This document shows positions 1-64,000 of a stretch of DNA of 64,000 bases, piece after piece. Positions within the stretch are counted from its first letter, which is position 1. The number at the start of each line of letters is the position of its first letter. The translations under genes were made by a program, and so were the position numbers. This DNA comes from Galbibacter marinus. Lineage in GTDB: Bacteria; Bacteroidota; Bacteroidia; Flavobacteriales; Flavobacteriaceae. The notes beneath the pieces are model-generated. The model ran no database searches. It was not told the DNA's origin and saw nothing but the letters and a program-made list of their open reading frames with translations. Location of the stretch: the NCBI RefSeq assembly GCF_000300875.1, contig NZ_AMSG01000012.1, positions 1-64,000 on the forward strand, written 5' to 3'.

Positions 1-121
1 GACGAAGAACCAAATCGAACCGAAGTATCCAAACCTTGTCCCGTCCTAAAAAAACTTTACAGTTTTTACTGTTAATCGTATCTTCTAATTTACACCTTTT
101 TATTATAATCCTTAATAAAGT

Positions 122-1036
122 TTACAATCTTTTTAATGAATGATTTGGGTCATGAGGTAAATGGCTCGTTTTCATTGATTTCTTATAATTCTTCCAACGT
201 TTTTTTAGAGGTTCTTTCATATAATGAGCTACCTCAGGTGTGTGATAATCAATGCTTCCGTGAGGGCGCTTAGTGTTATATACATGTATATCTTTTGAAA
301 TTGCCTTATAAGCGTCTTTGTGATTTTTGTATATCTGATTTTTCTTAAACTCATTTTTAATAATACCATTAACTCGTTCTGCCATGCTATTATCACAGGG
401 GTTACTATCCTCAGTCATACTTATAGCTATGTTTTCGTTTACTAGGAGTTCTACATATCTTCTAGAACAATATTGCACACCTCTATCCGAGTGATGAATA
501 AGAAAGAAGCTAGTATGGTAACTTCGGTTTGCAATAGCCATCTTCAGAGCTGCGATTGGCCCATCAGCTTCCAAAGAAGTATCAAGCGAGTACCCCATTA
601 TTTTCTTTGAATAAGCATCCATAATAAGGCTTAAATAATTAAACCCTTGAAGAGTCTGAACGTAGGTAATATCACTTACCCAGAGCTGCTCACTGCCGGT
701 AAGTATGATCTCCTTGATAAGATTAGGATACTTCTTTAGCCAGTGATGAGAATTAGTTGTGTAAACTTTTTTATGACGTCGTCGAACAAGTAATCCGTGG
801 AACCGCAGTAAGTTAAAGAGCTGATCTCTTCCCATTTTGATGTTGTGATCTTGCATCTTTGGTGTAAGTAAATGTAATAATTTACGAGTACCGATAAAAG
901 GCATATCTTCTCTTATTTCTTTTACTAGCACCAGTACAATTGAATGGATAAATGTAGTTGATTCACTTCGATGAAGCGATTGGTAATAAGCTTGTCGAGT
1001 TTTGCCAAACAGCCCACAGAGCCTCTCTAGACCCAT
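122..1036 (-). CDS. IS3-family transposase OrfB (DDE integrase core)
   Basis: This 304-residue frame is the catalytic half of an IS3 transposase. It shows an N-terminal HTH_21-like segment (about 35-95) and then an rve integrase core. The DDE residues are visible as WVSDITYV (first Asp), HHSDRGVQYCS (second Asp) and DNSMAERVNGIIKNEF (the Glu). Its ATG is 17 bases past the orfA stop. The frame also stays open upstream through the orfA end to an A6G slippery heptamer. The working protein is therefore most likely an OrfAB fusion made by -1 frameshifting rather than a product of this ATG. It cuts and joins the element ends. No internal damage is seen, so the copy may be active. Confidence 0.9.
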   Translation of the reverse strand: MGLERLCGLFGKTRQAYYQSLHRSESTTFIHSIVLVLVKEIREDMPFIGTRKLLHLLTPKMQDHNIKMGRDQLFNLLRFHGLLVRRRHKKVYTTNSHHWLKKYPNLIKEIILTGSEQLWVSDITYVQTLQGFNYLSLIMDAYSKKIMGYSLDTSLEADGPIAALKMAIANRSYHTSFFLIHHSDRGVQYCSRRYVELLVNENIAISMTEDSNPCDNSMAERVNGIIKNEFKKNQIYKNHKDAYKAISKDIHVYNTKRPHGSIDYHTPEVAHYMKEPLKKRWKNYKKSMKTSHLPHDPNHSLKRL

Positions 1037-1053
1037 CTGGGGATGCTCCTGCT

Positions 1054-1455
1054 TCAGTCTTTTAACTGTTTGGCACCAAACTTTTTTGAGATCTTAATTT
1101 TTAATTGCTCTTCACTAACTTCAATTAAGGTCTCTAGCCCTTTAACCTTAAGTTTTGCATTTTCTAGCTCTTTTGATAAGTATCGAACTTGCTGAGAGAG
1201 CTCACGGATTTTAGTTTTTTCATCCATATTCTCAATAGCATTATTGGCTATTTCCAAAGGTCTTAAGTTACGCAAAGAAAACTGAACAATCCATTTAGCA
1301 ATGTTGTTTCTACTGATACCATACTTCCGAGCGGCGGCTCTATGCCCAATAAGCCCTAAGTTGATTTCCTGGACAATTTTTCTTTTTTCGTCTTCTGATA
1401 GACGGGCATAAGGTTTTCTCTCAGATATTGGTTTGTGTGATGCCGTTTTTTTCAT
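1054..1455 (-). CDS. IS3-family OrfA, helix-turn-helix protein
   Basis: This 133-residue protein has an HTH_Tnp_1-like DNA-binding domain (about 18-60, with RAAARKYGISRNNIAKWI as the recognition region). A charged coiled coil follows (about 75-120), of the leucine-zipper kind used for multimerisation in IS3 OrfA proteins. It should bind the terminal repeats and, when fused to OrfB by frameshifting, target the transposase. Codons 124-125 (AAA AAG) form the slippery site. The gene starts just inside the right terminal repeat. Confidence 0.85.
   Translation of the reverse strand: MKKTASHKPISERKPYARLSEDEKRKIVQEINLGLIGHRAAARKYGISRNNIAKWIVQFSLRNLRPLEIANNAIENMDEKTKIRELSQQVRYLSKELENAKLKVKGLETLIEVSEEQLKIKISKKFGAKQLKD
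1081..1087 (-). promoter_or_regulatory. Programmed -1 ribosomal frameshift site (A AAA AAG) of the IS3 element
   Basis: The heptamer AAAAAAG lies at orfA codons 124-125 in the exact X XXY YYZ phase. A -1 slip there reads on without a stop for 15 codons and joins the orfB frame at its ATG. This matches the known way IS3 elements make the OrfAB transposase. Confidence 0.8.
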
Positions 1456-1492
1456 AATAAGTAGCTTTTAAGTGTAAAGCTATTCTAGGACA

Positions 1493-1894
1493 AGACACCT
1501 TACTGCTTTTGCGCCATTGAAGGTAATGGTAGCAAAACTGACTGTATTCATAGTAATCATTGTGGACTTCTCTATATTCCTCCCATAGCAACTGTAAGGT
1601 AACACCAACCCTTTTGAGCTCTTTTTCAAAGTAAGGAAAAAGCTTTACTAAGGCTTCATGTCGAGGATTTTGCGTTTTCTTTCTGATATTAATCAGATCA
1701 ATGAGTTCACTATCCGTCATACTAGAAATTCCAGAAATAGGAACTCCACTGTTCTTAAAACCAGCAATATACTGACCTGCGGATGTTCTTCCAATGCCAA
1801 CAACCTGAGCTGATTTTCGGCCACTGAGACCTTGTTCAAAATATAATCGTAATAATTCGCGTACTTCTCTCATACCTATCGGATTGTTAGCCAT
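1493..1894 (-). pseudogene. istA: IS21-family IstA, N-terminal fragment cut by the IS3 element
   Basis: From its ATG at 1894 the frame encodes about 134 residues typical of the start of Bacteroidota IstA transposases. It has a MREVRELLRLYFEQGLSGRK helix-turn-helix region and then the LWEEYREVH ... YSQFCYHYLQWR segment that precedes the DDE core. The frame then runs into the IS3 end and stops at 1421 after foreign residues. The catalytic core and the istB partner are absent from the window. The gene is dead as it stands and marks an older IS21 insertion. Confidence 0.75.
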
Positions 1895-1950
1895 TATCCT
1901 TGTTTTTAAAAGTTAATGGCATAAAGATGAGAAAAGTGTCCATTTTGCTA

Positions 1951-2056
1951 CGGAATGACTGACCGCTTTGCCCCGGAATGGGCGTCCGCTTTAAAACGGA
2001 ATGGGTGACCGCCTTCTAGCGGAATGGGTGTCCGTTTTCACCGGATTGTGCACAAT
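1951..2056 (-). repeat. Terminal repeat ladder of the IS21-family element
   Basis: The motif CGGAATG with a following TGnCCG recurs at 1951, 1974, 1997 and 2020, exactly 23 bp apart. A degenerate copy (CGGATTG) follows at 2042. Such ladders of transposase-binding repeats are characteristic of IS21-family ends. The outer end is probably at the TGTGCACA-like sequence near 2048-2054. The DNA from there to 2316 has no gene that I can support. Confidence 0.65.
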
Positions 2057-2316
2057 GATTTTTGAACGTTGGTAAAAATACTAGTTTTGGTAATGGAGCG
2101 TCTGTCCGATAGGCAGGTGCGGAATGGACATAACGAGTCGTGTTGGGAACTAGAAGCTCTTATATTTGGGTGAATGTAGTTTTTTGCTGAATGAAAATTT
2201 CATACCAATAGGCGAAAAATTGCTTTTTGACTTCTTTACCCACAAACAAGATATCGTTATAAAATTTTTTTCTATTTCTAATAGGGTTTTTAGAACTGGT
2301 TTAATTAAAATTTATG

Positions 2317-3414
2317 TTAAACAAATGCCTCTAATAATTTAGAAATTTCTAATAATCGGATTTGATATTCGGATTCGGCACTTAAATATTTATTGTTGTA
2401 ATAATTGATATGACTTGCATAATCATTAGAATCTTTAATGAGCTTTTCTGTTTGTCTTAAAAATTCTTGAGAACTCGTAAGTAATTTGTTGAATTCTGGG
2501 AGAAGAATGTGATCGCTATTATACCTTTGCATAATTCCTTCGAATAATGGCCCAACAATGTCCATTCTGAATTCCATCAATCCAGTTGAAATTTCTTCTG
2601 GGTCAACACCATCCTCTAATTTTTTTTTCCTTTCATCTGTTATTACAATTGTTCTTTCTTTGAAGTCATTAACAATTATAAAGTATGGATTTTCAAGCAA
2701 TAAAGAATGATGCGCTGTGTGGGCTGTAAGAAGACCATTCCTAACATTGGAAACTTCATCTATTAAAGCATCAAGGGTGATGGCTATTTCAGAACTGTGC
2801 TTATATTTCTTATTGAGATGTATTTGATGCTTATCTGTTACTTCCTTTGTTGATTTATCATAGAAATCTGCAATTTTATATAAGTCTACATAAGCTTTCT
2901 TCCAATCACTCCCAGGTTTGAACTCTCTAAATGCTTTATAAATATTTTGTTTGTCTACATCTAAAATTAATTTAGGAAAGGTATTAGGATAGAAAGACAT
3001 TCTATTCATCTCTGTTGGATGTTTAATTTCTTCATTTGAGTAATCAGTAGCTTTTTTTGATTGATTGATATTGCTTTTATATAACTTATCAATATAGACT
3101 TGTATAAAACCCAAGCTATCTTTTAATTCCTGTATTCTTGAAGCTTCTTTTTCTTCAATTTCTAATGTTTTTTGTCTACGCTGATAAATTAAGTCAAGTA
3201 TTACAAATAATATTGCGATAAAAGATAATATAGACCCCAATAAACCACCATATGCAGATATAATATTATCTCTTTTAGAGAAATCAAAATTTAAGAATTC
3301 CCAATTTTGAGTTTCATTTGCAGCATCAAATGATAATATTATTAAAAAGGTAAAAATTATGAATATGAATCCAAGTGTTAGACCTAATACCCATCTGTAT
3401 AATTTTCTACTCAT
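2317..3414 (-). CDS. Two-helix membrane protein, third gene of a putative defence operon
   Basis: I do not recognise the family of this 365-residue protein. Two hydrophobic segments are clear: about 9-30 (LGLTLGFIFIIFTFLIILSF) and about 53-74 (AYGGLLGSILSFIAILFVIL). The loop between them is short and polar, and the remaining 290 residues are charged and mostly helical, with a coiled-coil stretch after the second helix. Residues 75-365 would sit in the cytoplasm if the loop is periplasmic. It is the last gene after the STAND NTPase, 72 bp downstream on the same strand, so it is probably co-transcribed. The layout (two N-terminal helices plus a helical domain) resembles putative AbiC-type phage-abortive-infection membrane proteins, but I see no motif that proves it. 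A membrane effector or anchor for the operon is an inference. Confidence 0.7.
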   Translation of the reverse strand: MSRKLYRWVLGLTLGFIFIIFTFLIILSFDAANETQNWEFLNFDFSKRDNIISAYGGLLGSILSFIAILFVILDLIYQRRQKTLEIEEKEASRIQELKDSLGFIQVYIDKLYKSNINQSKKATDYSNEEIKHPTEMNRMSFYPNTFPKLILDVDKQNIYKAFREFKPGSDWKKAYVDLYKIADFYDKSTKEVTDKHQIHLNKKYKHSSEIAITLDALIDEVSNVRNGLLTAHTAHHSLLLENPYFIIVNDFKERTIVITDERKKKLEDGVDPEEISTGLMEFRMDIVGPLFEGIMQRYNSDHILLPEFNKLLTSSQEFLRQTEKLIKDSNDYASHINYYNNKYLSAESEYQIRLLEISKLLEAFV

Positions 3415-3486
3415 AATAAATAAACTTTATATTAATTTGACTGTTTTGAGAGCTTCTTATTTAAATTATCAAAAATCAATATGCAT

Positions 3487-6400
3487 TTAGTACGAATCAA
3501 CATCCTTAATGATTTGATAAGCCGACGAATCTCTATAGTCTTCATTTTGAAGCATATCATCAAAAACATCCATAGCACCTTCTAATATTTCATTCGCTTT
3601 ATTATATTCTCTCATTGCGTTATATGAATTGACAATTACTTGCAAGGGTTCATTTTTAAGCATTCTTTGTGTAATATCTGGTGAATAATGATTTTTATAA
3701 CTACTCGCAAGGACAATACAATCTTCAGGATGATTATTCGAGGACTTCAATAGAAGCAAATAGAATGGATGCTCTCTATATTTTCCAACATTTGAATGAA
3801 CATATTTATATAAAAAATCTTTAAGTTCAGAAAACAAATGAGGCTTTATGTGAAAAAATGCTTGATTATAAATTTCTCCTACTTCTTTGTCTTCGTTATC
3901 AAAAAATCTTTGGACTAGTGTTAATGCCTCTTCAATTTTTATTTCATGTTCAATGAATTCAAATGCAGTCCTTACAACAGTATTGGGTTTGTTGTATACT
4001 AAAAATTCTTCTATTAAAGATTCTGCACCCTCATAACTTCTACAATAAGCGATTGTAATTAATTTACCAATTTCCGTACTAGATTCTTCTACTTTAATTG
4101 CATTTTCAAAAAATGAAATTAATCTCTCAAAATTATGATTTATTAAATACTGTAATGGATTAATTGAAACTTTCAAAATATCTGGATGAAAATCATTAGA
4201 TAGTTCTAAAAACAATTCCATTACTCGGTCTTTGCCATGCTGTAAAAGAGATTGCATTTTGTATATGGCTGCAGCTCTGGTCGATGGTTTAGAATTATCG
4301 ACAAGAGTTTTTAGAGAATTGCAAATAAAATCAAAGTACTCTTCCGAAAAGGAGCAATCTATCAGAGCACTTGCAGCAGCACCACGCACTGAATTAATAC
4401 CAGCCGCTAAACTATCTTTTAAATCATCTCTTCCTTCATCACCTGTTAAAATGTTATGTTCAAGAAACCTTAAAATACTATCATCAATCCTTTTATGCTC
4501 TGAAAAATATCTTGTTATCCAGATAAGGTATAAAGTGTTCTCTTTTTCAAATATTCTGCTCTCTATAGTTTTACAGAATAATTTTATTAAAACTTCATTT
4601 GAAACCTTACCTTCTACCAAGCCTTCTAAAGCTTTTACGATGTAAGTGTTAGAAATCTCTGAATCTTCAATTATTTCGTCGATAAAATCCAAAAAATGAG
4701 AAGGGTTTTGAGATACTATATCTGCAAATCTTCTTCCATGTTCATATTCTGAAGGCTGGCTCCACCTATCAAAGTTCTTATTATTTGAATTATACTTTTT
4801 AAAACTCTTCCTCCAATTTTCTAAAGTGAATTTATCATATCTCGCGTTTAAAGGGTCTCTATTAACATGTACAACTATCCCTTCTGGCTCTTTGTTTTCT
4901 ATTTCTCCAAATTTACGCTTTAGTTCCTGATATTCCTTAAGCAGTTTTTTATCTACCGTTTTATTCGTTTTTACAACCGAGGTCAACAATTCAAATTTAC
5001 CTACACCATAAAACTTGTTCTTTTTTATTGTACCATCTTCGTTTTTAAAAACTCTTAATTCGTGGGGCTTATAGAATTTAGATATGACTTCTTCATTTAT
5101 ATTCTTCTTTTGTTTACCATCGAGCATAGAATAGGTCTTACCAAAAATCTCTAATATCATAAAGTTGAGATATTGATTAAGACTGTAAACTTCATTAAAC
5201 TTTTCAAGATTTGAAAAGAACAAATAGGATTGCTCTTTAAAATTTTTAGGGTACTTAAAAATAATACTAAATGCTATAATTATTTCTGTAATATAATTAG
5301 AGCCTAAATATTCACAAACTTCATTCTTTACGAATTCAGGATTGGTCTTATATTTATCCTCTAAATATTTCTGAAGTTTATCTATTTGGTCGTAATGCTT
5401 GTGGAGGTTTATGTTTTTTCTATCATACAAAAGATAAGCAGAATCTGATATAATTGTTCCTCTGCTCTCAAAACTGCGTTTGGTTATAATTTCTTTTATT
5501 ATAGTCTTTACAAGTTGATAAGCAATATCTGGGTGCTTTTCCCAAAAGTCATCATAGACCTGACTAGCGTGATTTCTTGAGTAAAAAAAGTTCGTTTCAT
5601 CATTGATATCCGTTCCTTTTTTAATGTCAAGATTAGTCAATATCTGATTCTTTACCCAATCAGGAAAATGTAGAATAGTGTTCTCAAGTACTCTATAATA
5701 CCAATACTCCTTTTTATATTCTGGCTTACGCTTAAGAACATTTTCAATTAATTCAATAGCAAGGGTGTTTCTAACTTCACTTACACGCCATAAGTAATCA
5801 ATTACCAACTCATCCTTGATAGTAGAGTCTTTTAAAGTTTTATAATATTCCAGCAAACTCTTTCCCTCATCAACATAAATAAAACGTCTAAAAACATCTA
5901 CGATTTGCCTTTGACGTTCCAATATATCCGTTTCTAATTCTTCTCTAAAAATTTCATTATTTATAAAAAAATATAACCAACCCTCACCTAGATAAAGAGA
6001 TAGAAAAGTATTCCTTAATTTTTGATTTGGTAAAATAACATTTTTTACTTTTTCCTTTTCTAAAGCCAAAGGCTGCTGTTGAAATGCTATTAGTTGAAGC
6101 ACTAATAATTTGATATGAAATCTTATCTCATCATTTATAATTAGTTCTTGAATATCTTTAAAATACTGTTCTTCATCAACACTTCTTCTGTAATTAAGAA
6201 TTTGTTTAATTTTTGAACGAATAAATAACCCTTGATGTCTTCTTAAAATATCATTGGTTAGGTTTTTGTTCTCGTTTGTAAAATTTCTTGCAAAAGAATA
6301 ATCAAAAAAAGACTGATGAAAAAATTCAATTTTATTAGTTGTATTGATAATACCTTCTGTCCTCAAATAATTTATTTCGTTTGAATAGCTATCCTCAAAT

Positions 6401-7974
6401 AATCTTTGGTCAACATTTATCTGTTGCACTTCGTACATTTTGGAGGCGAGTTCAAATACTAATTTTGAAACTTTGTTATAGTCAACTTTCAGTTTATTGA
6501 GACCTTTATTGTCAATAATTTTATGACTCCATAATACGGAATATAAATCTTGTAGACTTTTTATTTCATCTGTATGTAAGTCAGAAGTATATACTTTGAG
6601 AAATACATCTAAATGTAATGGTACTGCTAATAAGTTTATAAAAGCATCGGTAAACTGACTAATATTTTCAACACCAGATTGTTTCAATATATTCAGCAGT
6701 GTTTCTTTATTTAGTTGCTTTATAATAAAACTTCTCTTCCCTTTATAGTTTGAAATAATTGGGTCATAGTTCAAATCGTAAATTCGAGTTGAAATAATGA
6801 TTTTTATTTTTGGATGACCAATAAACTTTTGAATTAGACTATCATAAAACTTTAGTGGTTTTAGGTCTGAAGACAATGCTTGAGAAAGTGCATCAATTTG
6901 GTCAATTAATAAAACACCTTGTTCTTCTGTATCAATCAATCGATTTAAAAAGTCTTTAAAACCAACTTCCAAGTCAAACTCGTCTTCTAACTCTTTTGAA
7001 GAATTAAACGTTAGCCTATCTGCTTTTAGTGAGACCACAGGTATTTTCGCTTTTTCCAATTTATCATATAATTGTGAAATTACCACGGATTTGCCCATGC
7101 CGGCATCTCCCGCGACTACAGCAATATTTGTTTCGTTCTCTTTGAGTTTTTTCTCAATCCATTTATAAATTTCACTTACTTCAGACCTTACAATCTTTAA
7201 CTTTTCATTTTCACCAAAATGGGTTTTAATTCTTTTTATATCATAAGATATCTGTTTAGCCGTTGATTGAAGTTCTGAACTTGATAGTTTAAAATTTCTT
7301 TCCTTGCTTTTATCATTATCTTGATTACTCTCATTTGGTGATTCTGGCATTAATGATATCGTAGAAAAATATCTGTTAATGACATCAACATTTGACCTAA
7401 CAATATGGTCTAAATCAACTGCATTTAGAGAGGTTACATTTAATTGATTTAATAAGTCTTCAATTTCTGGCTGAACCTCTACAAGCTCTATATCTTGAAG
7501 ATTAGCTGAATTTAATTCTTTTTCAATCAGTGATTTAATATTTATATACTTCCATTGGTTCTTGAAATCAGCTAATAAAAGTTTAGTATCTTGAGTGAAA
7601 TCTTTTGAAGCGACAATGTAATAGGTAAAAGTTTGTATATCATTAATCAATGAAGAAGATGATGACGTGCCTTTTTTAATTTCAGAAAGGTGATGTAAAA
7701 GCAGCTTTATGATTTCTGACAGAATAATTTTTTGCCCTATGTTTTTCCCATACTTTTTACATTGGATGACCCCATTTATTTTACCACCTAAAAAAAGCAT
7801 TATGTCAGCTCCTTTTTCACCTACACCTGATGAAAGCACTACCTTATCATAAATGCCCTCGAAAAAGCCTTTTTTGAGCTGTTCATTAAAATAATGATAT
7901 ACCACCTCTTCAAACTCCCTATGAGTTAACGTGTTAAAATCTAGTGGTCTATTACTATAAACTTCTTGTCTCAT
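3487..7974 (-). CDS. Avs-like STAND/NACHT NTPase with N-terminal Mrr-like nuclease
   Basis: This 1495-residue protein has three parts. Residues 10-165 look like an Mrr-type PD-(D/E)XK nuclease: FEEVVYHYF, then GEKGADIML (Asp57), then GVIQCKKY (Gln71, Lys73). Residues about 245-560 are a P-loop STAND/NACHT-like NTPase, with Walker A GDAGMGKS (289-296), Walker B VLLIDQIDAL (354-363) and a sensor-like IIISTR (393-398). The rest is helical, with HEAT/ARM-like repeats (for example RGAAASALIDCS and STRAAAIYKMQSL near 1230-1290), suited to ligand sensing. This order matches Avs-type antiviral STAND proteins, most like the nuclease-bearing Avs4 kind. In that class phage protein binding triggers oligomerisation and DNA cutting. 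It begins 5 bp after the preceding nuclease-like gene. Similarity to a named Avs type cannot be proved without a search. Confidence 0.8.
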   Translation of the reverse strand: MRQEVYSNRPLDFNTLTHREFEEVVYHYFNEQLKKGFFEGIYDKVVLSSGVGEKGADIMLFLGGKINGVIQCKKYGKNIGQKIILSEIIKLLLHHLSEIKKGTSSSSSLINDIQTFTYYIVASKDFTQDTKLLLADFKNQWKYINIKSLIEKELNSANLQDIELVEVQPEIEDLLNQLNVTSLNAVDLDHIVRSNVDVINRYFSTISLMPESPNESNQDNDKSKERNFKLSSSELQSTAKQISYDIKRIKTHFGENEKLKIVRSEVSEIYKWIEKKLKENETNIAVVAGDAGMGKSVVISQLYDKLEKAKIPVVSLKADRLTFNSSKELEDEFDLEVGFKDFLNRLIDTEEQGVLLIDQIDALSQALSSDLKPLKFYDSLIQKFIGHPKIKIIISTRIYDLNYDPIISNYKGKRSFIIKQLNKETLLNILKQSGVENISQFTDAFINLLAVPLHLDVFLKVYTSDLHTDEIKSLQDLYSVLWSHKIIDNKGLNKLKVDYNKVSKLVFELASKMYEVQQINVDQRLFEDSYSNEINYLRTEGIINTTNKIEFFHQSFFDYSFARNFTNENKNLTNDILRRHQGLFIRSKIKQILNYRRSVDEEQYFKDIQELIINDEIRFHIKLLVLQLIAFQQQPLALEKEKVKNVILPNQKLRNTFLSLYLGEGWLYFFINNEIFREELETDILERQRQIVDVFRRFIYVDEGKSLLEYYKTLKDSTIKDELVIDYLWRVSEVRNTLAIELIENVLKRKPEYKKEYWYYRVLENTILHFPDWVKNQILTNLDIKKGTDINDETNFFYSRNHASQVYDDFWEKHPDIAYQLVKTIIKEIITKRSFESRGTIISDSAYLLYDRKNINLHKHYDQIDKLQKYLEDKYKTNPEFVKNEVCEYLGSNYITEIIIAFSIIFKYPKNFKEQSYLFFSNLEKFNEVYSLNQYLNFMILEIFGKTYSMLDGKQKKNINEEVISKFYKPHELRVFKNEDGTIKKNKFYGVGKFELLTSVVKTNKTVDKKLLKEYQELKRKFGEIENKEPEGIVVHVNRDPLNARYDKFTLENWRKSFKKYNSNNKNFDRWSQPSEYEHGRRFADIVSQNPSHFLDFIDEIIEDSEISNTYIVKALEGLVEGKVSNEVLIKLFCKTIESRIFEKENTLYLIWITRYFSEHKRIDDSILRFLEHNILTGDEGRDDLKDSLAAGINSVRGAAASALIDCSFSEEYFDFICNSLKTLVDNSKPSTRAAAIYKMQSLLQHGKDRVMELFLELSNDFHPDILKVSINPLQYLINHNFERLISFFENAIKVEESSTEIGKLITIAYCRSYEGAESLIEEFLVYNKPNTVVRTAFEFIEHEIKIEEALTLVQRFFDNEDKEVGEIYNQAFFHIKPHLFSELKDFLYKYVHSNVGKYREHPFYLLLLKSSNNHPEDCIVLASSYKNHYSPDITQRMLKNEPLQVIVNSYNAMREYNKANEILEGAMDVFDDMLQNEDYRDSSAYQIIKDVDSY

Positions 7975-7979
7975 TTGTT

Positions 7980-8654
7980 TTATTTATTAAAATCAATCAT
8001 ATCCTCATCAAGCCATCTATTAATTTCTGTTTTATCGATTTTAGTTTTATTACTTGAACATTCACCTGCTTTATGATAGAACAAGTTCTTGACTTCATTA
8101 TGGCATCCCATATTTATAAAGCGATGTTTTATTAAATCCTTTATCTCTATAAGCGGTATACATTTCATTTCAATTTTTTTTGCAAAAGCAATTAGCTGAA
8201 AGTCATCGTAACCTAAATATTTTTTTGCCATTTCCCACTGCTCAATAGCATATTCAGAGACTAAAACTGTATAAATATCATTAGGTAATTCCGCATTTCT
8301 TGCACGCATAAATACCTCTGAAAATAAATAACAATTATTTTCAGAAACTAAAACTATTGTGCATTCTGGGTCAGCCTCGTGTTGCTTTTTAAAATCTGAA
8401 AATACACCTTGAGAAAACAGATTGGATTGCTCCCAATGTAACTTCTTCGAAGGTGACCTAAACTTAACACTATGCATTATTTTACCTAATCTAGTTTTTA
8501 CTTTAATATCGTCTACAATTGTTTTATCAGACTTTAAAGCTTCAGGATATATAACATAATCTACTTCAAAAAAAGCATGAGATATTAGCAGTGCCAAATA
8601 CCAGTTCTGATATGCTATACCTGATTGTGTTGAGCTACCTCCAGAATATGGCAT
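7980..8654 (-). CDS. Small Cap4/DUF4297-like PD-(D/E)XK protein, first gene of the putative defence operon
   Basis: This protein has 224 residues. The N-terminus SGIAYQNWYLALLISHAF, then YPEALKSD, VDDIKVK and SVKFRSP, has the order G-x-x-YQ ... E ... D ... VxK seen in the DUF4297/Cap4 dsDNA-nuclease domain of CBASS effectors. Here it stands alone without the SAVED sensor domain. The C-terminal third is helical and without recognised motifs. The stop is 5 bp before the STAND gene, so the two are surely one transcript and probably one system. It could be a nuclease subunit activated by the STAND partner, or a catalytically weak regulator. The lysine motif SVKFR is slightly off the usual (V/E)xK form, so activity is uncertain. 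Confidence 0.65.
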   Translation of the reverse strand: MPYSGGSSTQSGIAYQNWYLALLISHAFFEVDYVIYPEALKSDKTIVDDIKVKTRLGKIMHSVKFRSPSKKLHWEQSNLFSQGVFSDFKKQHEADPECTIVLVSENNCYLFSEVFMRARNAELPNDIYTVLVSEYAIEQWEMAKKYLGYDDFQLIAFAKKIEMKCIPLIEIKDLIKHRFINMGCHNEVKNLFYHKAGECSSNKTKIDKTEINRWLDEDMIDFNK

Positions 8655-8725
8655 TACTGAAAATGGTTTTTATATGTGTTCAGATTAATCAATAATAAAA
8701 TATGACTTTATGTTAAACGAAAAAA

Positions 8726-9787
8726 TTATTTAATGTGGTCAAGCTGATAAATTAAATACCAATAAAAAAACGCTTCTGGATTGGTCTTTTTTAACTTATT
8801 CAAACGAGTTTCAAAGGGCTGTTCTATTATCCAGTCTTCCACCTCCATAGGATTTGCAAAGTGTGCCACTTTAGTGGTGCCAGTTTGTAACATGGTTGCT
8901 ATGTACGCTGCTTTTGCCGCTGGCACCATCGCGCGCTCAATATGAAAGTTTTCTGAAAAAATAAAATTTTTGATGTTTTGAATTCCTCTTTGAAGTTCAT
9001 TGTAATTTCCTGTGCCGCTTTGCCCTCTTGTAGCCATGAGCAGTGCTGTTTGAAACACATCGTTTAGCACATCCTCCTTATTTAATTCCTTTAACTCTCT
9101 ATAGGCTAACTCTGTTTGTGCAAATCGTGTAAACACCTCGGAAACTATTGTCATGTCCGTTACCATATCGAACAAATTACCAACATCGAATAACTGCTTT
9201 ATAATCTCCACTTCTTTTTCTCTTCCATAAGGCACTCCTGTTGTGTTGGGTGCAAAAGCTGTTAACTTATCGCCCAATATCGCTTCGGGAACAGGCACTG
9301 TTACCGTTGCATTCTTCCCTTCTGATTTTATAAACGGCGATTTTATTTCAATGTCACTTGTGTGCTTTCCGTAGTGGCTTTCTTCATAAAGTACATCCAA
9401 CAAAATATATTCTTGTTCTGCTCTGGCATTTGTAATCGGTGTGTAATAGAATTTATAATGTTCTTTTTCTATATTGGATTTTGATTTCCTTTCGTCAATT
9501 TTATATTCTATGAAATCTGAATTTTTTATAACCGCATCCAACATTGTTTTCATGTCTTTGGGTTTTTTCGAAATTATAATATCAATATCTATCGAAAATC
9601 GTTTCGGTTCTTTCAGTAAGAGCATCAACGCAGTACCTCCTTTAAAAATAAATTCTAACCCACTATTTTGAAGATGCTCCAATAAAGACAATGCACGGAT
9701 TACCTTTTCAATGAGAATAGGGTCAGATTTATGTTGTTTAGCAACATCTGTTATCCATTTTTCTTTAAGTGAATCGTCGTGAGTCAT
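8726..9787 (-). CDS. abiEii: AbiEii/AbiGii-type nucleotidyltransferase toxin
   Basis: This 353-residue protein belongs to the DUF1814/AbiEii family, a DNA polymerase beta-like fold. The nucleotidyltransferase motifs are FKGGTALM (Lys49, Gly50-Gly51, Thr52) and RFSIDIDI (Asp67 and Asp69, the metal ligands). A later PEAILGDKLTAF lysine motif is also typical. Characterised relatives transfer nucleotides to tRNA or other targets and stop growth during phage infection. It follows the AbiEi-like gene with a 40-bp gap that contains one copy of the CAAAGATT..GGCA motif directly before its ATG. A complete active site suggests a working toxin. Confidence 0.88.
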   Translation of the reverse strand: MTHDDSLKEKWITDVAKQHKSDPILIEKVIRALSLLEHLQNSGLEFIFKGGTALMLLLKEPKRFSIDIDIIISKKPKDMKTMLDAVIKNSDFIEYKIDERKSKSNIEKEHYKFYYTPITNARAEQEYILLDVLYEESHYGKHTSDIEIKSPFIKSEGKNATVTVPVPEAILGDKLTAFAPNTTGVPYGREKEVEIIKQLFDVGNLFDMVTDMTIVSEVFTRFAQTELAYRELKELNKEDVLNDVFQTALLMATRGQSGTGNYNELQRGIQNIKNFIFSENFHIERAMVPAAKAAYIATMLQTGTTKVAHFANPMEVEDWIIEQPFETRLNKLKKTNPEAFFYWYLIYQLDHIK

Positions 9788-9791
9788 ATTT

Positions 9792-9808
9792 CAAAGATTT
9801 GGCAGTAA
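9792..9808. repeat. Single copy of the 17-nt motif CAAAGATTTGGCAGTAA before the toxin start
   Basis: This sequence is identical to the left arm of the palindrome at 11546 and close to the arms of the palindrome at 10592. On the minus strand it reads ..CTTTG AAAT ATG, so it touches the toxin start codon, as the 10592 copy lies just before the antitoxin ATG. Likely an AbiEi binding half-site. Confidence 0.5.
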
Positions 9809-9827
9809 AAAGGCATTAATCCCATAT

Positions 9828-10574
9828 CTATACTTCGTTATTTATAAAATCATTTATTTCGTCACGCTTATTTCTTCTACTTGCATAACGTAACATTTTA
9901 GTGTTATTCACATTGTATTTTTCAAATACTGCTTGGTATATCCTTTTTAATTCTGCTCCCTGTTGTGCTGCGAAAATTATTGGGTCACAATAAATATCTA
10001 CCAGTAATTTCTCTATGGTTTGGGTGACTACTTTATTTACTTTTTGAGTAGGAGCTTCTGTTGTTAATCGTGTAATGATAATTGGTTCAGAAGCATTCAT
10101 AACGTAATTATTAATTATGTCTTCTGACGGGTCTAAAAATACTTCTTTTCCTTGTTCTTTTAATGCGTAAAAAACTGATTCCATTACATCCTTTTCTACT
10201 TCCACTATGGTATAAAATCGAAATGGTTGATGTAACATAAACTCATTTAACCATTTTGTTGACCATATACAGATATCAATAAATGGAAATTGATTGTTAA
10301 TTTTACCTGATAGGTATTTCAATGATTTATTAATTTCAGGAATATATTCTTTCCCTTCATTTTCTGATAAAGAGTATAATCCTCTGCTTACCCTGTGAAG
10401 TATGCCCTTGTTTACCAAATCGTAAATTCGCCAATCTACGGTAGCACGTTTAACGTCTTTGTCAAATTGTTGATAGTAGGCAATTAAATCGCTTACTTTG
10501 AAATTTTCTTTAATTGAAAATTCCTTAATAAAATCTTCTATATGTAGCGTTTCAGAAGTGATAGTTACTAAATT
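9828..10574 (-). CDS. AbiEi-like antitoxin (DUF6577-like), start codon disrupted
   Basis: The frame is open from 10574. Its first third reads as a winged-helix domain (IEDFIKEFSIKENFKVSDLI ... VDWRIYDLVNKGILHRVSRG), and an AbiEi C-terminal-like domain follows (FRFYTIVEVEKDVMESVFYAL). Such antitoxins repress their own operon and neutralise AbiEii. No ATG, GTG or TTG lies at the expected beginning. The first usable codon, a TTG at 10418, falls inside the winged helix. An ATG does sit at 10585 in the right place after the operator-like palindrome, but it is out of frame and stops after five codons (ATG ATT TTT AAA ATT TAG). A one-base change in the T5/A4 run would separate it from the body. The gene is either frameshifted, wrongly sequenced, or starts at a non-standard codon. 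Confidence 0.7.
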   Translation of the reverse strand, partial: NLVTITSETLHIEDFIKEFSIKENFKVSDLIAYYQQFDKDVKRATVDWRIYDLVNKGILHRVSRGLYSLSENEGKEYIPEINKSLKYLSGKINNQFPFIDICIWSTKWLNEFMLHQPFRFYTIVEVEKDVMESVFYALKEQGKEVFLDPSEDIINNYVMNASEPIIITRLTTEAPTQKVNKVVTQTIEKLLVDIYCDPIIFAAQQGAELKRIYQAVFEKYNVNNTKMLRYASRRNKRDEINDFINNEV

Positions 10575-10591
10575 TTAAAAATCATACTTTT

Positions 10592-10631
10592 CAAAGATTC
10601 GGCAATATAATCAATTATTGCCGAATCTTTG
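10592..10631. promoter_or_regulatory. Perfect 16-bp inverted repeat upstream of the AbiEi-like gene, likely operator
   Basis: The arms CAAAGATTCGGCAATA (10592-10607) and its exact complement (10616-10631) flank an 8-base loop. The palindrome ends 7 bp before the ATG at 10585. Its right arm supplies AATCTTTG, one base off the -7 consensus TAnnTTTG. Binding here would block the promoter. AbiEi proteins are known to autoregulate through inverted repeats. It could also fold as an RNA hairpin, but no U-tract follows on the minus strand. Confidence 0.55.
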
Positions 10632-10754
10632 TATTGATTAACTCAAAATATTGTAGTGTTTTATAAATCTTTCATAATTATACCCTTTAAAGGTTTAAGG
10701 TAATATAAAATATCCGTTTTATATCTTATTAGGTATAGCCATTATAATATCCTT

Positions 10755-10973
10755 CTATGTAGATTTATCCTTTATATTTCGGTAGATTTCAAGGAATTTA
10801 TCCTTACCTATTAAAGCACCAATTGTAATGGATAGTGGTATTGACATTGGTTCGATAATTTTCTCAAAAAAGCCTCCTATAGATTCAACTTTTTCATTTG
10901 GCATTATCCAAAACAAAACCACCAGTACCAGCAAAAACATCAAAAGGTTCGTAAAATTCGTCGTTCGTTTCAT
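10755..10973 (-). CDS. Small membrane protein of unknown function
   Basis: The likely start is the ATG at 10973 (72 residues). A longer frame opens at 11033, but its first 20 residues are basic and without hydrophobic pattern. One strong transmembrane helix is present (LLMFLLVLVVLFWIMP), followed by a second weakly hydrophobic stretch (SIPLSITIGALIG). It has no recognised domain. It lies between the mobilization gene and the toxin-antitoxin pair on the same strand. Confidence 0.45.
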   Translation of the reverse strand: MKRTTNFTNLLMFLLVLVVLFWIMPNEKVESIGGFFEKIIEPMSIPLSITIGALIGKDKFLEIYRNIKDKST

Positions 10974-11033
10974 GATTGTATTTTTAAATTGTTTTCTATT
11001 TTTTTCACTGCAAAGGATTCCAACTCTTCGCAA

Positions 11034-11728
11034 GAACGCATTTTTTGACCGTATCGTTTAAGACATGATTTTTCAATCTATGCCTTTTCATTCAATCTTA
11101 AAAGGACACCAATTTTTCCTTTATTATCAAGCAATGTATTCACTGCGTTTTTCTTAAAATAGGACAGTAAAATAGTGTTACTTAAAACAAAGTAAAAGCA
11201 ATTATTTTTAAAAAGGTCCTTTAGGTGGTAATCGAAGATTTTGTAAATGTATAACGAATCAACACACCATGAAAAACGGTCACAAAAGAACATTACGAAG
11301 ATATCTTTAATTAAAAATTTTATGACAAGATTATATTTCCGCGGACAGGTACGAACCATCAAGTTTTCTCCGAGCGTTGACAAATCTGTTTCCAAAGGTG
11401 GCGTTTTAAAAAGGCGAAGATTTAAAGTTGCTGGTTTTGAACGTTGGGCAATCTTTGGCTTTTTAAAATGATAGCCTAAATGGCGATTGAATGTCACGTA
11501 CTGACATGATATTCTTTGAAGCTCGAACTTAATAATAAACAATTTCAAAGATTTGGCAGTAAATGACAATTACTGCCAAATCTTTGCTACATATAGAACT
11601 ATTACGAATTCTAATTCGTAACCACATTTCGTATCAACATAAATAAGCGAGCGCAGCGCTGCAAGCCCCAACATCTGCCAAACAAACCTATAAAATGTTT
11701 TTGGGGTGTTATCATTAATTTTACCATT
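11034..11728. other. Island stretch without a confident gene
   Basis: Reading frames exist on both strands (minus 11078-11569, plus 11247-11471), but neither has a convincing start, domain or hydrophobic pattern. The plus-strand frame ends in a basic segment (GGVLKRRRFKVAGFERW). The block 11320-11470 may be a conserved untranslated or decayed piece of the element. The stretch holds the palindrome at 11546-11586 and a GC-rich AGCGCAGCGCT palindrome at 11650-11660 in otherwise AT-rich DNA. Confidence 0.4.
11546..11586. repeat. Second palindrome of the CAAAGATT..GGCA family
   Basis: Two perfect 17-bp arms (CAAAGATTTGGCAGTAA and its complement, 11570-11586) flank a 7-base loop. The left arm is identical to the single copy at 9792. 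It lies about 140 bp past the mobilization gene stop and before no intact minus-strand gene. It could be the operator of a lost gene or a terminator-like hairpin. Confidence 0.5.
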
Positions 11729-12064
11729 CTATCCTTTATCTATAAATTTTCTTTCTATAAATCTCGGCTTTGTAGGCTTTGGTTCAACAAACAATGATTC
11801 CAACATTTTTCTTGTTGGTATCAAATCACGTTTTTCAATCTCTCGCAGAATTGACACAATCGCATCCAATCTCTTATTGATTAAAATAGTCAAACTATGT
11901 ACTCTATTTTCAAAAGGAACGAATGGATCGATTTGGTTCTTCTCGAAAAAGTCCAACATTGCTTCCATCGTTTCGGTATAATTTTCGTTGTGATTCGAGG
12001 CAAAATTCTTAAACCTTTCAACGGTTTCATCATGAAAATTAATTCTTGAAAAATTCTTGCTCAT
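11729..12064 (-). CDS. BfmA/BtgA-family mobilization protein
   Basis: This 111-residue protein starts SKNFSRINFHDETVERFKNF, the hallmark of the BfmA/BtgA family from Bacteroides mobilizable elements. It has a ribbon-helix-helix-like N-terminus (about 4-50) that would bind the origin of transfer, and then a helical tail. Known members act as accessory proteins of the relaxosome. No relaxase gene is seen in the window, so the element would depend on a relaxase outside it, or is decayed. GC-rich hairpins sharing GCGCAGCG lie on both sides of the gene. Confidence 0.75.
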   Translation of the reverse strand: MSKNFSRINFHDETVERFKNFASNHNENYTETMEAMLDFFEKNQIDPFVPFENRVHSLTILINKRLDAIVSILREIEKRDLIPTRKMLESLFVEPKPTKPRFIERKFIDKG

Positions 12065-12221
12065 GGTACTGAATTTTAAAAATTAGGATAATGGGTTCTA
12101 CTATTTATAAGGGTTCACGATGCTTTTATTAAATTTTATTGCAAAATAAATTTTAGTTATCTCATTAAAATTTTATATAATATATTGAATATCAAATATT
12201 TATACAGAAAAGAGAATCATT

Positions 12222-12243
12222 ATAACATCGCGCAGCGTGTTAT
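12222..12243. other. GC-core hairpin, candidate transfer-origin or protein-binding site
   Basis: ATAACA and TGTTAT enclose CGC-GCA-GCG with one bulged T, giving a 9-bp stem. The octamer GCGCAGCG also occurs in the palindrome at 11650-11660 on the other side of the mobilization gene. The surrounding 12065-12370 stretch is otherwise very AT-rich and shows no gene. Confidence 0.35.
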
Positions 12244-12370
12244 CCTCTTGCTATTCCCAACTTTTTAAAAATATCCAGTTTATTACATTCAATTCAATCA
12301 AAGAACTGACTTTAAAATAGTCACTAATAAATCGGGAATACTCTAAATAGTTGCCACAATTATATTCGGA

Positions 12371-13726
12371 TTATTCGTTAAGTATTTCATTCAATTTCTG
12401 GATAAGCTGTTCATTTGTTAAATGAGAATACCTGTTCTTTTCGGCTTCTACAATTCTTTCGCGAAGAAAATTTAGCTCATTTTCCTCTTCAAATTTTCTT
12501 GCTTTTTTGTTGAGTCTTTTCTGTACAGCATCCATATCTGACTTTATCTTATGATCCATAACACGAGCATAAATTTGAGTTGTTGTGATTTTTGAATGCC
12601 CTAAAATTTTCGAAACAGTCTCAATAGGCATTCCATTACTCAATGCGATGGTTGTGGCAAAAGTGTGACGCGCCATATGAAAGGTTAGGTTCTTTTCTAT
12701 TCCTACTTCTGTGGCAATTTCTTTAAGGTAAAGATTTGCTTTCTCATTGGTTATTGAAGGTAGGAGCGTTCCAGAAATTTGAGTGACTGGGTGTATTTCA
12801 TATTTACTCAAAATATATTCTGCTGGAAATAATAATGGAATTTTAATTTTAGTATTTGTCTTTTGCCTTATGGTGGTTATCCATTTATTGCCTTCATCAT
12901 CGCCAATCCAAACGTTTTTCTTTGTCAAGTTTTTAATATCGACAAATGCAATTCCCGTGTAACAACTAAAAACAAACAAATCACGAACACGATCCAAACG
13001 GTCTATAGCAAAATGATGGTTTGCCAGTTTTGAAAGTTCGCTGTCAGACAAAAACTCTCTATCTACTTTATCGAATGAAGATTTCCATCTACGGAAAGGG
13101 TCATCTTTTATCCATTCAAGGTTGTAAGCAAGCGTTACTATTTTCCGTAAACGTTGGATATGCTTTGTGACGGTATTGTGACTCATTGCCTTTGGATGAC
13201 CTTTTGGATAGTACGCATTGAGGAAATTCTCAAAATCACATAAGAATTTATAATTCAAGTCTGAAAGGAACATATCATCAATTCGTTTTTTCTTTAAAAA
13301 TCGATTGACATAAACTATGGTAACACCAAAATTTCTAATCGACCCAATTGCATGGGTATTCTCAATTTTTTTTGAATGATAAGTGATGAGTTCCTGAAGC
13401 GTATGACTATTTAAGCTTTCATTTAAAAAGAGATTTTTAATTGCTTTGCTCGTTACTTCTTCGCCATTGTCTCGAAGCTCTTGATAACATCTAAAAAGTT
13501 TGGACTTAGATAAATCCAAATAACGATTGAATTCTTTGGCCTTTTGTGAGCTACCACGAAATTTTTTGTTTTTCGTATCCCACAAATCAATTTCTAACTT
13601 TCTTTTGAGACTAATGCTCAATCGTTTTTGATCTACTATAACTCTGGCATAGATGAAACCTTCTCCTTTCGTTGCTTTCTTTTTGTCCATCCAAAACTGA
13701 ATGGAAAATGTTTTTGATGTACGCAT
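12371..13726 (-). CDS. Tyrosine site-specific integrase of the island (Bacteroidota type)
   Basis: The protein has 451 residues. It has an arm-binding N-terminal domain of the Arm-DNA-bind type (about 5-95: FSIQFWMDKKKATKGEGFIYARV), a SAM-like core-binding domain (about 110-215) and a catalytic domain (about 225-410). Box II is complete: HMARHTFAT, LGHSKITTTQIYARV with the nucleophilic Tyr. The first catalytic Arg (box I) is replaced: CYTGIAFVDI stands where TGLRxSEL is usual. The same loss is known in IntDOT of CTnDOT. The gene starts about 220 bp from the 3' end of tRNA-Arg and points away from it, as expected for an element inserted there. Confidence 0.9.
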   Translation of the reverse strand: MRTSKTFSIQFWMDKKKATKGEGFIYARVIVDQKRLSISLKRKLEIDLWDTKNKKFRGSSQKAKEFNRYLDLSKSKLFRCYQELRDNGEEVTSKAIKNLFLNESLNSHTLQELITYHSKKIENTHAIGSIRNFGVTIVYVNRFLKKKRIDDMFLSDLNYKFLCDFENFLNAYYPKGHPKAMSHNTVTKHIQRLRKIVTLAYNLEWIKDDPFRRWKSSFDKVDREFLSDSELSKLANHHFAIDRLDRVRDLFVFSCYTGIAFVDIKNLTKKNVWIGDDEGNKWITTIRQKTNTKIKIPLLFPAEYILSKYEIHPVTQISGTLLPSITNEKANLYLKEIATEVGIEKNLTFHMARHTFATTIALSNGMPIETVSKILGHSKITTTQIYARVMDHKIKSDMDAVQKRLNKKARKFEEENELNFLRERIVEAEKNRYSHLTNEQLIQKLNEILNE

Positions 13727-13801
13727 AACTTTGGTTTTAAATTAAACTTGATTTGTTACGAAAGTCAAAACAAGACATAATCAACCTAAAGTTGAATTCC
13801 T

Positions 13802-13827
13802 TAAAAGGTAGCTAAAGCTACCTTTTA
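13802..13827. repeat. Inverted repeat between integrase and tRNA-Arg, possible integrase binding site
   Basis: Two 12-bp arms (TAAAAGGTAGCT and its complement) flank two bases. A further TAGCTACC occurs at 13846-13853. These lie in the attachment region between the integrase start and the tRNA, where integrase or excisionase sites are expected. A terminator role is also possible. Confidence 0.4.
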
Positions 13828-13890
13828 GTACTTTGAGTTACCTGATAGCTACCATATAACATCAAATAAAATGAATCCCTTAAAATCACG

Positions 13891-13922
13891 AAACCACGCA
13901 AATCCTATGATTTGCGTGGTTT
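13891..13922. terminator. Strong hairpin 26 bp past the tRNA-Arg gene
   Basis: Perfect 14-bp arms (AAACCACGCAAATC and its complement) flank a CTAT loop. It lies just downstream of the tRNA 3' end and probably ends the tRNA transcript. The T-rich tract is better on the plus strand, so it may work in both directions. Confidence 0.6.
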
Positions 13923-13947
13923 TGATACTTTTTGATAAAGCTTTTAG

Positions 13948-14021
13948 TGACCTCGGCAGGATTCAAACCTGCAACCTTCTGAGCCGTAATCAGATGCGCT
14001 ATTCAGTTGCGCCACGAGGCC
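13948..14021 (-). tRNA. tRNA-Arg (anticodon ACG)
   Basis: The 74-nt cloverleaf has acceptor pairs GGCCTCG/CGAGGTC, a TTCGAATC-type T loop (written TTTGAATCC) and anticodon loop TTACGGC. CCA is not encoded. It is the probable insertion target of the island on its 3' side. Confidence 0.92.
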
Positions 14022-14355
14022 TTTATGTTCGCAATTAAGACATTACCTAAATGCGGGTGCAAATATAATATTTTTTATGATATATGTACCAATCTTTAAT
14101 TAAAAAAAATGGAATTATAGTATGTACCACCTATCACCATTGTCAAACTTTCTGTATATCAGCACATTCAAAGCTAAGGCATCACGATTAAGAAGTCTGT
14201 TAGTGATGAGCTGAATTTACTACATTAAACTAGAAACCCATTATGCTTTTGGTGAAACATCTCAAGACTAAGCGATCCTGAAAATCATAGATCCCCTTTG
14301 GTATATTTTTATGACATACTGCGTATATTTGGGATACATCTAATATTACTGTCTT
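14022..14355. promoter_or_regulatory. Intergenic region with the sulfur-cluster promoter
   Basis: No gene is visible in these 334 bases. A TATATTTG box at 14324-14331 fits the Bacteroidota -7 consensus TAnnTTTG, and TTTG at 14297-14300 may be the -33 box with a 23-base spacer. Transcription would start about 18-20 bases before the ATG at 14356. Confidence 0.5.
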
Positions 14356-14913
14356 ATGGAACTAATACTTCAACCATGGCCATGGTACGTTTCTGGTCCA
14401 CTATTAGCCCTTGTTATGTACCTACTTGTTTATTTTGGTAAAACTTTTGGGGTTTCCTCCAATTTGCGAACACTATGTTCTATTGCAGGAGCAGGAAAAT
14501 ACACGGACTTCTTTGGTTTTGACTGGAAGTCACAACTTTGGAATTTAATGGTAGTAAGCGGCGCTATTTTAGGAGGTTATATCGCCTATTTCTACCTAAG
14601 TGATCATTCCCTGATTCAATTAAGCAACAACACGGTTGTTGCCCTTCAAGAATTTGGTTTTGACAACATCGGGGAAACCCTAGTTCCCATGGAGATATTC
14701 TCCATGGAGGCAGTATTTAGCCTTAAGGGACTTCTAATACTGATCCCTGGAGGTTTTTTAGTTGGTTTTGGAACCCGCTATGCTGGAGGTTGTACTTCGG
14801 GACACGCCATTACAGGTTTGAGCAACCTCCAACTCCCTTCACTCTTGGCTGTAGTTGGCTTTTTTATCGGAGGACTCATTATGACACATTTAATCTTACC
14901 TTTTTTATTCTAA
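14356..14913 (+). CDS. YeeE/YedE-type membrane protein (sulfur compound transport), first half
   Basis: This 185-residue integral membrane protein has four to five hydrophobic segments, starting with WYVSGPLLALVMYLLVYFG. It carries the family motif GFGTRYAGGCTSGHAITG, whose Cys takes part in thiosulfate passage in YeeE proteins. The next gene is the matching second half, so the pair probably forms one transporter (PmpAB style) for thiosulfate or another reduced sulfur species. The following MBL/rhodanese gene fits with handling persulfide sulfur. Confidence 0.85.
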   Translation: MELILQPWPWYVSGPLLALVMYLLVYFGKTFGVSSNLRTLCSIAGAGKYTDFFGFDWKSQLWNLMVVSGAILGGYIAYFYLSDHSLIQLSNNTVVALQEFGFDNIGETLVPMEIFSMEAVFSLKGLLILIPGGFLVGFGTRYAGGCTSGHAITGLSNLQLPSLLAVVGFFIGGLIMTHLILPFLF

Positions 14914-14923
14914 AACAACAACC

Positions 14924-15337
14924 ATGAAATATATCAAATACATACTAACAGGAATGCTACTAGGAATTGTCTTAGTAAAATCAGAGGCCATATCCTGGTA
15001 TCGTATCTTCGAAATGTTCCGTTTTGAATCATTTCACATGTATGGAATTATTGGTAGCGCTGTTCTAACAGGTATTCTTTTAATCCAGTTATCGAAAAAG
15101 TATGGTGTAAAGACTTACAATGGCGCTCCAATAACTATAAAGCCGAAAGAAAGGTCCAAGTATCGCTATCTTATTGGAGGTAGTATTTTTGGGTTAGGCT
15201 GGGCCTTAACAGGCGCTTGTCCAGGTCCAATTTTCACTCTTATCGGTACCGGACTATTCTCCATGATTATTGTACTAATATCAGCTGTGGTTGGCACGTT
15301 TGTCTATGGGCTTTTAAAAAACAAGCTCCCTCATTAA
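14924..15337 (+). CDS. YeeE/YedE-type membrane protein (DUF6691), second half
   Basis: This 137-residue membrane protein has about four helices and the motif GWALTGACPGPIFTLIG, which carries the conserved Cys of this half. It begins 10 bp after the first half and is surely co-transcribed with it. The two-gene split is common in Bacteroidota and Proteobacteria. Confidence 0.85.
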   Translation: MKYIKYILTGMLLGIVLVKSEAISWYRIFEMFRFESFHMYGIIGSAVLTGILLIQLSKKYGVKTYNGAPITIKPKERSKYRYLIGGSIFGLGWALTGACPGPIFTLIGTGLFSMIIVLISAVVGTFVYGLLKNKLPH

Positions 15338-15408
15338 TAAGAGTCTTTATAATAGATCAATATACTATATTGTTAACTTTTAGAACATCGAAAAGTCACA
15401 TGTTTTTG

Positions 15409-15416
15409 TACCTTTG
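15409..15416 (+). promoter_or_regulatory. Possible -7 box for the MBL-rhodanese gene
   Basis: TACCTTTG fits TAnnTTTG and lies 50 bp before the ATG at 15467. No good -33 TTTG is found at the usual distance, so it is weak support. Confidence 0.3.
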
Positions 15417-15466
15417 AGCTGCGTCCTTAAAAAACGTATTAAGGAGCAATGCAAAAAGTGTAAAAA

Positions 15467-16864
15467 ATGAAAGTTGAACAAATTTATACGGGCTGTCTAG
15501 CTCAAGGCGCCTATTACATAGAATCAAAAGGAGAAGTTGCCATAATTGATCCGCTGAGAGAAACAGAACCCTATATCACAAGGGCAAAAAAAACAGGAGC
15601 CAAAATTAAATATATTTTTGAAACCCACTTCCATGCTGACTTTGTCTCTGGACATATTGATCTAGCTAAAAAGACAGGAGCAACTATAGTCTACGGACCC
15701 AATGCAGCCACTAGTTACGACATATACCAAGCTAAAGACCAAGAAGAATTTACTCTAGGAGATGTAACAATCAAAGTAATACACACCCCTGGTCATACTT
15801 TAGAATCATGTTGTTATCTTCTAAAAGATGAACATGATAAAAACTATGCCCTTTTTACTGGGGACACCCTCTTTATAGGGGATGTTGGCCGGCCTGACCT
15901 TGCTATTAAACAAGATTTAACCAAGGAAGATTTAGCTGGGATGCTCTATGATTCGCTGCGAGATAAAATCATGCCTTTGGAAGATGATTTACTCATATAT
16001 CCAGCTCATGGCGCAGGGTCTGCTTGTGGTAAGAACATGAGCAAGGATACGGTAGATACTTTGGGAAATCAGAAGAAGACCAATTATGCCCTTGATAAGA
16101 ATACAACAAAGCAGGGCTTCATCGAGAAACTTTTAGAAGGAATCCTACCCCCACCTCAATATTTCTCAAAAAACGCCTTACTCAATAAACAAGGTTATGC
16201 TTCTTTTGACCAGGTATTAGAAAAGGGAAGTATACCGTTAGATCCAGCGTCTTTTGAAGCCCTGGCAAACCAACACTCGGCTGTAGTTCTAGATGTTCGA
16301 TCTCCAGAAGAATATTTAAATCAACACGTTCCAAACTCCATTTTTATAGGTTTAAACGGATCTTTTGCTCCTTGGGTAGGCGCTTTGATTACAGATCTTA
16401 AACAACCCCTTTTGTTGGTGGTACCCCAGGGTAAAGCAGAAGAAACTGTTACCCGCTTATCAAGAGTTGGATATGACAACACCCTTGGTTATTTAGAAGG
16501 AGGATTAGAGGCATGGAAAATGGCTGGAAAAGAAACCCAGTCAATTGAATCTATCGATGCAGATACCTTTAAAGACAAATTCAAAACACAGGGCGATCAA
16601 ATAAGTATTCTAGATGTGAGAAAGCCAGATGAATTCAGCGCTCAACATTTACTTTCTGCGACGAATTTCCCATTGGACTTTATAAATGAGAATATGAGTG
16701 ATTTAGATAAACAAGCGCCCTATTATATTCACTGTGCTGGTGGGTATCGCTCCGCCATTGCAGCTTCCATACTAAGAGCTAGAGGCTTCTCCAAGCTAAC
16801 TGATATAAAAGGCGGATTTGGCGCTCTAAAACAAACTGAACTTCCAATTTCTAATGAACCTTGA
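15467..16864 (+). CDS. Metallo-beta-lactamase fold hydrolase with two rhodanese domains (persulfide dioxygenase-like)
   Basis: This protein has 465 residues. Residues 1-210 form an ETHE1/BlhA-like metallo-beta-lactamase domain with THFHAD (His54, His56, Asp58), HTPGHT and FTGDTLFIGDVGRPDL. Two rhodanese domains follow. The first (about 265-355, VVLDVRSPEEY) lacks the active-site Cys, so it is structural. The second (about 370-460) has IHCAGGYRS with Cys423. Proteins with this architecture oxidise persulfides with O2 and pass sulfur between thiols. Standing behind the YeeE pair, it likely processes imported or endogenous sulfide and thiosulfate sulfur in the cytoplasm. Confidence 0.88.
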   Translation: MKVEQIYTGCLAQGAYYIESKGEVAIIDPLRETEPYITRAKKTGAKIKYIFETHFHADFVSGHIDLAKKTGATIVYGPNAATSYDIYQAKDQEEFTLGDVTIKVIHTPGHTLESCCYLLKDEHDKNYALFTGDTLFIGDVGRPDLAIKQDLTKEDLAGMLYDSLRDKIMPLEDDLLIYPAHGAGSACGKNMSKDTVDTLGNQKKTNYALDKNTTKQGFIEKLLEGILPPPQYFSKNALLNKQGYASFDQVLEKGSIPLDPASFEALANQHSAVVLDVRSPEEYLNQHVPNSIFIGLNGSFAPWVGALITDLKQPLLLVVPQGKAEETVTRLSRVGYDNTLGYLEGGLEAWKMAGKETQSIESIDADTFKDKFKTQGDQISILDVRKPDEFSAQHLLSATNFPLDFINENMSDLDKQAPYYIHCAGGYRSAIAASILRARGFSKLTDIKGGFGALKQTELPISNEP

Positions 16865-16895
16865 GCTGATTAAAATACTGTATAAAAAAATGCCG

Positions 16896-17108
16896 ATGAA
16901 GATAAAAATAAATATGAGTAAAAAGGATAAGCTAATCCGAGTAATTATAGCCTTTGTAATTGCGATGTTATTTTTTTTTCAAATTATAAAAGGAATCCTA
17001 GGGGTAATACTTATGCTACTAGCTATAGCAATTTTGCTTACCTGTTTTTTTAGGGTCTGCCCATTGTATAAAGTATGCGGTATTTCCACTAATCAATCCA
17101 AAACCTAA
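16896..17108 (+). CDS. DUF2892 (YgaP-like) small membrane protein
   Basis: I chose the ATG at 16896, which gives about 70 residues. A longer frame from 16854 overlaps the upstream stop. Two hydrophobic helices (LIRVIIAFVIAMLFFF and GILGVILMLLAIAILLTCFF) are followed by RVCPLYKVCGIST, the usual end of the YgaP membrane domain. In YgaP this domain is joined to a rhodanese. Here it follows a rhodanese gene, so it may anchor sulfur transfer at the membrane. Confidence 0.75.
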   Translation: MKIKINMSKKDKLIRVIIAFVIAMLFFFQIIKGILGVILMLLAIAILLTCFFRVCPLYKVCGISTNQSKT

Positions 17109-17384
17109 CTACACAATTTCTGCACTAAGACCAGCTTGCAGTAATTGATAACAACGTGTTTTTAGGAAATCATACTCTCCTGTTTTAACGGTACATTTAC
17201 CCTTGTAATGTACAATAATAGAACACTGTTCAGCCTGCTCTAAGGTGTGTTCACATACTTTAATTAGTGTATCTATAACGTGATCAAAGGTGTTAACCTC
17301 ATCATTATACAAGACGATTTCATGCTCCTTAACCACCTGTTCCTCTACAAGAACATCCTCTAATATCTTTTCTTTAGTACTCAT
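17109..17384 (-). CDS. clpS: ClpS, adaptor of the Clp protease
   Basis: The start at 17384 (MSTKEK) gives 91 residues. The N-end-rule binding fold is clear: HEIVLYNDEVNTFDHVIDTL and EQAEQCSIIVHYKGKCTVKTG. ClpS delivers proteins with destabilising N-terminal residues to ClpAP/ClpCP. It is the last gene of the prmA-tpiA group, 15 bp after prmA. Confidence 0.93.
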   Translation of the reverse strand: MSTKEKILEDVLVEEQVVKEHEIVLYNDEVNTFDHVIDTLIKVCEHTLEQAEQCSIIVHYKGKCTVKTGEYDFLKTRCYQLLQAGLSAEIV

Positions 17385-17399
17385 CTTCAATATTTTATA

Positions 17400-18233
17400 C
17401 TAATTTATGAATTTTACAGCAACCCAAAGATTCTTTTCCAGATTTTCAATAAACTTTAACGAAAATTCCTCACAACGTTCTTGGATCTTTGGAATATCAT
17501 CTTTGTAAAATCCACTTAAGTATAACATCCCTTGCTCGTTTAAACAATTGGCATAAACTGGGATATCTTCCAATAAAATATTTCGATTAATATTGGCAAT
17601 AATCACATCATAACGCTTTCCAGATAACAAAGAGGCATCTCCCTCGAAGACTTCGATATTATGACACTCATTACGCTCGACATTTTCAAGAGCGTTTAAA
17701 TAGCACCAATTATCCACATCAATGGCATCCACAGAAACAGCCCCTTGTTTTTCTGCTAAAATGGCCAACACTCCTGTTCCCGAACCCATATCTAAAACTG
17801 TTTTACCCTTAAAATCATTTTTAAGAATAAACTGAATCATCATATGTGTAGTCTCATGATGACCCGTCCCAAAACTCATTTTTGGCTCAATAATGATATC
17901 GTATTTGGTATTTGGTACCTCGTGAAATGGTGCGCGAACCGTACAAATTTCATCCACGACAATTGGACGAAAATTACGTTCCCATTCTTGGTTCCAGTTT
18001 TGTTGTTTAATCTCTGTAAAGGAATTCGATATTTTAAAATCAGGGTTTTTTAAAATGACGATGTCCTTTAAGATTTCAGGGTTCCAGTCTTGTTTTTGTA
18101 TATAAGCAATAACGCCTTGCTCCTGCTCTACAAAGCTTTCAAAGCCCGCATATCCCAGTTCCGCGATTAAAATCTCGGTCCCAGGAATTGCAGGTGTTAC
18201 TTTGAAAGTATATTCTAAATAAATTTGTTCCAT
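17400..18233 (-). CDS. prmA: Ribosomal protein L11 methyltransferase
   Basis: This 277-residue protein has a small N-terminal substrate domain and then a class I SAM methyltransferase fold. Motif I is VLDMGSGTGVLAI, the acidic motif is VDAIDVDNW, and the catalytic region is IIANINRNIL. PrmA trimethylates L11 (RplK, encoded at 37083-37520 here). It starts 12 bp after tpiA. Confidence 0.92.
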   Translation of the reverse strand: MEQIYLEYTFKVTPAIPGTEILIAELGYAGFESFVEQEQGVIAYIQKQDWNPEILKDIVILKNPDFKISNSFTEIKQQNWNQEWERNFRPIVVDEICTVRAPFHEVPNTKYDIIIEPKMSFGTGHHETTHMMIQFILKNDFKGKTVLDMGSGTGVLAILAEKQGAVSVDAIDVDNWCYLNALENVERNECHNIEVFEGDASLLSGKRYDVIIANINRNILLEDIPVYANCLNEQGMLYLSGFYKDDIPKIQERCEEFSLKFIENLEKNLWVAVKFIN

Positions 18234-18245
18234 TAACTTCTTTAA

Positions 18246-18995
18246 CTAGAACGCATTAACAATGGCTACAAAATCCTCAGCATTTAAGGAAGCTCCACCA
18301 ATAAGCCCTCCGTCTACATCAGGCTTAGAAAAGATTTCAGTAGCGTTGGCTGGCTTTACACTTCCACCGTATAAAATAGAAACGCCATCAGCCAATGAAG
18401 CGTCATATTGACCAGCTACCGTTTTTCTGATAAACTCATGCATTTCTTGAGCTTGTTCTGGTGATGCCGTTTCTCCTGTACCTATTGCCCAGACTGGTTC
18501 ATAAGCCAAAACGATTTGTTTCCACGCACTAGCTGGCAGGTGAAATAATCCACTCTTTAGCTGACTTGCAACCAAATCAAAATGCTTATCGCTTTTTCGG
18601 TCCTCTAATTCTTCCCCAAAACAGAAGATGACATTTAATCCAGCATCCACTGCTGCACTTACTTTTTGAGCCAAAAGCGCATCATCCTCACCAAAATAAG
18701 CTCTTCTCTCAGAATGTCCTAAAATCACAGTCTGAATCCCTATACTCTTAAGCATATCGGCAGATACCTCACCTGTATAGGCGCCACTTTTAGCCTGGTG
18801 CATATTTTGAGCTACCACCTCCACTGCTGTATCTTTTAAGGTTTCATAAGCGGGATATAGATTAACATACGTCGGCGCAATCTTTACCTTTACATCAGTA
18901 TTGGTTAAGACCTTTCTAAGATCACTGATAAGAGCTTGAGTCTCAGCTAAATCATTATTCATTTTCCAATTCCCAGCAACTATTTTTTCTCTCAT
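18246..18995 (-). CDS. tpiA: Triosephosphate isomerase
   Basis: This 249-residue TIM barrel has all catalytic residues: Lys11 (GNWKMN), His94 (ILGHSERR) and Glu166 (AYEPVWAIGTG). The phosphate-binding loops (GGSVKPAN, GGLIGGASL) are also present. It interconverts dihydroxyacetone phosphate and glyceraldehyde 3-phosphate in glycolysis and gluconeogenesis. Confidence 0.97.
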   Translation of the reverse strand: MREKIVAGNWKMNNDLAETQALISDLRKVLTNTDVKVKIAPTYVNLYPAYETLKDTAVEVVAQNMHQAKSGAYTGEVSADMLKSIGIQTVILGHSERRAYFGEDDALLAQKVSAAVDAGLNVIFCFGEELEDRKSDKHFDLVASQLKSGLFHLPASAWKQIVLAYEPVWAIGTGETASPEQAQEMHEFIRKTVAGQYDASLADGVSILYGGSVKPANATEIFSKPDVDGGLIGGASLNAEDFVAIVNAF

Positions 18996-19078
18996 GCTAT
19001 TTTTAAATTTAGTTCTATAATTAATATTTCGTTAGTGTTCTTCTTTTGCTAACAGGTTATTGACTTTAAATTATTTTG

Positions 19079-20170
19079 TTAGTTGTCAAACTCAAAATCT
19101 TCTAAATCGTTGAAATGCAATTTTTGAGTAATGGTTCCTTCTTTAAGTTCTAATACCCCAGGGTTTGACCTTACAATGGTCTTTACCGTGGTGAGGTCAC
19201 AAAAATAAAAATCAAAATCCAAATCGTACTTATTTTTATATGGGGCAAGTTGGGTTGGACTAGAAGCACTTAATCCCACAACACGATATCCCTTTTGTTT
19301 TGCCTTAGCAACCAATTGTTGAATTTCCCTTAATCCTTCCTTATCCGCCTGCTCAATCACGCGGCTTACAATAAGCATTAATAAAGGTTCATCCAAAAGC
19401 TGCTCCGTATAATCTACACCTTCACGTTCCATAGTAAAATCGTGTATCGGAGGCAAGTAACCTTCCTGTACTAGGGACGTTTCCACATCGATAAATTCTC
19501 CATCAACAGTAGGATAATTACCATTAGTAACTATAATTTCTTCTTGACCATTTACCTTAAACTTCCATGCATAATCATATATAGCCACTGGAGCATCCTC
19601 AGGGATTTCCATGCCTTGCTCTATATTATTTCCAATTTTATAGGGACGAAAATCAACCACTGGTAAATGGTTGTACACATAGTAGGCATACCAGCAGCAT
19701 AGCACCAAGGCTATCATAGTAACTATTGATGCAAATTTCAGGGCTTTTATATACTTCTTACCAAAGAACAAGATCACAATTAACACCAGCAATATCACAT
19801 CTTTGGTAAAGGATTCCCACGGGGTTAATTTAATAGCATCCCCAAAGCAACCACAATCAGTGACCTTATTGAAATAAGCTGAATAAAACGTTAGAAAGGT
19901 AAAGAAAACGATCATTAGCAGAAGTGACCAAACTGTAAATTTTGGCTTGTACCCCCAAAGAAGCATTACCCCGAGTATGGTTTCAAAAATCACAAGAAGC
20001 ACCGCAATATGCAAGGCAAATGGCATTAAAAATGCCAAGTCCAAAACCTCAGGACTAAAATACTCTTCCAGTTTAAAAGAGAACCCAACAGGATCGTTAA
20101 GTTTAATCAATCCACTGATTACAAATAGTAATCCCACAATGATTCTTGCTGCTGAAACAACTATTCTCAT
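19079..20170 (-). CDS. BT_3928-family protein: DoxX-like membrane domain plus thioredoxin-like domain
   Basis: This 363-residue protein has four hydrophobic helices in the first 170 residues, of DoxX/MauE type (GLLFVISGLIKLNDPVGFSF). It carries the TDCGCFGDAI motif with two Cys that these quinone-linked proteins use for thiol oxidation. The C-terminal half (about 200-363) resembles a thioredoxin fold without a CxxC. It is conserved next to tpiA and DUF1599 genes in Bacteroidota. A role in envelope redox is an inference. Confidence 0.8.
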   Translation of the reverse strand: MRIVVSAARIIVGLLFVISGLIKLNDPVGFSFKLEEYFSPEVLDLAFLMPFALHIAVLLVIFETILGVMLLWGYKPKFTVWSLLLMIVFFTFLTFYSAYFNKVTDCGCFGDAIKLTPWESFTKDVILLVLIVILFFGKKYIKALKFASIVTMIALVLCCWYAYYVYNHLPVVDFRPYKIGNNIEQGMEIPEDAPVAIYDYAWKFKVNGQEEIIVTNGNYPTVDGEFIDVETSLVQEGYLPPIHDFTMEREGVDYTEQLLDEPLLMLIVSRVIEQADKEGLREIQQLVAKAKQKGYRVVGLSASSPTQLAPYKNKYDLDFDFYFCDLTTVKTIVRSNPGVLELKEGTITQKLHFNDLEDFEFDN

Positions 20171-20228
20171 AATTATTCAATATCTAGGTTATTAACATAA
20201 TCACCTTACCACTAAGGTACGTGATACT

Positions 20229-20768
20229 TTATGCGGCTTTTAGATGTATTAGAGCAAAGACTGCGTAATTTATCATGTCTTGATAATTTGCATCAACACC
20301 TTCGCTAACCAAAGTCTTCCCTTTATTATCCTCCATCTGTTTAACGCGCAATATCTTTTGAAGAATCAGATCAGTCAAAGAACTCACTCTCATATCTCTC
20401 CAAGCCTCTCCATAATCATGATTTTTATTCTCCATCAATTCTTTAGTCTGACACACTTTCAGGTCATAAAGCTCTAGAGCTTGACCAAGGTCAATATCTG
20501 AATCACTACCTACACCCTTCTCAAGCTGAATCAAAGCCATAATAGCGTAATTGACAATTCCAATAAATTCAGAAACCTCTCCTTCTTCTACTTTCTGTAC
20601 TTCATTATCTTGAATCGAACGAATTCGCTGTGCTTTGATAAAAATTTGATCTGTAAAAGACGGCAAACGCAGTATACGCCATGCACTACCATAGTCTTTC
20701 ATTTTTTTTTCAAACAAGTCCCGACAAAGTTCAATGACCTCATCATATTGTTTTGATGTATTATGCAT
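20229..20768 (-). CDS. DUF1599 protein, tandem domain
   Basis: This 179-residue protein consists of two copies of the same fold. KKMKDYGSAWRILRLPSFTDQIFIKAQRI in the first half matches ENKNHDYGEAWRDMRVSSLTDLILQKILRV in the second (quoted in part as DYGSAWR and DYGEAWR). The all-helical unit resembles MazG/dUTPase-like nucleotide pyrophosphatases, but its function is not established. It is divergent from folP, with 125 bp between them. Confidence 0.85.
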   Translation of the reverse strand: MHNTSKQYDEVIELCRDLFEKKMKDYGSAWRILRLPSFTDQIFIKAQRIRSIQDNEVQKVEEGEVSEFIGIVNYAIMALIQLEKGVGSDSDIDLGQALELYDLKVCQTKELMENKNHDYGEAWRDMRVSSLTDLILQKILRVKQMEDNKGKTLVSEGVDANYQDMINYAVFALIHLKAA

Positions 20769-20893
20769 AAGTTTACTCCTATTTTGCGTAAATTTCGCTT
20801 AAAATTTCCAATGGTCAAAGCCGAAGAGCTAATCTTTCAAAAGTTGATCGTTGTAAAAAAGTCACATAGCATAAAATTAAATACCACATTTAG

Positions 20894-21733
20894 ATGACTA
20901 TCAACTGTAAGGGCAGTCTAATTGACCTAACTATCCCAAGAGTAATGGGGATTTTGAACGTTACCCCCGACTCGTTTTACGACGGAGGTAAGTACACCAA
21001 AGAGACCTCCATTTTAAAGCGTGTAGAAACCATTTTAGACCAAGGAGCTACCTTTATTGATTTAGGGGCCTACAGCAGTCGCGCAGGAGCAAATCAAGTA
21101 AGTCAGCAAGAAGAAATTCAAAGAAGCGTCCCTATAACAAAACTGATTTTAAAGCATTTTCCAGATGCCTTAATTTCAGTGGACACCTTTAGATCTGAAG
21201 TCGCTAGGCAAAATATCGAAAGCGGTGCAAGCCTCATTAACGACATCTCTGGTGGTTTATTAGACCCACAGATGCTTCCTACGGTTGGAAAACTTCAAGT
21301 CCCCTATATCTTAATGCACATGAAGGGTGACCCAAAGACCATGCAACAGAACACCCAATACAACAATTTAATCAAAGACCTGCTGTATTATTTTTCTGAG
21401 CGTATTGCAGAGGCACGCTCACATAAGATAAACGACATTATAGTAGACCCAGGATTTGGCTTTGCTAAATCGTTAGATCAAAATTATGAACTCATGGCCA
21501 AGCTGGACCTTCTACATATTTTAAAACTTCCTTTGTTTGTAGGTATAAGTAGAAAATCAATGATCTACAATTTACTTGGGACGGATCCCAAAGAGGCCTT
21601 AAATGGCACAACGAGTTTAAATACTTTAGCTTTAGATAAAGGCGCTCATATTCTAAGGGTCCATGATGTCAAACCAGCCATAGAATGTGTCAAAATCCAT
21701 CAGATGATTAAAACTAACAACACAGAGATTTAA
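20894..21733 (+). CDS. folP: Dihydropteroate synthase
   Basis: This 279-residue TIM barrel has MGILNVTPDSFYDGG, DQGATFIDLGAYSSRAGA, SVDTFR, DISGG, MHMKGDP and DPGFGFAK, the full set of substrate and phosphate loops. It joins p-aminobenzoate to the pterin in folate synthesis and is the sulfonamide target. It lies 89 bp before cdaA; the pair is conserved in flavobacteria. Confidence 0.95.
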   Translation: MTINCKGSLIDLTIPRVMGILNVTPDSFYDGGKYTKETSILKRVETILDQGATFIDLGAYSSRAGANQVSQQEEIQRSVPITKLILKHFPDALISVDTFRSEVARQNIESGASLINDISGGLLDPQMLPTVGKLQVPYILMHMKGDPKTMQQNTQYNNLIKDLLYYFSERIAEARSHKINDIIVDPGFGFAKSLDQNYELMAKLDLLHILKLPLFVGISRKSMIYNLLGTDPKEALNGTTSLNTLALDKGAHILRVHDVKPAIECVKIHQMIKTNNTEI

Positions 21734-21822
21734 AAACAATAATTTGGTTACAAATTCACGCCATAAGTTAATTATCCTGTACCAATAATATTTTTTTTAA
21801 ATTTACCTAAAAACCGAGCAAT

Positions 21823-22608
21823 TTGGAACTATTTGATTTTGTAGAGATAAAGGTGGTAGACATCATCGACATTTTTTTAGTCGCATTTCTATTTTATTAC
21901 GTCTATAAATTAGTCAAGGGTACAGTAGCCATCAATATCCTTATGGGAATTGTAGTGATTTACATCATTTACTGGCTAACAGAGGCCTTAAACATGCGTA
22001 TTTTAAGTAACATTCTCGGCAATTTCATCGGCGCTGGATTTTTCGCCCTATTAGTAGTCTTCCAACAGGAAATACGCAAATTTCTACTTATGGTTGGTTC
22101 CACCAATTTCAGAGGGAAAAATGGTTTGCTAAAACACTTTAGTTTTATGCGACAAGATACCACAACGGTGGAGACCAATGTAGATGCGATTATTTCTGCT
22201 TGTGAAAAAATGAGCATGAGCCGCACCGGGGCACTTATAGTTATTGAAAGAAACAACTCCCTTGAATTCGTAAAACATACTGGTGACTATATGGATATAG
22301 AGGTCAATCAACCCATTTTAGAAAGTATCTTTTATAAAAACAGTACGCTTCACGATGGCGCTATAATAATCGAAGGCAATAGAATTGTAGCCACTCGAGC
22401 CATTTTACCCGTTTCAAACGAACGTAACATTCCACTACGTTTTGGACTAAGACATCGTGCCGCCATTGGTGTTACAGAAAAAACAGATGCTGTTTCCATT
22501 GTGGTTAGTGAAGAAAATGGCCAGATTTCATATATGAAAAATGGAGAGTTCGTCTTATTTGAGACCTTGGAGAATTTAAAAAATCAAATCCTCGAAGACC
22601 TTTCCTAA
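21823..22608 (+). CDS. cdaA: Diadenylate cyclase CdaA
   Basis: This 261-residue protein has three N-terminal transmembrane helices (about 15-80), a coiled linker and a DAC domain. The catalytic motifs DGA (178-180, HDGAIIIEGNRI) and RHR (210-212, LRHRAAIG) are intact. It makes cyclic di-AMP from two ATP. The only start that keeps the first helix is TTG at 21823; later ATGs would cut into the membrane domain. Confidence 0.93.
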   Translation: MELFDFVEIKVVDIIDIFLVAFLFYYVYKLVKGTVAINILMGIVVIYIIYWLTEALNMRILSNILGNFIGAGFFALLVVFQQEIRKFLLMVGSTNFRGKNGLLKHFSFMRQDTTTVETNVDAIISACEKMSMSRTGALIVIERNNSLEFVKHTGDYMDIEVNQPILESIFYKNSTLHDGAIIIEGNRIVATRAILPVSNERNIPLRFGLRHRAAIGVTEKTDAVSIVVSEENGQISYMKNGEFVLFETLENLKNQILEDLS

Positions 22609-22669
22609 AAAGATGGATGAGTAAGAGTTCATTGTGATACTGTGAAATAAACTGCTTTTCTATTATTTT

Positions 22670-24439
22670 TTAAACAGCCTCTTCAGCTAAAAATTGTACC
22701 TCGTACAAGTTCTTATAATAACCGTCTTGTTTTTTAAGTAGCTCTTTGTGGGTCCCAGATTCTACGATTTTCCCACCATCCATAACGATGATCTTATCCG
22801 CCTTTTTAACCGTAGTTAGTCGATGCGCGATAACAATCGAAGTTCTTCCTTTGGTTATTTTATCTGTGGCTGTTTGAATTAAACGCTCCGAATATCCATC
22901 CACAGAAGAGGTAGCCTCATCTAACACTAGTATACTTGGATTACTCACATAAGCCCTCAAAAAGGCAATTAACTGGCGCTGTCCACTAGATAACATGCTG
23001 CCTCGCTCCTTCACATTATAATGATATCCACCAGGAAGGCTATCGATAAACTTATGAATCCCAATTTCCTTAGCCGCCTGAATGACATCAGCCTCCTTAA
23101 TTTCAGGATCCATCAGGGTGATATTATTAAGAATAGTATCGGCAAATAAGAACACATCCTGAAGGACCACCGCAATCTGAGATCGCAAGGATTCTACCGT
23201 ATAATCTTTGATATCTACCCCATCAATAGTAATGCTCCCTTGGTTAATATCATAAAATCGATTTAATAAGTTTATGATCGTTGACTTACCAGCCCCCGTC
23301 GCCCCGACAATAGCAATAGTCTGCCCTGGATTGACCTTTAAAGAAATCCCGTGCAGCACTTCTTCATCCTTCACATAACCAAAGCGAACTCCATTCATTA
23401 CAATCTCTCCTTTGAAGGTATCTGCCTTAAGAACCCCTTCGTTTTGCACCTTACTTTTGGTATCGAGTACATCAAAGACCCTGTTGGAGGCTACCATACC
23501 CATCTGTAGGGTATTAAATTTATCAGCAATCTGTCTAAGTGGTCTAAAGATCATACTCGAGAGCATAATGAACATAAAGATGTTCCCTAAATCATCCGCA
23601 CCTCCGACAACAGATCGCAATCCACCATACCAAACTATAAGACCCGTAGTTACCGCTGACATCAATTCGACCACTGCAATAAATATAGAGTTATACCAGA
23701 CTGTATTAATCCAAGCCTTTTTGTGCCGTGAATTAATTTCTTCAAAGCGCTCATACTCCCCTTTTTCACGTACAAATAATTGTACGATCTTCATTCCCGT
23801 TAATCGTTCTTGAACATAGGAATTTAAGTTAGAAACCTCTTTACGGACCTCCACAAAAGCTTTCTTCATAGCTTTTTGAAAAAGTCTTGTCGCATACAAC
23901 ATAAGGGGAAGAATACCGAATACGATCAATGATAATTGCCAATCAAAATATATCATCACACTAGCTACCACAATCATCTTAAGCACATCACTGACAATCA
24001 TAAACAAACCATCACTAAAGATAGCGGCGATTCGTTCAATATCACTAACGGCACGGGTGACCAATACTCCTACAGAAGAATTATTAAAATATTCCATTCG
24101 AAAGCGCATCATATGCTTAAATAACTTCTCTCGGATATCTTTGATTACTGATTGTCCTAGCCAGTTGGCGTAATAGATAAATGAAAGCTGACTTATCACC
24201 TCAAGGATCAGTGCCGCTACCATGTAGATCACAAAAAGCAACAAGCCATTGGCATCCTTAGTGAGCACATAATCATCTACGGTATATTTTAAGAGAATAG
24301 GACGTACAGATGAGAATACAGAAAGCATGATCGCAGCAAACCCTACAGCGAAAAATATTAAGCGGTAAGGCCTGGCATATTGCATTAACCGCCGGAATAA
24401 TCTAAAATCGAATTTCTGTTTACTTTTATCTGAACTCAT
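22670..24439 (-). CDS. ABC exporter (MsbA/MdlB type), fused permease and ATPase
   Basis: The 589-residue half-transporter has six transmembrane helices in residues 20-320 and a nucleotide-binding domain after about 345. Walker A is GATGAGKST, the signature LSSGQRQ, Walker B ILVLDEATSSVD and the switch His IAHRLTT. It works as a dimer and exports a lipid or drug; the substrate cannot be told. It ends 41 bp past the cdaA side and starts 6 bp after truA, so truA and this gene form one transcript. Confidence 0.92.
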   Translation of the reverse strand: MSSDKSKQKFDFRLFRRLMQYARPYRLIFFAVGFAAIMLSVFSSVRPILLKYTVDDYVLTKDANGLLLFVIYMVAALILEVISQLSFIYYANWLGQSVIKDIREKLFKHMMRFRMEYFNNSSVGVLVTRAVSDIERIAAIFSDGLFMIVSDVLKMIVVASVMIYFDWQLSLIVFGILPLMLYATRLFQKAMKKAFVEVRKEVSNLNSYVQERLTGMKIVQLFVREKGEYERFEEINSRHKKAWINTVWYNSIFIAVVELMSAVTTGLIVWYGGLRSVVGGADDLGNIFMFIMLSSMIFRPLRQIADKFNTLQMGMVASNRVFDVLDTKSKVQNEGVLKADTFKGEIVMNGVRFGYVKDEEVLHGISLKVNPGQTIAIVGATGAGKSTIINLLNRFYDINQGSITIDGVDIKDYTVESLRSQIAVVLQDVFLFADTILNNITLMDPEIKEADVIQAAKEIGIHKFIDSLPGGYHYNVKERGSMLSSGQRQLIAFLRAYVSNPSILVLDEATSSVDGYSERLIQTATDKITKGRTSIVIAHRLTTVKKADKIIVMDGGKIVESGTHKELLKKQDGYYKNLYEVQFLAEEAV

Positions 24440-24445
24440 TAATTT

Positions 24446-25189
24446 TTATAAAAAAACATTCTTTGGGTATTGAACTTCCGTCAAATAAAGTCCTTGAGCT
24501 GGAACAGAAACTCCTGCCTGCCTCCTATCTTTACTCGCTAAAACTTCTTTAAATTGAGCAATACTACATCGATCTAAGCCCACTTCTAACAAGGTCCCGA
24601 CTACGGCTCTGACCATATTTCTAAGAAATCTGTCGGCAGTAATATTGAAAACTAACAAAGAGCCTTCTTCTTGCCAATAAGCCTTTTGAACATCACAAAT
24701 ATAGGTTTTTACATCGGTGTTTGATTTGGAAAAACATTGAAAATCTTCCGTCTCAAGTAAAATTTCAGCAGCCTTATTCATCGCAGCAATATCCAGGTCT
24801 GCCCTTAAATAATACGCATAATCAAATAAGAACGGATCTTTAAAAGAGGTCACCCAATAGGCATAACTGCGTCTTACGGCATCAAAACGCGCATGCGCGT
24901 GGTCATTCACAGGGTAAATATCTTTAATAGCAATATCTTTTGGCAAAAAGCTGTTGAGTTGATACACCAATGCTTTAGTGTCAATAGCTTCACTTATATC
25001 GAAATGCGCATACATCAGACGTGCGTGAACGCCTGCATCCGTACGACCAGCCCCAAGAATACTTATATTTTCTCTTAACAGAGTGGACAGAGCCTTTTCA
25101 ATGGTCTGCTGCACGGTGACGGCATTGGGTTGGGTTTGCCAACCATGGTAATGCTTACCATTATATGAAAGCGCAATAAAATATCTCAA
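24446..25189 (-). CDS. truA: tRNA pseudouridine synthase A
   Basis: This 247-residue protein has the catalytic Asp51 in GAGRTDAGVHA, with RRSYAYW and ADRFLRNMVRAVVGTLLEVG further on. TruA makes pseudouridine at positions 38-40 of the tRNA anticodon arm. Confidence 0.95.
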   Translation of the reverse strand: MRYFIALSYNGKHYHGWQTQPNAVTVQQTIEKALSTLLRENISILGAGRTDAGVHARLMYAHFDISEAIDTKALVYQLNSFLPKDIAIKDIYPVNDHAHARFDAVRRSYAYWVTSFKDPFLFDYAYYLRADLDIAAMNKAAEILLETEDFQCFSKSNTDVKTYICDVQKAYWQEEGSLLVFNITADRFLRNMVRAVVGTLLEVGLDRCSIAQFKEVLASKDRRQAGVSVPAQGLYLTEVQYPKNVFL

Positions 25190-25322
25190 TTAAAACCCTA
25201 TTTTTGTAACAGAAAACAAAGATACCAATTATTTGAAGAGCACAATTAGCAGCAATTGTTTTAACAAAACAAAAACTTTAAAGATTTCATAAGTGCTTTT
25301 AGGTCAAATGCCAAACTTTTAT

Positions 25323-25820
25323 ATGCAAAAGATTTTATTACTATCAGACACTCATGGACACATCGACGATAAGATCTTAAAGTATGTAAAACAGGCGGAT
25401 CAGGTGTGGCACGCTGGTGATATTGGCAGTCTTGAGGTTACCGATGCTATAAAAGCTATTAAACCACTGAAAGCCGTTTACGGCAATATCGATAATTCGA
25501 CCATACGAACAGAATTCCCAGAGGAAGTTCGATTTACATGTGAAGGTGTGGATGTTTGGATGATCCACATTGGTGGTTACCCAAACCGTTACACCCCAAA
25601 TATTCGCGAAAGAATCAAATCGAATCCCCCCAAACTCTTTATATGTGGGCATTCCCATATTTTAAAAGTACAATGGGATAAGAAGCTCAATCTACTGCAT
25701 ATGAATCCAGGGGCTGTCGGTCAATACGGAATTCATAAAATCCGCACCATGCTACGATTTGTAATCGATAATACGGAGGTCAAATCTTTAGAAATTATCG
25801 AGCTAGATAAAAGAAATTAA
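25323..25820 (+). CDS. YfcE/MJ0936-family metallophosphoesterase
   Basis: I chose the ATG at 25323 (MQKILLLSDTHGH), which gives 165 residues and starts right at the fold. A longer frame from a GTG at 25293 adds only ten residues. The metal ligands are in LLSDTHGH, HAGDIGS, YGNID, IHIG and CGHSH. Members hydrolyse phosphodiesters, with substrates mostly unknown. It is divergent from truA. Confidence 0.88.
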   Translation: MQKILLLSDTHGHIDDKILKYVKQADQVWHAGDIGSLEVTDAIKAIKPLKAVYGNIDNSTIRTEFPEEVRFTCEGVDVWMIHIGGYPNRYTPNIRERIKSNPPKLFICGHSHILKVQWDKKLNLLHMNPGAVGQYGIHKIRTMLRFVIDNTEVKSLEIIELDKRN

Positions 25821-25868
25821 ATAACCGCTATATAAGCACATAAAATTGTTAAACAAAAAAATCAATAA

Positions 25869-26588
25869 ATGAAAAAAACAGTACAATTCTTCATCATCAG
25901 TTTACTTGTTCTCGGCAGCTTTTCTGGGTGTACAAGTATGCAAACAGGCACAAATTCCAACGCCGTTTTGGGGGCGGTTAAAGGTGTATTAACCAATGGA
26001 ACTTCAAAGGCATTTAACATTTTCTCAGATTCCAATGCCTTTATGACCAATGCTCTAATTGAAGCCGCATTACCTAAAGAAATAAAAGAGATAAATGCCA
26101 AGTTGGAGTCTTTGGGGTTATCACATATTGTAGAGAAAGAAAAACAATACATTAGTCAAATCGCAAATGCCTCTATTACAACAGCGCGCCCAATTGTCAA
26201 ACAAGCTATTGAGCAAATGACCCTTTCAGATGCTGTAGGGATAGTTTCCGGAGGCAATGGAGCAGCCACCAACTATCTAAGAACAACCACTGAGACTAAA
26301 CTACAAACTGCCATAAGCCCTCTTGTTCATACCCAAACAGAAAAACTAGGGGTAAACACCCTTTTAAATAACGCACTTGGTGGACAAAATGGAACCCTCA
26401 ACGCTATACTGGGCACAGTATTAGGCACTGGAAGCAATCAAAACACTACAGAACTATTAAACGATGCAATAACCCAACAACTTATTGAAGGGCTCTTTAA
26501 CATCGTAGAAGATGTAGAAAATGATACAAGAGCAAATCCGAGTAATTTACTGAATTCCGTTTTGGGAACAACTACCAAAAATCAATAG
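25869..26588 (+). CDS. DUF4197 lipoprotein
   Basis: This 239-residue protein has a lipoprotein signal: MKK, a hydrophobic core and the lipobox GSFSGC with Cys at 20. The DUF4197 body spans about 30-235 (FNIFSDSNAFMTNALIEAALP, repeated TNYLRTTTETKL). The function is unknown. It is likely anchored in the outer membrane facing the periplasm. Confidence 0.82.
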   Translation: MKKTVQFFIISLLVLGSFSGCTSMQTGTNSNAVLGAVKGVLTNGTSKAFNIFSDSNAFMTNALIEAALPKEIKEINAKLESLGLSHIVEKEKQYISQIANASITTARPIVKQAIEQMTLSDAVGIVSGGNGAATNYLRTTTETKLQTAISPLVHTQTEKLGVNTLLNNALGGQNGTLNAILGTVLGTGSNQNTTELLNDAITQQLIEGLFNIVEDVENDTRANPSNLLNSVLGTTTKNQ

Positions 26589-26625
26589 TTAGAATATTAA
26601 AAAGTAATCGGTCTAAAAGGAGAGC

Positions 26626-26940
26626 TTAAGCCTCTCCTGTTGGACCAAAGTTCAATGGGATTGGAGGCTGCTCATAATCCTTAATTTCCCCATGATTGCT
26701 CTCAAAACGCTGCACATTATCATGAAGTGCCTTTAGAAATCTCTTGGCGTGTTGTGGGGTAAGAATAATACGACTTTTCACCTTTGCCTTAGGTCTACCG
26801 GGCATAATACTTACAAAATCAACCACAAATTCAGAAACAGAATGATTTATGATGGCTAAGTTCGCATAGGTTCCTTCCGCAGTTACATCATCTATTTCGA
26901 TATTGATTTGATTTTTATTTTGTTCTTTTTGATCGCTCAT
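26626..26940 (-). CDS. DUF3467 protein
   Basis: This 104-residue small protein is typical of DUF3467 (EGTYANLAIINHSVSEFVVDF, then RIILTPQHAKRFLKAL). It follows rpoC in many Bacteroidota and may be made with it, although the terminator at 27006 lies between them. The function is not known. Confidence 0.85.
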   Translation of the reverse strand: MSDQKEQNKNQINIEIDDVTAEGTYANLAIINHSVSEFVVDFVSIMPGRPKAKVKSRIILTPQHAKRFLKALHDNVQRFESNHGEIKDYEQPPIPLNFGPTGEA

Positions 26941-27005
26941 AATTCATGTTTTTGAGAGAACTAAAGGTACTAAGATCTCAGCAATATTAGAGAAGATTTA
27001 AAAAA

Positions 27006-27036
27006 AATAACCCTAGAGAAAATCTCCAGGGTTATT
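27006..27036 (-). terminator. Terminator after rpoC
   Basis: On the minus strand AATAACCCT-G-GAGA pairs with TCTC-T-AGGGTTATT, and a run of eight T (counting the stem's last two) follows. It ends the rplKAJL-rpoBC transcript 25 bp past the rpoC stop. Confidence 0.85.
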
Positions 27037-27061
27037 AATTTATCAAACACTTATTAATTTA

Positions 27062-30000
27062 CTAGAAATTAACGTGTTGTTGTTTGCTTGCCATGATCTC
27101 ATCGTACTCTTCCTTAGATCCTACAATAATATTATCGTAATCTCTCATTCCGGTACCTGCTGGGATTCTATGACCAACAATAACATTTTCTTTAAGTCCT
27201 TCAAGACCATCGACCTTACCGCTAACCGCTGCCTCGTTTAACACCTTAGTAGTTTCCTGGAAGGAAGCTGCTGAGATAAAGGACTTGGTTTGAAGTGAAG
27301 CTCTTGTAATACCTTGAAGAATTGGCGTTGCAACCGCTGGAACAGCATCTCTAGCTTCCACCAATTGTTTATCTGCTCTCTTAAGTACAGAATTCTCATC
27401 TCTGAGCATTCTAGGTGTAATGATCTGACCTGCTTTTAAGTTTTGTGACTCACCAGCATCCTCGACAACCTTCATACCAAAGATTCTATCATTTTCTTCA
27501 ATGAAATCATCTTTATGTACTAATTGTTGCTCAAGGAAGGTTGTATCTCCAGAATCGTTGATACTTACCTTACGCATCATCTGACGTACAACTACCTCAA
27601 AGTGCTTGTCATTAATTTTCACCCCTTGTAAACGATATACTTCCTGTACCTCATTTACCAGGTACTGCTGAACAGCAGATGGCCCTTTAATTCTCAAAAT
27701 ATCTTCTGGTGTAATAGAACCATCAGATAGTGGCATACCTGCACGAACATAGTCATTCTCCTGAACTAGGATCTGGTTAGATAATTTAACCAAGTACTTT
27801 TTAAGTTCTCCTAATTTAGATTCAACTATAATCTCACGGTTACCACGTTTTATCTTACCAAAGGAAACCACACCATCAATCTCACTTACCACTGCAGGGT
27901 TCGAAGGGTTACGCGCCTCGAAAAGCTCGGTAACTCTTGGTAAACCTCCAGTGATATCTCCTGCTTTAGAAGATCTTCTTGGAATCTTAACCAATACTTT
28001 ACCTTCGGCCACTTTATCACCGTTATCTACCATGATATGCGCACCAACTGGTAAGTTGTAAGAACGTAAGGTTTCTCCTTTGCTATCTTTAATTAATAGC
28101 GTAGGAATAAGTTTTTTATTACGAGACTCAGAAATTACTTTCTCTTGGAAACCTGTCTGCTCATCAATTTCTACTTGGTAAGTAACTCCTTGTTCGATAT
28201 TCTCATAAGCAATCTTACCTGAGAATTCAGAGATAATTACCGCGTTATATGGATCCCACTGACAAACCACATCACCTTTTGTTAATTTATCGCCATCCTT
28301 TTTGAAGATTTGCGAACCATAAGGAATGTTATTGGTTGCCAAAGTGATTCCAGTTTTCTCATCAATAAACTTGATTTCAGCTGTTCTGGAAATAACAATA
28401 TCGACTGGCTTTTGTTCAGCGTCAACACCTTTAACAACTTTAAGATCATCGATCTCAACTTTACAATTGTATTTAGAAATGATCTTGTTATCCTCAGAGA
28501 TGTTTCCTGCAATACCTCCAACGTGGAAGGTACGTAGGGTCAACTGAGTTCCTGGCTCACCGATGGACTGTGCAGCAACAACACCAACAGCCTCACCTTT
28601 TTGAACCATTTTCCCAGTAGCTAAGTTTCTACCGTAACATTTAGCACAAATACCTTGTTTAGCCTCACAAGTAAGCGGAGAACGTACATCCATACGCTCT
28701 AGTGGAGAAGCATTTACCTTTTTAACAATGGCATCTGTAATCTCTTCACCTGCACCAACAATTAACTCTTCAGTTAACGGATCATACACATCATTTAAAG
28801 AAACACGTCCTGCAACTCTATCACCTAGAGACTCAACAATCTCGTCATTTTTCTTTAAGGCTTCTACTTCAACTCCTCTTAAGGTACCACAGTCAACAGT
28901 ATTTACGATAACATCCTGTGATACATCCACTAAACGACGTGTCAGGTAACCAGCATCCGCAGTTTTAAGTGCGGTATCCGCTAGTCCTTTACGAGCACCG
29001 TGCGTTGAGATAAAGTATTCCAAAATCGATAGACCTTCCTTAAAGTTAGAAAGAATCGGATTTTCAATAATTTCACCACCACCAGCGGTAGATTTTTTAG
29101 GCTTAGCCATCAATCCACGCATACCAGTAAGCTGACGAATCTGCTCTTTAGAACCCCTTGCTCCAGAATCCAACATCATAAATACGGAGTTGAACCCTTG
29201 GTTATCCTCACGAATACGCTTCATAGCCATTTCGGTAAGCATCGCATTAGTAGAGGTCCAAACATCAATTACCTGATTATAACGCTCGTTATTGGTAATA
29301 AGTCCCATGTTATAGTTCATCATAATTCCGTCAACCTGTTGATTGGCATCCTGAATCATGGTGTCCTTTTCAGCTGGGATAATAATATCACCTAAACTAA
29401 ATGATAATCCACCTTTAAAAGCGAAGTTATACCCCATACTCTTAATCTTATCTAAGAAATCAGCAGTAGTTGGCACATCGGTTGCTTTTAAAATATTATG
29501 GATAATATCTCTAAGCGATTTTTTAGTCAATACCTCATTGATATATCCTGCATTTTCAGGAACCACTTCGTTGAATAGAACTCTACCCACCGTAGTTTCA
29601 ATAATTTGAGGAACTAACTCTCCTTCTTCATTAAAGTCACGAGTACGAACCTTTACAATAGCATTAAGTTCCACTTTCTTTTCGTTGAAAGCGATATTTA
29701 CCTCATCCGCTGAGTAGAAAGTAAGCCCTTCTCCTTTAACGGCTCTCTCTGGAGTTGATTTTCTAGCTTTGGTCATATAATAAAGACCAAGAACCATATC
29801 CTGAGATGGTACTGTAATAGGAGAGCCATTTGCAGGGTTTAATATATTGTGAGAAGCCAACATTAACAACTGTGCCTCAAGGATAGCCTCTGGTCCTAAT
29901 GGCAAGTGAACTGCCATTTGATCCCCGTCAAAATCCGCGTTAAAAGCGGTACACACTAATGGGTGTAATTGTATAGCTTTTCCTTCGATTAGTTTAGGCT

Positions 30001-31363
30001 GGAAGGCCTGAATACCCAATCGGTGTAACGTAGGAGCACGGTTAAGTAATACAGGGTGTCCTTTAAGTACATTCTCAAGGATATCCCATACAACTGGCTC
30101 TCTTTTATCTATAATCTTTTTGGCAGATTTTACTGTCTTTACAATTCCTCTTTCGATTAGTTTTCTAATGACAAAAGGTTTGTAAAGCTCCGCTGCCATA
30201 TTCTTTGGAAGCCCACACTCATAAAGCTTCATCTCTGGACCTACAACAATAACAGAACGAGCAGAGTAATCAACACGTTTTCCTAGTAAGTTTTGACGAA
30301 AACGTCCTTGCTTACCTTTAAGAGAATCCGAAAGTGATTTTAGCGGTCTGTTTGACTCGGTCTTAACAGCAGATGATTTTCTGGTGTTATCAAAAAGTGA
30401 ATCAACAGATTCCTGAAGCATACGTTTTTCGTTTCTCAAAATCACCTCAGGTGCTTTGATTTCCATCAAACGCTTCAAACGGTTATTTCTGATAATAACA
30501 CGTCTGTAAAGGTCATTGAGATCCGAAGTAGCGAAACGACCACCATCAAGTGGTACTAATGGACGTAACTCTGGTGGAATCACCGGAACTACTTTCATGA
30601 TCATCCATTCAGGCTTGTTCTCTCTATTCTTTTGAGATTCACGTAACGCTTCAACAACTTGAAGACGTTTTAAAGCCTCAGTTTTACGTTGCTTAGAGGT
30701 TTCGTTGTTTGCCTTGTGTCTGAGTTCATAAGAAAGATCATCTAGATCAATTCTAGACAACAATTCGATCAAACACTCCGCCCCCATCTTAGCGATAAAC
30801 TTATTAGGATCGTTATCCTCTAAGTATTGATTTTCTGCTGGAATGGTTTCTAAAATATTCAAATACTCTTCCTCGGTAAGGAAGTCCATTTTTTGAACAG
30901 GATCACCATCTGCATTTTTAGCATCACCTGGTTGAATAACCACATAACGTTCGTAATAAATAATCATGTCCAGCTTCTTGGAAGGTAATCCAAGAAGGTA
31001 ACCGATTTTGTTAGGTAAAGAACGGAAATACCAAATATGAGCAACTGGAACCACTAAGTTAATGTGTCCAACGCGATCACGTCTTACTTTCTTTTCTGTT
31101 ACTTCAACACCACATCGATCACAAACGATTCCTTTATAACGGATTCTTTTATATTTACCACAAGCACATTCATAATCCTTTACAGGTCCAAAGATACGCT
31201 CACAAAATAGACCGTCACGCTCTGGCTTATGGGTTCGGTAATTAATAGTTTCCGGTTTGAGAACCTCACCTCTGGATTCTCCTAGAATAGATTCCGGAGA
31301 GGCTAAACCGATTGAGATTTTATTAAATCTCTGTACTGTATTCTTATCTTTATTTCTAGCCAT
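27062..31363 (-). CDS. rpoC: RNA polymerase beta' subunit
   Basis: The start at 31363 (MARNKDKNT) gives 1433 residues; a frame from 31420 would add 19 unrelated residues. The zinc ribbon CACGKYKR...CDRCG is near the N-terminus. The active-site [12 protein letters not shown], bridge-helix and trigger-loop regions, and a second zinc site ([13 protein letters not shown]) are present. It is 90 bp after rpoB with a hairpin between. Confidence 0.97.
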
Positions 31364-31414
31364 AATATATGGTGATAATGAATTAAGTGTAATTTGTATT
31401 ACCTTTTTAACCTC

Positions 31415-31439
31415 GGGCAACCTTTTAAAAAGGCTGCCC
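31415..31439. other. Hairpin between rpoB and rpoC
   Basis: The 12-base arms GGGCAACCTTTT and AAAAGGCTGCCC match at 11 of 12 positions; the exception is a G.U pair in the minus-strand RNA. There is no U-tract, so it is more likely an RNA processing or stability element than a terminator. Confidence 0.5.
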
Positions 31440-31453
31440 TATGGTTAAAATTA

Positions 31454-34400
31454 TTAATCTTCTAATCTGATATCTAATCCAAGACCTTTTAATTCGTGCA
31501 TTAACACGTTAAAAGATTCTGGGAGACCAGGTTCTGGCATCATTTCTCCTTTGACAATGGACTCATAAGTTTTCGCTCTTCCGATAACATCATCCGATTT
31601 TACCGTAAGGATTTCTCGTAGGGTACTAGATGCTCCATAAGCCTCCAGTGCCCAAACTTCCATCTCTCCAAAACGTTGACCACCAAATTGCGCTTTACCA
31701 CCAAGAGGTTGTTGCGTAATAAGTGAGTATGGTCCAATTGAACGAGCGTGCATCTTATCGTCAACCATATGCCCAAGTTTCAACATATAGATAACACCTA
31801 CAGTTGCAGGTTGATCAAAACGCTCTCCAGTACCACCATCATATAGATAAGAGTGACCGAATCTAGGAACTGATGCCTGATCTGTTAATTCATTGATCTG
31901 ATCCAAAGTTGCCCCGTCAAAAATTGGAGTTGCAAATTTCTTACCTAGATTTTTACCTGCCCATCCAAGAACAGTTTCATAGATCTGTCCAATGTTCATA
32001 CGCGAAGGTACCCCTAATGGGTTCAACACGATATCCACTGGTGATCCATCCTCTAAGAAAGGCATGTCTTCCTGACGAACGATTCTAGCAACAATACCTT
32101 TGTTACCGTGACGCCCAGCCATTTTATCTCCAACCTTCAATTTACGTTTCTTAGCGATGTATACCTTGGCAAGTTTCATAATACCTGCTGGCAATTCATC
32201 CCCTACAGAGATTGTAAATTTATCACGACGCAATGCACCTTGAAGGTCATTGAGTTTAATTTTATAATTGTGAAGCAAGTCATTGATTAGTGCATTGGTC
32301 TGATCATCAGTAGTCCAAGTTCCACTTACTAAGTGAGCAAAATCATCAACCGCATTCAACATCTTTTGCGTATACTTCTTCCCTTTAGGGAATACCTCTT
32401 CGCCTAAGTCGTTGAAAACACCTTGTGAAGTTTTACCGTTTACAATTGAAAATAATTTTTCAATCAACACATCCTTCAATTGCGAAAATTTGGTTTCGTA
32501 TTCCAATTCCAATTTCGCGATATCTTCTTTATCCTTAGCTCTTTTACGCTTATCTTTGATAGCACGTGAGAATAGTTTCTTATCGATAACTACCCCATTT
32601 AATGAAGGAGAAGCTTTCAATGAAGCATCCTTCACATCACCTGCTTTATCACCAAAGATTGCTCTAAGTAATTTCTCCTCTGGGGTAGGATCAGATTCAC
32701 CCTTAGGTGTGATCTTACCAATAAGGATATCACCAGGCTTAACTTCAGCACCAATACGGATCATACCGTATTCATCCAAATCTTTAGTAGCCTCCTCAGA
32801 TACGTTCGGAATATCATTAGTCAATTCCTCAGCTCCAAGTTTGGTATCTCTAACTTCTAATGAATACTCATCGATGTGAATCGAGGTAAAGATATCCTCT
32901 CTTACCACCTTTTCAGAGATCACAATAGCATCCTCAAAGTTATACCCTTTCCAAGGCATAAACGCTACTTGAAGGTTTCTACCCAAGGCTAGTTCCCCTT
33001 GTTGAGTAGCGTATCCTTCACAAAGCACCTGACCTTTAACCACTTTGTCACCACGTTTAACGTTAGGTTTCAAGTTGATTGAAGTTCCTTGGTTAGTTTT
33101 TCTAAACTTAACCAAATCATAGGTTTTGAAGTCATCGTCAAAGCTTACCAAACGATCCTCTTCAGTACGGTCGTACTTGATAATGATCTTTTTGGCATCT
33201 ACATAATGAACAACACCACTTCCCTCAGCATTAACAAGGACTCTGGAATCAGTCGCCACTTGACGCTCTAATCCAGTACCTACAATAGGTGATTCAGGAC
33301 GTACAAGTGGAACGGCCTGACGCATCATGTTAGATCCCATCAGTGCACGGTTTGCATCATCATGTTCTAAGAATGGTATCAGAGAAGCTGAAATAGAAGC
33401 AATCTGGTTTGGCGCAACATCGGTATAATCGATTTCAACTGGATCTACTACAGGGAAGTCACCTTCCTCACGAGCAATTACCTTATCGGTATCGATATTT
33501 CCATCTTCCTTCATCGGAATGTTGGCTTGTGCAATTTTCTTCTCTTCCTCTTCCTCTGCACTTAGGTACAAAATCTGAGAAAGGTCAACCTTACCATCAG
33601 TTACCTTGCGATATGGAGTTTCGATGAATCCCATACCATTGATCTTAGCAAATACACTCAAAGATGAAATCAAACCAATATTTGGTCCCTCAGGTGTTTC
33701 AATTGGACACAGACGACCATAATGCGTATAGTGAACGTCACGCACCTCGAATCCGGCTCTCTCACGAGAAAGACCTCCAGGTCCTAACGCGGAAAGACGA
33801 CGTTTGTGTGTGATTTCAGCAAGTGGATTGGTCTGATCCATAAACTGAGACAACTGATTGGTTCCAAAGAAGGAATTAATCACCGAAGACAATGTTTTAG
33901 CATTAATAAGGTCAATTGGAGTAAAGACCTCATTATCTCTAACATTCATTCGTTCTCTAATGGTACGAGCCATACGAGCTAAACCAACTCCGAACTGAGA
34001 AGACAATTGTTCTCCTACAGTACGAACACGACGGTTAGACAAGTGATCAATATCATCGATCTCAGCTTTTGAATTAATAAGCTCGATCAAATACTTGATA
34101 ATGGTAATTATATCTTCTTTAGTTAGCACCTGCTTATCCATATCGATATTAAGGCCTAACTTTTTATTCATTCTGTAACGACCTACCTCACCAAGATTAT
34201 AACGCTGATCTGAGAAGAACAACTTATCAATAATCCCTCTTGCAGTCTCCTCATCTGGCGGCTCAGCATTACGCAATTGACGGTAAATGTGCTCAACAGC
34301 TTCCTTTTCGGAGTTTGTAGGGTCTTTTTGTAGGGTATTGTAGATAATAGCGTAGTCGCCTGTGTGGCTATCCTCTTTGTGAAGAAGAACAGTCTTAACA

Positions 34401-35263
34401 TCGGTCTCTAAGATTTCATCAACATGCTCTTTCTCTAAAATGGTATCCCTATCTAAGATAATTTCATTACGTTCAATTGAAACCACCTCACCAGTATCCT
34501 CATCAACAAAATCCTCATGCCATGTCTTTAAAACACGAGCAGCTAATTTTCTTCCAAGAACCTTTTTAAGGCCACTCTTAGATACCTTAACTTCCTCAGC
34601 TAAATCAAATATCCCTAAAATATCTTTATCACGCTCAAATCCAATAGCACGGAAAAGCGTAGTCACTGGTAATTTTTTCTTTCTATCAATATAGGCGTAC
34701 ATCACGCTATTGATATCAGTAGCAAATTCTATCCATGATCCTTTAAAAGGAATAACACGAGCAGAATATAATTTAGTTCCGTTAGCATGGAACGATTGAC
34801 CAAAGAATACACCTGGAGATCTATGCAATTGCGATACTACAACACGCTCGGCACCGTTAATAACAAAAGTACCACTTGGTGTCATATAGGGAATAGTTCC
34901 CAAATACACGTCCTGGACTATGGTTTCAAAATCTTCGTGCTCTGGATCTGTACAGTACAGTTTTAGTCTAGCCTTAAGTGGAACACTATAAGTCAATCCT
35001 CTTTCGATACATTCCTGTATAGAATAACGTGGAGGGTCGATAAAGTAGTCTAAAAATTCAAGTACAAATTGATTGCGCGTATCAGTAATGGGGAAGTTCT
35101 CCATGAAGGTATTATAAAGACCTTCGTTTCCTCGTTCTTCAGATTTGGTCTCCAGTTGAAAGAAGTCCTGGAATGACTTTATCTGAATGTCCAAGAAGTC
35201 CGGATATGCCGGAGTATTCTTAGCAGAGGCGAAACTAATTCTTTCAGTCTGATTTGTGAACAT
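31454..35263 (-). CDS. rpoB: RNA polymerase beta subunit
   Basis: This gene starts at ATG 35263 and encodes 1269 residues. It includes the rifampicin region ([32 protein letters not shown], shown in part), the catalytic [10 protein letters not shown] motif and the C-terminal clamp [15 protein letters not shown]. The rifampicin-contact residues look wild type (Gln, Asp, His, Ser in the order seen in sensitive strains). Confidence 0.97.
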
Positions 35264-35301
35264 CAATGGACAATATTTTGATTAAAATGAAAATTGAAAA
35301 A

Positions 35302-35369
35302 GCGTATACACTAATATACGCAAAAGGGTTTAGGTCTCAACCCGAACTATCTCAGGAAGGACCTAAACC
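35302..35369 (-). promoter_or_regulatory. Two hairpins in the rplL-rpoB spacer
   Basis: A 10-bp stem, GGTTTAGGTC (35327-35336) with GACCTAAACC (35360-35369), and a 7-bp stem, GCGTATA (35302-35308) with TATACGC (35315-35321), fill the 137-bp gap. The first is followed by a short T4 tract on the minus strand. A partial terminator or RNase site that sets the ribosomal protein to polymerase ratio is likely, as known in other bacteria. Confidence 0.55.
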
Positions 35370-35400
35370 GTAATTTACAGCGCGAGGCTGCAAGATGGAA

Positions 35401-35778
35401 TTACTTTAATTCTACCTCAGCACCCGCTTCTTCTAGAGACGCTTTTAAGCTTTCAGCCTCGTCTTTAGAAATTCCTTCTTTGATAGCTTTTGGTGCGCTA
35501 TCAACTATTTCTTTAGCATCTTTAAGACCTAGACCAGTTAATTCTTTAACTAGTTTTACTACAGCCAATTTAGAAGCTCCAGCAGCTTTAAGGATAACGT
35601 CAAACTCAGTTTGCTCCTCAGCAGCTTCACCTCCACCAGCGGCAGCTCCACCTGCAACAGCTACAGCTGCAGCAGCAGGCTCGATACCATATTCTTCTTT
35701 TAATATATCAGCTAATTCGTTTACTTCTTTAACTGTCAAATTAACCAATTGTTCTGCAAAATCTTTTAAATCTGCCAT
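35401..35778 (-). CDS. rplL: Ribosomal protein bL12 (L7/L12)
   Basis: This 125-residue protein has the N-terminal dimer domain, the alanine/glycine hinge ([16 protein letters not shown]) and the C-terminal factor-binding domain ([20 protein letters not shown]). It forms the ribosome stalk with L10. Confidence 0.96.
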
Positions 35779-35828
35779 TTTCTACCGTTTTAATAAATTT
35801 TTAAAATATAATTGTTTTAAGTGCGTAC

Positions 35829-36350
35829 TTATGATTCTTTTTCTGATAAAGTCTTAAGGATACCAGCCAATTTACCACCACCTGATTTAAGACCGCTAAT
35901 AACGTTCTTAGCAGGAGATTGTAACAATCCGATGATATCTCCGATAACTTCTTCTTTAGACTTGATACTAACAAGAGCATCTAGTTGCTCGTCTCCAAGG
36001 AATACTGCCTCTTCGATGAAAGCACCTTTAAGAATAGGTTTATCAGATTTCTTACGAAAATCCTTAATTAATTTTGCAGGAGCATTTCCAGTTTCAGAAA
36101 ACATCAAGGAAGTATTTCCTTTAAGTACTGTTGGAAGATCCCCAAAATCTTTATCAGAAGCTTCCATTGCTTTTTCAAGCAATGTGTTTTTAACAACTGC
36201 GAGTTTGATATTTGCCTTAAAGCAAGCTCTTCTTAAATTAGTAGTAGCTTGGGCATTCAAACCAGAAATATCAGCCAAATAAATAATGCCGTTATCTCCT
36301 AACTGCGCAGTCAAATCTTCTATTACCGTTAACTTTTCTTCTCTAGTCAT
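35829..36350 (-). CDS. rplJ: Ribosomal protein uL10
   Basis: This 173-residue protein has a MTREEKLTVIEDLTAQL start and the rRNA-binding globular domain. Its C-terminal helix binds L12 dimers. Only 24 bp separate it from rplA, so there is no room for a long autoregulatory leader of the E. coli kind. Confidence 0.95.
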   Translation of the reverse strand: MTREEKLTVIEDLTAQLGDNGIIYLADISGLNAQATTNLRRACFKANIKLAVVKNTLLEKAMEASDKDFGDLPTVLKGNTSLMFSETGNAPAKLIKDFRKKSDKPILKGAFIEEAVFLGDEQLDALVSIKSKEEVIGDIIGLLQSPAKNVISGLKSGGGKLAGILKTLSEKES

Positions 36351-36374
36351 GATTATAAAAATTTACACTGCCAA

Positions 36375-37064
36375 TTAAACTGCTTTAGGATCAACAGGAA
36401 TACTTGGACTCATCGTACTAGATAAGTAGATACTCTTGATATAAACTCCTTTTGCCGCAGTTGGCTTCAGTTTTAAAATTGTTTGTAATAATTCATTGGC
36501 GTTACCTGCAATCTTATCTGCAGAGAAAGAAGCCTTACCGATAGCAGCGTGAACGATACCAGTTTTATCAACTCTAAAGTCAATTTTACCAGCTTTCACC
36601 TCTTCTACAGCCTTAGCTACGTCCATTGTAACTGTACCAGTTTTTGGGTTTGGCATTAAACCTCTAGGTCCTAATACACGTCCTAGTGGGCCTAATTTTC
36701 CCATTACGCTTGGCATAGTGATGATCACATCAACATCCGTCCAACCGTCTTTGATCTTTTGAAGATACTCATCTAACCCAACATAGTCAGCACCAGCAGC
36801 TTTAGCTTCTTCTTCCTTATCTGGAGTAACCAAAGCCAAAACTTTTACATCCTTACCTGTTCCGTGTGGAAGAGTTACAACCCCTCTAACCATTTGGTTA
36901 GCTTTACGAGGATCAACTCCCAAACGTACCGCAAGGTCAACAGATGCATCAAACTTTACGTTAGTGATATCTTTAACTAATTGAGAAGCCTCATCAACAG
37001 AATACAATTTGCTTCTATCAATTTTAGTTACAGCCTCTTTTTGTTTTTTTGTCAATTTTGCCAT
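36375..37064 (-). CDS. rplA: Ribosomal protein uL1
   Basis: This 229-residue protein has the two-domain L1 fold with [39 protein letters not shown] and the conserved C-terminus [11 protein letters not shown]. It is part of the L1 stalk. Confidence 0.96.
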
Positions 37065-37082
37065 TTCTAGATTCTTTAAGAT

Positions 37083-37520
37083 TTAAAAGGGCCTGTCTCC
37101 TGAAACCGTTAATCCCATAGATCTTGCAGTACCTGCAACCATGCTCATAGCTGATTCCACTGTAAATGCGTTAAGATCTTGCATTTTGTCTTCTGCGATA
37201 ACTTTAACCTGTTCCCAGGTAACGCTTGCAACTTTTTTACGGTTTGGCTCTCCCGATCCTTTTTTAACCTTAGCCGCTTCCATTAGCTGAACTGCCGCTG
37301 GCGGTGTCTTAATTACAAAGTCAAATGATTTGTCTTTGTAAACGGTGATAACAACAGGTAATACTTTACCTTGTTTGTCCTGTGTACGCGAATTAAATTG
37401 CTTACAGAACTCCATGATGTTAACGCCGGCAGCACCTAGAGCGGGTCCAACCGGTGGCGATGGATTCGCTGCACCTCCCCTGACTTGTAGCTTAACTACT
37501 TTACTTACTTCTTTTGCCAT
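37083..37520 (-). CDS. rplK: Ribosomal protein uL11
   Basis: This 145-residue protein has [20 protein letters not shown] (N-terminal, thiostrepton-site domain) and the rRNA-binding C-terminal domain ending [11 protein letters not shown]. It is the substrate of PrmA. Confidence 0.96.
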
Positions 37521-37593
37521 TGTTTATGTTCAATTTAAAATTTGAATCGTCCAAATTTTGGAAGCTTAGACGAATCTATATAATGTGTAACAA

Positions 37594-38145
37594 TTATATC
37601 TTTTCTACTTGCATATAGCTCAATTCCAATGGTGTCTTTCTTCCAAAGATTTTCACCATCACTTCAAGCTTACGCTTTTCTTCGTTCACCTTCTCAACTG
37701 TTCCATTGAACCCATTGAAAGGACCATCGATAACTTTTACTGTCTCTCCAAGATTATAAGGAATAGCAACATTATCCGTTTTCACAGATAATTCATCCAC
37801 TTTTCCTAGCATACGGTTAACCTCAGATTTACGAAGCGGCACAGGATCTCCTCCTTTTACTTCTCCGAGAAAACCGATAACACCGGTGATAGATTTAATA
37901 ATGTGAGTCACCTCTCCACCTAAGTTGGCTTTCACCATTACATAGCCTGGGAAGTATACACGATCTTTGCTTATTTTCTTTCCATTACGAATCTGGACCA
38001 CCTTTTCAGTTGGAACCAAAACCTCATCTACATAATCACCAAATCCAAGACGTGCGATATCCTGCTCTATGTAACCTTTAACCTTATTCTCCTGGCCACT
38101 TACAGCTCTTACTACATACCATTGTTTTGCCAACGTATCTGCCAT
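37594..38145 (-). CDS. nusG: Transcription antitermination factor NusG
   Basis: This 183-residue protein has an NGN domain (KQWYVVRAVSGQENKVKGYI, YFPGYVMVKA) and a C-terminal KOW domain (GETVKVIDGPFNGFNGTVEK). It binds RNA polymerase and couples it to S10 or Rho. Confidence 0.96.
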   Translation of the reverse strand: MADTLAKQWYVVRAVSGQENKVKGYIEQDIARLGFGDYVDEVLVPTEKVVQIRNGKKISKDRVYFPGYVMVKANLGGEVTHIIKSITGVIGFLGEVKGGDPVPLRKSEVNRMLGKVDELSVKTDNVAIPYNLGETVKVIDGPFNGFNGTVEKVNEEKRKLEVMVKIFGRKTPLELSYMQVEKI

Positions 38146-38166
38146 TGCAATACCCGTCTTTTAAGA

Positions 38167-38352
38167 TTAACTAATTACTCCAAAATAAAGCTTGATCAGT
38201 TCTCCGAAAACTGAATCAATACCCCAAATCACCAATGAAAAAAGTATAGAGAAAACAGCAACAACAACCATTAATCTTTGACCTTCAGACCAAGAAGTCC
38301 AGGTTACGTTTGCTTTTAACTCTACAAATGATTCTTTTATATAATCTATCAT
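38167..38352 (-). CDS. secE: Preprotein translocase subunit SecE
   Basis: This 61-residue short single-helix form is usual outside enterobacteria. It has the amphipathic ELKANVTWTSWSEGQRLM and then one membrane helix (VVVAVFSILFSLVIWGIDSVF). It is upstream of nusG as in most bacteria. Confidence 0.93.
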   Translation of the reverse strand: MIDYIKESFVELKANVTWTSWSEGQRLMVVVAVFSILFSLVIWGIDSVFGELIKLYFGVIS

Positions 38353-38371
38353 TTTGATTTCTATATATTTG

Positions 38372-38442
38372 CACGGGTGGAGAGATTCGAACTCCCATCA
38401 ACGGTTTTGGAGACCGCTATTCTACCCTTGAACTACACCCGT
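38372..38442 (-). tRNA. tRNA-Trp (anticodon CCA)
   Basis: The 71-nt tRNA has acceptor ACGGGTG/CACCCGT, anticodon loop CTCCAAA and T loop TTCGAAT. It lies between tuf and secE, the usual place in Bacteroidota. Confidence 0.95.
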
Positions 38443-38508
38443 ATAATTAAGTTTAAAGGCGTCCTACTTAAACAAAAGAAGGACACCTTAAACTTATATT
38501 TATTGACC

Positions 38509-39696
38509 TTAGTCTAAAATTTCAGTTACCTGACCAGCACCTACTGTTCTACCACCTTCACGGATAGCAAAACGAAGTCCTTTGTTCAACGCGATAGGTT
38601 GAAGCAACTCAACATTGATAGTTAAGTTATCACCAGGCATAACCATTTCAACTCCATCAGGTAAAGTAATAGTACCTGTTACGTCAGTTGTACGTACATA
38701 GAACTGAGGACGGTAGTTGTTGTGGAATGGAGTGTGACGTCCACCTTCTTCTTTTTTAAGAACGTAAACCTCAGCTTTGAATTTAGCGTGTGGTTTAACA
38801 GAACCTGGCTTACAGATAACCATACCTCTTTTGATATCAGTTTTCTCAATACCTCTTAACAAGATACCAACGTTATCACCAGCTTCTCCTCTATCTAGTA
38901 TTTTACGGAACATCTCAACTCCTGTAATAGTAGAAGTTAATTTCTCAGCTCCCATACCGATAATATCAACACCCTCTCCAGTTTTAGCTACACCTGATTC
39001 GATACGACCTGTTGCAACAGTTCCACGACCAGTAATAGTAAATACATCTTCGATAGGCATTAAGAAATCTTTATCAACATCTCTTTCTGGTAATTCAATC
39101 CATGCATCAACAGACTCCATTAAAGAAAGTACACTGTCAACCCATTTTTGCTCACCGTTCAAAGCACCAAGTGCAGAACCAGCTACAACAGGACCATTAT
39201 CACCGTCATACTCATAGAAACTTAAAAGTTCTCTAACTTCCATTTCAACAAGCTCTAAAAGCTCTTCATCATCTACCATGTCAACTTTGTTCAAGAATAC
39301 AACGATTCTTGGAATACCTACCTGGCGACCTAGAAGGATGTGCTCACGAGTTTGTGGCATTGGACCATCAGTAGCAGCAACCACTAGAATAGCACCGTCC
39401 ATTTGAGCAGCACCTGTAACCATGTTTTTTACGTAATCCGCGTGACCAGGACAGTCAACGTGAGCGTAGTGACGATTAGCAGTTTGATACTCTACGTGAG
39501 AAGTATTAATAGTGATACCTCTTTCTTTTTCTTCAGGAGCGTTATCGATAGAATCGAATGATCTCGCATCAGAAAAACCAGCATCAGCCAACACTTTAGT
39601 GATAGCAGCAGTTAAAGTAGTTTTACCGTGATCTACGTGTCCAATAGTACCTATATTTAAGTGGGGTTTGGAACGATCGAAAGTTTCCTTTGCCAT
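38509..39696 (-). CDS. tuf: Elongation factor Tu
   Basis: This 395-residue protein has the G1 GHVDHGKT, switch [18 protein letters not shown] and NKVD motifs, and the barrel domains 2 and 3 ([21 protein letters not shown], shown in part). It delivers aminoacyl-tRNA to the ribosome. Confidence 0.98.
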
Positions 39697-39752
39697 GATT
39701 TAATAATTTTAATCTTAGTTATATATTAGTGTTCAAATTTAAACGAAACAAG

Positions 39753-39824
39753 AGCCAATGACGAGAATTGAACTCGTGACCTCTTCCTTACCAAGGAAGC
39801 GCTCTACCCCTGAGCTACACCGGC
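39753..39824 (-). tRNA. tRNA-Thr (anticodon GGT)
   Basis: The 72-nt tRNA has acceptor GCCGGTG/CATTGGC with two G-U pairs, anticodon loop TTGGTAA and T arm GAGTTCAATTCTC. Confidence 0.94.
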
Positions 39825-39955
39825 TTGTAAACACCTTAAAGCATAAAAAACCACACTTTAAAGTACCAGAACAAGAGAAGAGAACATACCTATTTTCAAA
39901 AGACAATCCTCAACTCTTTTTTCTCAAAACCCAAGGAATACCCAGGTTATTCTAG

Positions 39956-40028
39956 AGCGGGAGACGAGGGTCGAACTCGCGACATTCAGCTTGGAAGGCT
40001 GACGCTCTACCAACTGAGCTACTCCCGC
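39956..40028 (-). tRNA. tRNA-Gly (anticodon TCC)
   Basis: The 73-nt tRNA has acceptor GCGGGAG/CTCCCGC, anticodon loop CTTCCAA and T arm CGAGTTCGACCCTCG. Confidence 0.95.
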
Positions 40029-40076
40029 ATTAATACCGTTTTAAATCTCACCTAAAAAGCATATTTTAAAACGTTG

Positions 40077-40159
40077 TGGGGAGAGCAGGATTCGAACCTG
40101 CGAAGGTAAAAACCAACAGATTTACAGTCTGTCCTCGTTGGCCGCTTGAGTATCTCCCC
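40077..40159 (-). tRNA. tRNA-Tyr (anticodon GTA)
   Basis: The 83-nt tRNA has the long variable arm expected of bacterial tRNA-Tyr, acceptor GGGGAGA/TCTCCCC and anticodon GTA in CTGTAAA. Confidence 0.95.
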
Positions 40160-40325
40160 AATAGTAAGTTTTATGATAGTTAATTTGTAAAAATCCTTCC
40201 TTCAAAAACCGAGCGCAAAACTAGTGAATAATTTTTAATCCACCACAATTTTTTCTCATTTTTTTTATGAATTATTACACACATAAAAACTCAAACAATA
40301 CATCAAAAAACTTAACTTTTTTTAG

Positions 40326-40399
40326 AGCCGATAGAGGGACTCGAACCCACGACCTGCTGATTACAAATCAGCTGCTCTAGCCAGCTGAGCTACATCGGC
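40326..40399 (-). tRNA. tRNA-Thr (anticodon TGT)
   Basis: The 74-nt tRNA has acceptor GCCGATG/CTATCGGC-type pairing, anticodon loop TTTGTAA and T arm GGGTTCGAGTCCC. It is the first tRNA of the tuf cluster. Confidence 0.94.
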
Positions 40400-40486
40400 G
40401 TTTCATTAAAAAAGTCCGCTATTTCTAACGGACTGCAAATGTATATAAATAATTCTTTATACAAAACAAATTGTAAAAAATTTTAA

Positions 40487-40789
40487 TTAGATATACGCTC
40501 TAAGTTTTTGCTTCCTCTTTTTCAAAATTCTCTCTAGAGAATCAGCTGCAGAATCAACAGCCTCCTCAAAGGTTTTACACTTCTTCTTCACTAAAAACTC
40601 ATCTCCAGGCACATGCACTCTTAATTCCACGATCTTATTCTCTTTATCACTGGTGTTTTGGACTTTTAAAAACACATCGGAATATATTACTCGATCGTAA
40701 AAATTATCCAATTTATCCATTTTCTTTTGAATAAAATTCAACAACTCCTTTTCCACGTTGAAGTTGACAGATTGGGTGTTCACTTCCAT
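40487..40789 (-). CDS. hpf: Ribosome hibernation promoting factor (short HPF/RaiA)
   Basis: This 100-residue protein has the single sigma-54 modulation/S30AE domain (VNFNVEKELLNFIQKKMDKLDNFY) with the conserved basic end. It lacks the C-terminal dimerisation domain of long HPF. It binds the 30S decoding centre when growth stops. It lies between xerC and the tRNA cluster. Confidence 0.9.
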   Translation of the reverse strand: MEVNTQSVNFNVEKELLNFIQKKMDKLDNFYDRVIYSDVFLKVQNTSDKENKIVELRVHVPGDEFLVKKKCKTFEEAVDSAADSLERILKKRKQKLRAYI

Positions 40790-40893
40790 ATCATCTATAT
40801 TTAAAAGGGTTAAACGTACATCCCAAGACAGGATGAAATTACATTTGACGATCGCAATGATCCTGAGTAGCTTGTTTACATAGGCGTAGCATT

Positions 40894-41784
40894 TTATTTT
40901 TTTCCTCTAGGGTGCGCCTGCCCGTACTGTTTCTTTAACACCGCAATACTATTATGAGTATACACCTGGGTCGACGCTAAAGACGAATGCCCTAATAATT
41001 CCTTGACAGCATTTAAATCAGCCCCTTCGTTAAGAAGGTGCGTTGCAAAACTATGTCTCAGAATATGCGGACTCTTTTTTTGCTTGGTTGACGCCTTACT
41101 AAAGTAGCCATTAATTGTTCGATACACAAACGATTCATGGATTTTATGACCGTTTTTAAGAATAAATAAACAATCTGTGGACGATGACCCTTCTATTTGT
41201 CCTCTAAGCTGGAGATACTCGCCCAATAAGCGCTCTATCACAGGGAGGATTGGTAAGATTCGTTCTTTATTTCGTTTGCCTAAAACTTTTATAGTTTTAT
41301 TAGCAAAATCTACATCATTAACCGTTAAATTAATTAACTCTGCCCTACGCATACCAGTGGCATAAAACAGTTCAATAATGGTTTTATCACGCACCCCTTC
41401 AAAAGAGTTGTCAAATTCAAAACTATCTAACACTGCTCTAATCTCCTGTTTAGAAAAAGGGATCTCTACTTTTGTCTCTGTTTTAAGCGCACGATGTTTA
41501 TCCAGCGGATTAATTTCGAGTTGTTTGGTTTTAAGCAAGTACTTGAAGTAGGCTTTAAGAGAAGATGCTTTGCGATTAATGGTGCGATTACTATTACCGA
41601 TTTCCACCAAGGTGACAATCCACGAGCGAACCATAGGGTAATTCACCTCTTTAAAATCGAATCCGCCATAGCTAGTGACACAAAAGTCCCTAAAGCTCAT
41701 TAAATCTCTTCTATAGGCCGCAGTGGTATGCTGAGAATAATTCCTTTCGATTTGTAGATAGTCTAAAAACTTTTGAAACTCCAT
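40894..41784 (-). CDS. xerC: Tyrosine recombinase XerC/XerA type
   Basis: This 296-residue protein has an N-terminal core-binding SAM-like domain and a catalytic domain with all residues: Arg in YATGMRRAELINL, Lys in VLGKRNKERILP, HILRHSFATHLL, and His/Tyr in LGHSSLASTQVYTH. Its place next to hpf and tuf, outside any mobile element, fits a chromosomal dimer-resolution recombinase. Confidence 0.9.
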   Translation of the reverse strand: MEFQKFLDYLQIERNYSQHTTAAYRRDLMSFRDFCVTSYGGFDFKEVNYPMVRSWIVTLVEIGNSNRTINRKASSLKAYFKYLLKTKQLEINPLDKHRALKTETKVEIPFSKQEIRAVLDSFEFDNSFEGVRDKTIIELFYATGMRRAELINLTVNDVDFANKTIKVLGKRNKERILPILPVIERLLGEYLQLRGQIEGSSSTDCLFILKNGHKIHESFVYRTINGYFSKASTKQKKSPHILRHSFATHLLNEGADLNAVKELLGHSSLASTQVYTHNSIAVLKKQYGQAHPRGKK

Positions 41785-41837
41785 AACTCAAAGTTACTAG
41801 AACTTTAGCAGAAACTAGCAGCAGACTAAATAAAAAA

Positions 41838-41864
41838 ATCCCAGCCTTATAATAAAGCTGGGAT
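41838..41864 (-). terminator. Terminator after rpsU
   Basis: ATCCCAGC pairs with GCTGGGAT around an 11-base loop, and a T7 tract follows on the minus strand, 27 bp past the rpsU stop. Confidence 0.85.
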
Positions 41865-41890
41865 GTATCTATTTAAGATCTTATAATAAA

Positions 41891-42085
41891 TTAAATCTCT
41901 TCTTGATCTCTCAAATGCTGTATGTATTGAGCTTTCTGACGCTTAGCTCTGTTGCCTACAGAAGGCTTATCGAACTGCTGACGGTTACGTAGCTGTCTCA
42001 TTCTACCAGTTTTGTCGAACTTACGCTTATAACGCTTAAGCGCTCTATCGATATTCTCTCCTTCTTTAATCGGTATAATTAACAT
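41891..42085 (-). CDS. rpsU: Ribosomal protein bS21
   Basis: The start at 42085 (MLIIPIKEGENIDRALKRYK) gives 64 residues; a longer frame from 42148 is not needed. The basic protein sits near the 3' end of 16S rRNA. Its start carries a near-perfect Shine-Dalgarno sequence, which is exceptional here (separate entry). Confidence 0.95.
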   Translation of the reverse strand: MLIIPIKEGENIDRALKRYKRKFDKTGRMRQLRNRQQFDKPSVGNRAKRQKAQYIQHLRDQEEI

Positions 42086-42091
42086 CGTTGT

Positions 42092-42104
42092 ATCACCTCC
42101 TTTC
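42092..42104 (-). promoter_or_regulatory. Near-perfect Shine-Dalgarno sequence of rpsU
   Basis: GAAAGGAGGTGAT lies with GGAGG 10 bases before the ATG, complementary to the whole 16S tail. Flavobacterial ribosomes normally hide this tail with bS21, bS18 and bS6 and ignore such sites. A strong site on rpsU is known to let ribosomes lacking bS21 translate it, which makes it a feedback switch. Confidence 0.85.
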
Positions 42105-42223
42105 TTTTTCGGTCGGCAAATATAATACATTTTTACAATAAAAAACAAAAAAATTAAAACACGCCAACCAACTATTGCTCAAGGCCCTATCCACAAGATA
42201 CTACGCCTTAAGTAGAAAATTCA

Positions 42224-43363
42224 CTATTTTAAAATATGTCTAGAAATTACCACCTTTTGTATCTCAGTGGTCCCCTCTCCTATAGTACACAGTTTGGAAT
42301 CCCTGTAAAACTTCTCTACCGGAAAATCTTTAATATACCCATAACCTCCATGGATCTGTACCGCTTCATTTGCAATACGCACGCATGCCTCGGAGGCAAA
42401 CATTTTACACATTGCACCAATTTTAGTCATCGGTCTTCCTGCATTTTTTTCAAAAGCTGCTTTGTGTAACAAAAGTTCAGAGGCCTGAATATCAGTTGCC
42501 ATATCCGCTAGTTTAAACGAAATACCTTGAAATTCAGAAATCGGTTTACCGAACTGTACGCGCTCCTTAGAATATTTCAATGCCGCCTTATACGCTCCAT
42601 TTGCCACACCTAAGGAAAGTGCACCAATGGAAATTCGTCCACCGTCAAGTATCTTCATTGATTGAATAAACCCTTCTCCCACTGGCCCTAATCTATTGGT
42701 ATCTGGAATACGACAATCGGTAAATACCATTTCAGCAGTTTCACTTGCACGCATCCCTAGCTTATCTTCTTTTTTCCCACTGGAAAACCCAGGAGTTCCT
42801 TTCTCAACAACAAAAGCTGTAATACCTCTAGAATCTCCTTTTTCACCAGTACGCACAATAACTACCGCTATATCTCCACTTTTACCATGTGTGATAAAGT
42901 TCTTAGCCCCATTAATTATCCAATGATCCCCCTCTTTAACGGCCGTTGTACTCATACCACCTGCATCAGATCCAGTATTGTGTTCGGTAAGCCCCCAAGC
43001 ACCAATCCACTCTGCGCTGGCCAATTTAGGAATCCACTTAGCCTTCTGCTCATCGTTTCCAAAGGTCAAAATATGATTTGTACATAAAGAATTATGCGCT
43101 GCAATAGATAAACCTATCGATGGATCAACCATAGAGATTTCATTTAATACCGCAATATACTCGTGATATCCTAAGCCAGATCCACCATATTCTTCTGGCA
43201 CCAATATTCCCATAAAACCAAATTCACCAGCTTTCTTTAAAACATCCACTGGAAAGATTTGTTTCTCATCCCATTCCATAACATACGGCTCTATGAATTG
43301 CTTCGCAAAATCACGTGCGGATTCAGCAATCAATTTCTGCGTTTCCGTATAATCAAAATTCAT
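42224..43363 (-). CDS. Acyl-CoA dehydrogenase
   Basis: I chose the ATG at 43363 (MNFDYTETQ), which gives 379 residues; an ATG at 43387 would add eight. The FAD fold is complete: GAWGLTEHNTGSDAGG, WIINGAKNFITHG, QIHGGYGYIKDFPVEKFYRDSK (in part), and the catalytic Glu in IGEGTTEIQ. It oxidises acyl-CoA thioesters. The substrate may be a short or branched chain, but this is not certain. Confidence 0.9.
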   Translation of the reverse strand: MNFDYTETQKLIAESARDFAKQFIEPYVMEWDEKQIFPVDVLKKAGEFGFMGILVPEEYGGSGLGYHEYIAVLNEISMVDPSIGLSIAAHNSLCTNHILTFGNDEQKAKWIPKLASAEWIGAWGLTEHNTGSDAGGMSTTAVKEGDHWIINGAKNFITHGKSGDIAVVIVRTGEKGDSRGITAFVVEKGTPGFSSGKKEDKLGMRASETAEMVFTDCRIPDTNRLGPVGEGFIQSMKILDGGRISIGALSLGVANGAYKAALKYSKERVQFGKPISEFQGISFKLADMATDIQASELLLHKAAFEKNAGRPMTKIGAMCKMFASEACVRIANEAVQIHGGYGYIKDFPVEKFYRDSKLCTIGEGTTEIQKVVISRHILK

Positions 43364-43569
43364 CTTTTCCTCAATACCTAGTTCCATAAATAAACGATTT
43401 TTAATCGGAGGTCAAATATAGTTGAATTCTCTTAATTCTTTCCTTAGAAAAACCCGCATTTTTTCCAAATATCCAATTCTTCATCAACCAACTAAACTCC
43501 TATAATAAGTTACAAACTTATCAAATGACGCAACTCCAAGTAAACCAAAAACAGATTAAAACAAAAAAA

Positions 43570-43611
43570 TCATCCCTCTTATGCACCGATTCCAGCACAT
43601 AAGAGGGATGA
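43570..43611 (-). terminator. Terminator after the symporter gene
   Basis: Perfect 14-bp arms TCATCCCTCTTATG and complement flank a 14-base loop. A T7 tract follows on the minus strand. It lies 28 bp past the stop at 43639. Confidence 0.88.
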
Positions 43612-43638
43612 TCTACAACGCCTAAGCGCTACGATATA

Positions 43639-45723
43639 TTATTTTGCTTTCACTTTTACAGGATCTGGATTCTTAAACAATTCACCAGCTTTAAGCTTTC
43701 TTGTATACTCCTTAAGATCAATCTTAACTTCCTTACTCATAATATAGAGCCCTATAATATTAGGGAATGACATTGATAAAATCATCATATCGGAGAAAGT
43801 TAGGACGGCTCCTAAACTCACTGATGCTCCAACTACCACCATAAACATAAAAAGAAGTTTATAGACAATTTCTGTTTTTTTGCTTTTTCCAAAAAGAAAC
43901 GTCCAAGCTCTCATTCCGTAATACGACCAAGAGATCATGGTGGAGAATGCAAATAAGAACACGGCCATTGCAAGTACATATGGGAACCAGCTAATTACTG
44001 TTCCAAAAGCATCAGAGGTCAATTGCGCTCCTCCGATCCCTTCAACTTCATGCATTCCAGTAAAGATCAGCACTAAAGCTGTTAAGGTACAAACCACTAC
44101 TGTATCAATAAATGGCTCTAACAAAGACACAAATCCTTCAGAAGGAGGGTGATTTGTTTTAGCTGCACTGTGCGCAATTGCTGCTGATCCTACCCCAGCC
44201 TCATTAGAAAAGGCCGCTCTTTGAAAACCTACTATCAACACCCCTATTACTCCACCTTTTAAAGCAGTTGGATTAAAGGCACCATCGATAATTGCGGAAA
44301 AAGCAGCTCCTAAGTTTTCAATATTCACTCCAATAACCACTAGAGCTCCTAACACATATAAACCTGCCATAATTGGAACAATCTTTTCAGTAACTTTTGC
44401 AATACTACTAATTCCTCCAATGATGACCGCTCCAACTAATATAGCTGTTACAATTCCAAACCAAAATCCATGCCCCTCCATAAAGGCCATTTGACCTTCT
44501 AGGGTTTCAAAAGCCTGGTTTGCCTGAAACATGTTTCCACCACCAAAGGAAGCTCCTACAGTTAAAATTGCAAACAAAACGGCTAATACCTTTCCAAGGC
44601 CTTTAAGGTTCTTTTTCTCCAAACCATATCTTAGGTAATTCATCGGTCCACCGAATACACGACCATCAGGAAGGATATTTCTATACTTTACCCCAAGAGT
44701 ACATTCGACAAACTTAGATGACATCCCTAAAAGACCCGCTACAATAATCCAAAGCGTAGACCCCGAACCTCCAATGGAGACTGCAACAGCTACACCAGCG
44801 ATATTCCCAAGACCAACAGTACCCGATACAGCAGTAGCCAAAGCTTGGAAATGGGTTACCTGTCCAGGTGCTGAAGGATCGTCATATTTACCTTTTGCTA
44901 AATCAAGCGCATGCTTAAACCCTCTGAAATTGATAAAGCCCATTCTCAATGTAAAGAACAATGCTCCACAGATTAACCAGATAACGATAAATGGAATACT
45001 GGTGGTTTGAAAATCACCATTTGGATGCAAAAGCGGAATTGGCTCATCGTACTTAATTTCAGCAAGATTGTGCGCTCCCTCCTCTACAACATGCTGGGTG
45101 TTTTCTGAATTATAAATCACACCACCTTCTTCAACCCGGTACTTTAGTGTACCAGCTGCCAGTGCAGTGACAGTGATAGTTTCTCCAGTGGATTTTGATA
45201 CTATGGCAATATCTTGACCTTTATCAACATGGTCACCTTCCGCTACAAGCCACTGATCAAGAATAAACTTTTCGTCGATACCCGCGCTCCATCCAGGGAT
45301 AGGGATCAATTTTACATCCGCATAAGTTATTGGATTGTAAATACCAGTGGCTGCAAAAGGATCCCAAAATAAAACGGATCCAAGAGCCGATACTGCTGGC
45401 GTCATGAATCCGTTGAAAATTTCTGTTATAGACTCTGCTTTAATCTCATATGTTTCTGTGACCGATTTACCGTGTGAGTCAGTAACACTTAGGGTGTACT
45501 CAACACCTTCGGTCAGTCCTGTACTTTTAGCTGATTTTAGGGGAGTTGATTGGTTGCTCCATTTGTAGATATAAGGTGGATTACCTCCAGAGACCTCAAC
45601 TTCAATTTGACCATCGTTAATTTGACTTGATGGATTTATTAAGGTTTCTTTTATACTAAGCTCCTGCGCAGTTAAAAACAGGGAACCTAGCACACATAAA
45701 ACCGAGAGAAATTCTTTTCTCAT
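43639..45723 (-). CDS. Alanine/glycine:cation symporter (AGCS) with SprB repeat and lipoyl-like insert
   Basis: This 694-residue protein is far longer than the usual AGCS length of about 450-550. Residues 1-19 are a signal peptide. Residues 22-97 form a SprB/PKD-like repeat (SGGNPPYIYKWSN ... YTLSVTDSHGKSV). Residues about 100-130 are the first AGCS helix. Residues about 135-215 form a barrel-sandwich (biotinyl/lipoyl-like) domain (WLVAEGDHVDKGQDIAIVSK ... ALAAGTLKYRV) without the usual modified Lys. The AGCS core follows from about 240 to 680 (SGTVGLGNIAGVAVAVSIGG, AFSNEAGVGSAAIAHSAAK). It should import alanine or glycine with Na+. The extra domains would lie in the periplasm. Confidence 0.87.
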   Translation of the reverse strand: MRKEFLSVLCVLGSLFLTAQELSIKETLINPSSQINDGQIEVEVSGGNPPYIYKWSNQSTPLKSAKSTGLTEGVEYTLSVTDSHGKSVTETYEIKAESITEIFNGFMTPAVSALGSVLFWDPFAATGIYNPITYADVKLIPIPGWSAGIDEKFILDQWLVAEGDHVDKGQDIAIVSKSTGETITVTALAAGTLKYRVEEGGVIYNSENTQHVVEEGAHNLAEIKYDEPIPLLHPNGDFQTTSIPFIVIWLICGALFFTLRMGFINFRGFKHALDLAKGKYDDPSAPGQVTHFQALATAVSGTVGLGNIAGVAVAVSIGGSGSTLWIIVAGLLGMSSKFVECTLGVKYRNILPDGRVFGGPMNYLRYGLEKKNLKGLGKVLAVLFAILTVGASFGGGNMFQANQAFETLEGQMAFMEGHGFWFGIVTAILVGAVIIGGISSIAKVTEKIVPIMAGLYVLGALVVIGVNIENLGAAFSAIIDGAFNPTALKGGVIGVLIVGFQRAAFSNEAGVGSAAIAHSAAKTNHPPSEGFVSLLEPFIDTVVVCTLTALVLIFTGMHEVEGIGGAQLTSDAFGTVISWFPYVLAMAVFLFAFSTMISWSYYGMRAWTFLFGKSKKTEIVYKLLFMFMVVVGASVSLGAVLTFSDMMILSMSFPNIIGLYIMSKEVKIDLKEYTRKLKAGELFKNPDPVKVKAK

Positions 45724-45939
45724 ATAAGATTAAGTTTTTGTTAAGTTATTTTTAAATTAGCTTTAAACACGGAACAATATCATAAAAAAATGATTCTTAT
45801 TCAAATTTACCCCGTTAAATCTAGTTTTTATTCAATAGTTGACCGATTAAAAGTAGCAATTTTAATTCGTTATCAGTCATCAATCGGCTAAACACAAATT
45901 AGTGAATCACAATAACTAAAGATATTTAAATTCATTATT

Positions 45940-46167
45940 TTACAAATCAAATACAGAAGATCTCTTGGTATACACCAAATCCTTAATTTTAAGCCAGAAA
46001 GCTAAATTTAAATACACTACAAACCAAATTCCCAGTGTTGCAAAGGAAGCATAGATGAAGAATAACCGAACATTCTTGGTTTTCATGCCAAGGCGTTCCG
46101 CTACGCGAGAAGAGACAGCATAACCATTCTTCTCAAAGTAATATCGTATTTTTTGAAGTGAAATCAC
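45940..46167 (-). CDS. PspC-domain small membrane protein
   Basis: This 75-residue PspC-like protein has GYAVSSRVAERLGMKTKNVRLFF and then a membrane helix (IYASFATLGIWFVVYLNLAFWL). In Bacteroidota such proteins are single-domain and of unknown role in envelope stress. Confidence 0.75.
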   Translation of the reverse strand: MISLQKIRYYFEKNGYAVSSRVAERLGMKTKNVRLFFIYASFATLGIWFVVYLNLAFWLKIKDLVYTKRSSVFDL

Positions 46168-46254
46168 AACACAAAGGTACTAAATTCTTCGACAGCACTA
46201 AAGACAAAAAGGGCGGTAAAACCACCCCCAATTATCCTTATTTTTTTAAATAAA

Positions 46255-46569
46255 TTAGCCCTCTGTAGTCTCACCCTCCCACTCCATAAAACCACCAATT
46301 AAGTTATTGGTGTTATCAAAACCGTGCTGGTTCATCAAAAGACAAGCCTGAGCACTGCGTTTTCCAGAGCGACAGTACACAAAATAGTTTTTAGACTTAT
46401 CTAGTTTTTCAACCTCATCTATAAAACCTTGACCTTTATAAATATCGATGTGGATAGCATTTGGAATATACCCCTCTTCTAACTCTTCGTCTGTGCGTAC
46501 ATCCAGAATTACTGCATTGTCATCATTTTGAAGTTGTTCTAACCACTCTTCTTGTGTCAACTCGACCAT
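46255..46569 (-). CDS. Single-domain rhodanese
   Basis: This 104-residue sulfurtransferase fold has NAVILDVRTDEELEEGYIPNA and the active-site loop YCRSGKRSA with Cys66. It has no signal peptide, so it is cytoplasmic. It moves sulfane sulfur between thiols. Confidence 0.88.
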   Translation of the reverse strand: MVELTQEEWLEQLQNDDNAVILDVRTDEELEEGYIPNAIHIDIYKGQGFIDEVEKLDKSKNYFVYCRSGKRSAQACLLMNQHGFDNTNNLIGGFMEWEGETTEG

Positions 46570-46645
46570 AATATGTATTGTATTTTAAATTAAAAAATAG
46601 AAGCTCACCTCCCACCCTGCAAAGTTATATAATTTCGGTGGAAAA

Positions 46646-47257
46646 TTATTTAATAGAACAACCAATAGCCTTGGTTATTTCTATCTCAATTTTACGGCCT
46701 TCGAGCATAGCCTCAATAGCATCTTCCACATAATTAACTTCCACTTCTCCTGCGTCCTGGTAGTTATCATCGATAGCACCTATATATCGCACAATGTTAC
46801 CAGAATTGGTTTTCTCCAACAAAAAACAGTGCGGGGTTCGTTTTGCGCCATATAGAGGAAAGACCTCCTGCTTCTGATCCATTAGATAAGGAAAGGTATA
46901 GGACTTCTCCTGGGCACGTCTTTGCATATTTTCAAAACTATCCTCAGGTCTAAACTTAGGGTTGTTGGGATTTATAGCAATTACAGGCACTCCAGAAGAT
47001 TTGTATTTTCTATCCAAGTCAATAATCCTTTGCTCGTAAGCATTGGCATAAGGACAACTATTACATGTAAAAATCACCAAAAACCCCTTGGCATTACCAA
47101 AGTCAGAGAGTGAAATCATATCACCATTTACATTCTTTAAGGAAAAATCCGCTGCTATATCGCCAATCGAATACCCTTCAGCTCTATGGTCTGGGGGACT
47201 AAAGGCAAATAAACCCGAGACGGCCATAAGCACTAAAAGCATTCTAATAGTATTCAT
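46646..47257 (-). CDS. Thioredoxin-like (AhpC/TSA) exported protein
   Basis: This 203-residue protein has an N-terminal signal (MNTIRMLLVLMAVSGLFAFS) and a thioredoxin fold of the redoxin kind. CNSCPYANAYEQR (Cys65, Cys68) stands where peroxiredoxins have their Cys. It is likely a periplasmic thiol oxidoreductase and lies 36 bp after the TlpA-like gene. Confidence 0.83.
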   Translation of the reverse strand: MNTIRMLLVLMAVSGLFAFSPPDHRAEGYSIGDIAADFSLKNVNGDMISLSDFGNAKGFLVIFTCNSCPYANAYEQRIIDLDRKYKSSGVPVIAINPNNPKFRPEDSFENMQRRAQEKSYTFPYLMDQKQEVFPLYGAKRTPHCFLLEKTNSGNIVRYIGAIDDNYQDAGEVEVNYVEDAIEAMLEGRKIEIEITKAIGCSIK

Positions 47258-47293
47258 ACTTTGATTAGGTTAATTAGTTAACAAAATTTAAAA

Positions 47294-47842
47294 TTAGTTC
47301 AAAAAGTCCTGAAGCTCAGCCTCAAGACTCATAAAGGTAAATGATTTTTCATAAAACTCACGCCTATCTGCATTAAAAATTAAGGTTGCTGGAATAGCTC
47401 CAGACCAATCCTTATCAATTTTGGGTATCCAGCGATTTTGATTGGGGTCATCAAGCAAGATTACCTGGCTTTTAAGATTCAGATTTTCAACAAAGGGCAA
47501 TAATTGGCTCTCAACTTTATTTGGAAAATCTAAACTTACAAGTACTACCTCCACTTGTTGATCTCCATAAGTATTTTGCAGTTTTTCAAATTCAGGGATT
47601 TCCTTCACACACGGCTTACACCAAGTTGCCCAAAAGTTCACCACATAAGTCTTTTGGGAATGAACCTTGAGAAGCTTTTCAAACTCATCAAAACTATACA
47701 CTGGAATATCCGAATACGAGGTAGATAATAGCTGATGTGGTTTTGCCATCTCGTAATCAACAAAGGAATTGCTTATACTTTGTTCCCCAGGTTTACAAGA
47801 AACCATGGTCACAAAAACCATCAAAAAACCAATACTTCTCAT
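47294..47842 (-). CDS. TlpA-family thioredoxin lipoprotein
   Basis: This 182-residue protein has a lipobox FVTMVSC (Cys16) and a thioredoxin domain with NFWATWCKPC (Cys75, Cys78). It probably reduces periplasmic disulfides on the outer face of a membrane, and forms a pair with the next gene. Confidence 0.86.
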   Translation of the reverse strand: MRSIGFLMVFVTMVSCKPGEQSISNSFVDYEMAKPHQLLSTSYSDIPVYSFDEFEKLLKVHSQKTYVVNFWATWCKPCVKEIPEFEKLQNTYGDQQVEVVLVSLDFPNKVESQLLPFVENLNLKSQVILLDDPNQNRWIPKIDKDWSGAIPATLIFNADRREFYEKSFTFMSLEAELQDFLN

Positions 47843-47940
47843 AGTAGTAATATTGCATATTTCGGGACTAAATTTAACAAGTGTGGAATGCGCAATACTA
47901 CTTTTAACATTTTTTTATCAAATCATTTTAAAAACTACAG

Positions 47941-47972
47941 TACATTTGTACATACAATAGTTGTTGATACAA
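47941..47972 (+). promoter_or_regulatory. Promoter and operator of the MarR gene
   Basis: TACATTTG (47941-47948) is a TAnnTTTG -7 box. TTGTACATACAA (47946-47957) overlaps it, and TTGTTGATACAA (47961-47972) runs into the ATG. Both fit TTGTnnATACAA, the motif found again before the nitroreductase, so autoregulation is likely. Confidence 0.65.
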
Positions 47973-48421
47973 TGAAAATAGAAGATATTATAAAATCAAA
48001 AGTTATTTCTCTCGAGTTAAAGACTGTCCTTAATTTGTTACACACATCGAATATAGTTCAGGATAAAACCTCCGAGGTACTTAAACCTTTTGATTTGTCG
48101 TCAGAACAATTTAATGTATTGCGAATTCTAAGAGGACAAAAAGGTGTCCCTGCAAGTTTGAGCTGCGTACAAGAGCGTATGATCTGTAAGATGAGTAATA
48201 CTACTCGACTTGTAGATAAGTTGATCGCTAAAGACATGGTACAACGAAGCATCTGTGAGAACAATAGACGTAAAGTAGATATTGTTATCACCCAAAAAGG
48301 GCTTGATATCCTAAAACAATTAGATGCACCTATGAAAGCCTTAAATGATTCAGTAATAGAGAACCTAAGTACTCAGGAGACAGAAACCCTCAATGAGTTA
48401 TTAGATAAAATAAGAAGTTAA
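47972..48421 (+). CDS. MarR-family transcriptional regulator
   Basis: The start at 47972 (MKIEDIIKSK) gives 149 residues; the longer frame upstream runs through the promoter. The winged helix is clear (LSSEQFNVLRILRGQKGVPAS, RMICKMSNTTRLVDKLIAKD, and the wing RSICENNRRKVDIVITQKG). It has Cys residues near the DNA-recognition helix (SCVQERMICK). It probably represses itself and the next two genes. Confidence 0.88.
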   Translation: MKIEDIIKSKVISLELKTVLNLLHTSNIVQDKTSEVLKPFDLSSEQFNVLRILRGQKGVPASLSCVQERMICKMSNTTRLVDKLIAKDMVQRSICENNRRKVDIVITQKGLDILKQLDAPMKALNDSVIENLSTQETETLNELLDKIRS

Positions 48422-48438
48422 AAAAAATTTAAACAACA

Positions 48439-48452
48439 GTTGTATATACAAC
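48439..48452 (+). promoter_or_regulatory. Likely MarR operator before the nitroreductase
   Basis: GTTGTATATACAAC is a perfect 14-bp palindrome 17 bp before the ATG at 48469. It shares TTGTnnATACAA with the two sites before the MarR gene. Confidence 0.65.
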
Positions 48453-48468
48453 GATTAAACAACATCCG

Positions 48469-49101
48469 ATGAACACATATAATAAAAACTTAAAATGGCG
48501 ATATGCCACTAAGCAATTTGATGCCACTAAAAAAATATCAGAAGCGGATATCGCGTCATTAAAAGAAGCAATTCAACTGTCCGCTTCCTCCTATGGATTA
48601 CAACCTTATAAGGTCTTGATTATATCAGATCCAAAAATTAAAGAGCAATTAAAGGTTGCAGCTAATGGACAGCAACAACTAGTAGACTCCTCTCATGTGG
48701 TGGTTTTTGCTAATGTTGCTGACTTAAGCGAAAAACACGTAGCCTCTTATATTGAGAACATCAGCAGAACAAGAGGAATGGAAATCGAACAGTTAGAAGG
48801 TTTTTCGAATTTAATGAACAGCGTGGTTGGAGGTTTATCAGAAGATGCCCGTGAGATATGGGCGGCCAAGCAAACCTATATCGCTCTTGGAAACCTTCTT
48901 TCCGCAGCTGCAGATTTAAAGATCGATAGTTGTCCTATGGAAGGATTTGATGCTGATAAAGTCTCGGAGGTATTAAATTTAAAAGAGCTAAACCTAACAC
49001 CAAGTGTTATTGCTCCACTGGGATACCGATCAACTCAGGATCCTACCCAACACTACCAAAAAGTTAGAAAACCTGAAGAGGAACTCTTCATCACTATATA
49101 A
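48469..49101 (+). CDS. Nitroreductase-family NAD(P)H oxidoreductase
   Basis: This 210-residue FMN-dependent fold begins NLKWRYATKQFDATKKIS. SASSYGLQPYKVLII holds the FMN-binding Ser, Ser and Gln, and IAPLGYRSTQDPTQHYQKVR is near the end. Members reduce nitro compounds or quinones. With MarR and YceI next to it, it belongs to a stress-response set. The transcript likely continues into the YceI gene (45 bp). Confidence 0.88.
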   Translation: MNTYNKNLKWRYATKQFDATKKISEADIASLKEAIQLSASSYGLQPYKVLIISDPKIKEQLKVAANGQQQLVDSSHVVVFANVADLSEKHVASYIENISRTRGMEIEQLEGFSNLMNSVVGGLSEDAREIWAAKQTYIALGNLLSAAADLKIDSCPMEGFDADKVSEVLNLKELNLTPSVIAPLGYRSTQDPTQHYQKVRKPEEELFITI

Positions 49102-49146
49102 CACAAAAATCAAATTATTAAATTTTAACAAAAAGAAAAATTAAAG

Positions 49147-49719
49147 ATGAAAAACCGAATTTTAAACTCCGTAGTAGTTCTAGCAGTTGCAATAGGTGCA
49201 AGTGCATTTGTTAACGCAGTAACCAAAGAAGTAAATGTAAAAGAAAGCCAAGTAAATTGGAAAGGTTACAAAGTAACAGGTTCCCATTACGGGACAATCG
49301 CTCTAAAGAGTGGTTCATTAGAATTTCAAGGGGATGTATTAACTGGTGGAGAGTTTGTCGTAGACATGAACTCAATCAACACTACTGACCTCTCAGGTGA
49401 GTACAAAGACCAATTGGATGGACACTTAAAATCAGACGATTTCTTTGGCGTTGAAAACCATCCAACCGCAACTTTAAAAATTTCAAAAGTTACCTCAAGC
49501 GGTAAGAATTCATACGAGGCCACAGGTGATTTAACCATCAAAGGTAAAACACATCCTGTCGATTTTGAAATCTCTGTTTATGGAAGCAAAGCTACTGCAA
49601 ACTTAAAAATTGACAGATCCAAGTATAACATTCGATATGGTTCAGGTAGTTTCTTTGATAATCTTGGAGACAAAACAATCTATGACGAATTTGACTTAAA
49701 TGTAGATTTAGTATTCTAA
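49147..49719 (+). CDS. YceI-family periplasmic lipocalin-like protein
   Basis: This 190-residue protein has a signal peptide (VVVLAVAIGASAFVNA, cleavage near 25) and the YceI barrel (VNWKGYKVTGSHYGTIALKS, LKSDDFFGVENHPTATLKIS, GDLTIKGKTHPV). It binds isoprenoid quinones or other lipids in relatives. The pairing with a nitroreductase suggests quinone stress. Confidence 0.9.
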   Translation: MKNRILNSVVVLAVAIGASAFVNAVTKEVNVKESQVNWKGYKVTGSHYGTIALKSGSLEFQGDVLTGGEFVVDMNSINTTDLSGEYKDQLDGHLKSDDFFGVENHPTATLKISKVTSSGKNSYEATGDLTIKGKTHPVDFEISVYGSKATANLKIDRSKYNIRYGSGSFFDNLGDKTIYDEFDLNVDLVF

Positions 49720-49757
49720 AAAAATACCGATGTTTACTATTATATAATTAAGTGTTG

Positions 49758-49785
49758 ATACAGGCAGTCTTCGGGCTTCCTGTAT
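49758..49785 (+). terminator. Hairpin after the YceI gene
   Basis: ATACAGG pairs with CCTGTAT, and an inner AGTC/GGCT stem closes a TTCG-type loop. No long T-tract follows, so termination is probable but not certain. Confidence 0.5.
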
Positions 49786-49842
49786 TGTTATATAATTGAA
49801 TGTCACGTTTAAATTCGATTTCGTTGTAAATTCATTTTTTTG

Positions 49843-49873
49843 TTTGCCAACTTAATTTAGTTTTATATATTTG
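49843..49873 (+). promoter_or_regulatory. trp operon promoter
   Basis: TTTG (49843-49846), exactly 19 bases, then TATATTTG (49866-49873) match the Bacteroidota consensus fully. Transcription would start near 49879, only a few bases before the leader-peptide ATG. Confidence 0.85.
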
Positions 49874-49881
49874 AGGCATCA

Positions 49882-49938
49882 ATGAGAACAATAAGAAAAA
49901 ATACATGGTGGTGGTACAACTTACGTCAAATGTCGTGA
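49882..49938 (+). CDS. trpL: trp leader peptide
   Basis: This 18-codon frame encodes MRTIRKNTWWWYNLRQMS and then TGA. Three consecutive TGG codons lie at 49906-49914. The stop codon lies inside TGTCGTGA (49931-49938), which can pair with the terminator. This is a classical attenuation leader for sensing charged tRNA-Trp. It is too short for usual gene finders. Confidence 0.85.
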   Translation: MRTIRKNTWWWYNLRQMS

Positions 49939-49975
49939 GCTAGCATCCTATTAGTGTATTTTGAAAAATAATACG

Positions 49976-50009
49976 AAAGGCTTGTCAATCACGACAAGCC
50001 TTTTTTTTT
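49976..50009 (+). terminator. trp attenuator terminator
   Basis: AAAGGCTTGTC pairs with GACAAGCCTTT around AATCAC, and a T-run follows. The segment 49989-49996 (TCACGACA), in the loop and right arm, is the exact complement of 49931-49938 at the leader stop codon. The two foldings exclude each other. Confidence 0.85.
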
Positions 50010-50040
50010 GCTTTAAATAAAATAAATTACCATATTTCAA

Positions 50041-51441
50041 ATGAAAACATATCCATTAAAAACACACTTTAAACAGATTCTATCCGATACGATAACACCG
50101 GTTAGTGTCTATCTAAAAATCCGGGATCGATACCCCAATAGTATTTTATTGGAAAGTAGTGATTACCACGCCAACAACAACAGCTTTTCCTATATTTGCT
50201 TCAACCCTATCGCCTCTATCAAAGTTGAAAATAAAACCATCGTAGAACAATACCCTGATGGAACCACAACTGAGGATTCTATCGACCAACAGACCAATGT
50301 TCCAAAACGAATTACGGAGTTTGCTCAGCGATTTGAAACAGATTCTAATAGCTTTAAGTTTATAAACAATGGACTCTTCGGTTATATCGCTTACGATGCG
50401 GTACGGTATTTCGAGGATATTACTATTAGTAAAAAAGAAGACTCATTAGATATTCCAGATATCTACTATGCAGTTTACCAAAACATCATCGCTATTAATC
50501 ACTTTAACAATCAGGCCTATATCTTTTGCCATTGTTATCAGAGTGAATCCAACATAGAAGAAATCAACCAACTTCTACAAGCAAAAAACTTCTCTTCCTA
50601 TAATTTTGAAAAAGTAGGAGAGCCGAGTTCTAAACTCAAAGACGAAGATTATAGAGCATTAGTGGAAAGAGCCAAAGAACATTGCCATCGTGGAGATGTA
50701 TTTCAATTAGTGCTCAGTCGTCGTTTTGAGCAGAAGTTTAAAGGGGATGAGTTTAATGTCTATCGAGCCTTGCGTTCTATCAATCCATCACCTTATTTAT
50801 TTTACTTTGATTATGGAGACTTTAAGATATTCGGAAGTTCCCCAGAGGCTCAATTAATCATCAAGGATGATAAAGCTGAAATACATCCTATTGCTGGTAC
50901 TTTTAAACGTACTGGAAATGATGAAAAAGATGCCCAACTGGCAAAAGAACTCTCCGAGGATGATAAAGAAAACAGCGAACATGTGATGCTAGTCGATCTG
51001 GCAAGAAACGATTTGAGCAGAAACGGAAATTCCGTAAAAGTAGAAACTTACAGAGAAGTCCAATTCTTTTCACATGTGATTCATCTTGTATCAAAAGTTA
51101 CAGCGATCAAGAAAAAACAAACCACAACCATGCGAGTAGTTGCTGACACCTTCCCCGCCGGTACATTAAGTGGAGCACCCAAACATATGGCCATGCAATT
51201 AATCGATAATTATGAGAGTAGTAATCGCGACTACTACGGAGGAGCTATCGGGTTTTTAGACTTTCACGGCAACTTCAATCACGCCATTATGATTCGGACC
51301 TTTTTAAGTAAAAACCACAACCTGTATTACAGAGCAGGTGCAGGAATAGTATCTGGATCCAATCCTGAAAGCGAACTACAAGAAACCTTTAACAAATTAG
51401 GAGCATTAAACAAGGCCATGCAAATGGCAGAAGATATCTAA
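50041..51441 (+). CDS. trpE: Anthranilate synthase component I
   Basis: This 466-residue protein has the tryptophan feedback site LLESSDYH near residue 38, then the chorismate-binding domain (HRGDVFQLVLSRRF, HPIAGTFKRTG, DLARNDLSRNG, FPAGTLSGAPK, RAGAGIVSGSNPESE). With TrpG it turns chorismate and glutamine into anthranilate. It starts 32 bp past the attenuator. It has both transcriptional and feedback control. Confidence 0.97.
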   Translation: MKTYPLKTHFKQILSDTITPVSVYLKIRDRYPNSILLESSDYHANNNSFSYICFNPIASIKVENKTIVEQYPDGTTTEDSIDQQTNVPKRITEFAQRFETDSNSFKFINNGLFGYIAYDAVRYFEDITISKKEDSLDIPDIYYAVYQNIIAINHFNNQAYIFCHCYQSESNIEEINQLLQAKNFSSYNFEKVGEPSSKLKDEDYRALVERAKEHCHRGDVFQLVLSRRFEQKFKGDEFNVYRALRSINPSPYLFYFDYGDFKIFGSSPEAQLIIKDDKAEIHPIAGTFKRTGNDEKDAQLAKELSEDDKENSEHVMLVDLARNDLSRNGNSVKVETYREVQFFSHVIHLVSKVTAIKKKQTTTMRVVADTFPAGTLSGAPKHMAMQLIDNYESSNRDYYGGAIGFLDFHGNFNHAIMIRTFLSKNHNLYYRAGAGIVSGSNPESELQETFNKLGALNKAMQMAEDI

Positions 51442-51445
51442 AGAA

Positions 51446-52012
51446 ATGAAAAGAATTTTAGTCATAGACAATTACGATAGTTTCACCTATAATCTAGTAC
51501 ATTATCTAGAGGATCTAGGCCAAGAGGTTACAGTTAACAGAAATGACCAACTCACCCTAGACCAGGTGGAGCAGTTCGATAAAATAGTACTATCCCCAGG
51601 CCCAGGAATCCCTGATGAAGCGGGTCTTTTAAAAGACATCATTAGAACCTACGCTCCAACTAAAAGTATTCTGGGGGTTTGTCTTGGACAGCAGGCCATT
51701 GGTGAGGTTTTTGGAGGGAAATTAATCAATATCCCAGAGGTATATCACGGGGTTGCGACAACCATTTCAATTGTTGCAGAAGATCCAATTTATAAAGACC
51801 TACCAAAACAAATAAAAGTAGGTCGCTACCATAGCTGGGTGGTGGATCCTAAGCTTCCAGAGGTATTAATACCAACTTCTTATGATGACAATGGACAGGT
51901 AATGTCATTAAGGCATGTGGAGTATGATGTATGTGGGGTGCAATATCATCCAGAATCAGTGCTCACGCCTCAGGGGAAACAAATCCTAGAGAATTGGCTG
52001 AAGGCTTCGTAA
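51446..52012 (+). CDS. trpG: Anthranilate synthase component II (glutamine amidotransferase)
   Basis: This 188-residue class I amidotransferase has Cys79 (GVCLGQQAIGE) and His168/Glu170 (VQYHPES). The SPGPGIPDEAG loop is typical for TrpG/PabA. It could also serve p-aminobenzoate synthesis, as no pabA lies near folP here. Confidence 0.96.
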   Translation: MKRILVIDNYDSFTYNLVHYLEDLGQEVTVNRNDQLTLDQVEQFDKIVLSPGPGIPDEAGLLKDIIRTYAPTKSILGVCLGQQAIGEVFGGKLINIPEVYHGVATTISIVAEDPIYKDLPKQIKVGRYHSWVVDPKLPEVLIPTSYDDNGQVMSLRHVEYDVCGVQYHPESVLTPQGKQILENWLKAS

Positions 52013-52082
52013 TACGACTTACTAACCAACTGACAAAAAGTAGTTAAAGCAAATTAAACAATATCATAATACAGCAAAAGCC

Positions 52083-53078
52083 ATGAAAGCACTATTAAAT
52101 AGATTAATTAACCATGAAACCATATCCAAGGGAGAGGCTAAAAATGTGCTGGTAAACATTTCCAATGGTTCTTATAATCCCAGTCAGATAGCCGCCTTCT
52201 TAACGGTATATATGATGCGTAGCATTACCATTGAAGAACTAGAAGGTTTCCGAGATGCTTTATTAGAGCTATGTATCCCAGTAAATCTTGATGGATACAA
52301 CACCATCGATCTATGCGGTACCGGTGGAGACGGAAAAGACACCTTTAATATCTCTACGCTCGCGTCTTTTGTCACCGCTGGGGCAGGAGTTCATGTAACC
52401 AAGCACGGAAACTACGGAGTTTCTTCAAAATGTGGATCCAGTAATGTGATGCAGCATTTAGGAATACAGTTCTCAAGTGATCCTGATTTTTTAAAGCGAT
52501 CCATTGACAAGGCTGGTATCTGTTTTCTGCATGCTCCCCTATTCCACCCGGCGATGAAAAATGTAGCACCTATTAGAAAGGAACTAGCTGTAAAAACATT
52601 TTTCAACACCCTAGGTCCGATGGTAAACCCAGCTTTTCCAAAAAATCAAATGGTAGGAGTGTACAATTTAGAACTAGCACGTATGTATGCATACCTCTAT
52701 CAAAACACCGATAAGAATTACGCCATCGTACATGCCCTGGATGGTTATGATGAAATATCGTTAACCTCGAGAGCGAAAGTGATCAGAAATCACACTGAAC
52801 AAATGTTGTCAGCTGATGATTTTGGAGTCCAAAGACACACTCAGTCTGCTATATATGGTGGAGATAGCGTGGAATCTGCAGCCAAAATATTCACCCAAGT
52901 CCTAGAAGGCCAGGGAAGTGAAGCCCAAAACAATGTCGTCTGTGCCAATGCGGCCGTCGCAATAGCTACGGTGAAAGGGCTTACCCCCTTAGAAGGTTTC
53001 CAACTCGCCAAAGAATCTTTAATTGAAAAAAAGGCCTTAGCAGCATTTAAAAACATTAGAGACTTGAGCCTAAACTAA
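52083..53078 (+). CDS. trpD: Anthranilate phosphoribosyltransferase
   Basis: This 331-residue protein has the PRPP loop CGTGGDGKDTFNIST, then KHGNYGVSSKCGSSNVMQHLG and LGPMVNPA. It adds phosphoribose to anthranilate. It is 70 bp after trpG, the largest gap in the operon. Confidence 0.97.
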   Translation: MKALLNRLINHETISKGEAKNVLVNISNGSYNPSQIAAFLTVYMMRSITIEELEGFRDALLELCIPVNLDGYNTIDLCGTGGDGKDTFNISTLASFVTAGAGVHVTKHGNYGVSSKCGSSNVMQHLGIQFSSDPDFLKRSIDKAGICFLHAPLFHPAMKNVAPIRKELAVKTFFNTLGPMVNPAFPKNQMVGVYNLELARMYAYLYQNTDKNYAIVHALDGYDEISLTSRAKVIRNHTEQMLSADDFGVQRHTQSAIYGGDSVESAAKIFTQVLEGQGSEAQNNVVCANAAVAIATVKGLTPLEGFQLAKESLIEKKALAAFKNIRDLSLN

Positions 53079-53103
53079 AAAGAATTAAAGTAAACCATTT
53101 TTG

Positions 53104-53886
53104 ATGAATATATTAGAAAAAATATTTGCTGATAAGAAAAAGGAAGTTGCCTTAAAACAATCACTCATACCAATATCTCAGTTAGAGCAGAGTGTTTTAT
53201 TTAAAAGGGAATCTCCTTCCCTTAGTTCCAAACTAAAAAATAGCAACACAGGCATCATTGCTGAGCACAAAAGACGTTCTCCTTCAAAGTCCATTATCAA
53301 TCATGACCTAAATGTAGAGCAAGTAGCAACAGGTTATAAGGAGGCAGGAGTTTGTGGGATGTCTGTACTAACTGATGGAAAGTATTTCGGAGGATCATTG
53401 GATGATTTGCTCCTTGCAAGAGCTGCGGTAGATATTCCTTTACTTCGAAAAGAATTTATATTTGATCCCTATCAAATTATTGAAGCAAAAGCTTATGGAG
53501 CTGATGTGATCTTACTAATTGCAGCTATACTGGATAAACAGCAAATCAAATCGCTGAGTGAAACTGCTAAATCCATTGGACTAGAAGTATTATTGGAGGT
53601 TCACAACAATGAGGAACTTCAAAAATCGATCATGCCAAGCATTGATCTATTAGGGGTTAACAACAGGAATCTAAAGACATTTGATGTTAGTTTACAGACC
53701 AGCAAATCTTTAGCTGAGCTAATTCCAGATGATTTTGTAAAAGTATCAGAAAGTGGTATCAGCAGTACTGAAGCTATAAAGGAGTTACAGCCCTTCGGAT
53801 TTAAAGGATTTTTAATTGGAGAGAACTTTATGAAAACAGATCATCCAGGAGCAAGTGCTAAATCATTTATATCCCAGCTACAATGA
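53104..53886 (+). CDS. trpC: Indole-3-glycerol phosphate synthase
   Basis: The start at ATG 53104 gives 260 residues. The barrel shows IIAEHKRRSPSKSIIN (catalytic Glu and Lys), SVLTDGKYFGGSLDDL, LLRKEFIFDPYQI, GVNNRNLKTFDVSL and VSESGISS. Its TGA overlaps the trpF ATG (ATGA), which implies coupled translation. Confidence 0.96.
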   Translation: MNILEKIFADKKKEVALKQSLIPISQLEQSVLFKRESPSLSSKLKNSNTGIIAEHKRRSPSKSIINHDLNVEQVATGYKEAGVCGMSVLTDGKYFGGSLDDLLLARAAVDIPLLRKEFIFDPYQIIEAKAYGADVILLIAAILDKQQIKSLSETAKSIGLEVLLEVHNNEELQKSIMPSIDLLGVNNRNLKTFDVSLQTSKSLAELIPDDFVKVSESGISSTEAIKELQPFGFKGFLIGENFMKTDHPGASAKSFISQLQ

Positions 53887-54542
53887 AGTTAAAGGTGTGT
53901 GGTATGAAATACCCAGATAACATTCTAAAAGTAGGAAGTCTACAACCAGATTACCTCGGGTTTATTTTTTATGAAAAATCTCCGAGAAATTTCACGGGTC
54001 CATTGCCCGAAGTTTCTGAATCTATAAAAAAGATAGGAGTTTTTGTCAACGCTACCACAGAAGAGGTCACTGATAAAGTAAGCCAATTTAATTTAAACGG
54101 AATTCAGTTGCATGGAAGTGAACCAGCAGAGTATATTAAGGAGTTAAAATTGAAATTACAGCAGAGTGTACAAAGTGGAGCTTTAAGTAATCTACCATTT
54201 ATAATTAAAGTGTTCTCTGTTAAAGATCACTTTGATTTTTCAACCTTAAATACCTACGAACCTCTTGTTGATTACTTCTTATTTGATACCAAAGGCGTGT
54301 ATGCCGGAGGTAATGGGTTTACCTTTAATTGGGAACTTTTAAAAGCTTACCCTTCGAAAAAACCTTTTTTCCTAAGTGGAGGCATTGGAATAGCCCAGCT
54401 TGAGGCTATAGAAAAAATAGATCCCAATTTACCTGTTCATGCCATCGATATCAACAGCCAATTTGAGCAAGAGGCAGGATTAAAAAATAGCACATTAGTC
54501 AAAGAGTTTAAATCTAAATTAGATGAGATTTATCCTCGATAA
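53883..54542 (+). CDS. trpF: Phosphoribosylanthranilate isomerase
   Basis: This 219-residue protein begins MKLKVCGMKYPDNI with the catalytic Cys7, and has YLGFIFYEKSPR, LHGSE and LSGGIGIAQL with the catalytic Asp in YFLFDTKG. The insert EYIKELKLKLQQSVQSG is slightly longer than usual. Confidence 0.95.
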   Translation: MKLKVCGMKYPDNILKVGSLQPDYLGFIFYEKSPRNFTGPLPEVSESIKKIGVFVNATTEEVTDKVSQFNLNGIQLHGSEPAEYIKELKLKLQQSVQSGALSNLPFIIKVFSVKDHFDFSTLNTYEPLVDYFLFDTKGVYAGGNGFTFNWELLKAYPSKKPFFLSGGIGIAQLEAIEKIDPNLPVHAIDINSQFEQEAGLKNSTLVKEFKSKLDEIYPR

Positions 54543-54573
54543 ATGGAAGTCACTATTAAAAAAATAAAAAAAT

Positions 54574-55752
54574 ATGTATCACGTCAATAAGCAAGGATAT
54601 TATGGAGAATTTGGGGGAGCTTATATCCCTGAGATGCTCTACCCCAATGTAGAAAAGCTTCGCCAGGAATACCTTAAGATAATGGGAGAGGAATCCTTTA
54701 TAAAACAGTTCAACCAATTGCTCAAAGATTATGTGGGTAGACCCTCACCTTTGTATTTCGCTAAAGGACTTTCCAAAAAACACGGCACCAAAGTATATTT
54801 AAAAAGAGAAGACCTCAACCATACTGGAGCACATAAAATAAACAATACTATAGGGCAAATCCTTCTAGCCAAACGATTGGGTAAAACTCGTATCATCGCA
54901 GAAACTGGCGCAGGTCAACACGGCGTGGCAACGGCCACTGTATGCGCCTTAGCAGATATACAATGTGTGGTTTATATGGGTGAGATAGATATCCAGCGTC
55001 AAGCACCCAATGTAGCCCGAATGAAAATGCTCGGTGCTGAGGTACGTCCAGCACTTTCAGGAAGTAGAACCCTTAAAGATGCGACCAATGAAGCCATCCG
55101 TGATTGGATTAACAATCCAGTGGATACTCATTACATAATCGGATCTGCCATTGGCCCACACCCCTATCCTGATATGGTAACCAGATTTCAAAGTGTTATT
55201 TCTGAAGAAATAAAATGGCAGCTTCAAGAAAAAGAAGGTAGGGACTATCCTGACTATGTAGTTGCTTGTATTGGAGGGGGTAGTAATGCCGCTGGAACAT
55301 ATTATCATTTTCTCGATAATGAAAAGGTAAACATAATAGCCGTTGAAGCCGCAGGGAAAGGAATTCAGTCAGGAGAAAGTGCTGCAACCTCACAGCTTGG
55401 AAAAGAAGGAATCATTCACGGATGTAAAACTCTACTGATGCAAACCCAAGATGGACAGATTACAGAGCCGTATTCGATTTCTGCAGGGTTAGATTATCCA
55501 GGAGTTGGCCCTATGCATGCACATTTGTACCGCTCTAAAAGAGGAACTTTTTACTCAGCTACGGATGAGCAAGCAATGAAAGCTGGACTTGAGCTTTGTA
55601 AAACAGAAGGAATTATTCCAGCCATAGAAAGCTCGCATGCCCTAGCGATTTTTGAACATACCACATTTAAAGAAGACGACATTGTTGTGATCAGCTTATC
55701 GGGGCGAGGAGATAAAGATCTAGACACCTATATCCGTTATTTCGATCTTTAA
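54574..55752 (+). CDS. trpB: Tryptophan synthase beta chain
   Basis: This 392-residue protein has the PLP Lys88 in HTGAHKINNT, then ETGAGQHGVATATVCAL, the phosphate loop CIGGGSNAAGT and the C-terminal LSGRGDKDLDTY. It joins indole and serine. Confidence 0.98.
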   Translation: MYHVNKQGYYGEFGGAYIPEMLYPNVEKLRQEYLKIMGEESFIKQFNQLLKDYVGRPSPLYFAKGLSKKHGTKVYLKREDLNHTGAHKINNTIGQILLAKRLGKTRIIAETGAGQHGVATATVCALADIQCVVYMGEIDIQRQAPNVARMKMLGAEVRPALSGSRTLKDATNEAIRDWINNPVDTHYIIGSAIGPHPYPDMVTRFQSVISEEIKWQLQEKEGRDYPDYVVACIGGGSNAAGTYYHFLDNEKVNIIAVEAAGKGIQSGESAATSQLGKEGIIHGCKTLLMQTQDGQITEPYSISAGLDYPGVGPMHAHLYRSKRGTFYSATDEQAMKAGLELCKTEGIIPAIESSHALAIFEHTTFKEDDIVVISLSGRGDKDLDTYIRYFDL

Positions 55753-55783
55753 TTATATCCTAAAATTTTAAAAACGCATTACA

Positions 55784-56548
55784 ATGAATAGAATCAATAG
55801 AAAACTAGAAGCATCAAATAAGCTCCTCTCAATATACTTTACCGCTGGGTATCCGGATCTTGAAAATACTGTGCCCATTATTGAGCAACTTGAAAAAAGT
55901 GGTGTGGATATGCTAGAGATAGGGCTCCCTTTTTCCGATCCTTTAGCAGATGGCCCTACCATTCAGGCAAGTTCTACCAAGGCCTTAAAAAACGGTATGT
56001 CTTCTGAAAAACTCTTCGAACAGTTAAAAAACATTCGAAAAACCGTTGAAATACCGCTAATTATCATGGGATATTTCAATCCCATACTACAATACGGGGT
56101 GGAGAAATTTTGTCAAAAATGTCAAGAAATTGGCATAGACGGTTTGATTATACCTGATTTGCCAGTTGATGTATACCACCAAGAATATCAAGAGGTATTT
56201 GAGAAATACAACCTGATTAACATTTTTCTGATAACCCCACAAACCTCCAAGGAGCGTATTGAACTGATAGACTCCGTATCAAAAGGATTTATATATATGG
56301 TCAGTTCGGCCAGTGTAACAGGAGCTAAAAACACGTTTGGTGATGCGCAGACCGATTACTTCAAAAAGGTAGAAGCCATGAATTTAAAGGCGCCACAAAT
56401 TGTAGGTTTTGGAATCAGTAATAAAGAAACCTTTGAAAGTGCTACCGAGTACACAAAAGGAGCTATTATAGGGTCTGCCTTTATCAAAGTGGTAACCGAA
56501 AAAGGTATATCAGGAATTGATCCTTTTGTAAAAAGTATCCTTTCGTAA
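55784..56548 (+). CDS. trpA: Tryptophan synthase alpha chain
   Basis: This 254-residue barrel has catalytic Glu45 (MLEIGLPFSDP) and Asp56 (LADGPTIQ), GLIIPDLPVD and the phosphate loop GFGISNKE. It releases indole to TrpB through the complex tunnel. It is the last gene of the operon. Confidence 0.97.
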   Translation: MNRINRKLEASNKLLSIYFTAGYPDLENTVPIIEQLEKSGVDMLEIGLPFSDPLADGPTIQASSTKALKNGMSSEKLFEQLKNIRKTVEIPLIIMGYFNPILQYGVEKFCQKCQEIGIDGLIIPDLPVDVYHQEYQEVFEKYNLINIFLITPQTSKERIELIDSVSKGFIYMVSSASVTGAKNTFGDAQTDYFKKVEAMNLKAPQIVGFGISNKETFESATEYTKGAIIGSAFIKVVTEKGISGIDPFVKSILS

Positions 56549-56573
56549 AACAAAATAGAAGTTAAGACAATAG

Positions 56574-56605
56574 AATCCGATGGTTAAGGCTGTCGGATTT
56601 TTTAA
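56574..56605 (+). terminator. Terminator of the trp operon
   Basis: AATCCGA pairs with TCGGATT, and T-rich sequence follows (TTTTTAATT). It lies 26 bp past the trpA stop. Confidence 0.75.
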
Positions 56606-56678
56606 TTATAGAAACCTAAGCCAATACCATAACAGGATCAACTACAACCTTATGGTAACTTTTTAATAATTTTTTGAG

Positions 56679-56699
56679 TTAAACAAACGTTTAATTTTG
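56679..56699 (+). promoter_or_regulatory. Promoter with likely TetR operator
   Basis: TTAAAC-AAAC-GTTTAA (56679-56694) is a palindrome that overlaps TAATTTTG (56692-56699), a TAnnTTTG -7 box. It lies 26 bp before the TetR gene, as expected for autorepression. Confidence 0.6.
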
Positions 56700-56724
56700 T
56701 GCTTATTTTTTAAAATTCTGTGCA

Positions 56725-57345
56725 ATGGATTATAATCAGAAACAAGTGCAGATATTTGAAGTGGCAGAAAGGTTATTTGCCGAAAACGGTTATGACGGTA
56801 CTTCGATTCGATCAATCGCAAAACAGGCCGATATCAACATCGCCATGATTTCTTATTATTTTGGCTTAAAAGAAAAACTACTAAAGCAATTATTAAACTT
56901 CAAAACTGCTGACTTCACTCAGGAATTAGAGGACATCCTGAGCACCTCACAGGATCACTTCGTGAAACTAGAACAGATCATTACCCTAATTATAAGAAGG
57001 GTTCACAAGAACAGAAGGGTGTATAAGATCATTCACTTTGAGTATTCCAAAACCAGACAGCAAATCGAATTTGATGCCTATCTGAATAACAAAAAGAAAA
57101 ACTATACCATCATAGAATGCTTCATTAAAGATGGACAACAAGCCGGGGTGTTTTCAAAAAATGTTACCATTCAACTACTACTGCCAACGGTCTTGGGCAC
57201 CTATTTTAATCTCCTGTACAACAAAAAATCCTATGAAGATATTTATCAATTAGATCCTAATATCAGTATTGATGATTTTGTTCATGGCACCTTAACAAAA
57301 CATATAATTAGAACAATAAAAGCCAAACTGACCTATGAAGATTAA
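56725..57345 (+). CDS. TetR/AcrR-family regulator
   Basis: The 206-residue protein has a TetR helix-turn-helix at 8-55 (FEVAERLFAENGYDGTSIRS, ADINIAMISYYFGLKEKLL) and a helical ligand domain. In Bacteroidota this type precedes a TolC-HlyD-EmrB efflux operon. Here that operon is reduced to remnants, so the regulator may have lost its target. It overlaps the tolC remnant start by 11 bp. Confidence 0.88.
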   Translation: MDYNQKQVQIFEVAERLFAENGYDGTSIRSIAKQADINIAMISYYFGLKEKLLKQLLNFKTADFTQELEDILSTSQDHFVKLEQIITLIIRRVHKNRRVYKIIHFEYSKTRQQIEFDAYLNNKKKNYTIIECFIKDGQQAGVFSKNVTIQLLLPTVLGTYFNLLYNKKSYEDIYQLDPNISIDDFVHGTLTKHIIRTIKAKLTYED

Positions 57346-57598
57346 AAGCACCTTGGTTATGTTAACTACCATCCTTGGTATATACTCCATGTTTGGACAA
57401 CAAAGACCATTGCGCTTAGAACAAGCCATATAACTTGCCCTGAGCAATAGCGAAAAATCAATGATCGCAGACACCAAAGTCAGCACTGCGGGCTATGAAT
57501 TAAAATCGACCAAAAGCAATCGTTATCCCGATCTAGAACTAAGCGGACAATATTTAAAACTAGCCAAAGCCAAAACAGAGCTAAAAATAGATTTTGAA
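57335..57598 (+). pseudogene. TolC-family outer membrane efflux protein, 5' remnant
   Basis: From the ATG at 57335 a signal peptide (ending IYSMFGQQ) and the start of a TolC protein can be read (PLRLEQAI). TAA at 57431-57433 then stands where a Gln or similar codon is usual. After the stop the frame continues with clear TolC sequence (LALSNSEKSMIADTKV, SNRYPDLELSGQYLKL) to about 57598. There it changes to EmrB-like sequence. A stop plus a large deletion make it non-functional. Confidence 0.75.
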
Positions 57599-57831
57599 GT
57601 TCAGCAGCGTATCGCCACATACCACAACTATTTATATCCAAAGGGTTTAGTCCCAATGAATCGCTAAACAAAGCTTATCAACTCCTAGAAGGATCGATAA
57701 GTTTACAGAGTACGGTTTTATCCTATATGGACGTTTTCTTTTATCTAGGTGTACTGTTTTTAATATGTGTTCCCTTCGTGCTTTTGATCAAAAAAGGCAA
57801 AAATAAAGTAAACCCGTCAGCGGCACATTAA
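57596..57831 (+). pseudogene. EmrB-type MFS multidrug permease, 3' remnant
   Basis: The tolC frame runs into VQQRIATYHNYL, then one base of shift is needed to read on. The new frame reads SKGFSPNESLNKAYQLLEG, SLQSTVLSYMDVFFYLGVLF and LICVPFVLLIKKGK, then TAA at 57831. This is the typical end of DHA2 permeases in Bacteroidota, including the last membrane helix. The rest of the permease and the whole HlyD gene are gone. One deletion of several kilobases explains the joint. Confidence 0.7.
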
Positions 57832-57899
57832 ATAGAAATTGCTGTCTCGCCTTTGAAAAACGAAACAGCAATTCTAATATCAATTACAAAGCCTGATCA

Positions 57900-59084
57900 T
57901 TAATGATGATGTTCAGCTTCCCCTTTGTTCATTTCAGCCATAAGGTAATAGGCGTTATTATAAGCAAATTTGGTGTTGGGCTCTACAGGGTTTAGAAATT
58001 CCAACTTGGTCCAGGATCCAGTTGTAATACCTGGGACAATCTCAACAGGTTTAAAGGACCAGGCCTCCCCTTCACGCTCAGCGGTAAAAACAACGAAGGT
58101 ATCACCCTGTTTTGCTATAGCAGTCTCAGGCAAAGCTATTGCCATAGTGCTATCTATGATAATTCTTCCTTGAAGGTACATTCCAGGGATTAATCCTTGT
58201 GGCTTTTGATCTATTTCTGCATGCACATGGATGGCCTTTGGATCACTTTCAAAAGTTTTACCAACGGAAATAATTTTTGCCTCTAGTTCCTCTCCGGGAG
58301 AAGATTCCACAGTAAACCGCACCTGTTGCCCCTGCATCACTTTAGATGCATCTTTCTCGTAGACCAATAAATCCGCATGCACATGATCCACATTTACAAT
58401 CTCGAACATAGGATTTTGAGCCTCTACAAATTGAGCGGTCTTTACATTAACCTTGTGAACTGCTCCGCTAATTGGAGAAACCACAGGAATACGCTGTGCT
58501 ATTTCTCCTTGTTGAATACTTTGTGGAGTTAAGTGAAGCAAGCGGAGTTGTGATTCCAACCCCAACATGGTGCTTTGCGAATGATTCAGTGCCGATTCAG
58601 CCCTTTGAAAGGTTTCACCGGATCCGACCCCGGCCTGATACAACTTTTTCTGACGTGCAAATTCCTTTTTCTGTAGGTTATACTGGTGATAGGCATTCAA
58701 ATAATCCGTTTGTTTTTGAATCAAGTTTGGATGTGAGATATAGGCCAAAATTTGCCCAGCTTTTATTTCTTCTCCCTCTATGACAAGGATCTTAGATACA
58801 TTGGCCCCAAAGACGGAGGTAACTACCGCCTCATTTTGAGGCGGAACCTCTAAACGACCATTGGCTGTTATAAAACCCTGAAGGTTTCTTTTTTGCAAAC
58901 TATCAATTTCCATACCCAGAGCGTTAAATTGCTGAGCACTTAACATGGCTTCTTGGAGCGTTTCAGATGGAGTTTGCCCTTGAGAGTTTTGGTCAGTGGC
59001 TTTAGCGTTATCACCGCAACTTACCAGTATCAAGACGGTGAAAAGCACCATTACTTGTTGTGTCTTTATATATAATTTATTCAT
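57900..59084 (-). CDS. RND efflux periplasmic adaptor lipoprotein (CusB/CzcB type)
   Basis: I chose the ATG at 59084 (MNKLYIKTQQ), which gives 394 residues; the longer frame to 59153 lies inside the upstream gene. The lipobox VLILVSC carries the lipid. Barrel-sandwich and alpha-hairpin domains follow (VSKILVIEGEEIKAGQILAY, VVSPISGAVHKVNVKTAQFV), then a beta-barrel (LIPGMYLQGRIII). The C-terminus GEAEHHH may bind metal. Its ATG overlaps the end of the CusA-TolC gene by 8 bp. It links pump and outer membrane channel for Cu, Zn, Co or Cd export. Confidence 0.9.
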   Translation of the reverse strand: MNKLYIKTQQVMVLFTVLILVSCGDNAKATDQNSQGQTPSETLQEAMLSAQQFNALGMEIDSLQKRNLQGFITANGRLEVPPQNEAVVTSVFGANVSKILVIEGEEIKAGQILAYISHPNLIQKQTDYLNAYHQYNLQKKEFARQKKLYQAGVGSGETFQRAESALNHSQSTMLGLESQLRLLHLTPQSIQQGEIAQRIPVVSPISGAVHKVNVKTAQFVEAQNPMFEIVNVDHVHADLLVYEKDASKVMQGQQVRFTVESSPGEELEAKIISVGKTFESDPKAIHVHAEIDQKPQGLIPGMYLQGRIIIDSTMAIALPETAIAKQGDTFVVFTAEREGEAWSFKPVEIVPGITTGSWTKLEFLNPVEPNTKFAYNNAYYLMAEMNKGEAEHHH

Positions 59085-62000
59085 TTTTAGATGTTTTATC
59101 ATTAGCAAAAAATTCAAGAGTTGCTCGAGCCTCAAGATAATTTTCAAGAGCATGCAGAGCCTCGAGTTCCAGTTCGACTACCTTGTCCAGCATTTGTATG
59201 AACTGCACGTATTGAATAGCGCCTTCATTAAAGGCAATAATGGCAGCTTTTTGTTGTTCTTGCGCTAAAGGCAGCGCCTGATTTTCATAAAACCTCCAAG
59301 ACTCCTCCCACTTCAGATACTCTTGAAGTGCAGCGCGATAATTCGATTGCAATGCAGCAGTTTGATAGGCTGCTGATTGTGCCACAATTTCAGTTTCGAT
59401 TCGTGCCGCCTTCGCCTGGCCGTAGGATTTACCAGAGAGCAAGGGTATGGAAAGTCCAGCTTGAAAACTATAAAAACCACCATTGTCATTAACCTCCTGC
59501 TTTCCGCCACCAATACTTAACTTAGGCAGAAACTCAGACCGAATACTTTTATATTGGGCTTGTGCTACTTGGACTTCTTGCATGTACAATTCTTTAGCGG
59601 GATGTTTCAGGGAGTCTCCACTAATAGACCTTAGTGGAGAAAAACCTGTATCCATAGTGGCACTAACCTGATAAACCACACCGCTTCCCATCCACAGGTT
59701 CAAGCGTTCTAAAGCGATGTTATAATTTCCTTGGCTCTGTTGTCGTTTCAATTGTATTTGGGAAGCCTGATTTTTGGCAGACAACCATTGCAATCGCGAA
59801 ATTGCCTCGACTTCATATCGTAAAGAAACTGCACGCTCAAACTCGTTGTACACCGAATCAAGCCGTTTATAAGCTAACAATTGTTGTTTAGCCACGTAGG
59901 CCGCGGCCCATGCCATTTTAACCTCTTTCGCAACCTCAAGGCTAGATAACTCATAAGCCTTTTCTGCCAAAGAAATTTGTTCGTTTCGCAGTTGAAGTTT
60001 TGATGCAATTCCAAAAACATCAATGTCCTGTTGCTGCAAACCTATAATGGTATAAACCCCTGTGCCGTCATTGATTTCTTCACCCCCGGTAAAGACATTG
60101 GTTGTCCCTAGATCCCAAGCGGTTTTCTTTAAGGCTTCTTTTTGTTTAATCTCTAATTTTTTATTCTTGAGCAGTGGGAAGTTTTTAAGGGCCAATTCAA
60201 CGGCTTGCCTTTGATCGATTGCCATGTTTTGATTCCAAGTCTCACTGGAAGAAAGATTTCCCGGCTCTTGGGCTGCAACTGAAACGCTTAAACACAAGCC
60301 CGCCACTAAAAAGGCCGCTTTAGGCTTTGCTCTTAATTTTACTTTCATCGAGCGCTCTTCTGTCCATTTATAAAGTATGGGTAGCACAAATAGTGTTAAG
60401 AAGGTAGATGTAATCATCCCTCCAATAACTACTGTAGCCAAAGGACGCTGCACCTCTGCCCCTGAGGAAACTGAAACTGCCATTGGTAAAAAGCCCAACA
60501 CATCTGTAAGGGCAGTTAATAAAATCGGACGAATTCGTCTTCGTGCCCCCAATCGGATCCGTTGGTTGAGATCGGTTACCCCCTCACTTTTCAATTCATT
60601 TAAACCGCTAATTAACACCAGTCCATTTAACACAGCCACTCCAAAGAGTACTATAAATCCTACCCCAGCAGAGATACTAAATGGCATCCCTCTTATCCAA
60701 AGGGATAACACACCCCCTATGGCCGCCAATGGAATAGCCACATAGATCATACTGGTTTGTTTAAACGAATTCAGTGCGAAATAAATCATCACAAAAATAA
60801 GCAACAGCGCAATGGGAACTACAATTTCCAGTTTAGCAATGGCGCGTTCAAAGTTTTCAAAGGCACCACCGTACCGAATATAATATCCCGCCGGCAATTC
60901 AAATTGAGCATCCAACTTTTCTTTGATATCATCCACTACAGATTTCACATCACGGTTTCTAATATTGATCCCCACATAAGTCCTTCGATTGGTGTTATCA
61001 CGACTAATCTGCATTGGACCTGTTTTATAAGTAATATCTGCCACTTCGCTCAAGGGAATTTGAGCACCGGAATCCAAGGGGACATAAAGATTTTTAAGGT
61101 GATCAATATTCGAACGATAGGTATCGGCCAAACGCACCACCAAATCAATGCGCCTTTCTCCTTCAAAAATCACACCCGCATGGCCGCCCGCAAAAGCAGA
61201 GCTCACCAGTGTATTAAGATCTCTTATGTTTAGACCGTATTGGGCTATTTTATTTCTTTTGTAATTTACCGTAATCTGCGGGAGTCCCGTAGTGGCTTCA
61301 ACCTTTAGATCTGAAACACCATCAATGGTTGAAATCAACTTTCCCATTTCCTCTGCCTTGGTTGCCAAAACATCCAAATCCTCCCCGTAGAGCTTTACAG
61401 CAATGTCCTCACGTACGCCTGAAATTAATTCATTGAAACGCATTTCAATGGGTTGTGAGAATTCATAACTCACCCCCGGCATAACGCTAAGGGTTTCTTT
61501 TATCTTTTCAATGAGCTCTACTTTAGTCTCTGCGGAGGTCCACTCACTCTTCTCTTTTAAAATAATAAAGCTATCCCCCATATCCATAGGCATGGGGTCC
61601 GTTGGAATATCCGATACCCCAAAGCGGCTAATTACCTGAATGATTTCCGGATACGTATCCAGCAGGAGTTTTTCAATCTTAGTAGAGGTGGCAATACCCT
61701 GATCAAGAGAACTTCCCGGTTTCAGTATAATATGAAAGGCAATATCACCCTCATCCAATTGGGGTATAAATTCACCTCCCATTTTGGTGAACATAAATAC
61801 GCAAATAACAAACAAAGCCACACTTAGGCCTACCACAATCTTAGCTGATTTTAATACCGAAGTCAACAGCTTTTCATATTTGCTTTCTAACCAATTTACT
61901 GCCCGATCTCCCCAACTCTTCTTTGTGGAAGTATTGGCTTTTAGGAATAATGACGAAACTGCAGGAACATAGGTTAAACACAAAATCATGGCCCCGAGCA

Positions 62001-63453
62001 TTGCAAAAATAAAAGTAAGTGCCATCGGTCTGAACATCTTACCTTCCACACCCTCCAAGGTGAGAATCGGAAGAAAGACTATCAAAATAATCATCTGTCC
62101 GAAAAAGGCAGCATTCATCATTTTCTTAGAAGAAGCACCTGCGATATCATCTTTCTCAGCCGGTGTTAATTGTTTGCCTTTAACCACCCGCTTATGGATG
62201 ACAAAGACAATACTTTCCACAATGATTACCGCACCATCGATTATGATTCCAAAATCAATAGCTCCTAAACTCATTAAGTTTGCCCAAACACCAAACAGGT
62301 GCATCATCACAAAGGCAAAGAGCAATGCAAGCGGAATTGTGGAGGCAACAATAACACCGCCACGCCAGTTTCCAAGAAAAATAACCAATACAAAAATGAT
62401 TATTAATCCTCCTAGAGCCAGATTCTCCGTAAGGGTTCCTGTAGTATCTGAGATTAACTCGCTACGATCTAAAAAAGGAACAATAGAAATCCCTTCCGGT
62501 AAGGATTCTTGAATGAGATCCATACGTTGTTTTACGGCCTCTATAACCTGTTTAGAGTTTGCGCCTTTAAGCATCATAATCATGCCTCCTACCGCTTCTC
62601 CTGTACCATTCTTGGTAACAGCTCCATAGCGGACTGCTTCGCCTACTCCTACCCTAGCCACGTCGCCAATGGTGAGTGGCATGCCATTGGTGTTTTTCAC
62701 AACAATACTTTGAATATCTTCAATGCTCCGTGCAAGTCCTTCACCCCGGATAAAGTTGGCTTGGTGGTTTCGAACAATATAAGCACCACCAGTATTTTGG
62801 TTATTATCCTCAAGTGCAGTAAATATATCAGTAATGGTGATACCCATGGCGTGTAATTCATTGGGATCCACGGCAACTTCAAATTGCTTGATACTTCCTC
62901 CAGCCCCATTGACTTCCACTACACCAGGCACCATGGCCATCTGTCGTTTTACAATCCAGTCTTGGATACTGCGAAGTGAAGTAGGCGTATACTGGTCTTT
63001 AAAGGCAGGATCCACCTCCAAAGTATATTGATAAATTTCCCCAAGACCTGTAGAAATCGGCCCTATGAAAGGAGCTCCGAAACCGCTGGGAATATCCTGT
63101 TCCACCTCTAAGAGTTTTTCAGACACCAACTGCCTGGGCAAATAAGTATCCATATCATCCTCAAAGACGATGGTCACCACAGAGAGTCCAAATCTGGAAA
63201 CAGAACGAATCTCCGTTACTCCAGGAAGGTTGCTCATCGCAATTTCAATGGGATAACTGACAAACTGCTCAATATCAACGGTACTTAGGTTGGAAGCTTG
63301 AGTTATAACTTGTACTTGGTTATTGGTAATATCAGGTTGTGCATCTACTGGAACTTTGGTAATTGACCATATTCCAACACCAATTAGCACTAATGTACAC
63401 AGACCCACGATCAATTTATTATTGATCGAAAAATCAATGATCTTATCTAACAT
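59077..63453 (-). CDS. CusA/CzcA heavy-metal RND pump fused to a TolC-family domain
   Basis: This protein has 1458 residues. Residues 1-1035 are a complete heavy-metal RND pump: IGVGIWSITKVPVDAQPDIT at the start, the charged TM4 motif (LGAIDFGIIIDGAVIIVES), twelve helices and two large porter domains. A second part begins at Met1036: MKVKLRAKPKAAFLVAGLCL is a signal-like stretch ending SVSVAAQ, and a 400-residue TolC-type protein follows (AVELALKNFPLLKNKKLEIK and coiled helices). Such fusions are common in Bacteroidota. Cleavage at the internal signal, or internal initiation at ATG 60348, would release a normal-length TolC. Proton-driven export of Cu/Ag or Zn/Co/Cd is likely; the metal cannot be told. 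Confidence 0.92.
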   Translation of the reverse strand: MLDKIIDFSINNKLIVGLCTLVLIGVGIWSITKVPVDAQPDITNNQVQVITQASNLSTVDIEQFVSYPIEIAMSNLPGVTEIRSVSRFGLSVVTIVFEDDMDTYLPRQLVSEKLLEVEQDIPSGFGAPFIGPISTGLGEIYQYTLEVDPAFKDQYTPTSLRSIQDWIVKRQMAMVPGVVEVNGAGGSIKQFEVAVDPNELHAMGITITDIFTALEDNNQNTGGAYIVRNHQANFIRGEGLARSIEDIQSIVVKNTNGMPLTIGDVARVGVGEAVRYGAVTKNGTGEAVGGMIMMLKGANSKQVIEAVKQRMDLIQESLPEGISIVPFLDRSELISDTTGTLTENLALGGLIIIFVLVIFLGNWRGGVIVASTIPLALLFAFVMMHLFGVWANLMSLGAIDFGIIIDGAVIIVESIVFVIHKRVVKGKQLTPAEKDDIAGASSKKMMNAAFFGQMIILIVFLPILTLEGVEGKMFRPMALTFIFAMLGAMILCLTYVPAVSSLFLKANTSTKKSWGDRAVNWLESKYEKLLTSVLKSAKIVVGLSVALFVICVFMFTKMGGEFIPQLDEGDIAFHIILKPGSSLDQGIATSTKIEKLLLDTYPEIIQVISRFGVSDIPTDPMPMDMGDSFIILKEKSEWTSAETKVELIEKIKETLSVMPGVSYEFSQPIEMRFNELISGVREDIAVKLYGEDLDVLATKAEEMGKLISTIDGVSDLKVEATTGLPQITVNYKRNKIAQYGLNIRDLNTLVSSAFAGGHAGVIFEGERRIDLVVRLADTYRSNIDHLKNLYVPLDSGAQIPLSEVADITYKTGPMQISRDNTNRRTYVGINIRNRDVKSVVDDIKEKLDAQFELPAGYYIRYGGAFENFERAIAKLEIVVPIALLLIFVMIYFALNSFKQTSMIYVAIPLAAIGGVLSLWIRGMPFSISAGVGFIVLFGVAVLNGLVLISGLNELKSEGVTDLNQRIRLGARRRIRPILLTALTDVLGFLPMAVSVSSGAEVQRPLATVVIGGMITSTFLTLFVLPILYKWTEERSMKVKLRAKPKAAFLVAGLCLSVSVAAQEPGNLSSSETWNQNMAIDQRQAVELALKNFPLLKNKKLEIKQKEALKKTAWDLGTTNVFTGGEEINDGTGVYTIIGLQQQDIDVFGIASKLQLRNEQISLAEKAYELSSLEVAKEVKMAWAAAYVAKQQLLAYKRLDSVYNEFERAVSLRYEVEAISRLQWLSAKNQASQIQLKRQQSQGNYNIALERLNLWMGSGVVYQVSATMDTGFSPLRSISGDSLKHPAKELYMQEVQVAQAQYKSIRSEFLPKLSIGGGKQEVNDNGGFYSFQAGLSIPLLSGKSYGQAKAARIETEIVAQSAAYQTAALQSNYRAALQEYLKWEESWRFYENQALPLAQEQQKAAIIAFNEGAIQYVQFIQMLDKVVELELEALHALENYLEARATLEFFANDKTSKNE

Positions 63454-63499
63454 GTAAAATTAAATTTAATTCAGTGATAAAAATTTTAAAATGATAACT

Positions 63500-63517
63500 T
63501 AGGACATAGCTGTCCTA
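63500..63517. other. Small inverted repeat before the pump gene
   Basis: TAGGACA and TGTCCTA flank TAGC between the DUF6660-like stop and the pump ATG. It is a candidate operator or RNA hairpin. Confidence 0.3.
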
Positions 63518-63525
63518 TAACTGAA

Positions 63526-63827
63526 TTAAACTCTGGGAGGTTGATGTAAGGGTCGAAGAACTTCCTGTTCCTTAGAATCCATAAATACAAATTTACCTTG
63601 CGGGATGTATGGATCTATGATATGATAATTTCCATATTCAAAACCAATATAGTGAATACTACAACAATGACAATCACAAAATGGAGAACAAAGGTCACCT
63701 ATTCCATCGCCAGCACATTGGCAGTTACTTGCTCTACTGCTATTCCAGTGAGAACCTCAGGATCCTCACAGGGCATTACGCTGAGCACTAAGACAACTAG
63801 AGCTAATATGGTTGCTGAAAATTTCAC
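63526..63827 (-). pseudogene. DUF6660-like small cysteine-rich exported protein, apparently frameshifted
   Basis: From a GTG at 63827 the frame gives a signal peptide (KFSATILALVVLVLSVMPCED) and stops after 42 codons. A second frame, open from about 63756, gives the expected cysteine-rich core LCSPFCDCHCCSIHY and the family-typical end LHQPPRV before TAA at 63526. The total length of 302 bases is not a multiple of three. A one-base change near GATCCTGAGGTTCTC would join them. Such small proteins precede CusA-type pumps in flavobacteria and probably bind metal. It is either a real pseudogene or a sequencing error. Confidence 0.6.
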
Positions 63828-63831
63828 ATAG

Positions 63832-63839
63832 CAAATATA
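63832..63839 (-). promoter_or_regulatory. Probable promoter of the metal-efflux operon
   Basis: On the minus strand TATATTTG fits TAnnTTTG, 5 bases before the GTG start, so the message would be nearly leaderless. Two TTGCAA copies 11 bp apart (63851-63856, 63862-63867) lie upstream and could bind a regulator. The remaining bases to 64000 show no gene. Confidence 0.45.
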
Positions 63840-64000
63840 GAGATTTAGTCTTGCAATAAGATTGCAAAAAAAAGAAATAATTCTACCATTGAATGCACAT
63901 TGAAAAACAAGGAGATATAAATAGAGTGTCTTAATTCAGTATTTCCAAGGGAATCCAAAATATGGGGGTGGGTCGTTTTACAACGGCTTGTTAAGGCTGC

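Follow-up and report, generated by a model that had tools for sequence, protein, structure and literature searches.

We propose that two adjacent genes on an integrative island of Galbibacter marinus form a two-gene anti-phage system, in which an Avs4-like sensor carrying an Mrr nuclease in cis would act together with a Cap4-like effector supplied in trans. We infer the mechanism and put the probability of this reading at about 0.6. The genes lie in the window, by which we mean the whole stretch of 64,000 nucleotides that was analysed, and all features described below are on its minus strand. The original prediction had also taken a third, membrane-protein gene into the system, but the defence unit appears to consist of two genes rather than three.

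The small Cap4-like gene, the first of the pair, occupies positions 7980-8654 (a 224-aa ORF) and is followed after 5 bp by the gene for a Mrr-STAND ATPase, probably Avs4-like (3487-7974), a 1495-aa ORF with a long C-terminal region. The membrane-protein gene (2317-3414, 365 aa), which we place outside the pair, comes third in the order of transcription after a gap of 72 bp. Upstream of the small gene by 71 bp is the AbiEii nucleotidyltransferase toxin (8726-9787; Pfam PF08843 and PADLOC), itself preceded by AbiEi (9828-10418; Pfam and PADLOC), whose listed ORF starts with TTG in a frame that is open further upstream. The shared direction and the 5- and 72-bp gaps of the three genes, the adjoining AbiE pair and the setting on a mobile island had all been predicted and are borne out by the ORFs, by these family matches and by the features of the island itself. 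A tyrosine recombinase identified by Pfam, the island integrase (12371-13726), stands next to a tRNA-Arg(acg) gene found by ARAGORN (13947-14021), and the G+C content is 0.29-0.33 across positions 2001-14000 compared with 0.35-0.43 in the rest of the window. In the congener G423 the right flank and the tRNA-Arg are the same as in the window, and the island proteins of the window have no match there in the 11 kb beyond the tRNA-Arg, on the far side from the shared flank. Because this genome has the same flank without the island, the tRNA-Arg is likely the integration site. The tRNA 3' end has no second copy in the window that would mark the left end of the island as an att repeat, and the window begins at the contig end. 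A second congener, in which the flank and the tRNA-Arg are apart from each other (G636), is uninformative on the island.

The small and STAND genes are a conserved pair. The three external pair loci, all from one scan of a species-genome collection with short peptide patterns, encode small-protein relatives with 52-55% identity to the window protein, and at 3/3 of them a full-length Mrr-STAND gene lies directly downstream, with a 4-bp overlap in Polaribacter, a 3-bp gap in an Aquimarina MAG and a 4-bp overlap in a Fluviicola MAG. The order of small gene and then STAND gene holds in all four full-length copies found, that of the window included, and the surroundings of the external loci otherwise differ. 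In a search for a conserved promoter ahead of the small gene, local alignment shows little likeness past the start region, while the operon-alignment windows give 57-67% among the window, L051 and L052 (the Aquimarina copy). Among STAND relatives that are more distant, 12 loci were inspected (L004, L006, L023-L029, L058, L059 and L061), and the separate small gene is absent from every one, so the STAND family in general has no need of it, and this would fit an ordinary single-gene Avs-type defence with which an unrelated small gene hitch-hikes. We consider such hitch-hiking improbable, as the genes overlap or nearly overlap in four loci with different flanks and a STAND identity of 42-75%, and as profile comparison points to homology between the small protein and a domain fused to other STAND proteins.

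In trees of the four sequences the small gene of the window groups with that of Fluviicola (p-AU 0.998; 0.003 for both alternatives) whereas the STAND gene groups with that of Polaribacter (p-AU 0.991; 0.004 and 0.013 for the alternatives), and the gene order is unchanged despite this conflict. The disagreement of the two trees suggests that the small gene has been exchanged. We tentatively entertain, as a possibility short of an even chance, a "plug-in" form of Avs, in which an NLR-like sensor with its own nuclease recruits a second, separate Cap4-like nuclease from a gene that is exchangeable between related sensors.

The AbiE genes appear to be an independent neighbour on the same integrative island. 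AbiE had no match beside the external pairs (3/3 loci), and the window AbiEii had none anywhere in those three genomes in a search run with a positive control; AbiE was rejected as part of the unit on the ground that 3/3 external pairs are without it. Contrary evidence comes from genome G251, where a gene partly related to the small gene (38% identity, with similarity over the first ~134 residues only) stands 4 bp after an AbiEi-AbiEii pair labelled by Pfam and is not accompanied by a STAND gene. With the AbiEii adjacency in the window, this means that 2/5 small-gene loci adjoin AbiE, and the small gene could be read as the third member of an AbiEi-AbiEii-small unit, which would leave the STAND gene as a single-gene Avs. 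The three close relatives that do have the STAND gene and have no adjoining AbiE match make this reading quite improbable, and the G251 copy looks cut short. A further weak small-protein match, in genome G496, sits within a 389-aa protein of another kind and was left out of the small-gene counts.

The membrane gene, too, looks like an independent neighbour on the island. The two N-terminal membrane helices predicted for its 365-aa product are supported by hydropathy. None of the 13 Pfam families that matched at E <= 1 among four scanned proteins was a convincing identification for it, and none is an abortive-infection family; it has no relative in the PDB (best E 0.19). A family-level search with this protein gave 13 matches in 12 genomes besides its own; neighbourhoods were inspected for the 7 strong matches, and the 6 weak ones (L038-L043, E 2.8e-7 to 6.6e-4) were left out. 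A weak match at the phylum level (L014 in G321) fell below the profile threshold and is outside the ten membrane loci. One could suppose that all three genes work together, with the STAND protein as sensor, the small protein as a nuclease and the membrane protein as final effector, since the genes share a strand, the 72-bp gap makes a co-transcript possible, and 3/10 of the inspected membrane-relative loci adjoin restriction-modification (R-M) or TIR genes (the R-M genes at L047-L049 being labelled by Pfam). We regard this as very unlikely. The three external pair genomes gave no match to the membrane gene, whether beside the pair or at another site, in a search whose positive control matched the window's own genome; a small or STAND partner was present at 0/10 of the inspected membrane loci; and the seven family genomes with strong membrane matches include none with a STAND or small match. 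The trio was rejected as a unit on this co-occurrence: other genomes showed the pair at 3/3 external loci and the membrane gene at 0/3. The original prediction had named as evidence against itself a finding that homologues of the small and membrane genes lie mostly away from the STAND gene, which is what was seen for the membrane gene (10/10) but not for the small gene, 3/3 of whose close relatives stand with it.

The label DUF4297/Cap4-like, given earlier to the small protein, holds in part. The window protein gave no match of its own in Cap4, PADLOC, NCBIfam and Pfam searches, and we call it Cap4-like on the fold ranking, the profile comparison and the Pfam match of one relative. This relative, the Aquimarina protein, matches Cap4_nuclease (PF14130) at 19.0 bits (E 0.0017), below the cut-off of 26.2 bits, which 0/4 small proteins reach; the three relatives match no PADLOC model. 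In a Foldseek search of the PDB the first 12 of 311 matches are all Cap4, with probabilities of 0.93-0.99, E-values of 2.4e-3 to 1.1e-2 (none at E <= 0.001) and TM-scores up to 0.30, for a structure model of modest quality (pLDDT 60.8, built from 4 sequences). A PDB sequence search with the small-protein profile gave nothing significant and no Cap4. By hhalign, the small-protein family aligns with the N-termini of five other STAND proteins (L024, L025, L027, L028 and L029) at a probability of 94.8% and a score of 56.9 over 208/225 columns, or 91.2% and 48.9 when the partial G251 row is removed; the highest values in 300 column shuffles were a score of 32.6 and a probability of 33.9%, the reversed alignment scored 13.0, and the comparison with Mrr N-termini gave 0.2%. 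Judged by these profiles, nearly the whole small protein is homologous to a module that other Avs-like STAND proteins carry fused at their N-terminus.

A putative active site of the small protein, D49-x12-S62-x-K64 (8463-8510), is evident in the alignments. The active-site residues of DUF4297-HerA are D40/Q53/K55 (PMC11291478). D49 and K64 are invariant in 5/5 aligned small-protein sequences, and the D, the K and their spacing are as in DUF4297-HerA, but S or N takes the place of the central Q of the DUF4297 motif in 4/4 full-length small proteins, because of which the protein may be inactive as a nuclease. It could then serve, with weak catalysis, as a regulator or adaptor whose Cap4-like and helical parts keep the Mrr-STAND protein in check or aid its assembly, a role with which the conservation of its C-terminal helical half (pLDDT 56-87 by block) and the strict small-STAND pairing, as expected of a control subunit, would also agree. 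We consider this rather unlikely in view of the retained D49, K64 and spacing, and since the homologous domain occupies the effector position in related STAND proteins.

The STAND protein is probably an Avs4-like, anti-phage alarm protein. The order of nuclease and then P-loop STAND, proposed from the start, agrees with the Pfam regions: an Mrr_cat domain (PF04471) at residues 14-84 (7723-7935) and a P-loop NTPase core matched by AAA_22 at residues 282-374 (6853-7131). The Mrr_cat score is 21.0 bits in the window (cut-off 21), 22.8 in the Polaribacter copy and 16.8, below the cut-off, in the Fluviicola copy, and D57, Q71 and K73 of this domain are invariant in alignments of relatives. The AAA_22 match (E 3.3e-5) is below the Pfam cut-off; Walker A (GDAGMGKS) and Walker B (LLIDQIDALS) motifs are recognizable by eye, and G292, G294, K295, D358 and D361 of the core are invariant across 8 sequences. 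The C-terminal region (~residues 680-1495, 3490-5937), assigned from the Avs architecture and conserved in relatives, is presumed by analogy to be the phage-protein sensor. Avs4 is the top PDB fold match of the STAND model, in keeping with the Avs analogy drawn in the original prediction: Avs4 bound to portal (8dgf) ranks 1/1707 (E 8.9e-14, with a low TM-score of 0.29) and Avs3 (8dgc) ranks 4/1707 (low TM-score of 0.22), for a model of residues 1-690 from 5 sequences that is of modest quality (pLDDT 67.7).

Avs4 is described as a single-gene system, with an N-terminal nuclease of the Mrr type and a catalytic D...QxK. The window protein resembles it as a STAND NTPase of ~1500 residues behind an Mrr-type nuclease, but differs in having a second, effector-like gene paired with it, and in its sequence: 8dgf gave no match at E <= 1 in PDB sequence or profile searches with the STAND protein, and among the PADLOC models, which include those for Avs, no family named Avs matched at E <= 1 for the window protein or at E <= 5 for two relatives. 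The proposed search against DefenseFinder/PADLOC-type models was carried out with PADLOC, in which the STAND protein matches PDC-M54A over its NTPase (1.6e-15, residues 256-362) and a second model over residues 257-618 (3e-14). The likeness to PDC-M54, a PADLOC candidate system, is limited to the NTPase and the region after it, and neither the small nor the membrane protein has a PADLOC match. In one STAND relative the Mrr part matches LmuA of Lamassu instead (1.7e-8). The PDB entries 9n00/9n01/9yix ('AAA family ATPase', 1523 aa) match by profile over the NTPase region and, weakly, in the C-terminus (E 8.7e-19).

Some Avs-like STAND proteins have a fused Cap4-like domain ahead of the NTPase; here the domain, homologous on profile comparison and likewise ahead of the NTPase, is encoded by a gene of its own, and its place in the STAND protein is taken by an Mrr domain. 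In CBASS the Cap4 effector has a C-terminal SAVED domain and a CD-NTase partner gene; the 224-aa small protein has no SAVED match at E <= 1, and the window neighbours scanned with Pfam show no CD-NTase gene. Avs3 has a Cap4 domain, and DUF4297-HerA is a two-gene system in which, as a precedent, a Cap4-type nuclease is encoded separately and depends on an ATPase partner (PMC11291478); there the partner is a HerA-type ATPase rather than a STAND sensor, and the motif is D-Q-K rather than D-S/N-K. Hachiman HamA-HamB is similar in that an effector nuclease is restrained by a large NTP-driven partner, which in Hachiman is a DNA-damage-sensing helicase.

We suggest that the STAND protein would bind a conserved phage protein through its C-terminal part and that ATP-driven assembly would follow. 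Assembly would activate both DNA nucleases, that of the Mrr domain in cis and the Cap4-like one in trans, and cleavage of phage and host DNA would end the infection by sacrificing the cell. Avs1-4 detect terminase, portal or another phage protein and then kill by cleaving the genomes of host and phage; Avs proteins are described as uniting sensor, NTPase and effector in a single chain (PMC12931631).

Relatives of the small and membrane proteins were not found in viral contigs, where the window STAND sequence alone matched none and STAND profiles had one STAND relative, L061, among the matches listed. Plasmids gave 16 records with partial STAND matches, one membrane-protein record and no match to the small protein or at the DNA level. 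Phage records had no small or STAND relatives, and a viral structure library had nothing at E <= 0.001. A pair of Cap4-like and Mrr-STAND genes was not reported among the works searched, a narrow search that is weak evidence of novelty.

A natural split, with the effector module encoded on its own in certain lineages and fused in the rest, would make it possible to test directly how Avs assemblies recruit and activate nucleases, and whether phage escape becomes harder when two dissimilar nucleases are combined. The pairing also provides a rule by which to look for effector partners of this kind, which are unnamed in the PADLOC models used.

The small gene (7980-8654, 224 aa) and the STAND gene (3487-7974, 1495 aa) are a real two-gene pair, and the membrane gene (2317-3414, 365 aa) is a neighbour of that pair. 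All three ORFs lie on the minus strand with the gaps of 5 and 72 bp described in the original prediction, and the small gene is first of the three in transcription order. In a genome-collection scan (84,980 species by the collection's description), with an alignment of the small protein and a partial relative from genome G251 as the query, 48 stretches matched and three of these encode relatives of the small protein, all of them full-length with 52-55% identity. They are from Polaribacter porphyrae, an Aquimarina MAG and a Fluviicola MAG, and in each a full-length Mrr-STAND gene follows directly, at a 4-bp overlap, a 3-bp gap and a 4-bp overlap, encoding proteins that are 75, 57 and 42% identical to that of the window, respectively; the flanks of the pair are not alike across these loci. 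The contrary case is G251, in which similarity to the small protein extends over only about 134 residues, the gene lies 4 bp after an AbiEi-AbiEii pair (Pfam), and the 18 kb read around it contains no STAND gene. Since the three intact external copies all adjoin a STAND gene, the G251 copy is read as a cut-short remnant or as serving a different use. AbiE adjoins the small gene in two of the five small-gene loci, those of the window and G251.

The membrane gene had been predicted to form a three-gene antiphage system with the pair, and its distribution argues against this. A profile scan did not find it in the three external pair loci, and whole-genome searches, positive for both families in the window's own genome, found neither the membrane family nor a window-type AbiEii in any of the three pair genomes (the Aquimarina MAG, at 2.5 Mb, may be incomplete, and the AbiEi search covered the pair loci only). 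The membrane protein matches 4 of 395 genomes in the phylum search, including the window's own, and its profile matches 13 of 259 genomes in the family search, again including its own; seven others have strong, full-length matches, and these seven do not overlap with the genomes that gave STAND or small-protein matches (259 genomes each). The original prediction had named homologues lying mostly away from STAND as a refuting observation, and this is what is seen for the membrane gene: none of ten inspected neighbourhoods of its relatives (loci L005, L012, L013 and L044-L050) has a small or a STAND gene. Within this set, L045 and L046 are almost one and the same element, the L044 contig measures 7.5 kb, and L012 breaks off 1 kb beyond the membrane gene. 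Restriction genes adjoin the relative in three of the ten, by Pfam type I R-M and GmrSD in L047, an MmeI-type methylase-like protein with a TIR protein in L048, and a type I R subunit with McrBC in L049; a defence neighbour was shown for none of the other seven. A 141-182 aa protein (SKSDDxFEKYIT...) with hydrophobic stretches, as judged by eye, and no convincing family precedes the membrane gene at L045:7335-7883, L046:7485-8033 and L049:10135-10560, a possible two-gene membrane module seen in three loci of which two are nearly identical.

The predicted Avs likeness of the STAND protein held. Its residues 1-690, modeled from five sequences (pLDDT 67.7), have Avs4 bound to phage portal as the best PDB match (E 8.9e-14) and Avs3 as the fourth, a ranking result rather than a superposition, with low TM-scores. 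A profile of the four STAND copies also matches (E 8.7e-19) PDB 9n00, which has 1523 aa and is labelled 'AAA family ATPase'. In Pfam, Mrr_cat matches at its cut-off and AAA/nSTAND models under theirs; in PADLOC, PDC-M54A and PDC-S01 match the NTPase region but no model named Avs does, and the Fluviicola N-terminus also matches LmuA. Avs4 is described as a single-gene system with an Mrr nuclease, whereas the window STAND protein comes paired with a separate small gene, and the pair is best read as an Avs4-like STAND protein with an in-trans Cap4-like partner.

That the small protein is Cap4-like, as originally proposed, rests on four lines of evidence, although the window protein alone has no convincing family model. 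The Aquimarina copy matches Cap4_nuclease (Pfam) at E 0.0017, under the cut-off, and the other three copies do not. In a model from four sequences (pLDDT 60.8), Cap4 chains are the first 12 of 311 PDB matches, none at E <= 0.001. D49 and K64 are kept with the spacing of the D40-Q53-K55 active site that PMC11291478 gives for DUF4297-HerA, and the Q is replaced by S or N; the main rival reading is a regulator with a decayed active site. The strongest line for a Cap4-like protein is that the small-family profile aligns with the N-terminal 220 residues of another group of Avs-like STAND proteins, those of L024, L025, L027, L028 and L029; the match takes in 208 of 225 columns, with an hhalign probability of 94.8%. 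Among 300 column-shuffled versions the maximum score was 32.6 and the maximum probability 33.9, versus 56.9 and 94.8 for the real profile, and scores stayed under 20 for a reversed alignment, for the Mrr N-termini and for six blocks taken from the STAND family of the window; a plain HMMER profile gave no match at E 0.01. As the fused domain has no Cap4 match of its own in Pfam, its Cap4 label comes from the small protein and from its D...QxK letters. The module is fused ahead of the NTPase in these proteins but is a separate gene in the window, where it stands ahead of STAND in the order that a fusion would require, so the small protein is the free-standing form of a module fused elsewhere to a STAND NTPase. 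This is classical fusion evidence, and argues that the two proteins work together.

The partners may also have been exchanged. With four sequences, the small-gene tree groups the window with Fluviicola (p-AU 0.998, against 0.003 for the others); the STAND tree joins it to Polaribacter (p-AU 0.991, against 0.004 and 0.013). Within the small gene, DNA sites uniting window and Fluviicola are in excess over roughly the first 490 bp (27 versus 11 for the other grouping, bins 40-488) and not beyond, and the signal is not clearly visible in plain DNA identity along the gene. This suggests exchange of the small gene, in part or whole, with its position kept, a lead rather than a result given four sequences and fast evolution.

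The original prediction placed these genes on a mobile island. AbiEii (8726-9787) and AbiEi (9828-10418), both on the minus strand, lie upstream of the small gene, followed by a BfmA/BtgA-type mobilisation protein (11729-12064) and a tyrosine integrase (12371-13726) abutting tRNA-Arg (13947-14021). The congener G423 keeps the right flank and tRNA-Arg in synteny, and the 11 kb on the far side of that tRNA contain no match to any island protein of the window, which suggests that the region was inserted; its left end is outside the view because the window begins at the contig end. In the congener G636 the flank and tRNA pieces are apart, which decides nothing; an AbiEii gene (Pfam) and its likely partner (L071:7202-8925) lie about 1.2 kb from its tRNA-Arg copy. 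An IS element with an rve-type transposase (122-1894) lies to the left of the island, where the contig ends. In the region upstream of the listed TTG start of AbiEi, viewed to about 10600, the frame stays open for at least about 45 residues without ATG, GTG or TTG, and the match to one of the PADLOC models for AbiEi begins at position 46. The gene either uses a rare start codon or is truncated.

STAND relatives occur in 7 of 394 other genomes (phylum search) and 2 of 258 (family search), and none of 12 loci of more distant relatives (L004, L006, L023-L029, L058, L059, L061) has a separate small gene. Those of L023 and L061 align through the Mrr part; for L058 there is no more than a weak Mrr_cat_2 match (0.0031), and L059 looked similar on inspection by eye. 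Beside the relative on the IMG/VR contig L061 is a 1298-aa protein (13066-16962) with an nSTAND_NTPase5 match (5.7e-8) and an N-terminus that is Cap4-like by eye. In genome G343, the Mrr-STAND gene is adjoined by consecutive genes for an SMC-like ATPase and proteins of 230 and 425 aa (L023:12863-17166), an arrangement that resembles ABC three-component systems. On the Segatella copri plasmid NZ_CP085933.1 (L004:3272-9993), a 1319-aa relative that has no N-terminal nuclease is flanked on one side by a DUF2971 gene and on the other by a gene whose 401-aa product matches TIR_2 (0.00022). The start of this STAND protein (FQFGEKPIYIERNEGNVYVGDY) resembles the C-terminal end (FQHGDKSIYVENNSGTININ) of the TIR-like product, which suggests an amyloid-type signalling motif pair and another in-trans effector.

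Avs1-4 are described as sensing a phage protein, be it terminase, portal or a different one, and then cutting the genomes of both phage and host (PMC12931631), and DUF4297-HerA is an example of a Cap4-type nuclease that is a separate protein and relies on a partner ATPase (PMC11291478). Pairing, homology and conserved motifs are observed here; in the proposed mechanism, the STAND protein would sense a phage protein and assemble, the assembly would activate the Mrr domain within the STAND protein as well as the Cap4-like partner, and the resulting loss of DNA would end the infection.
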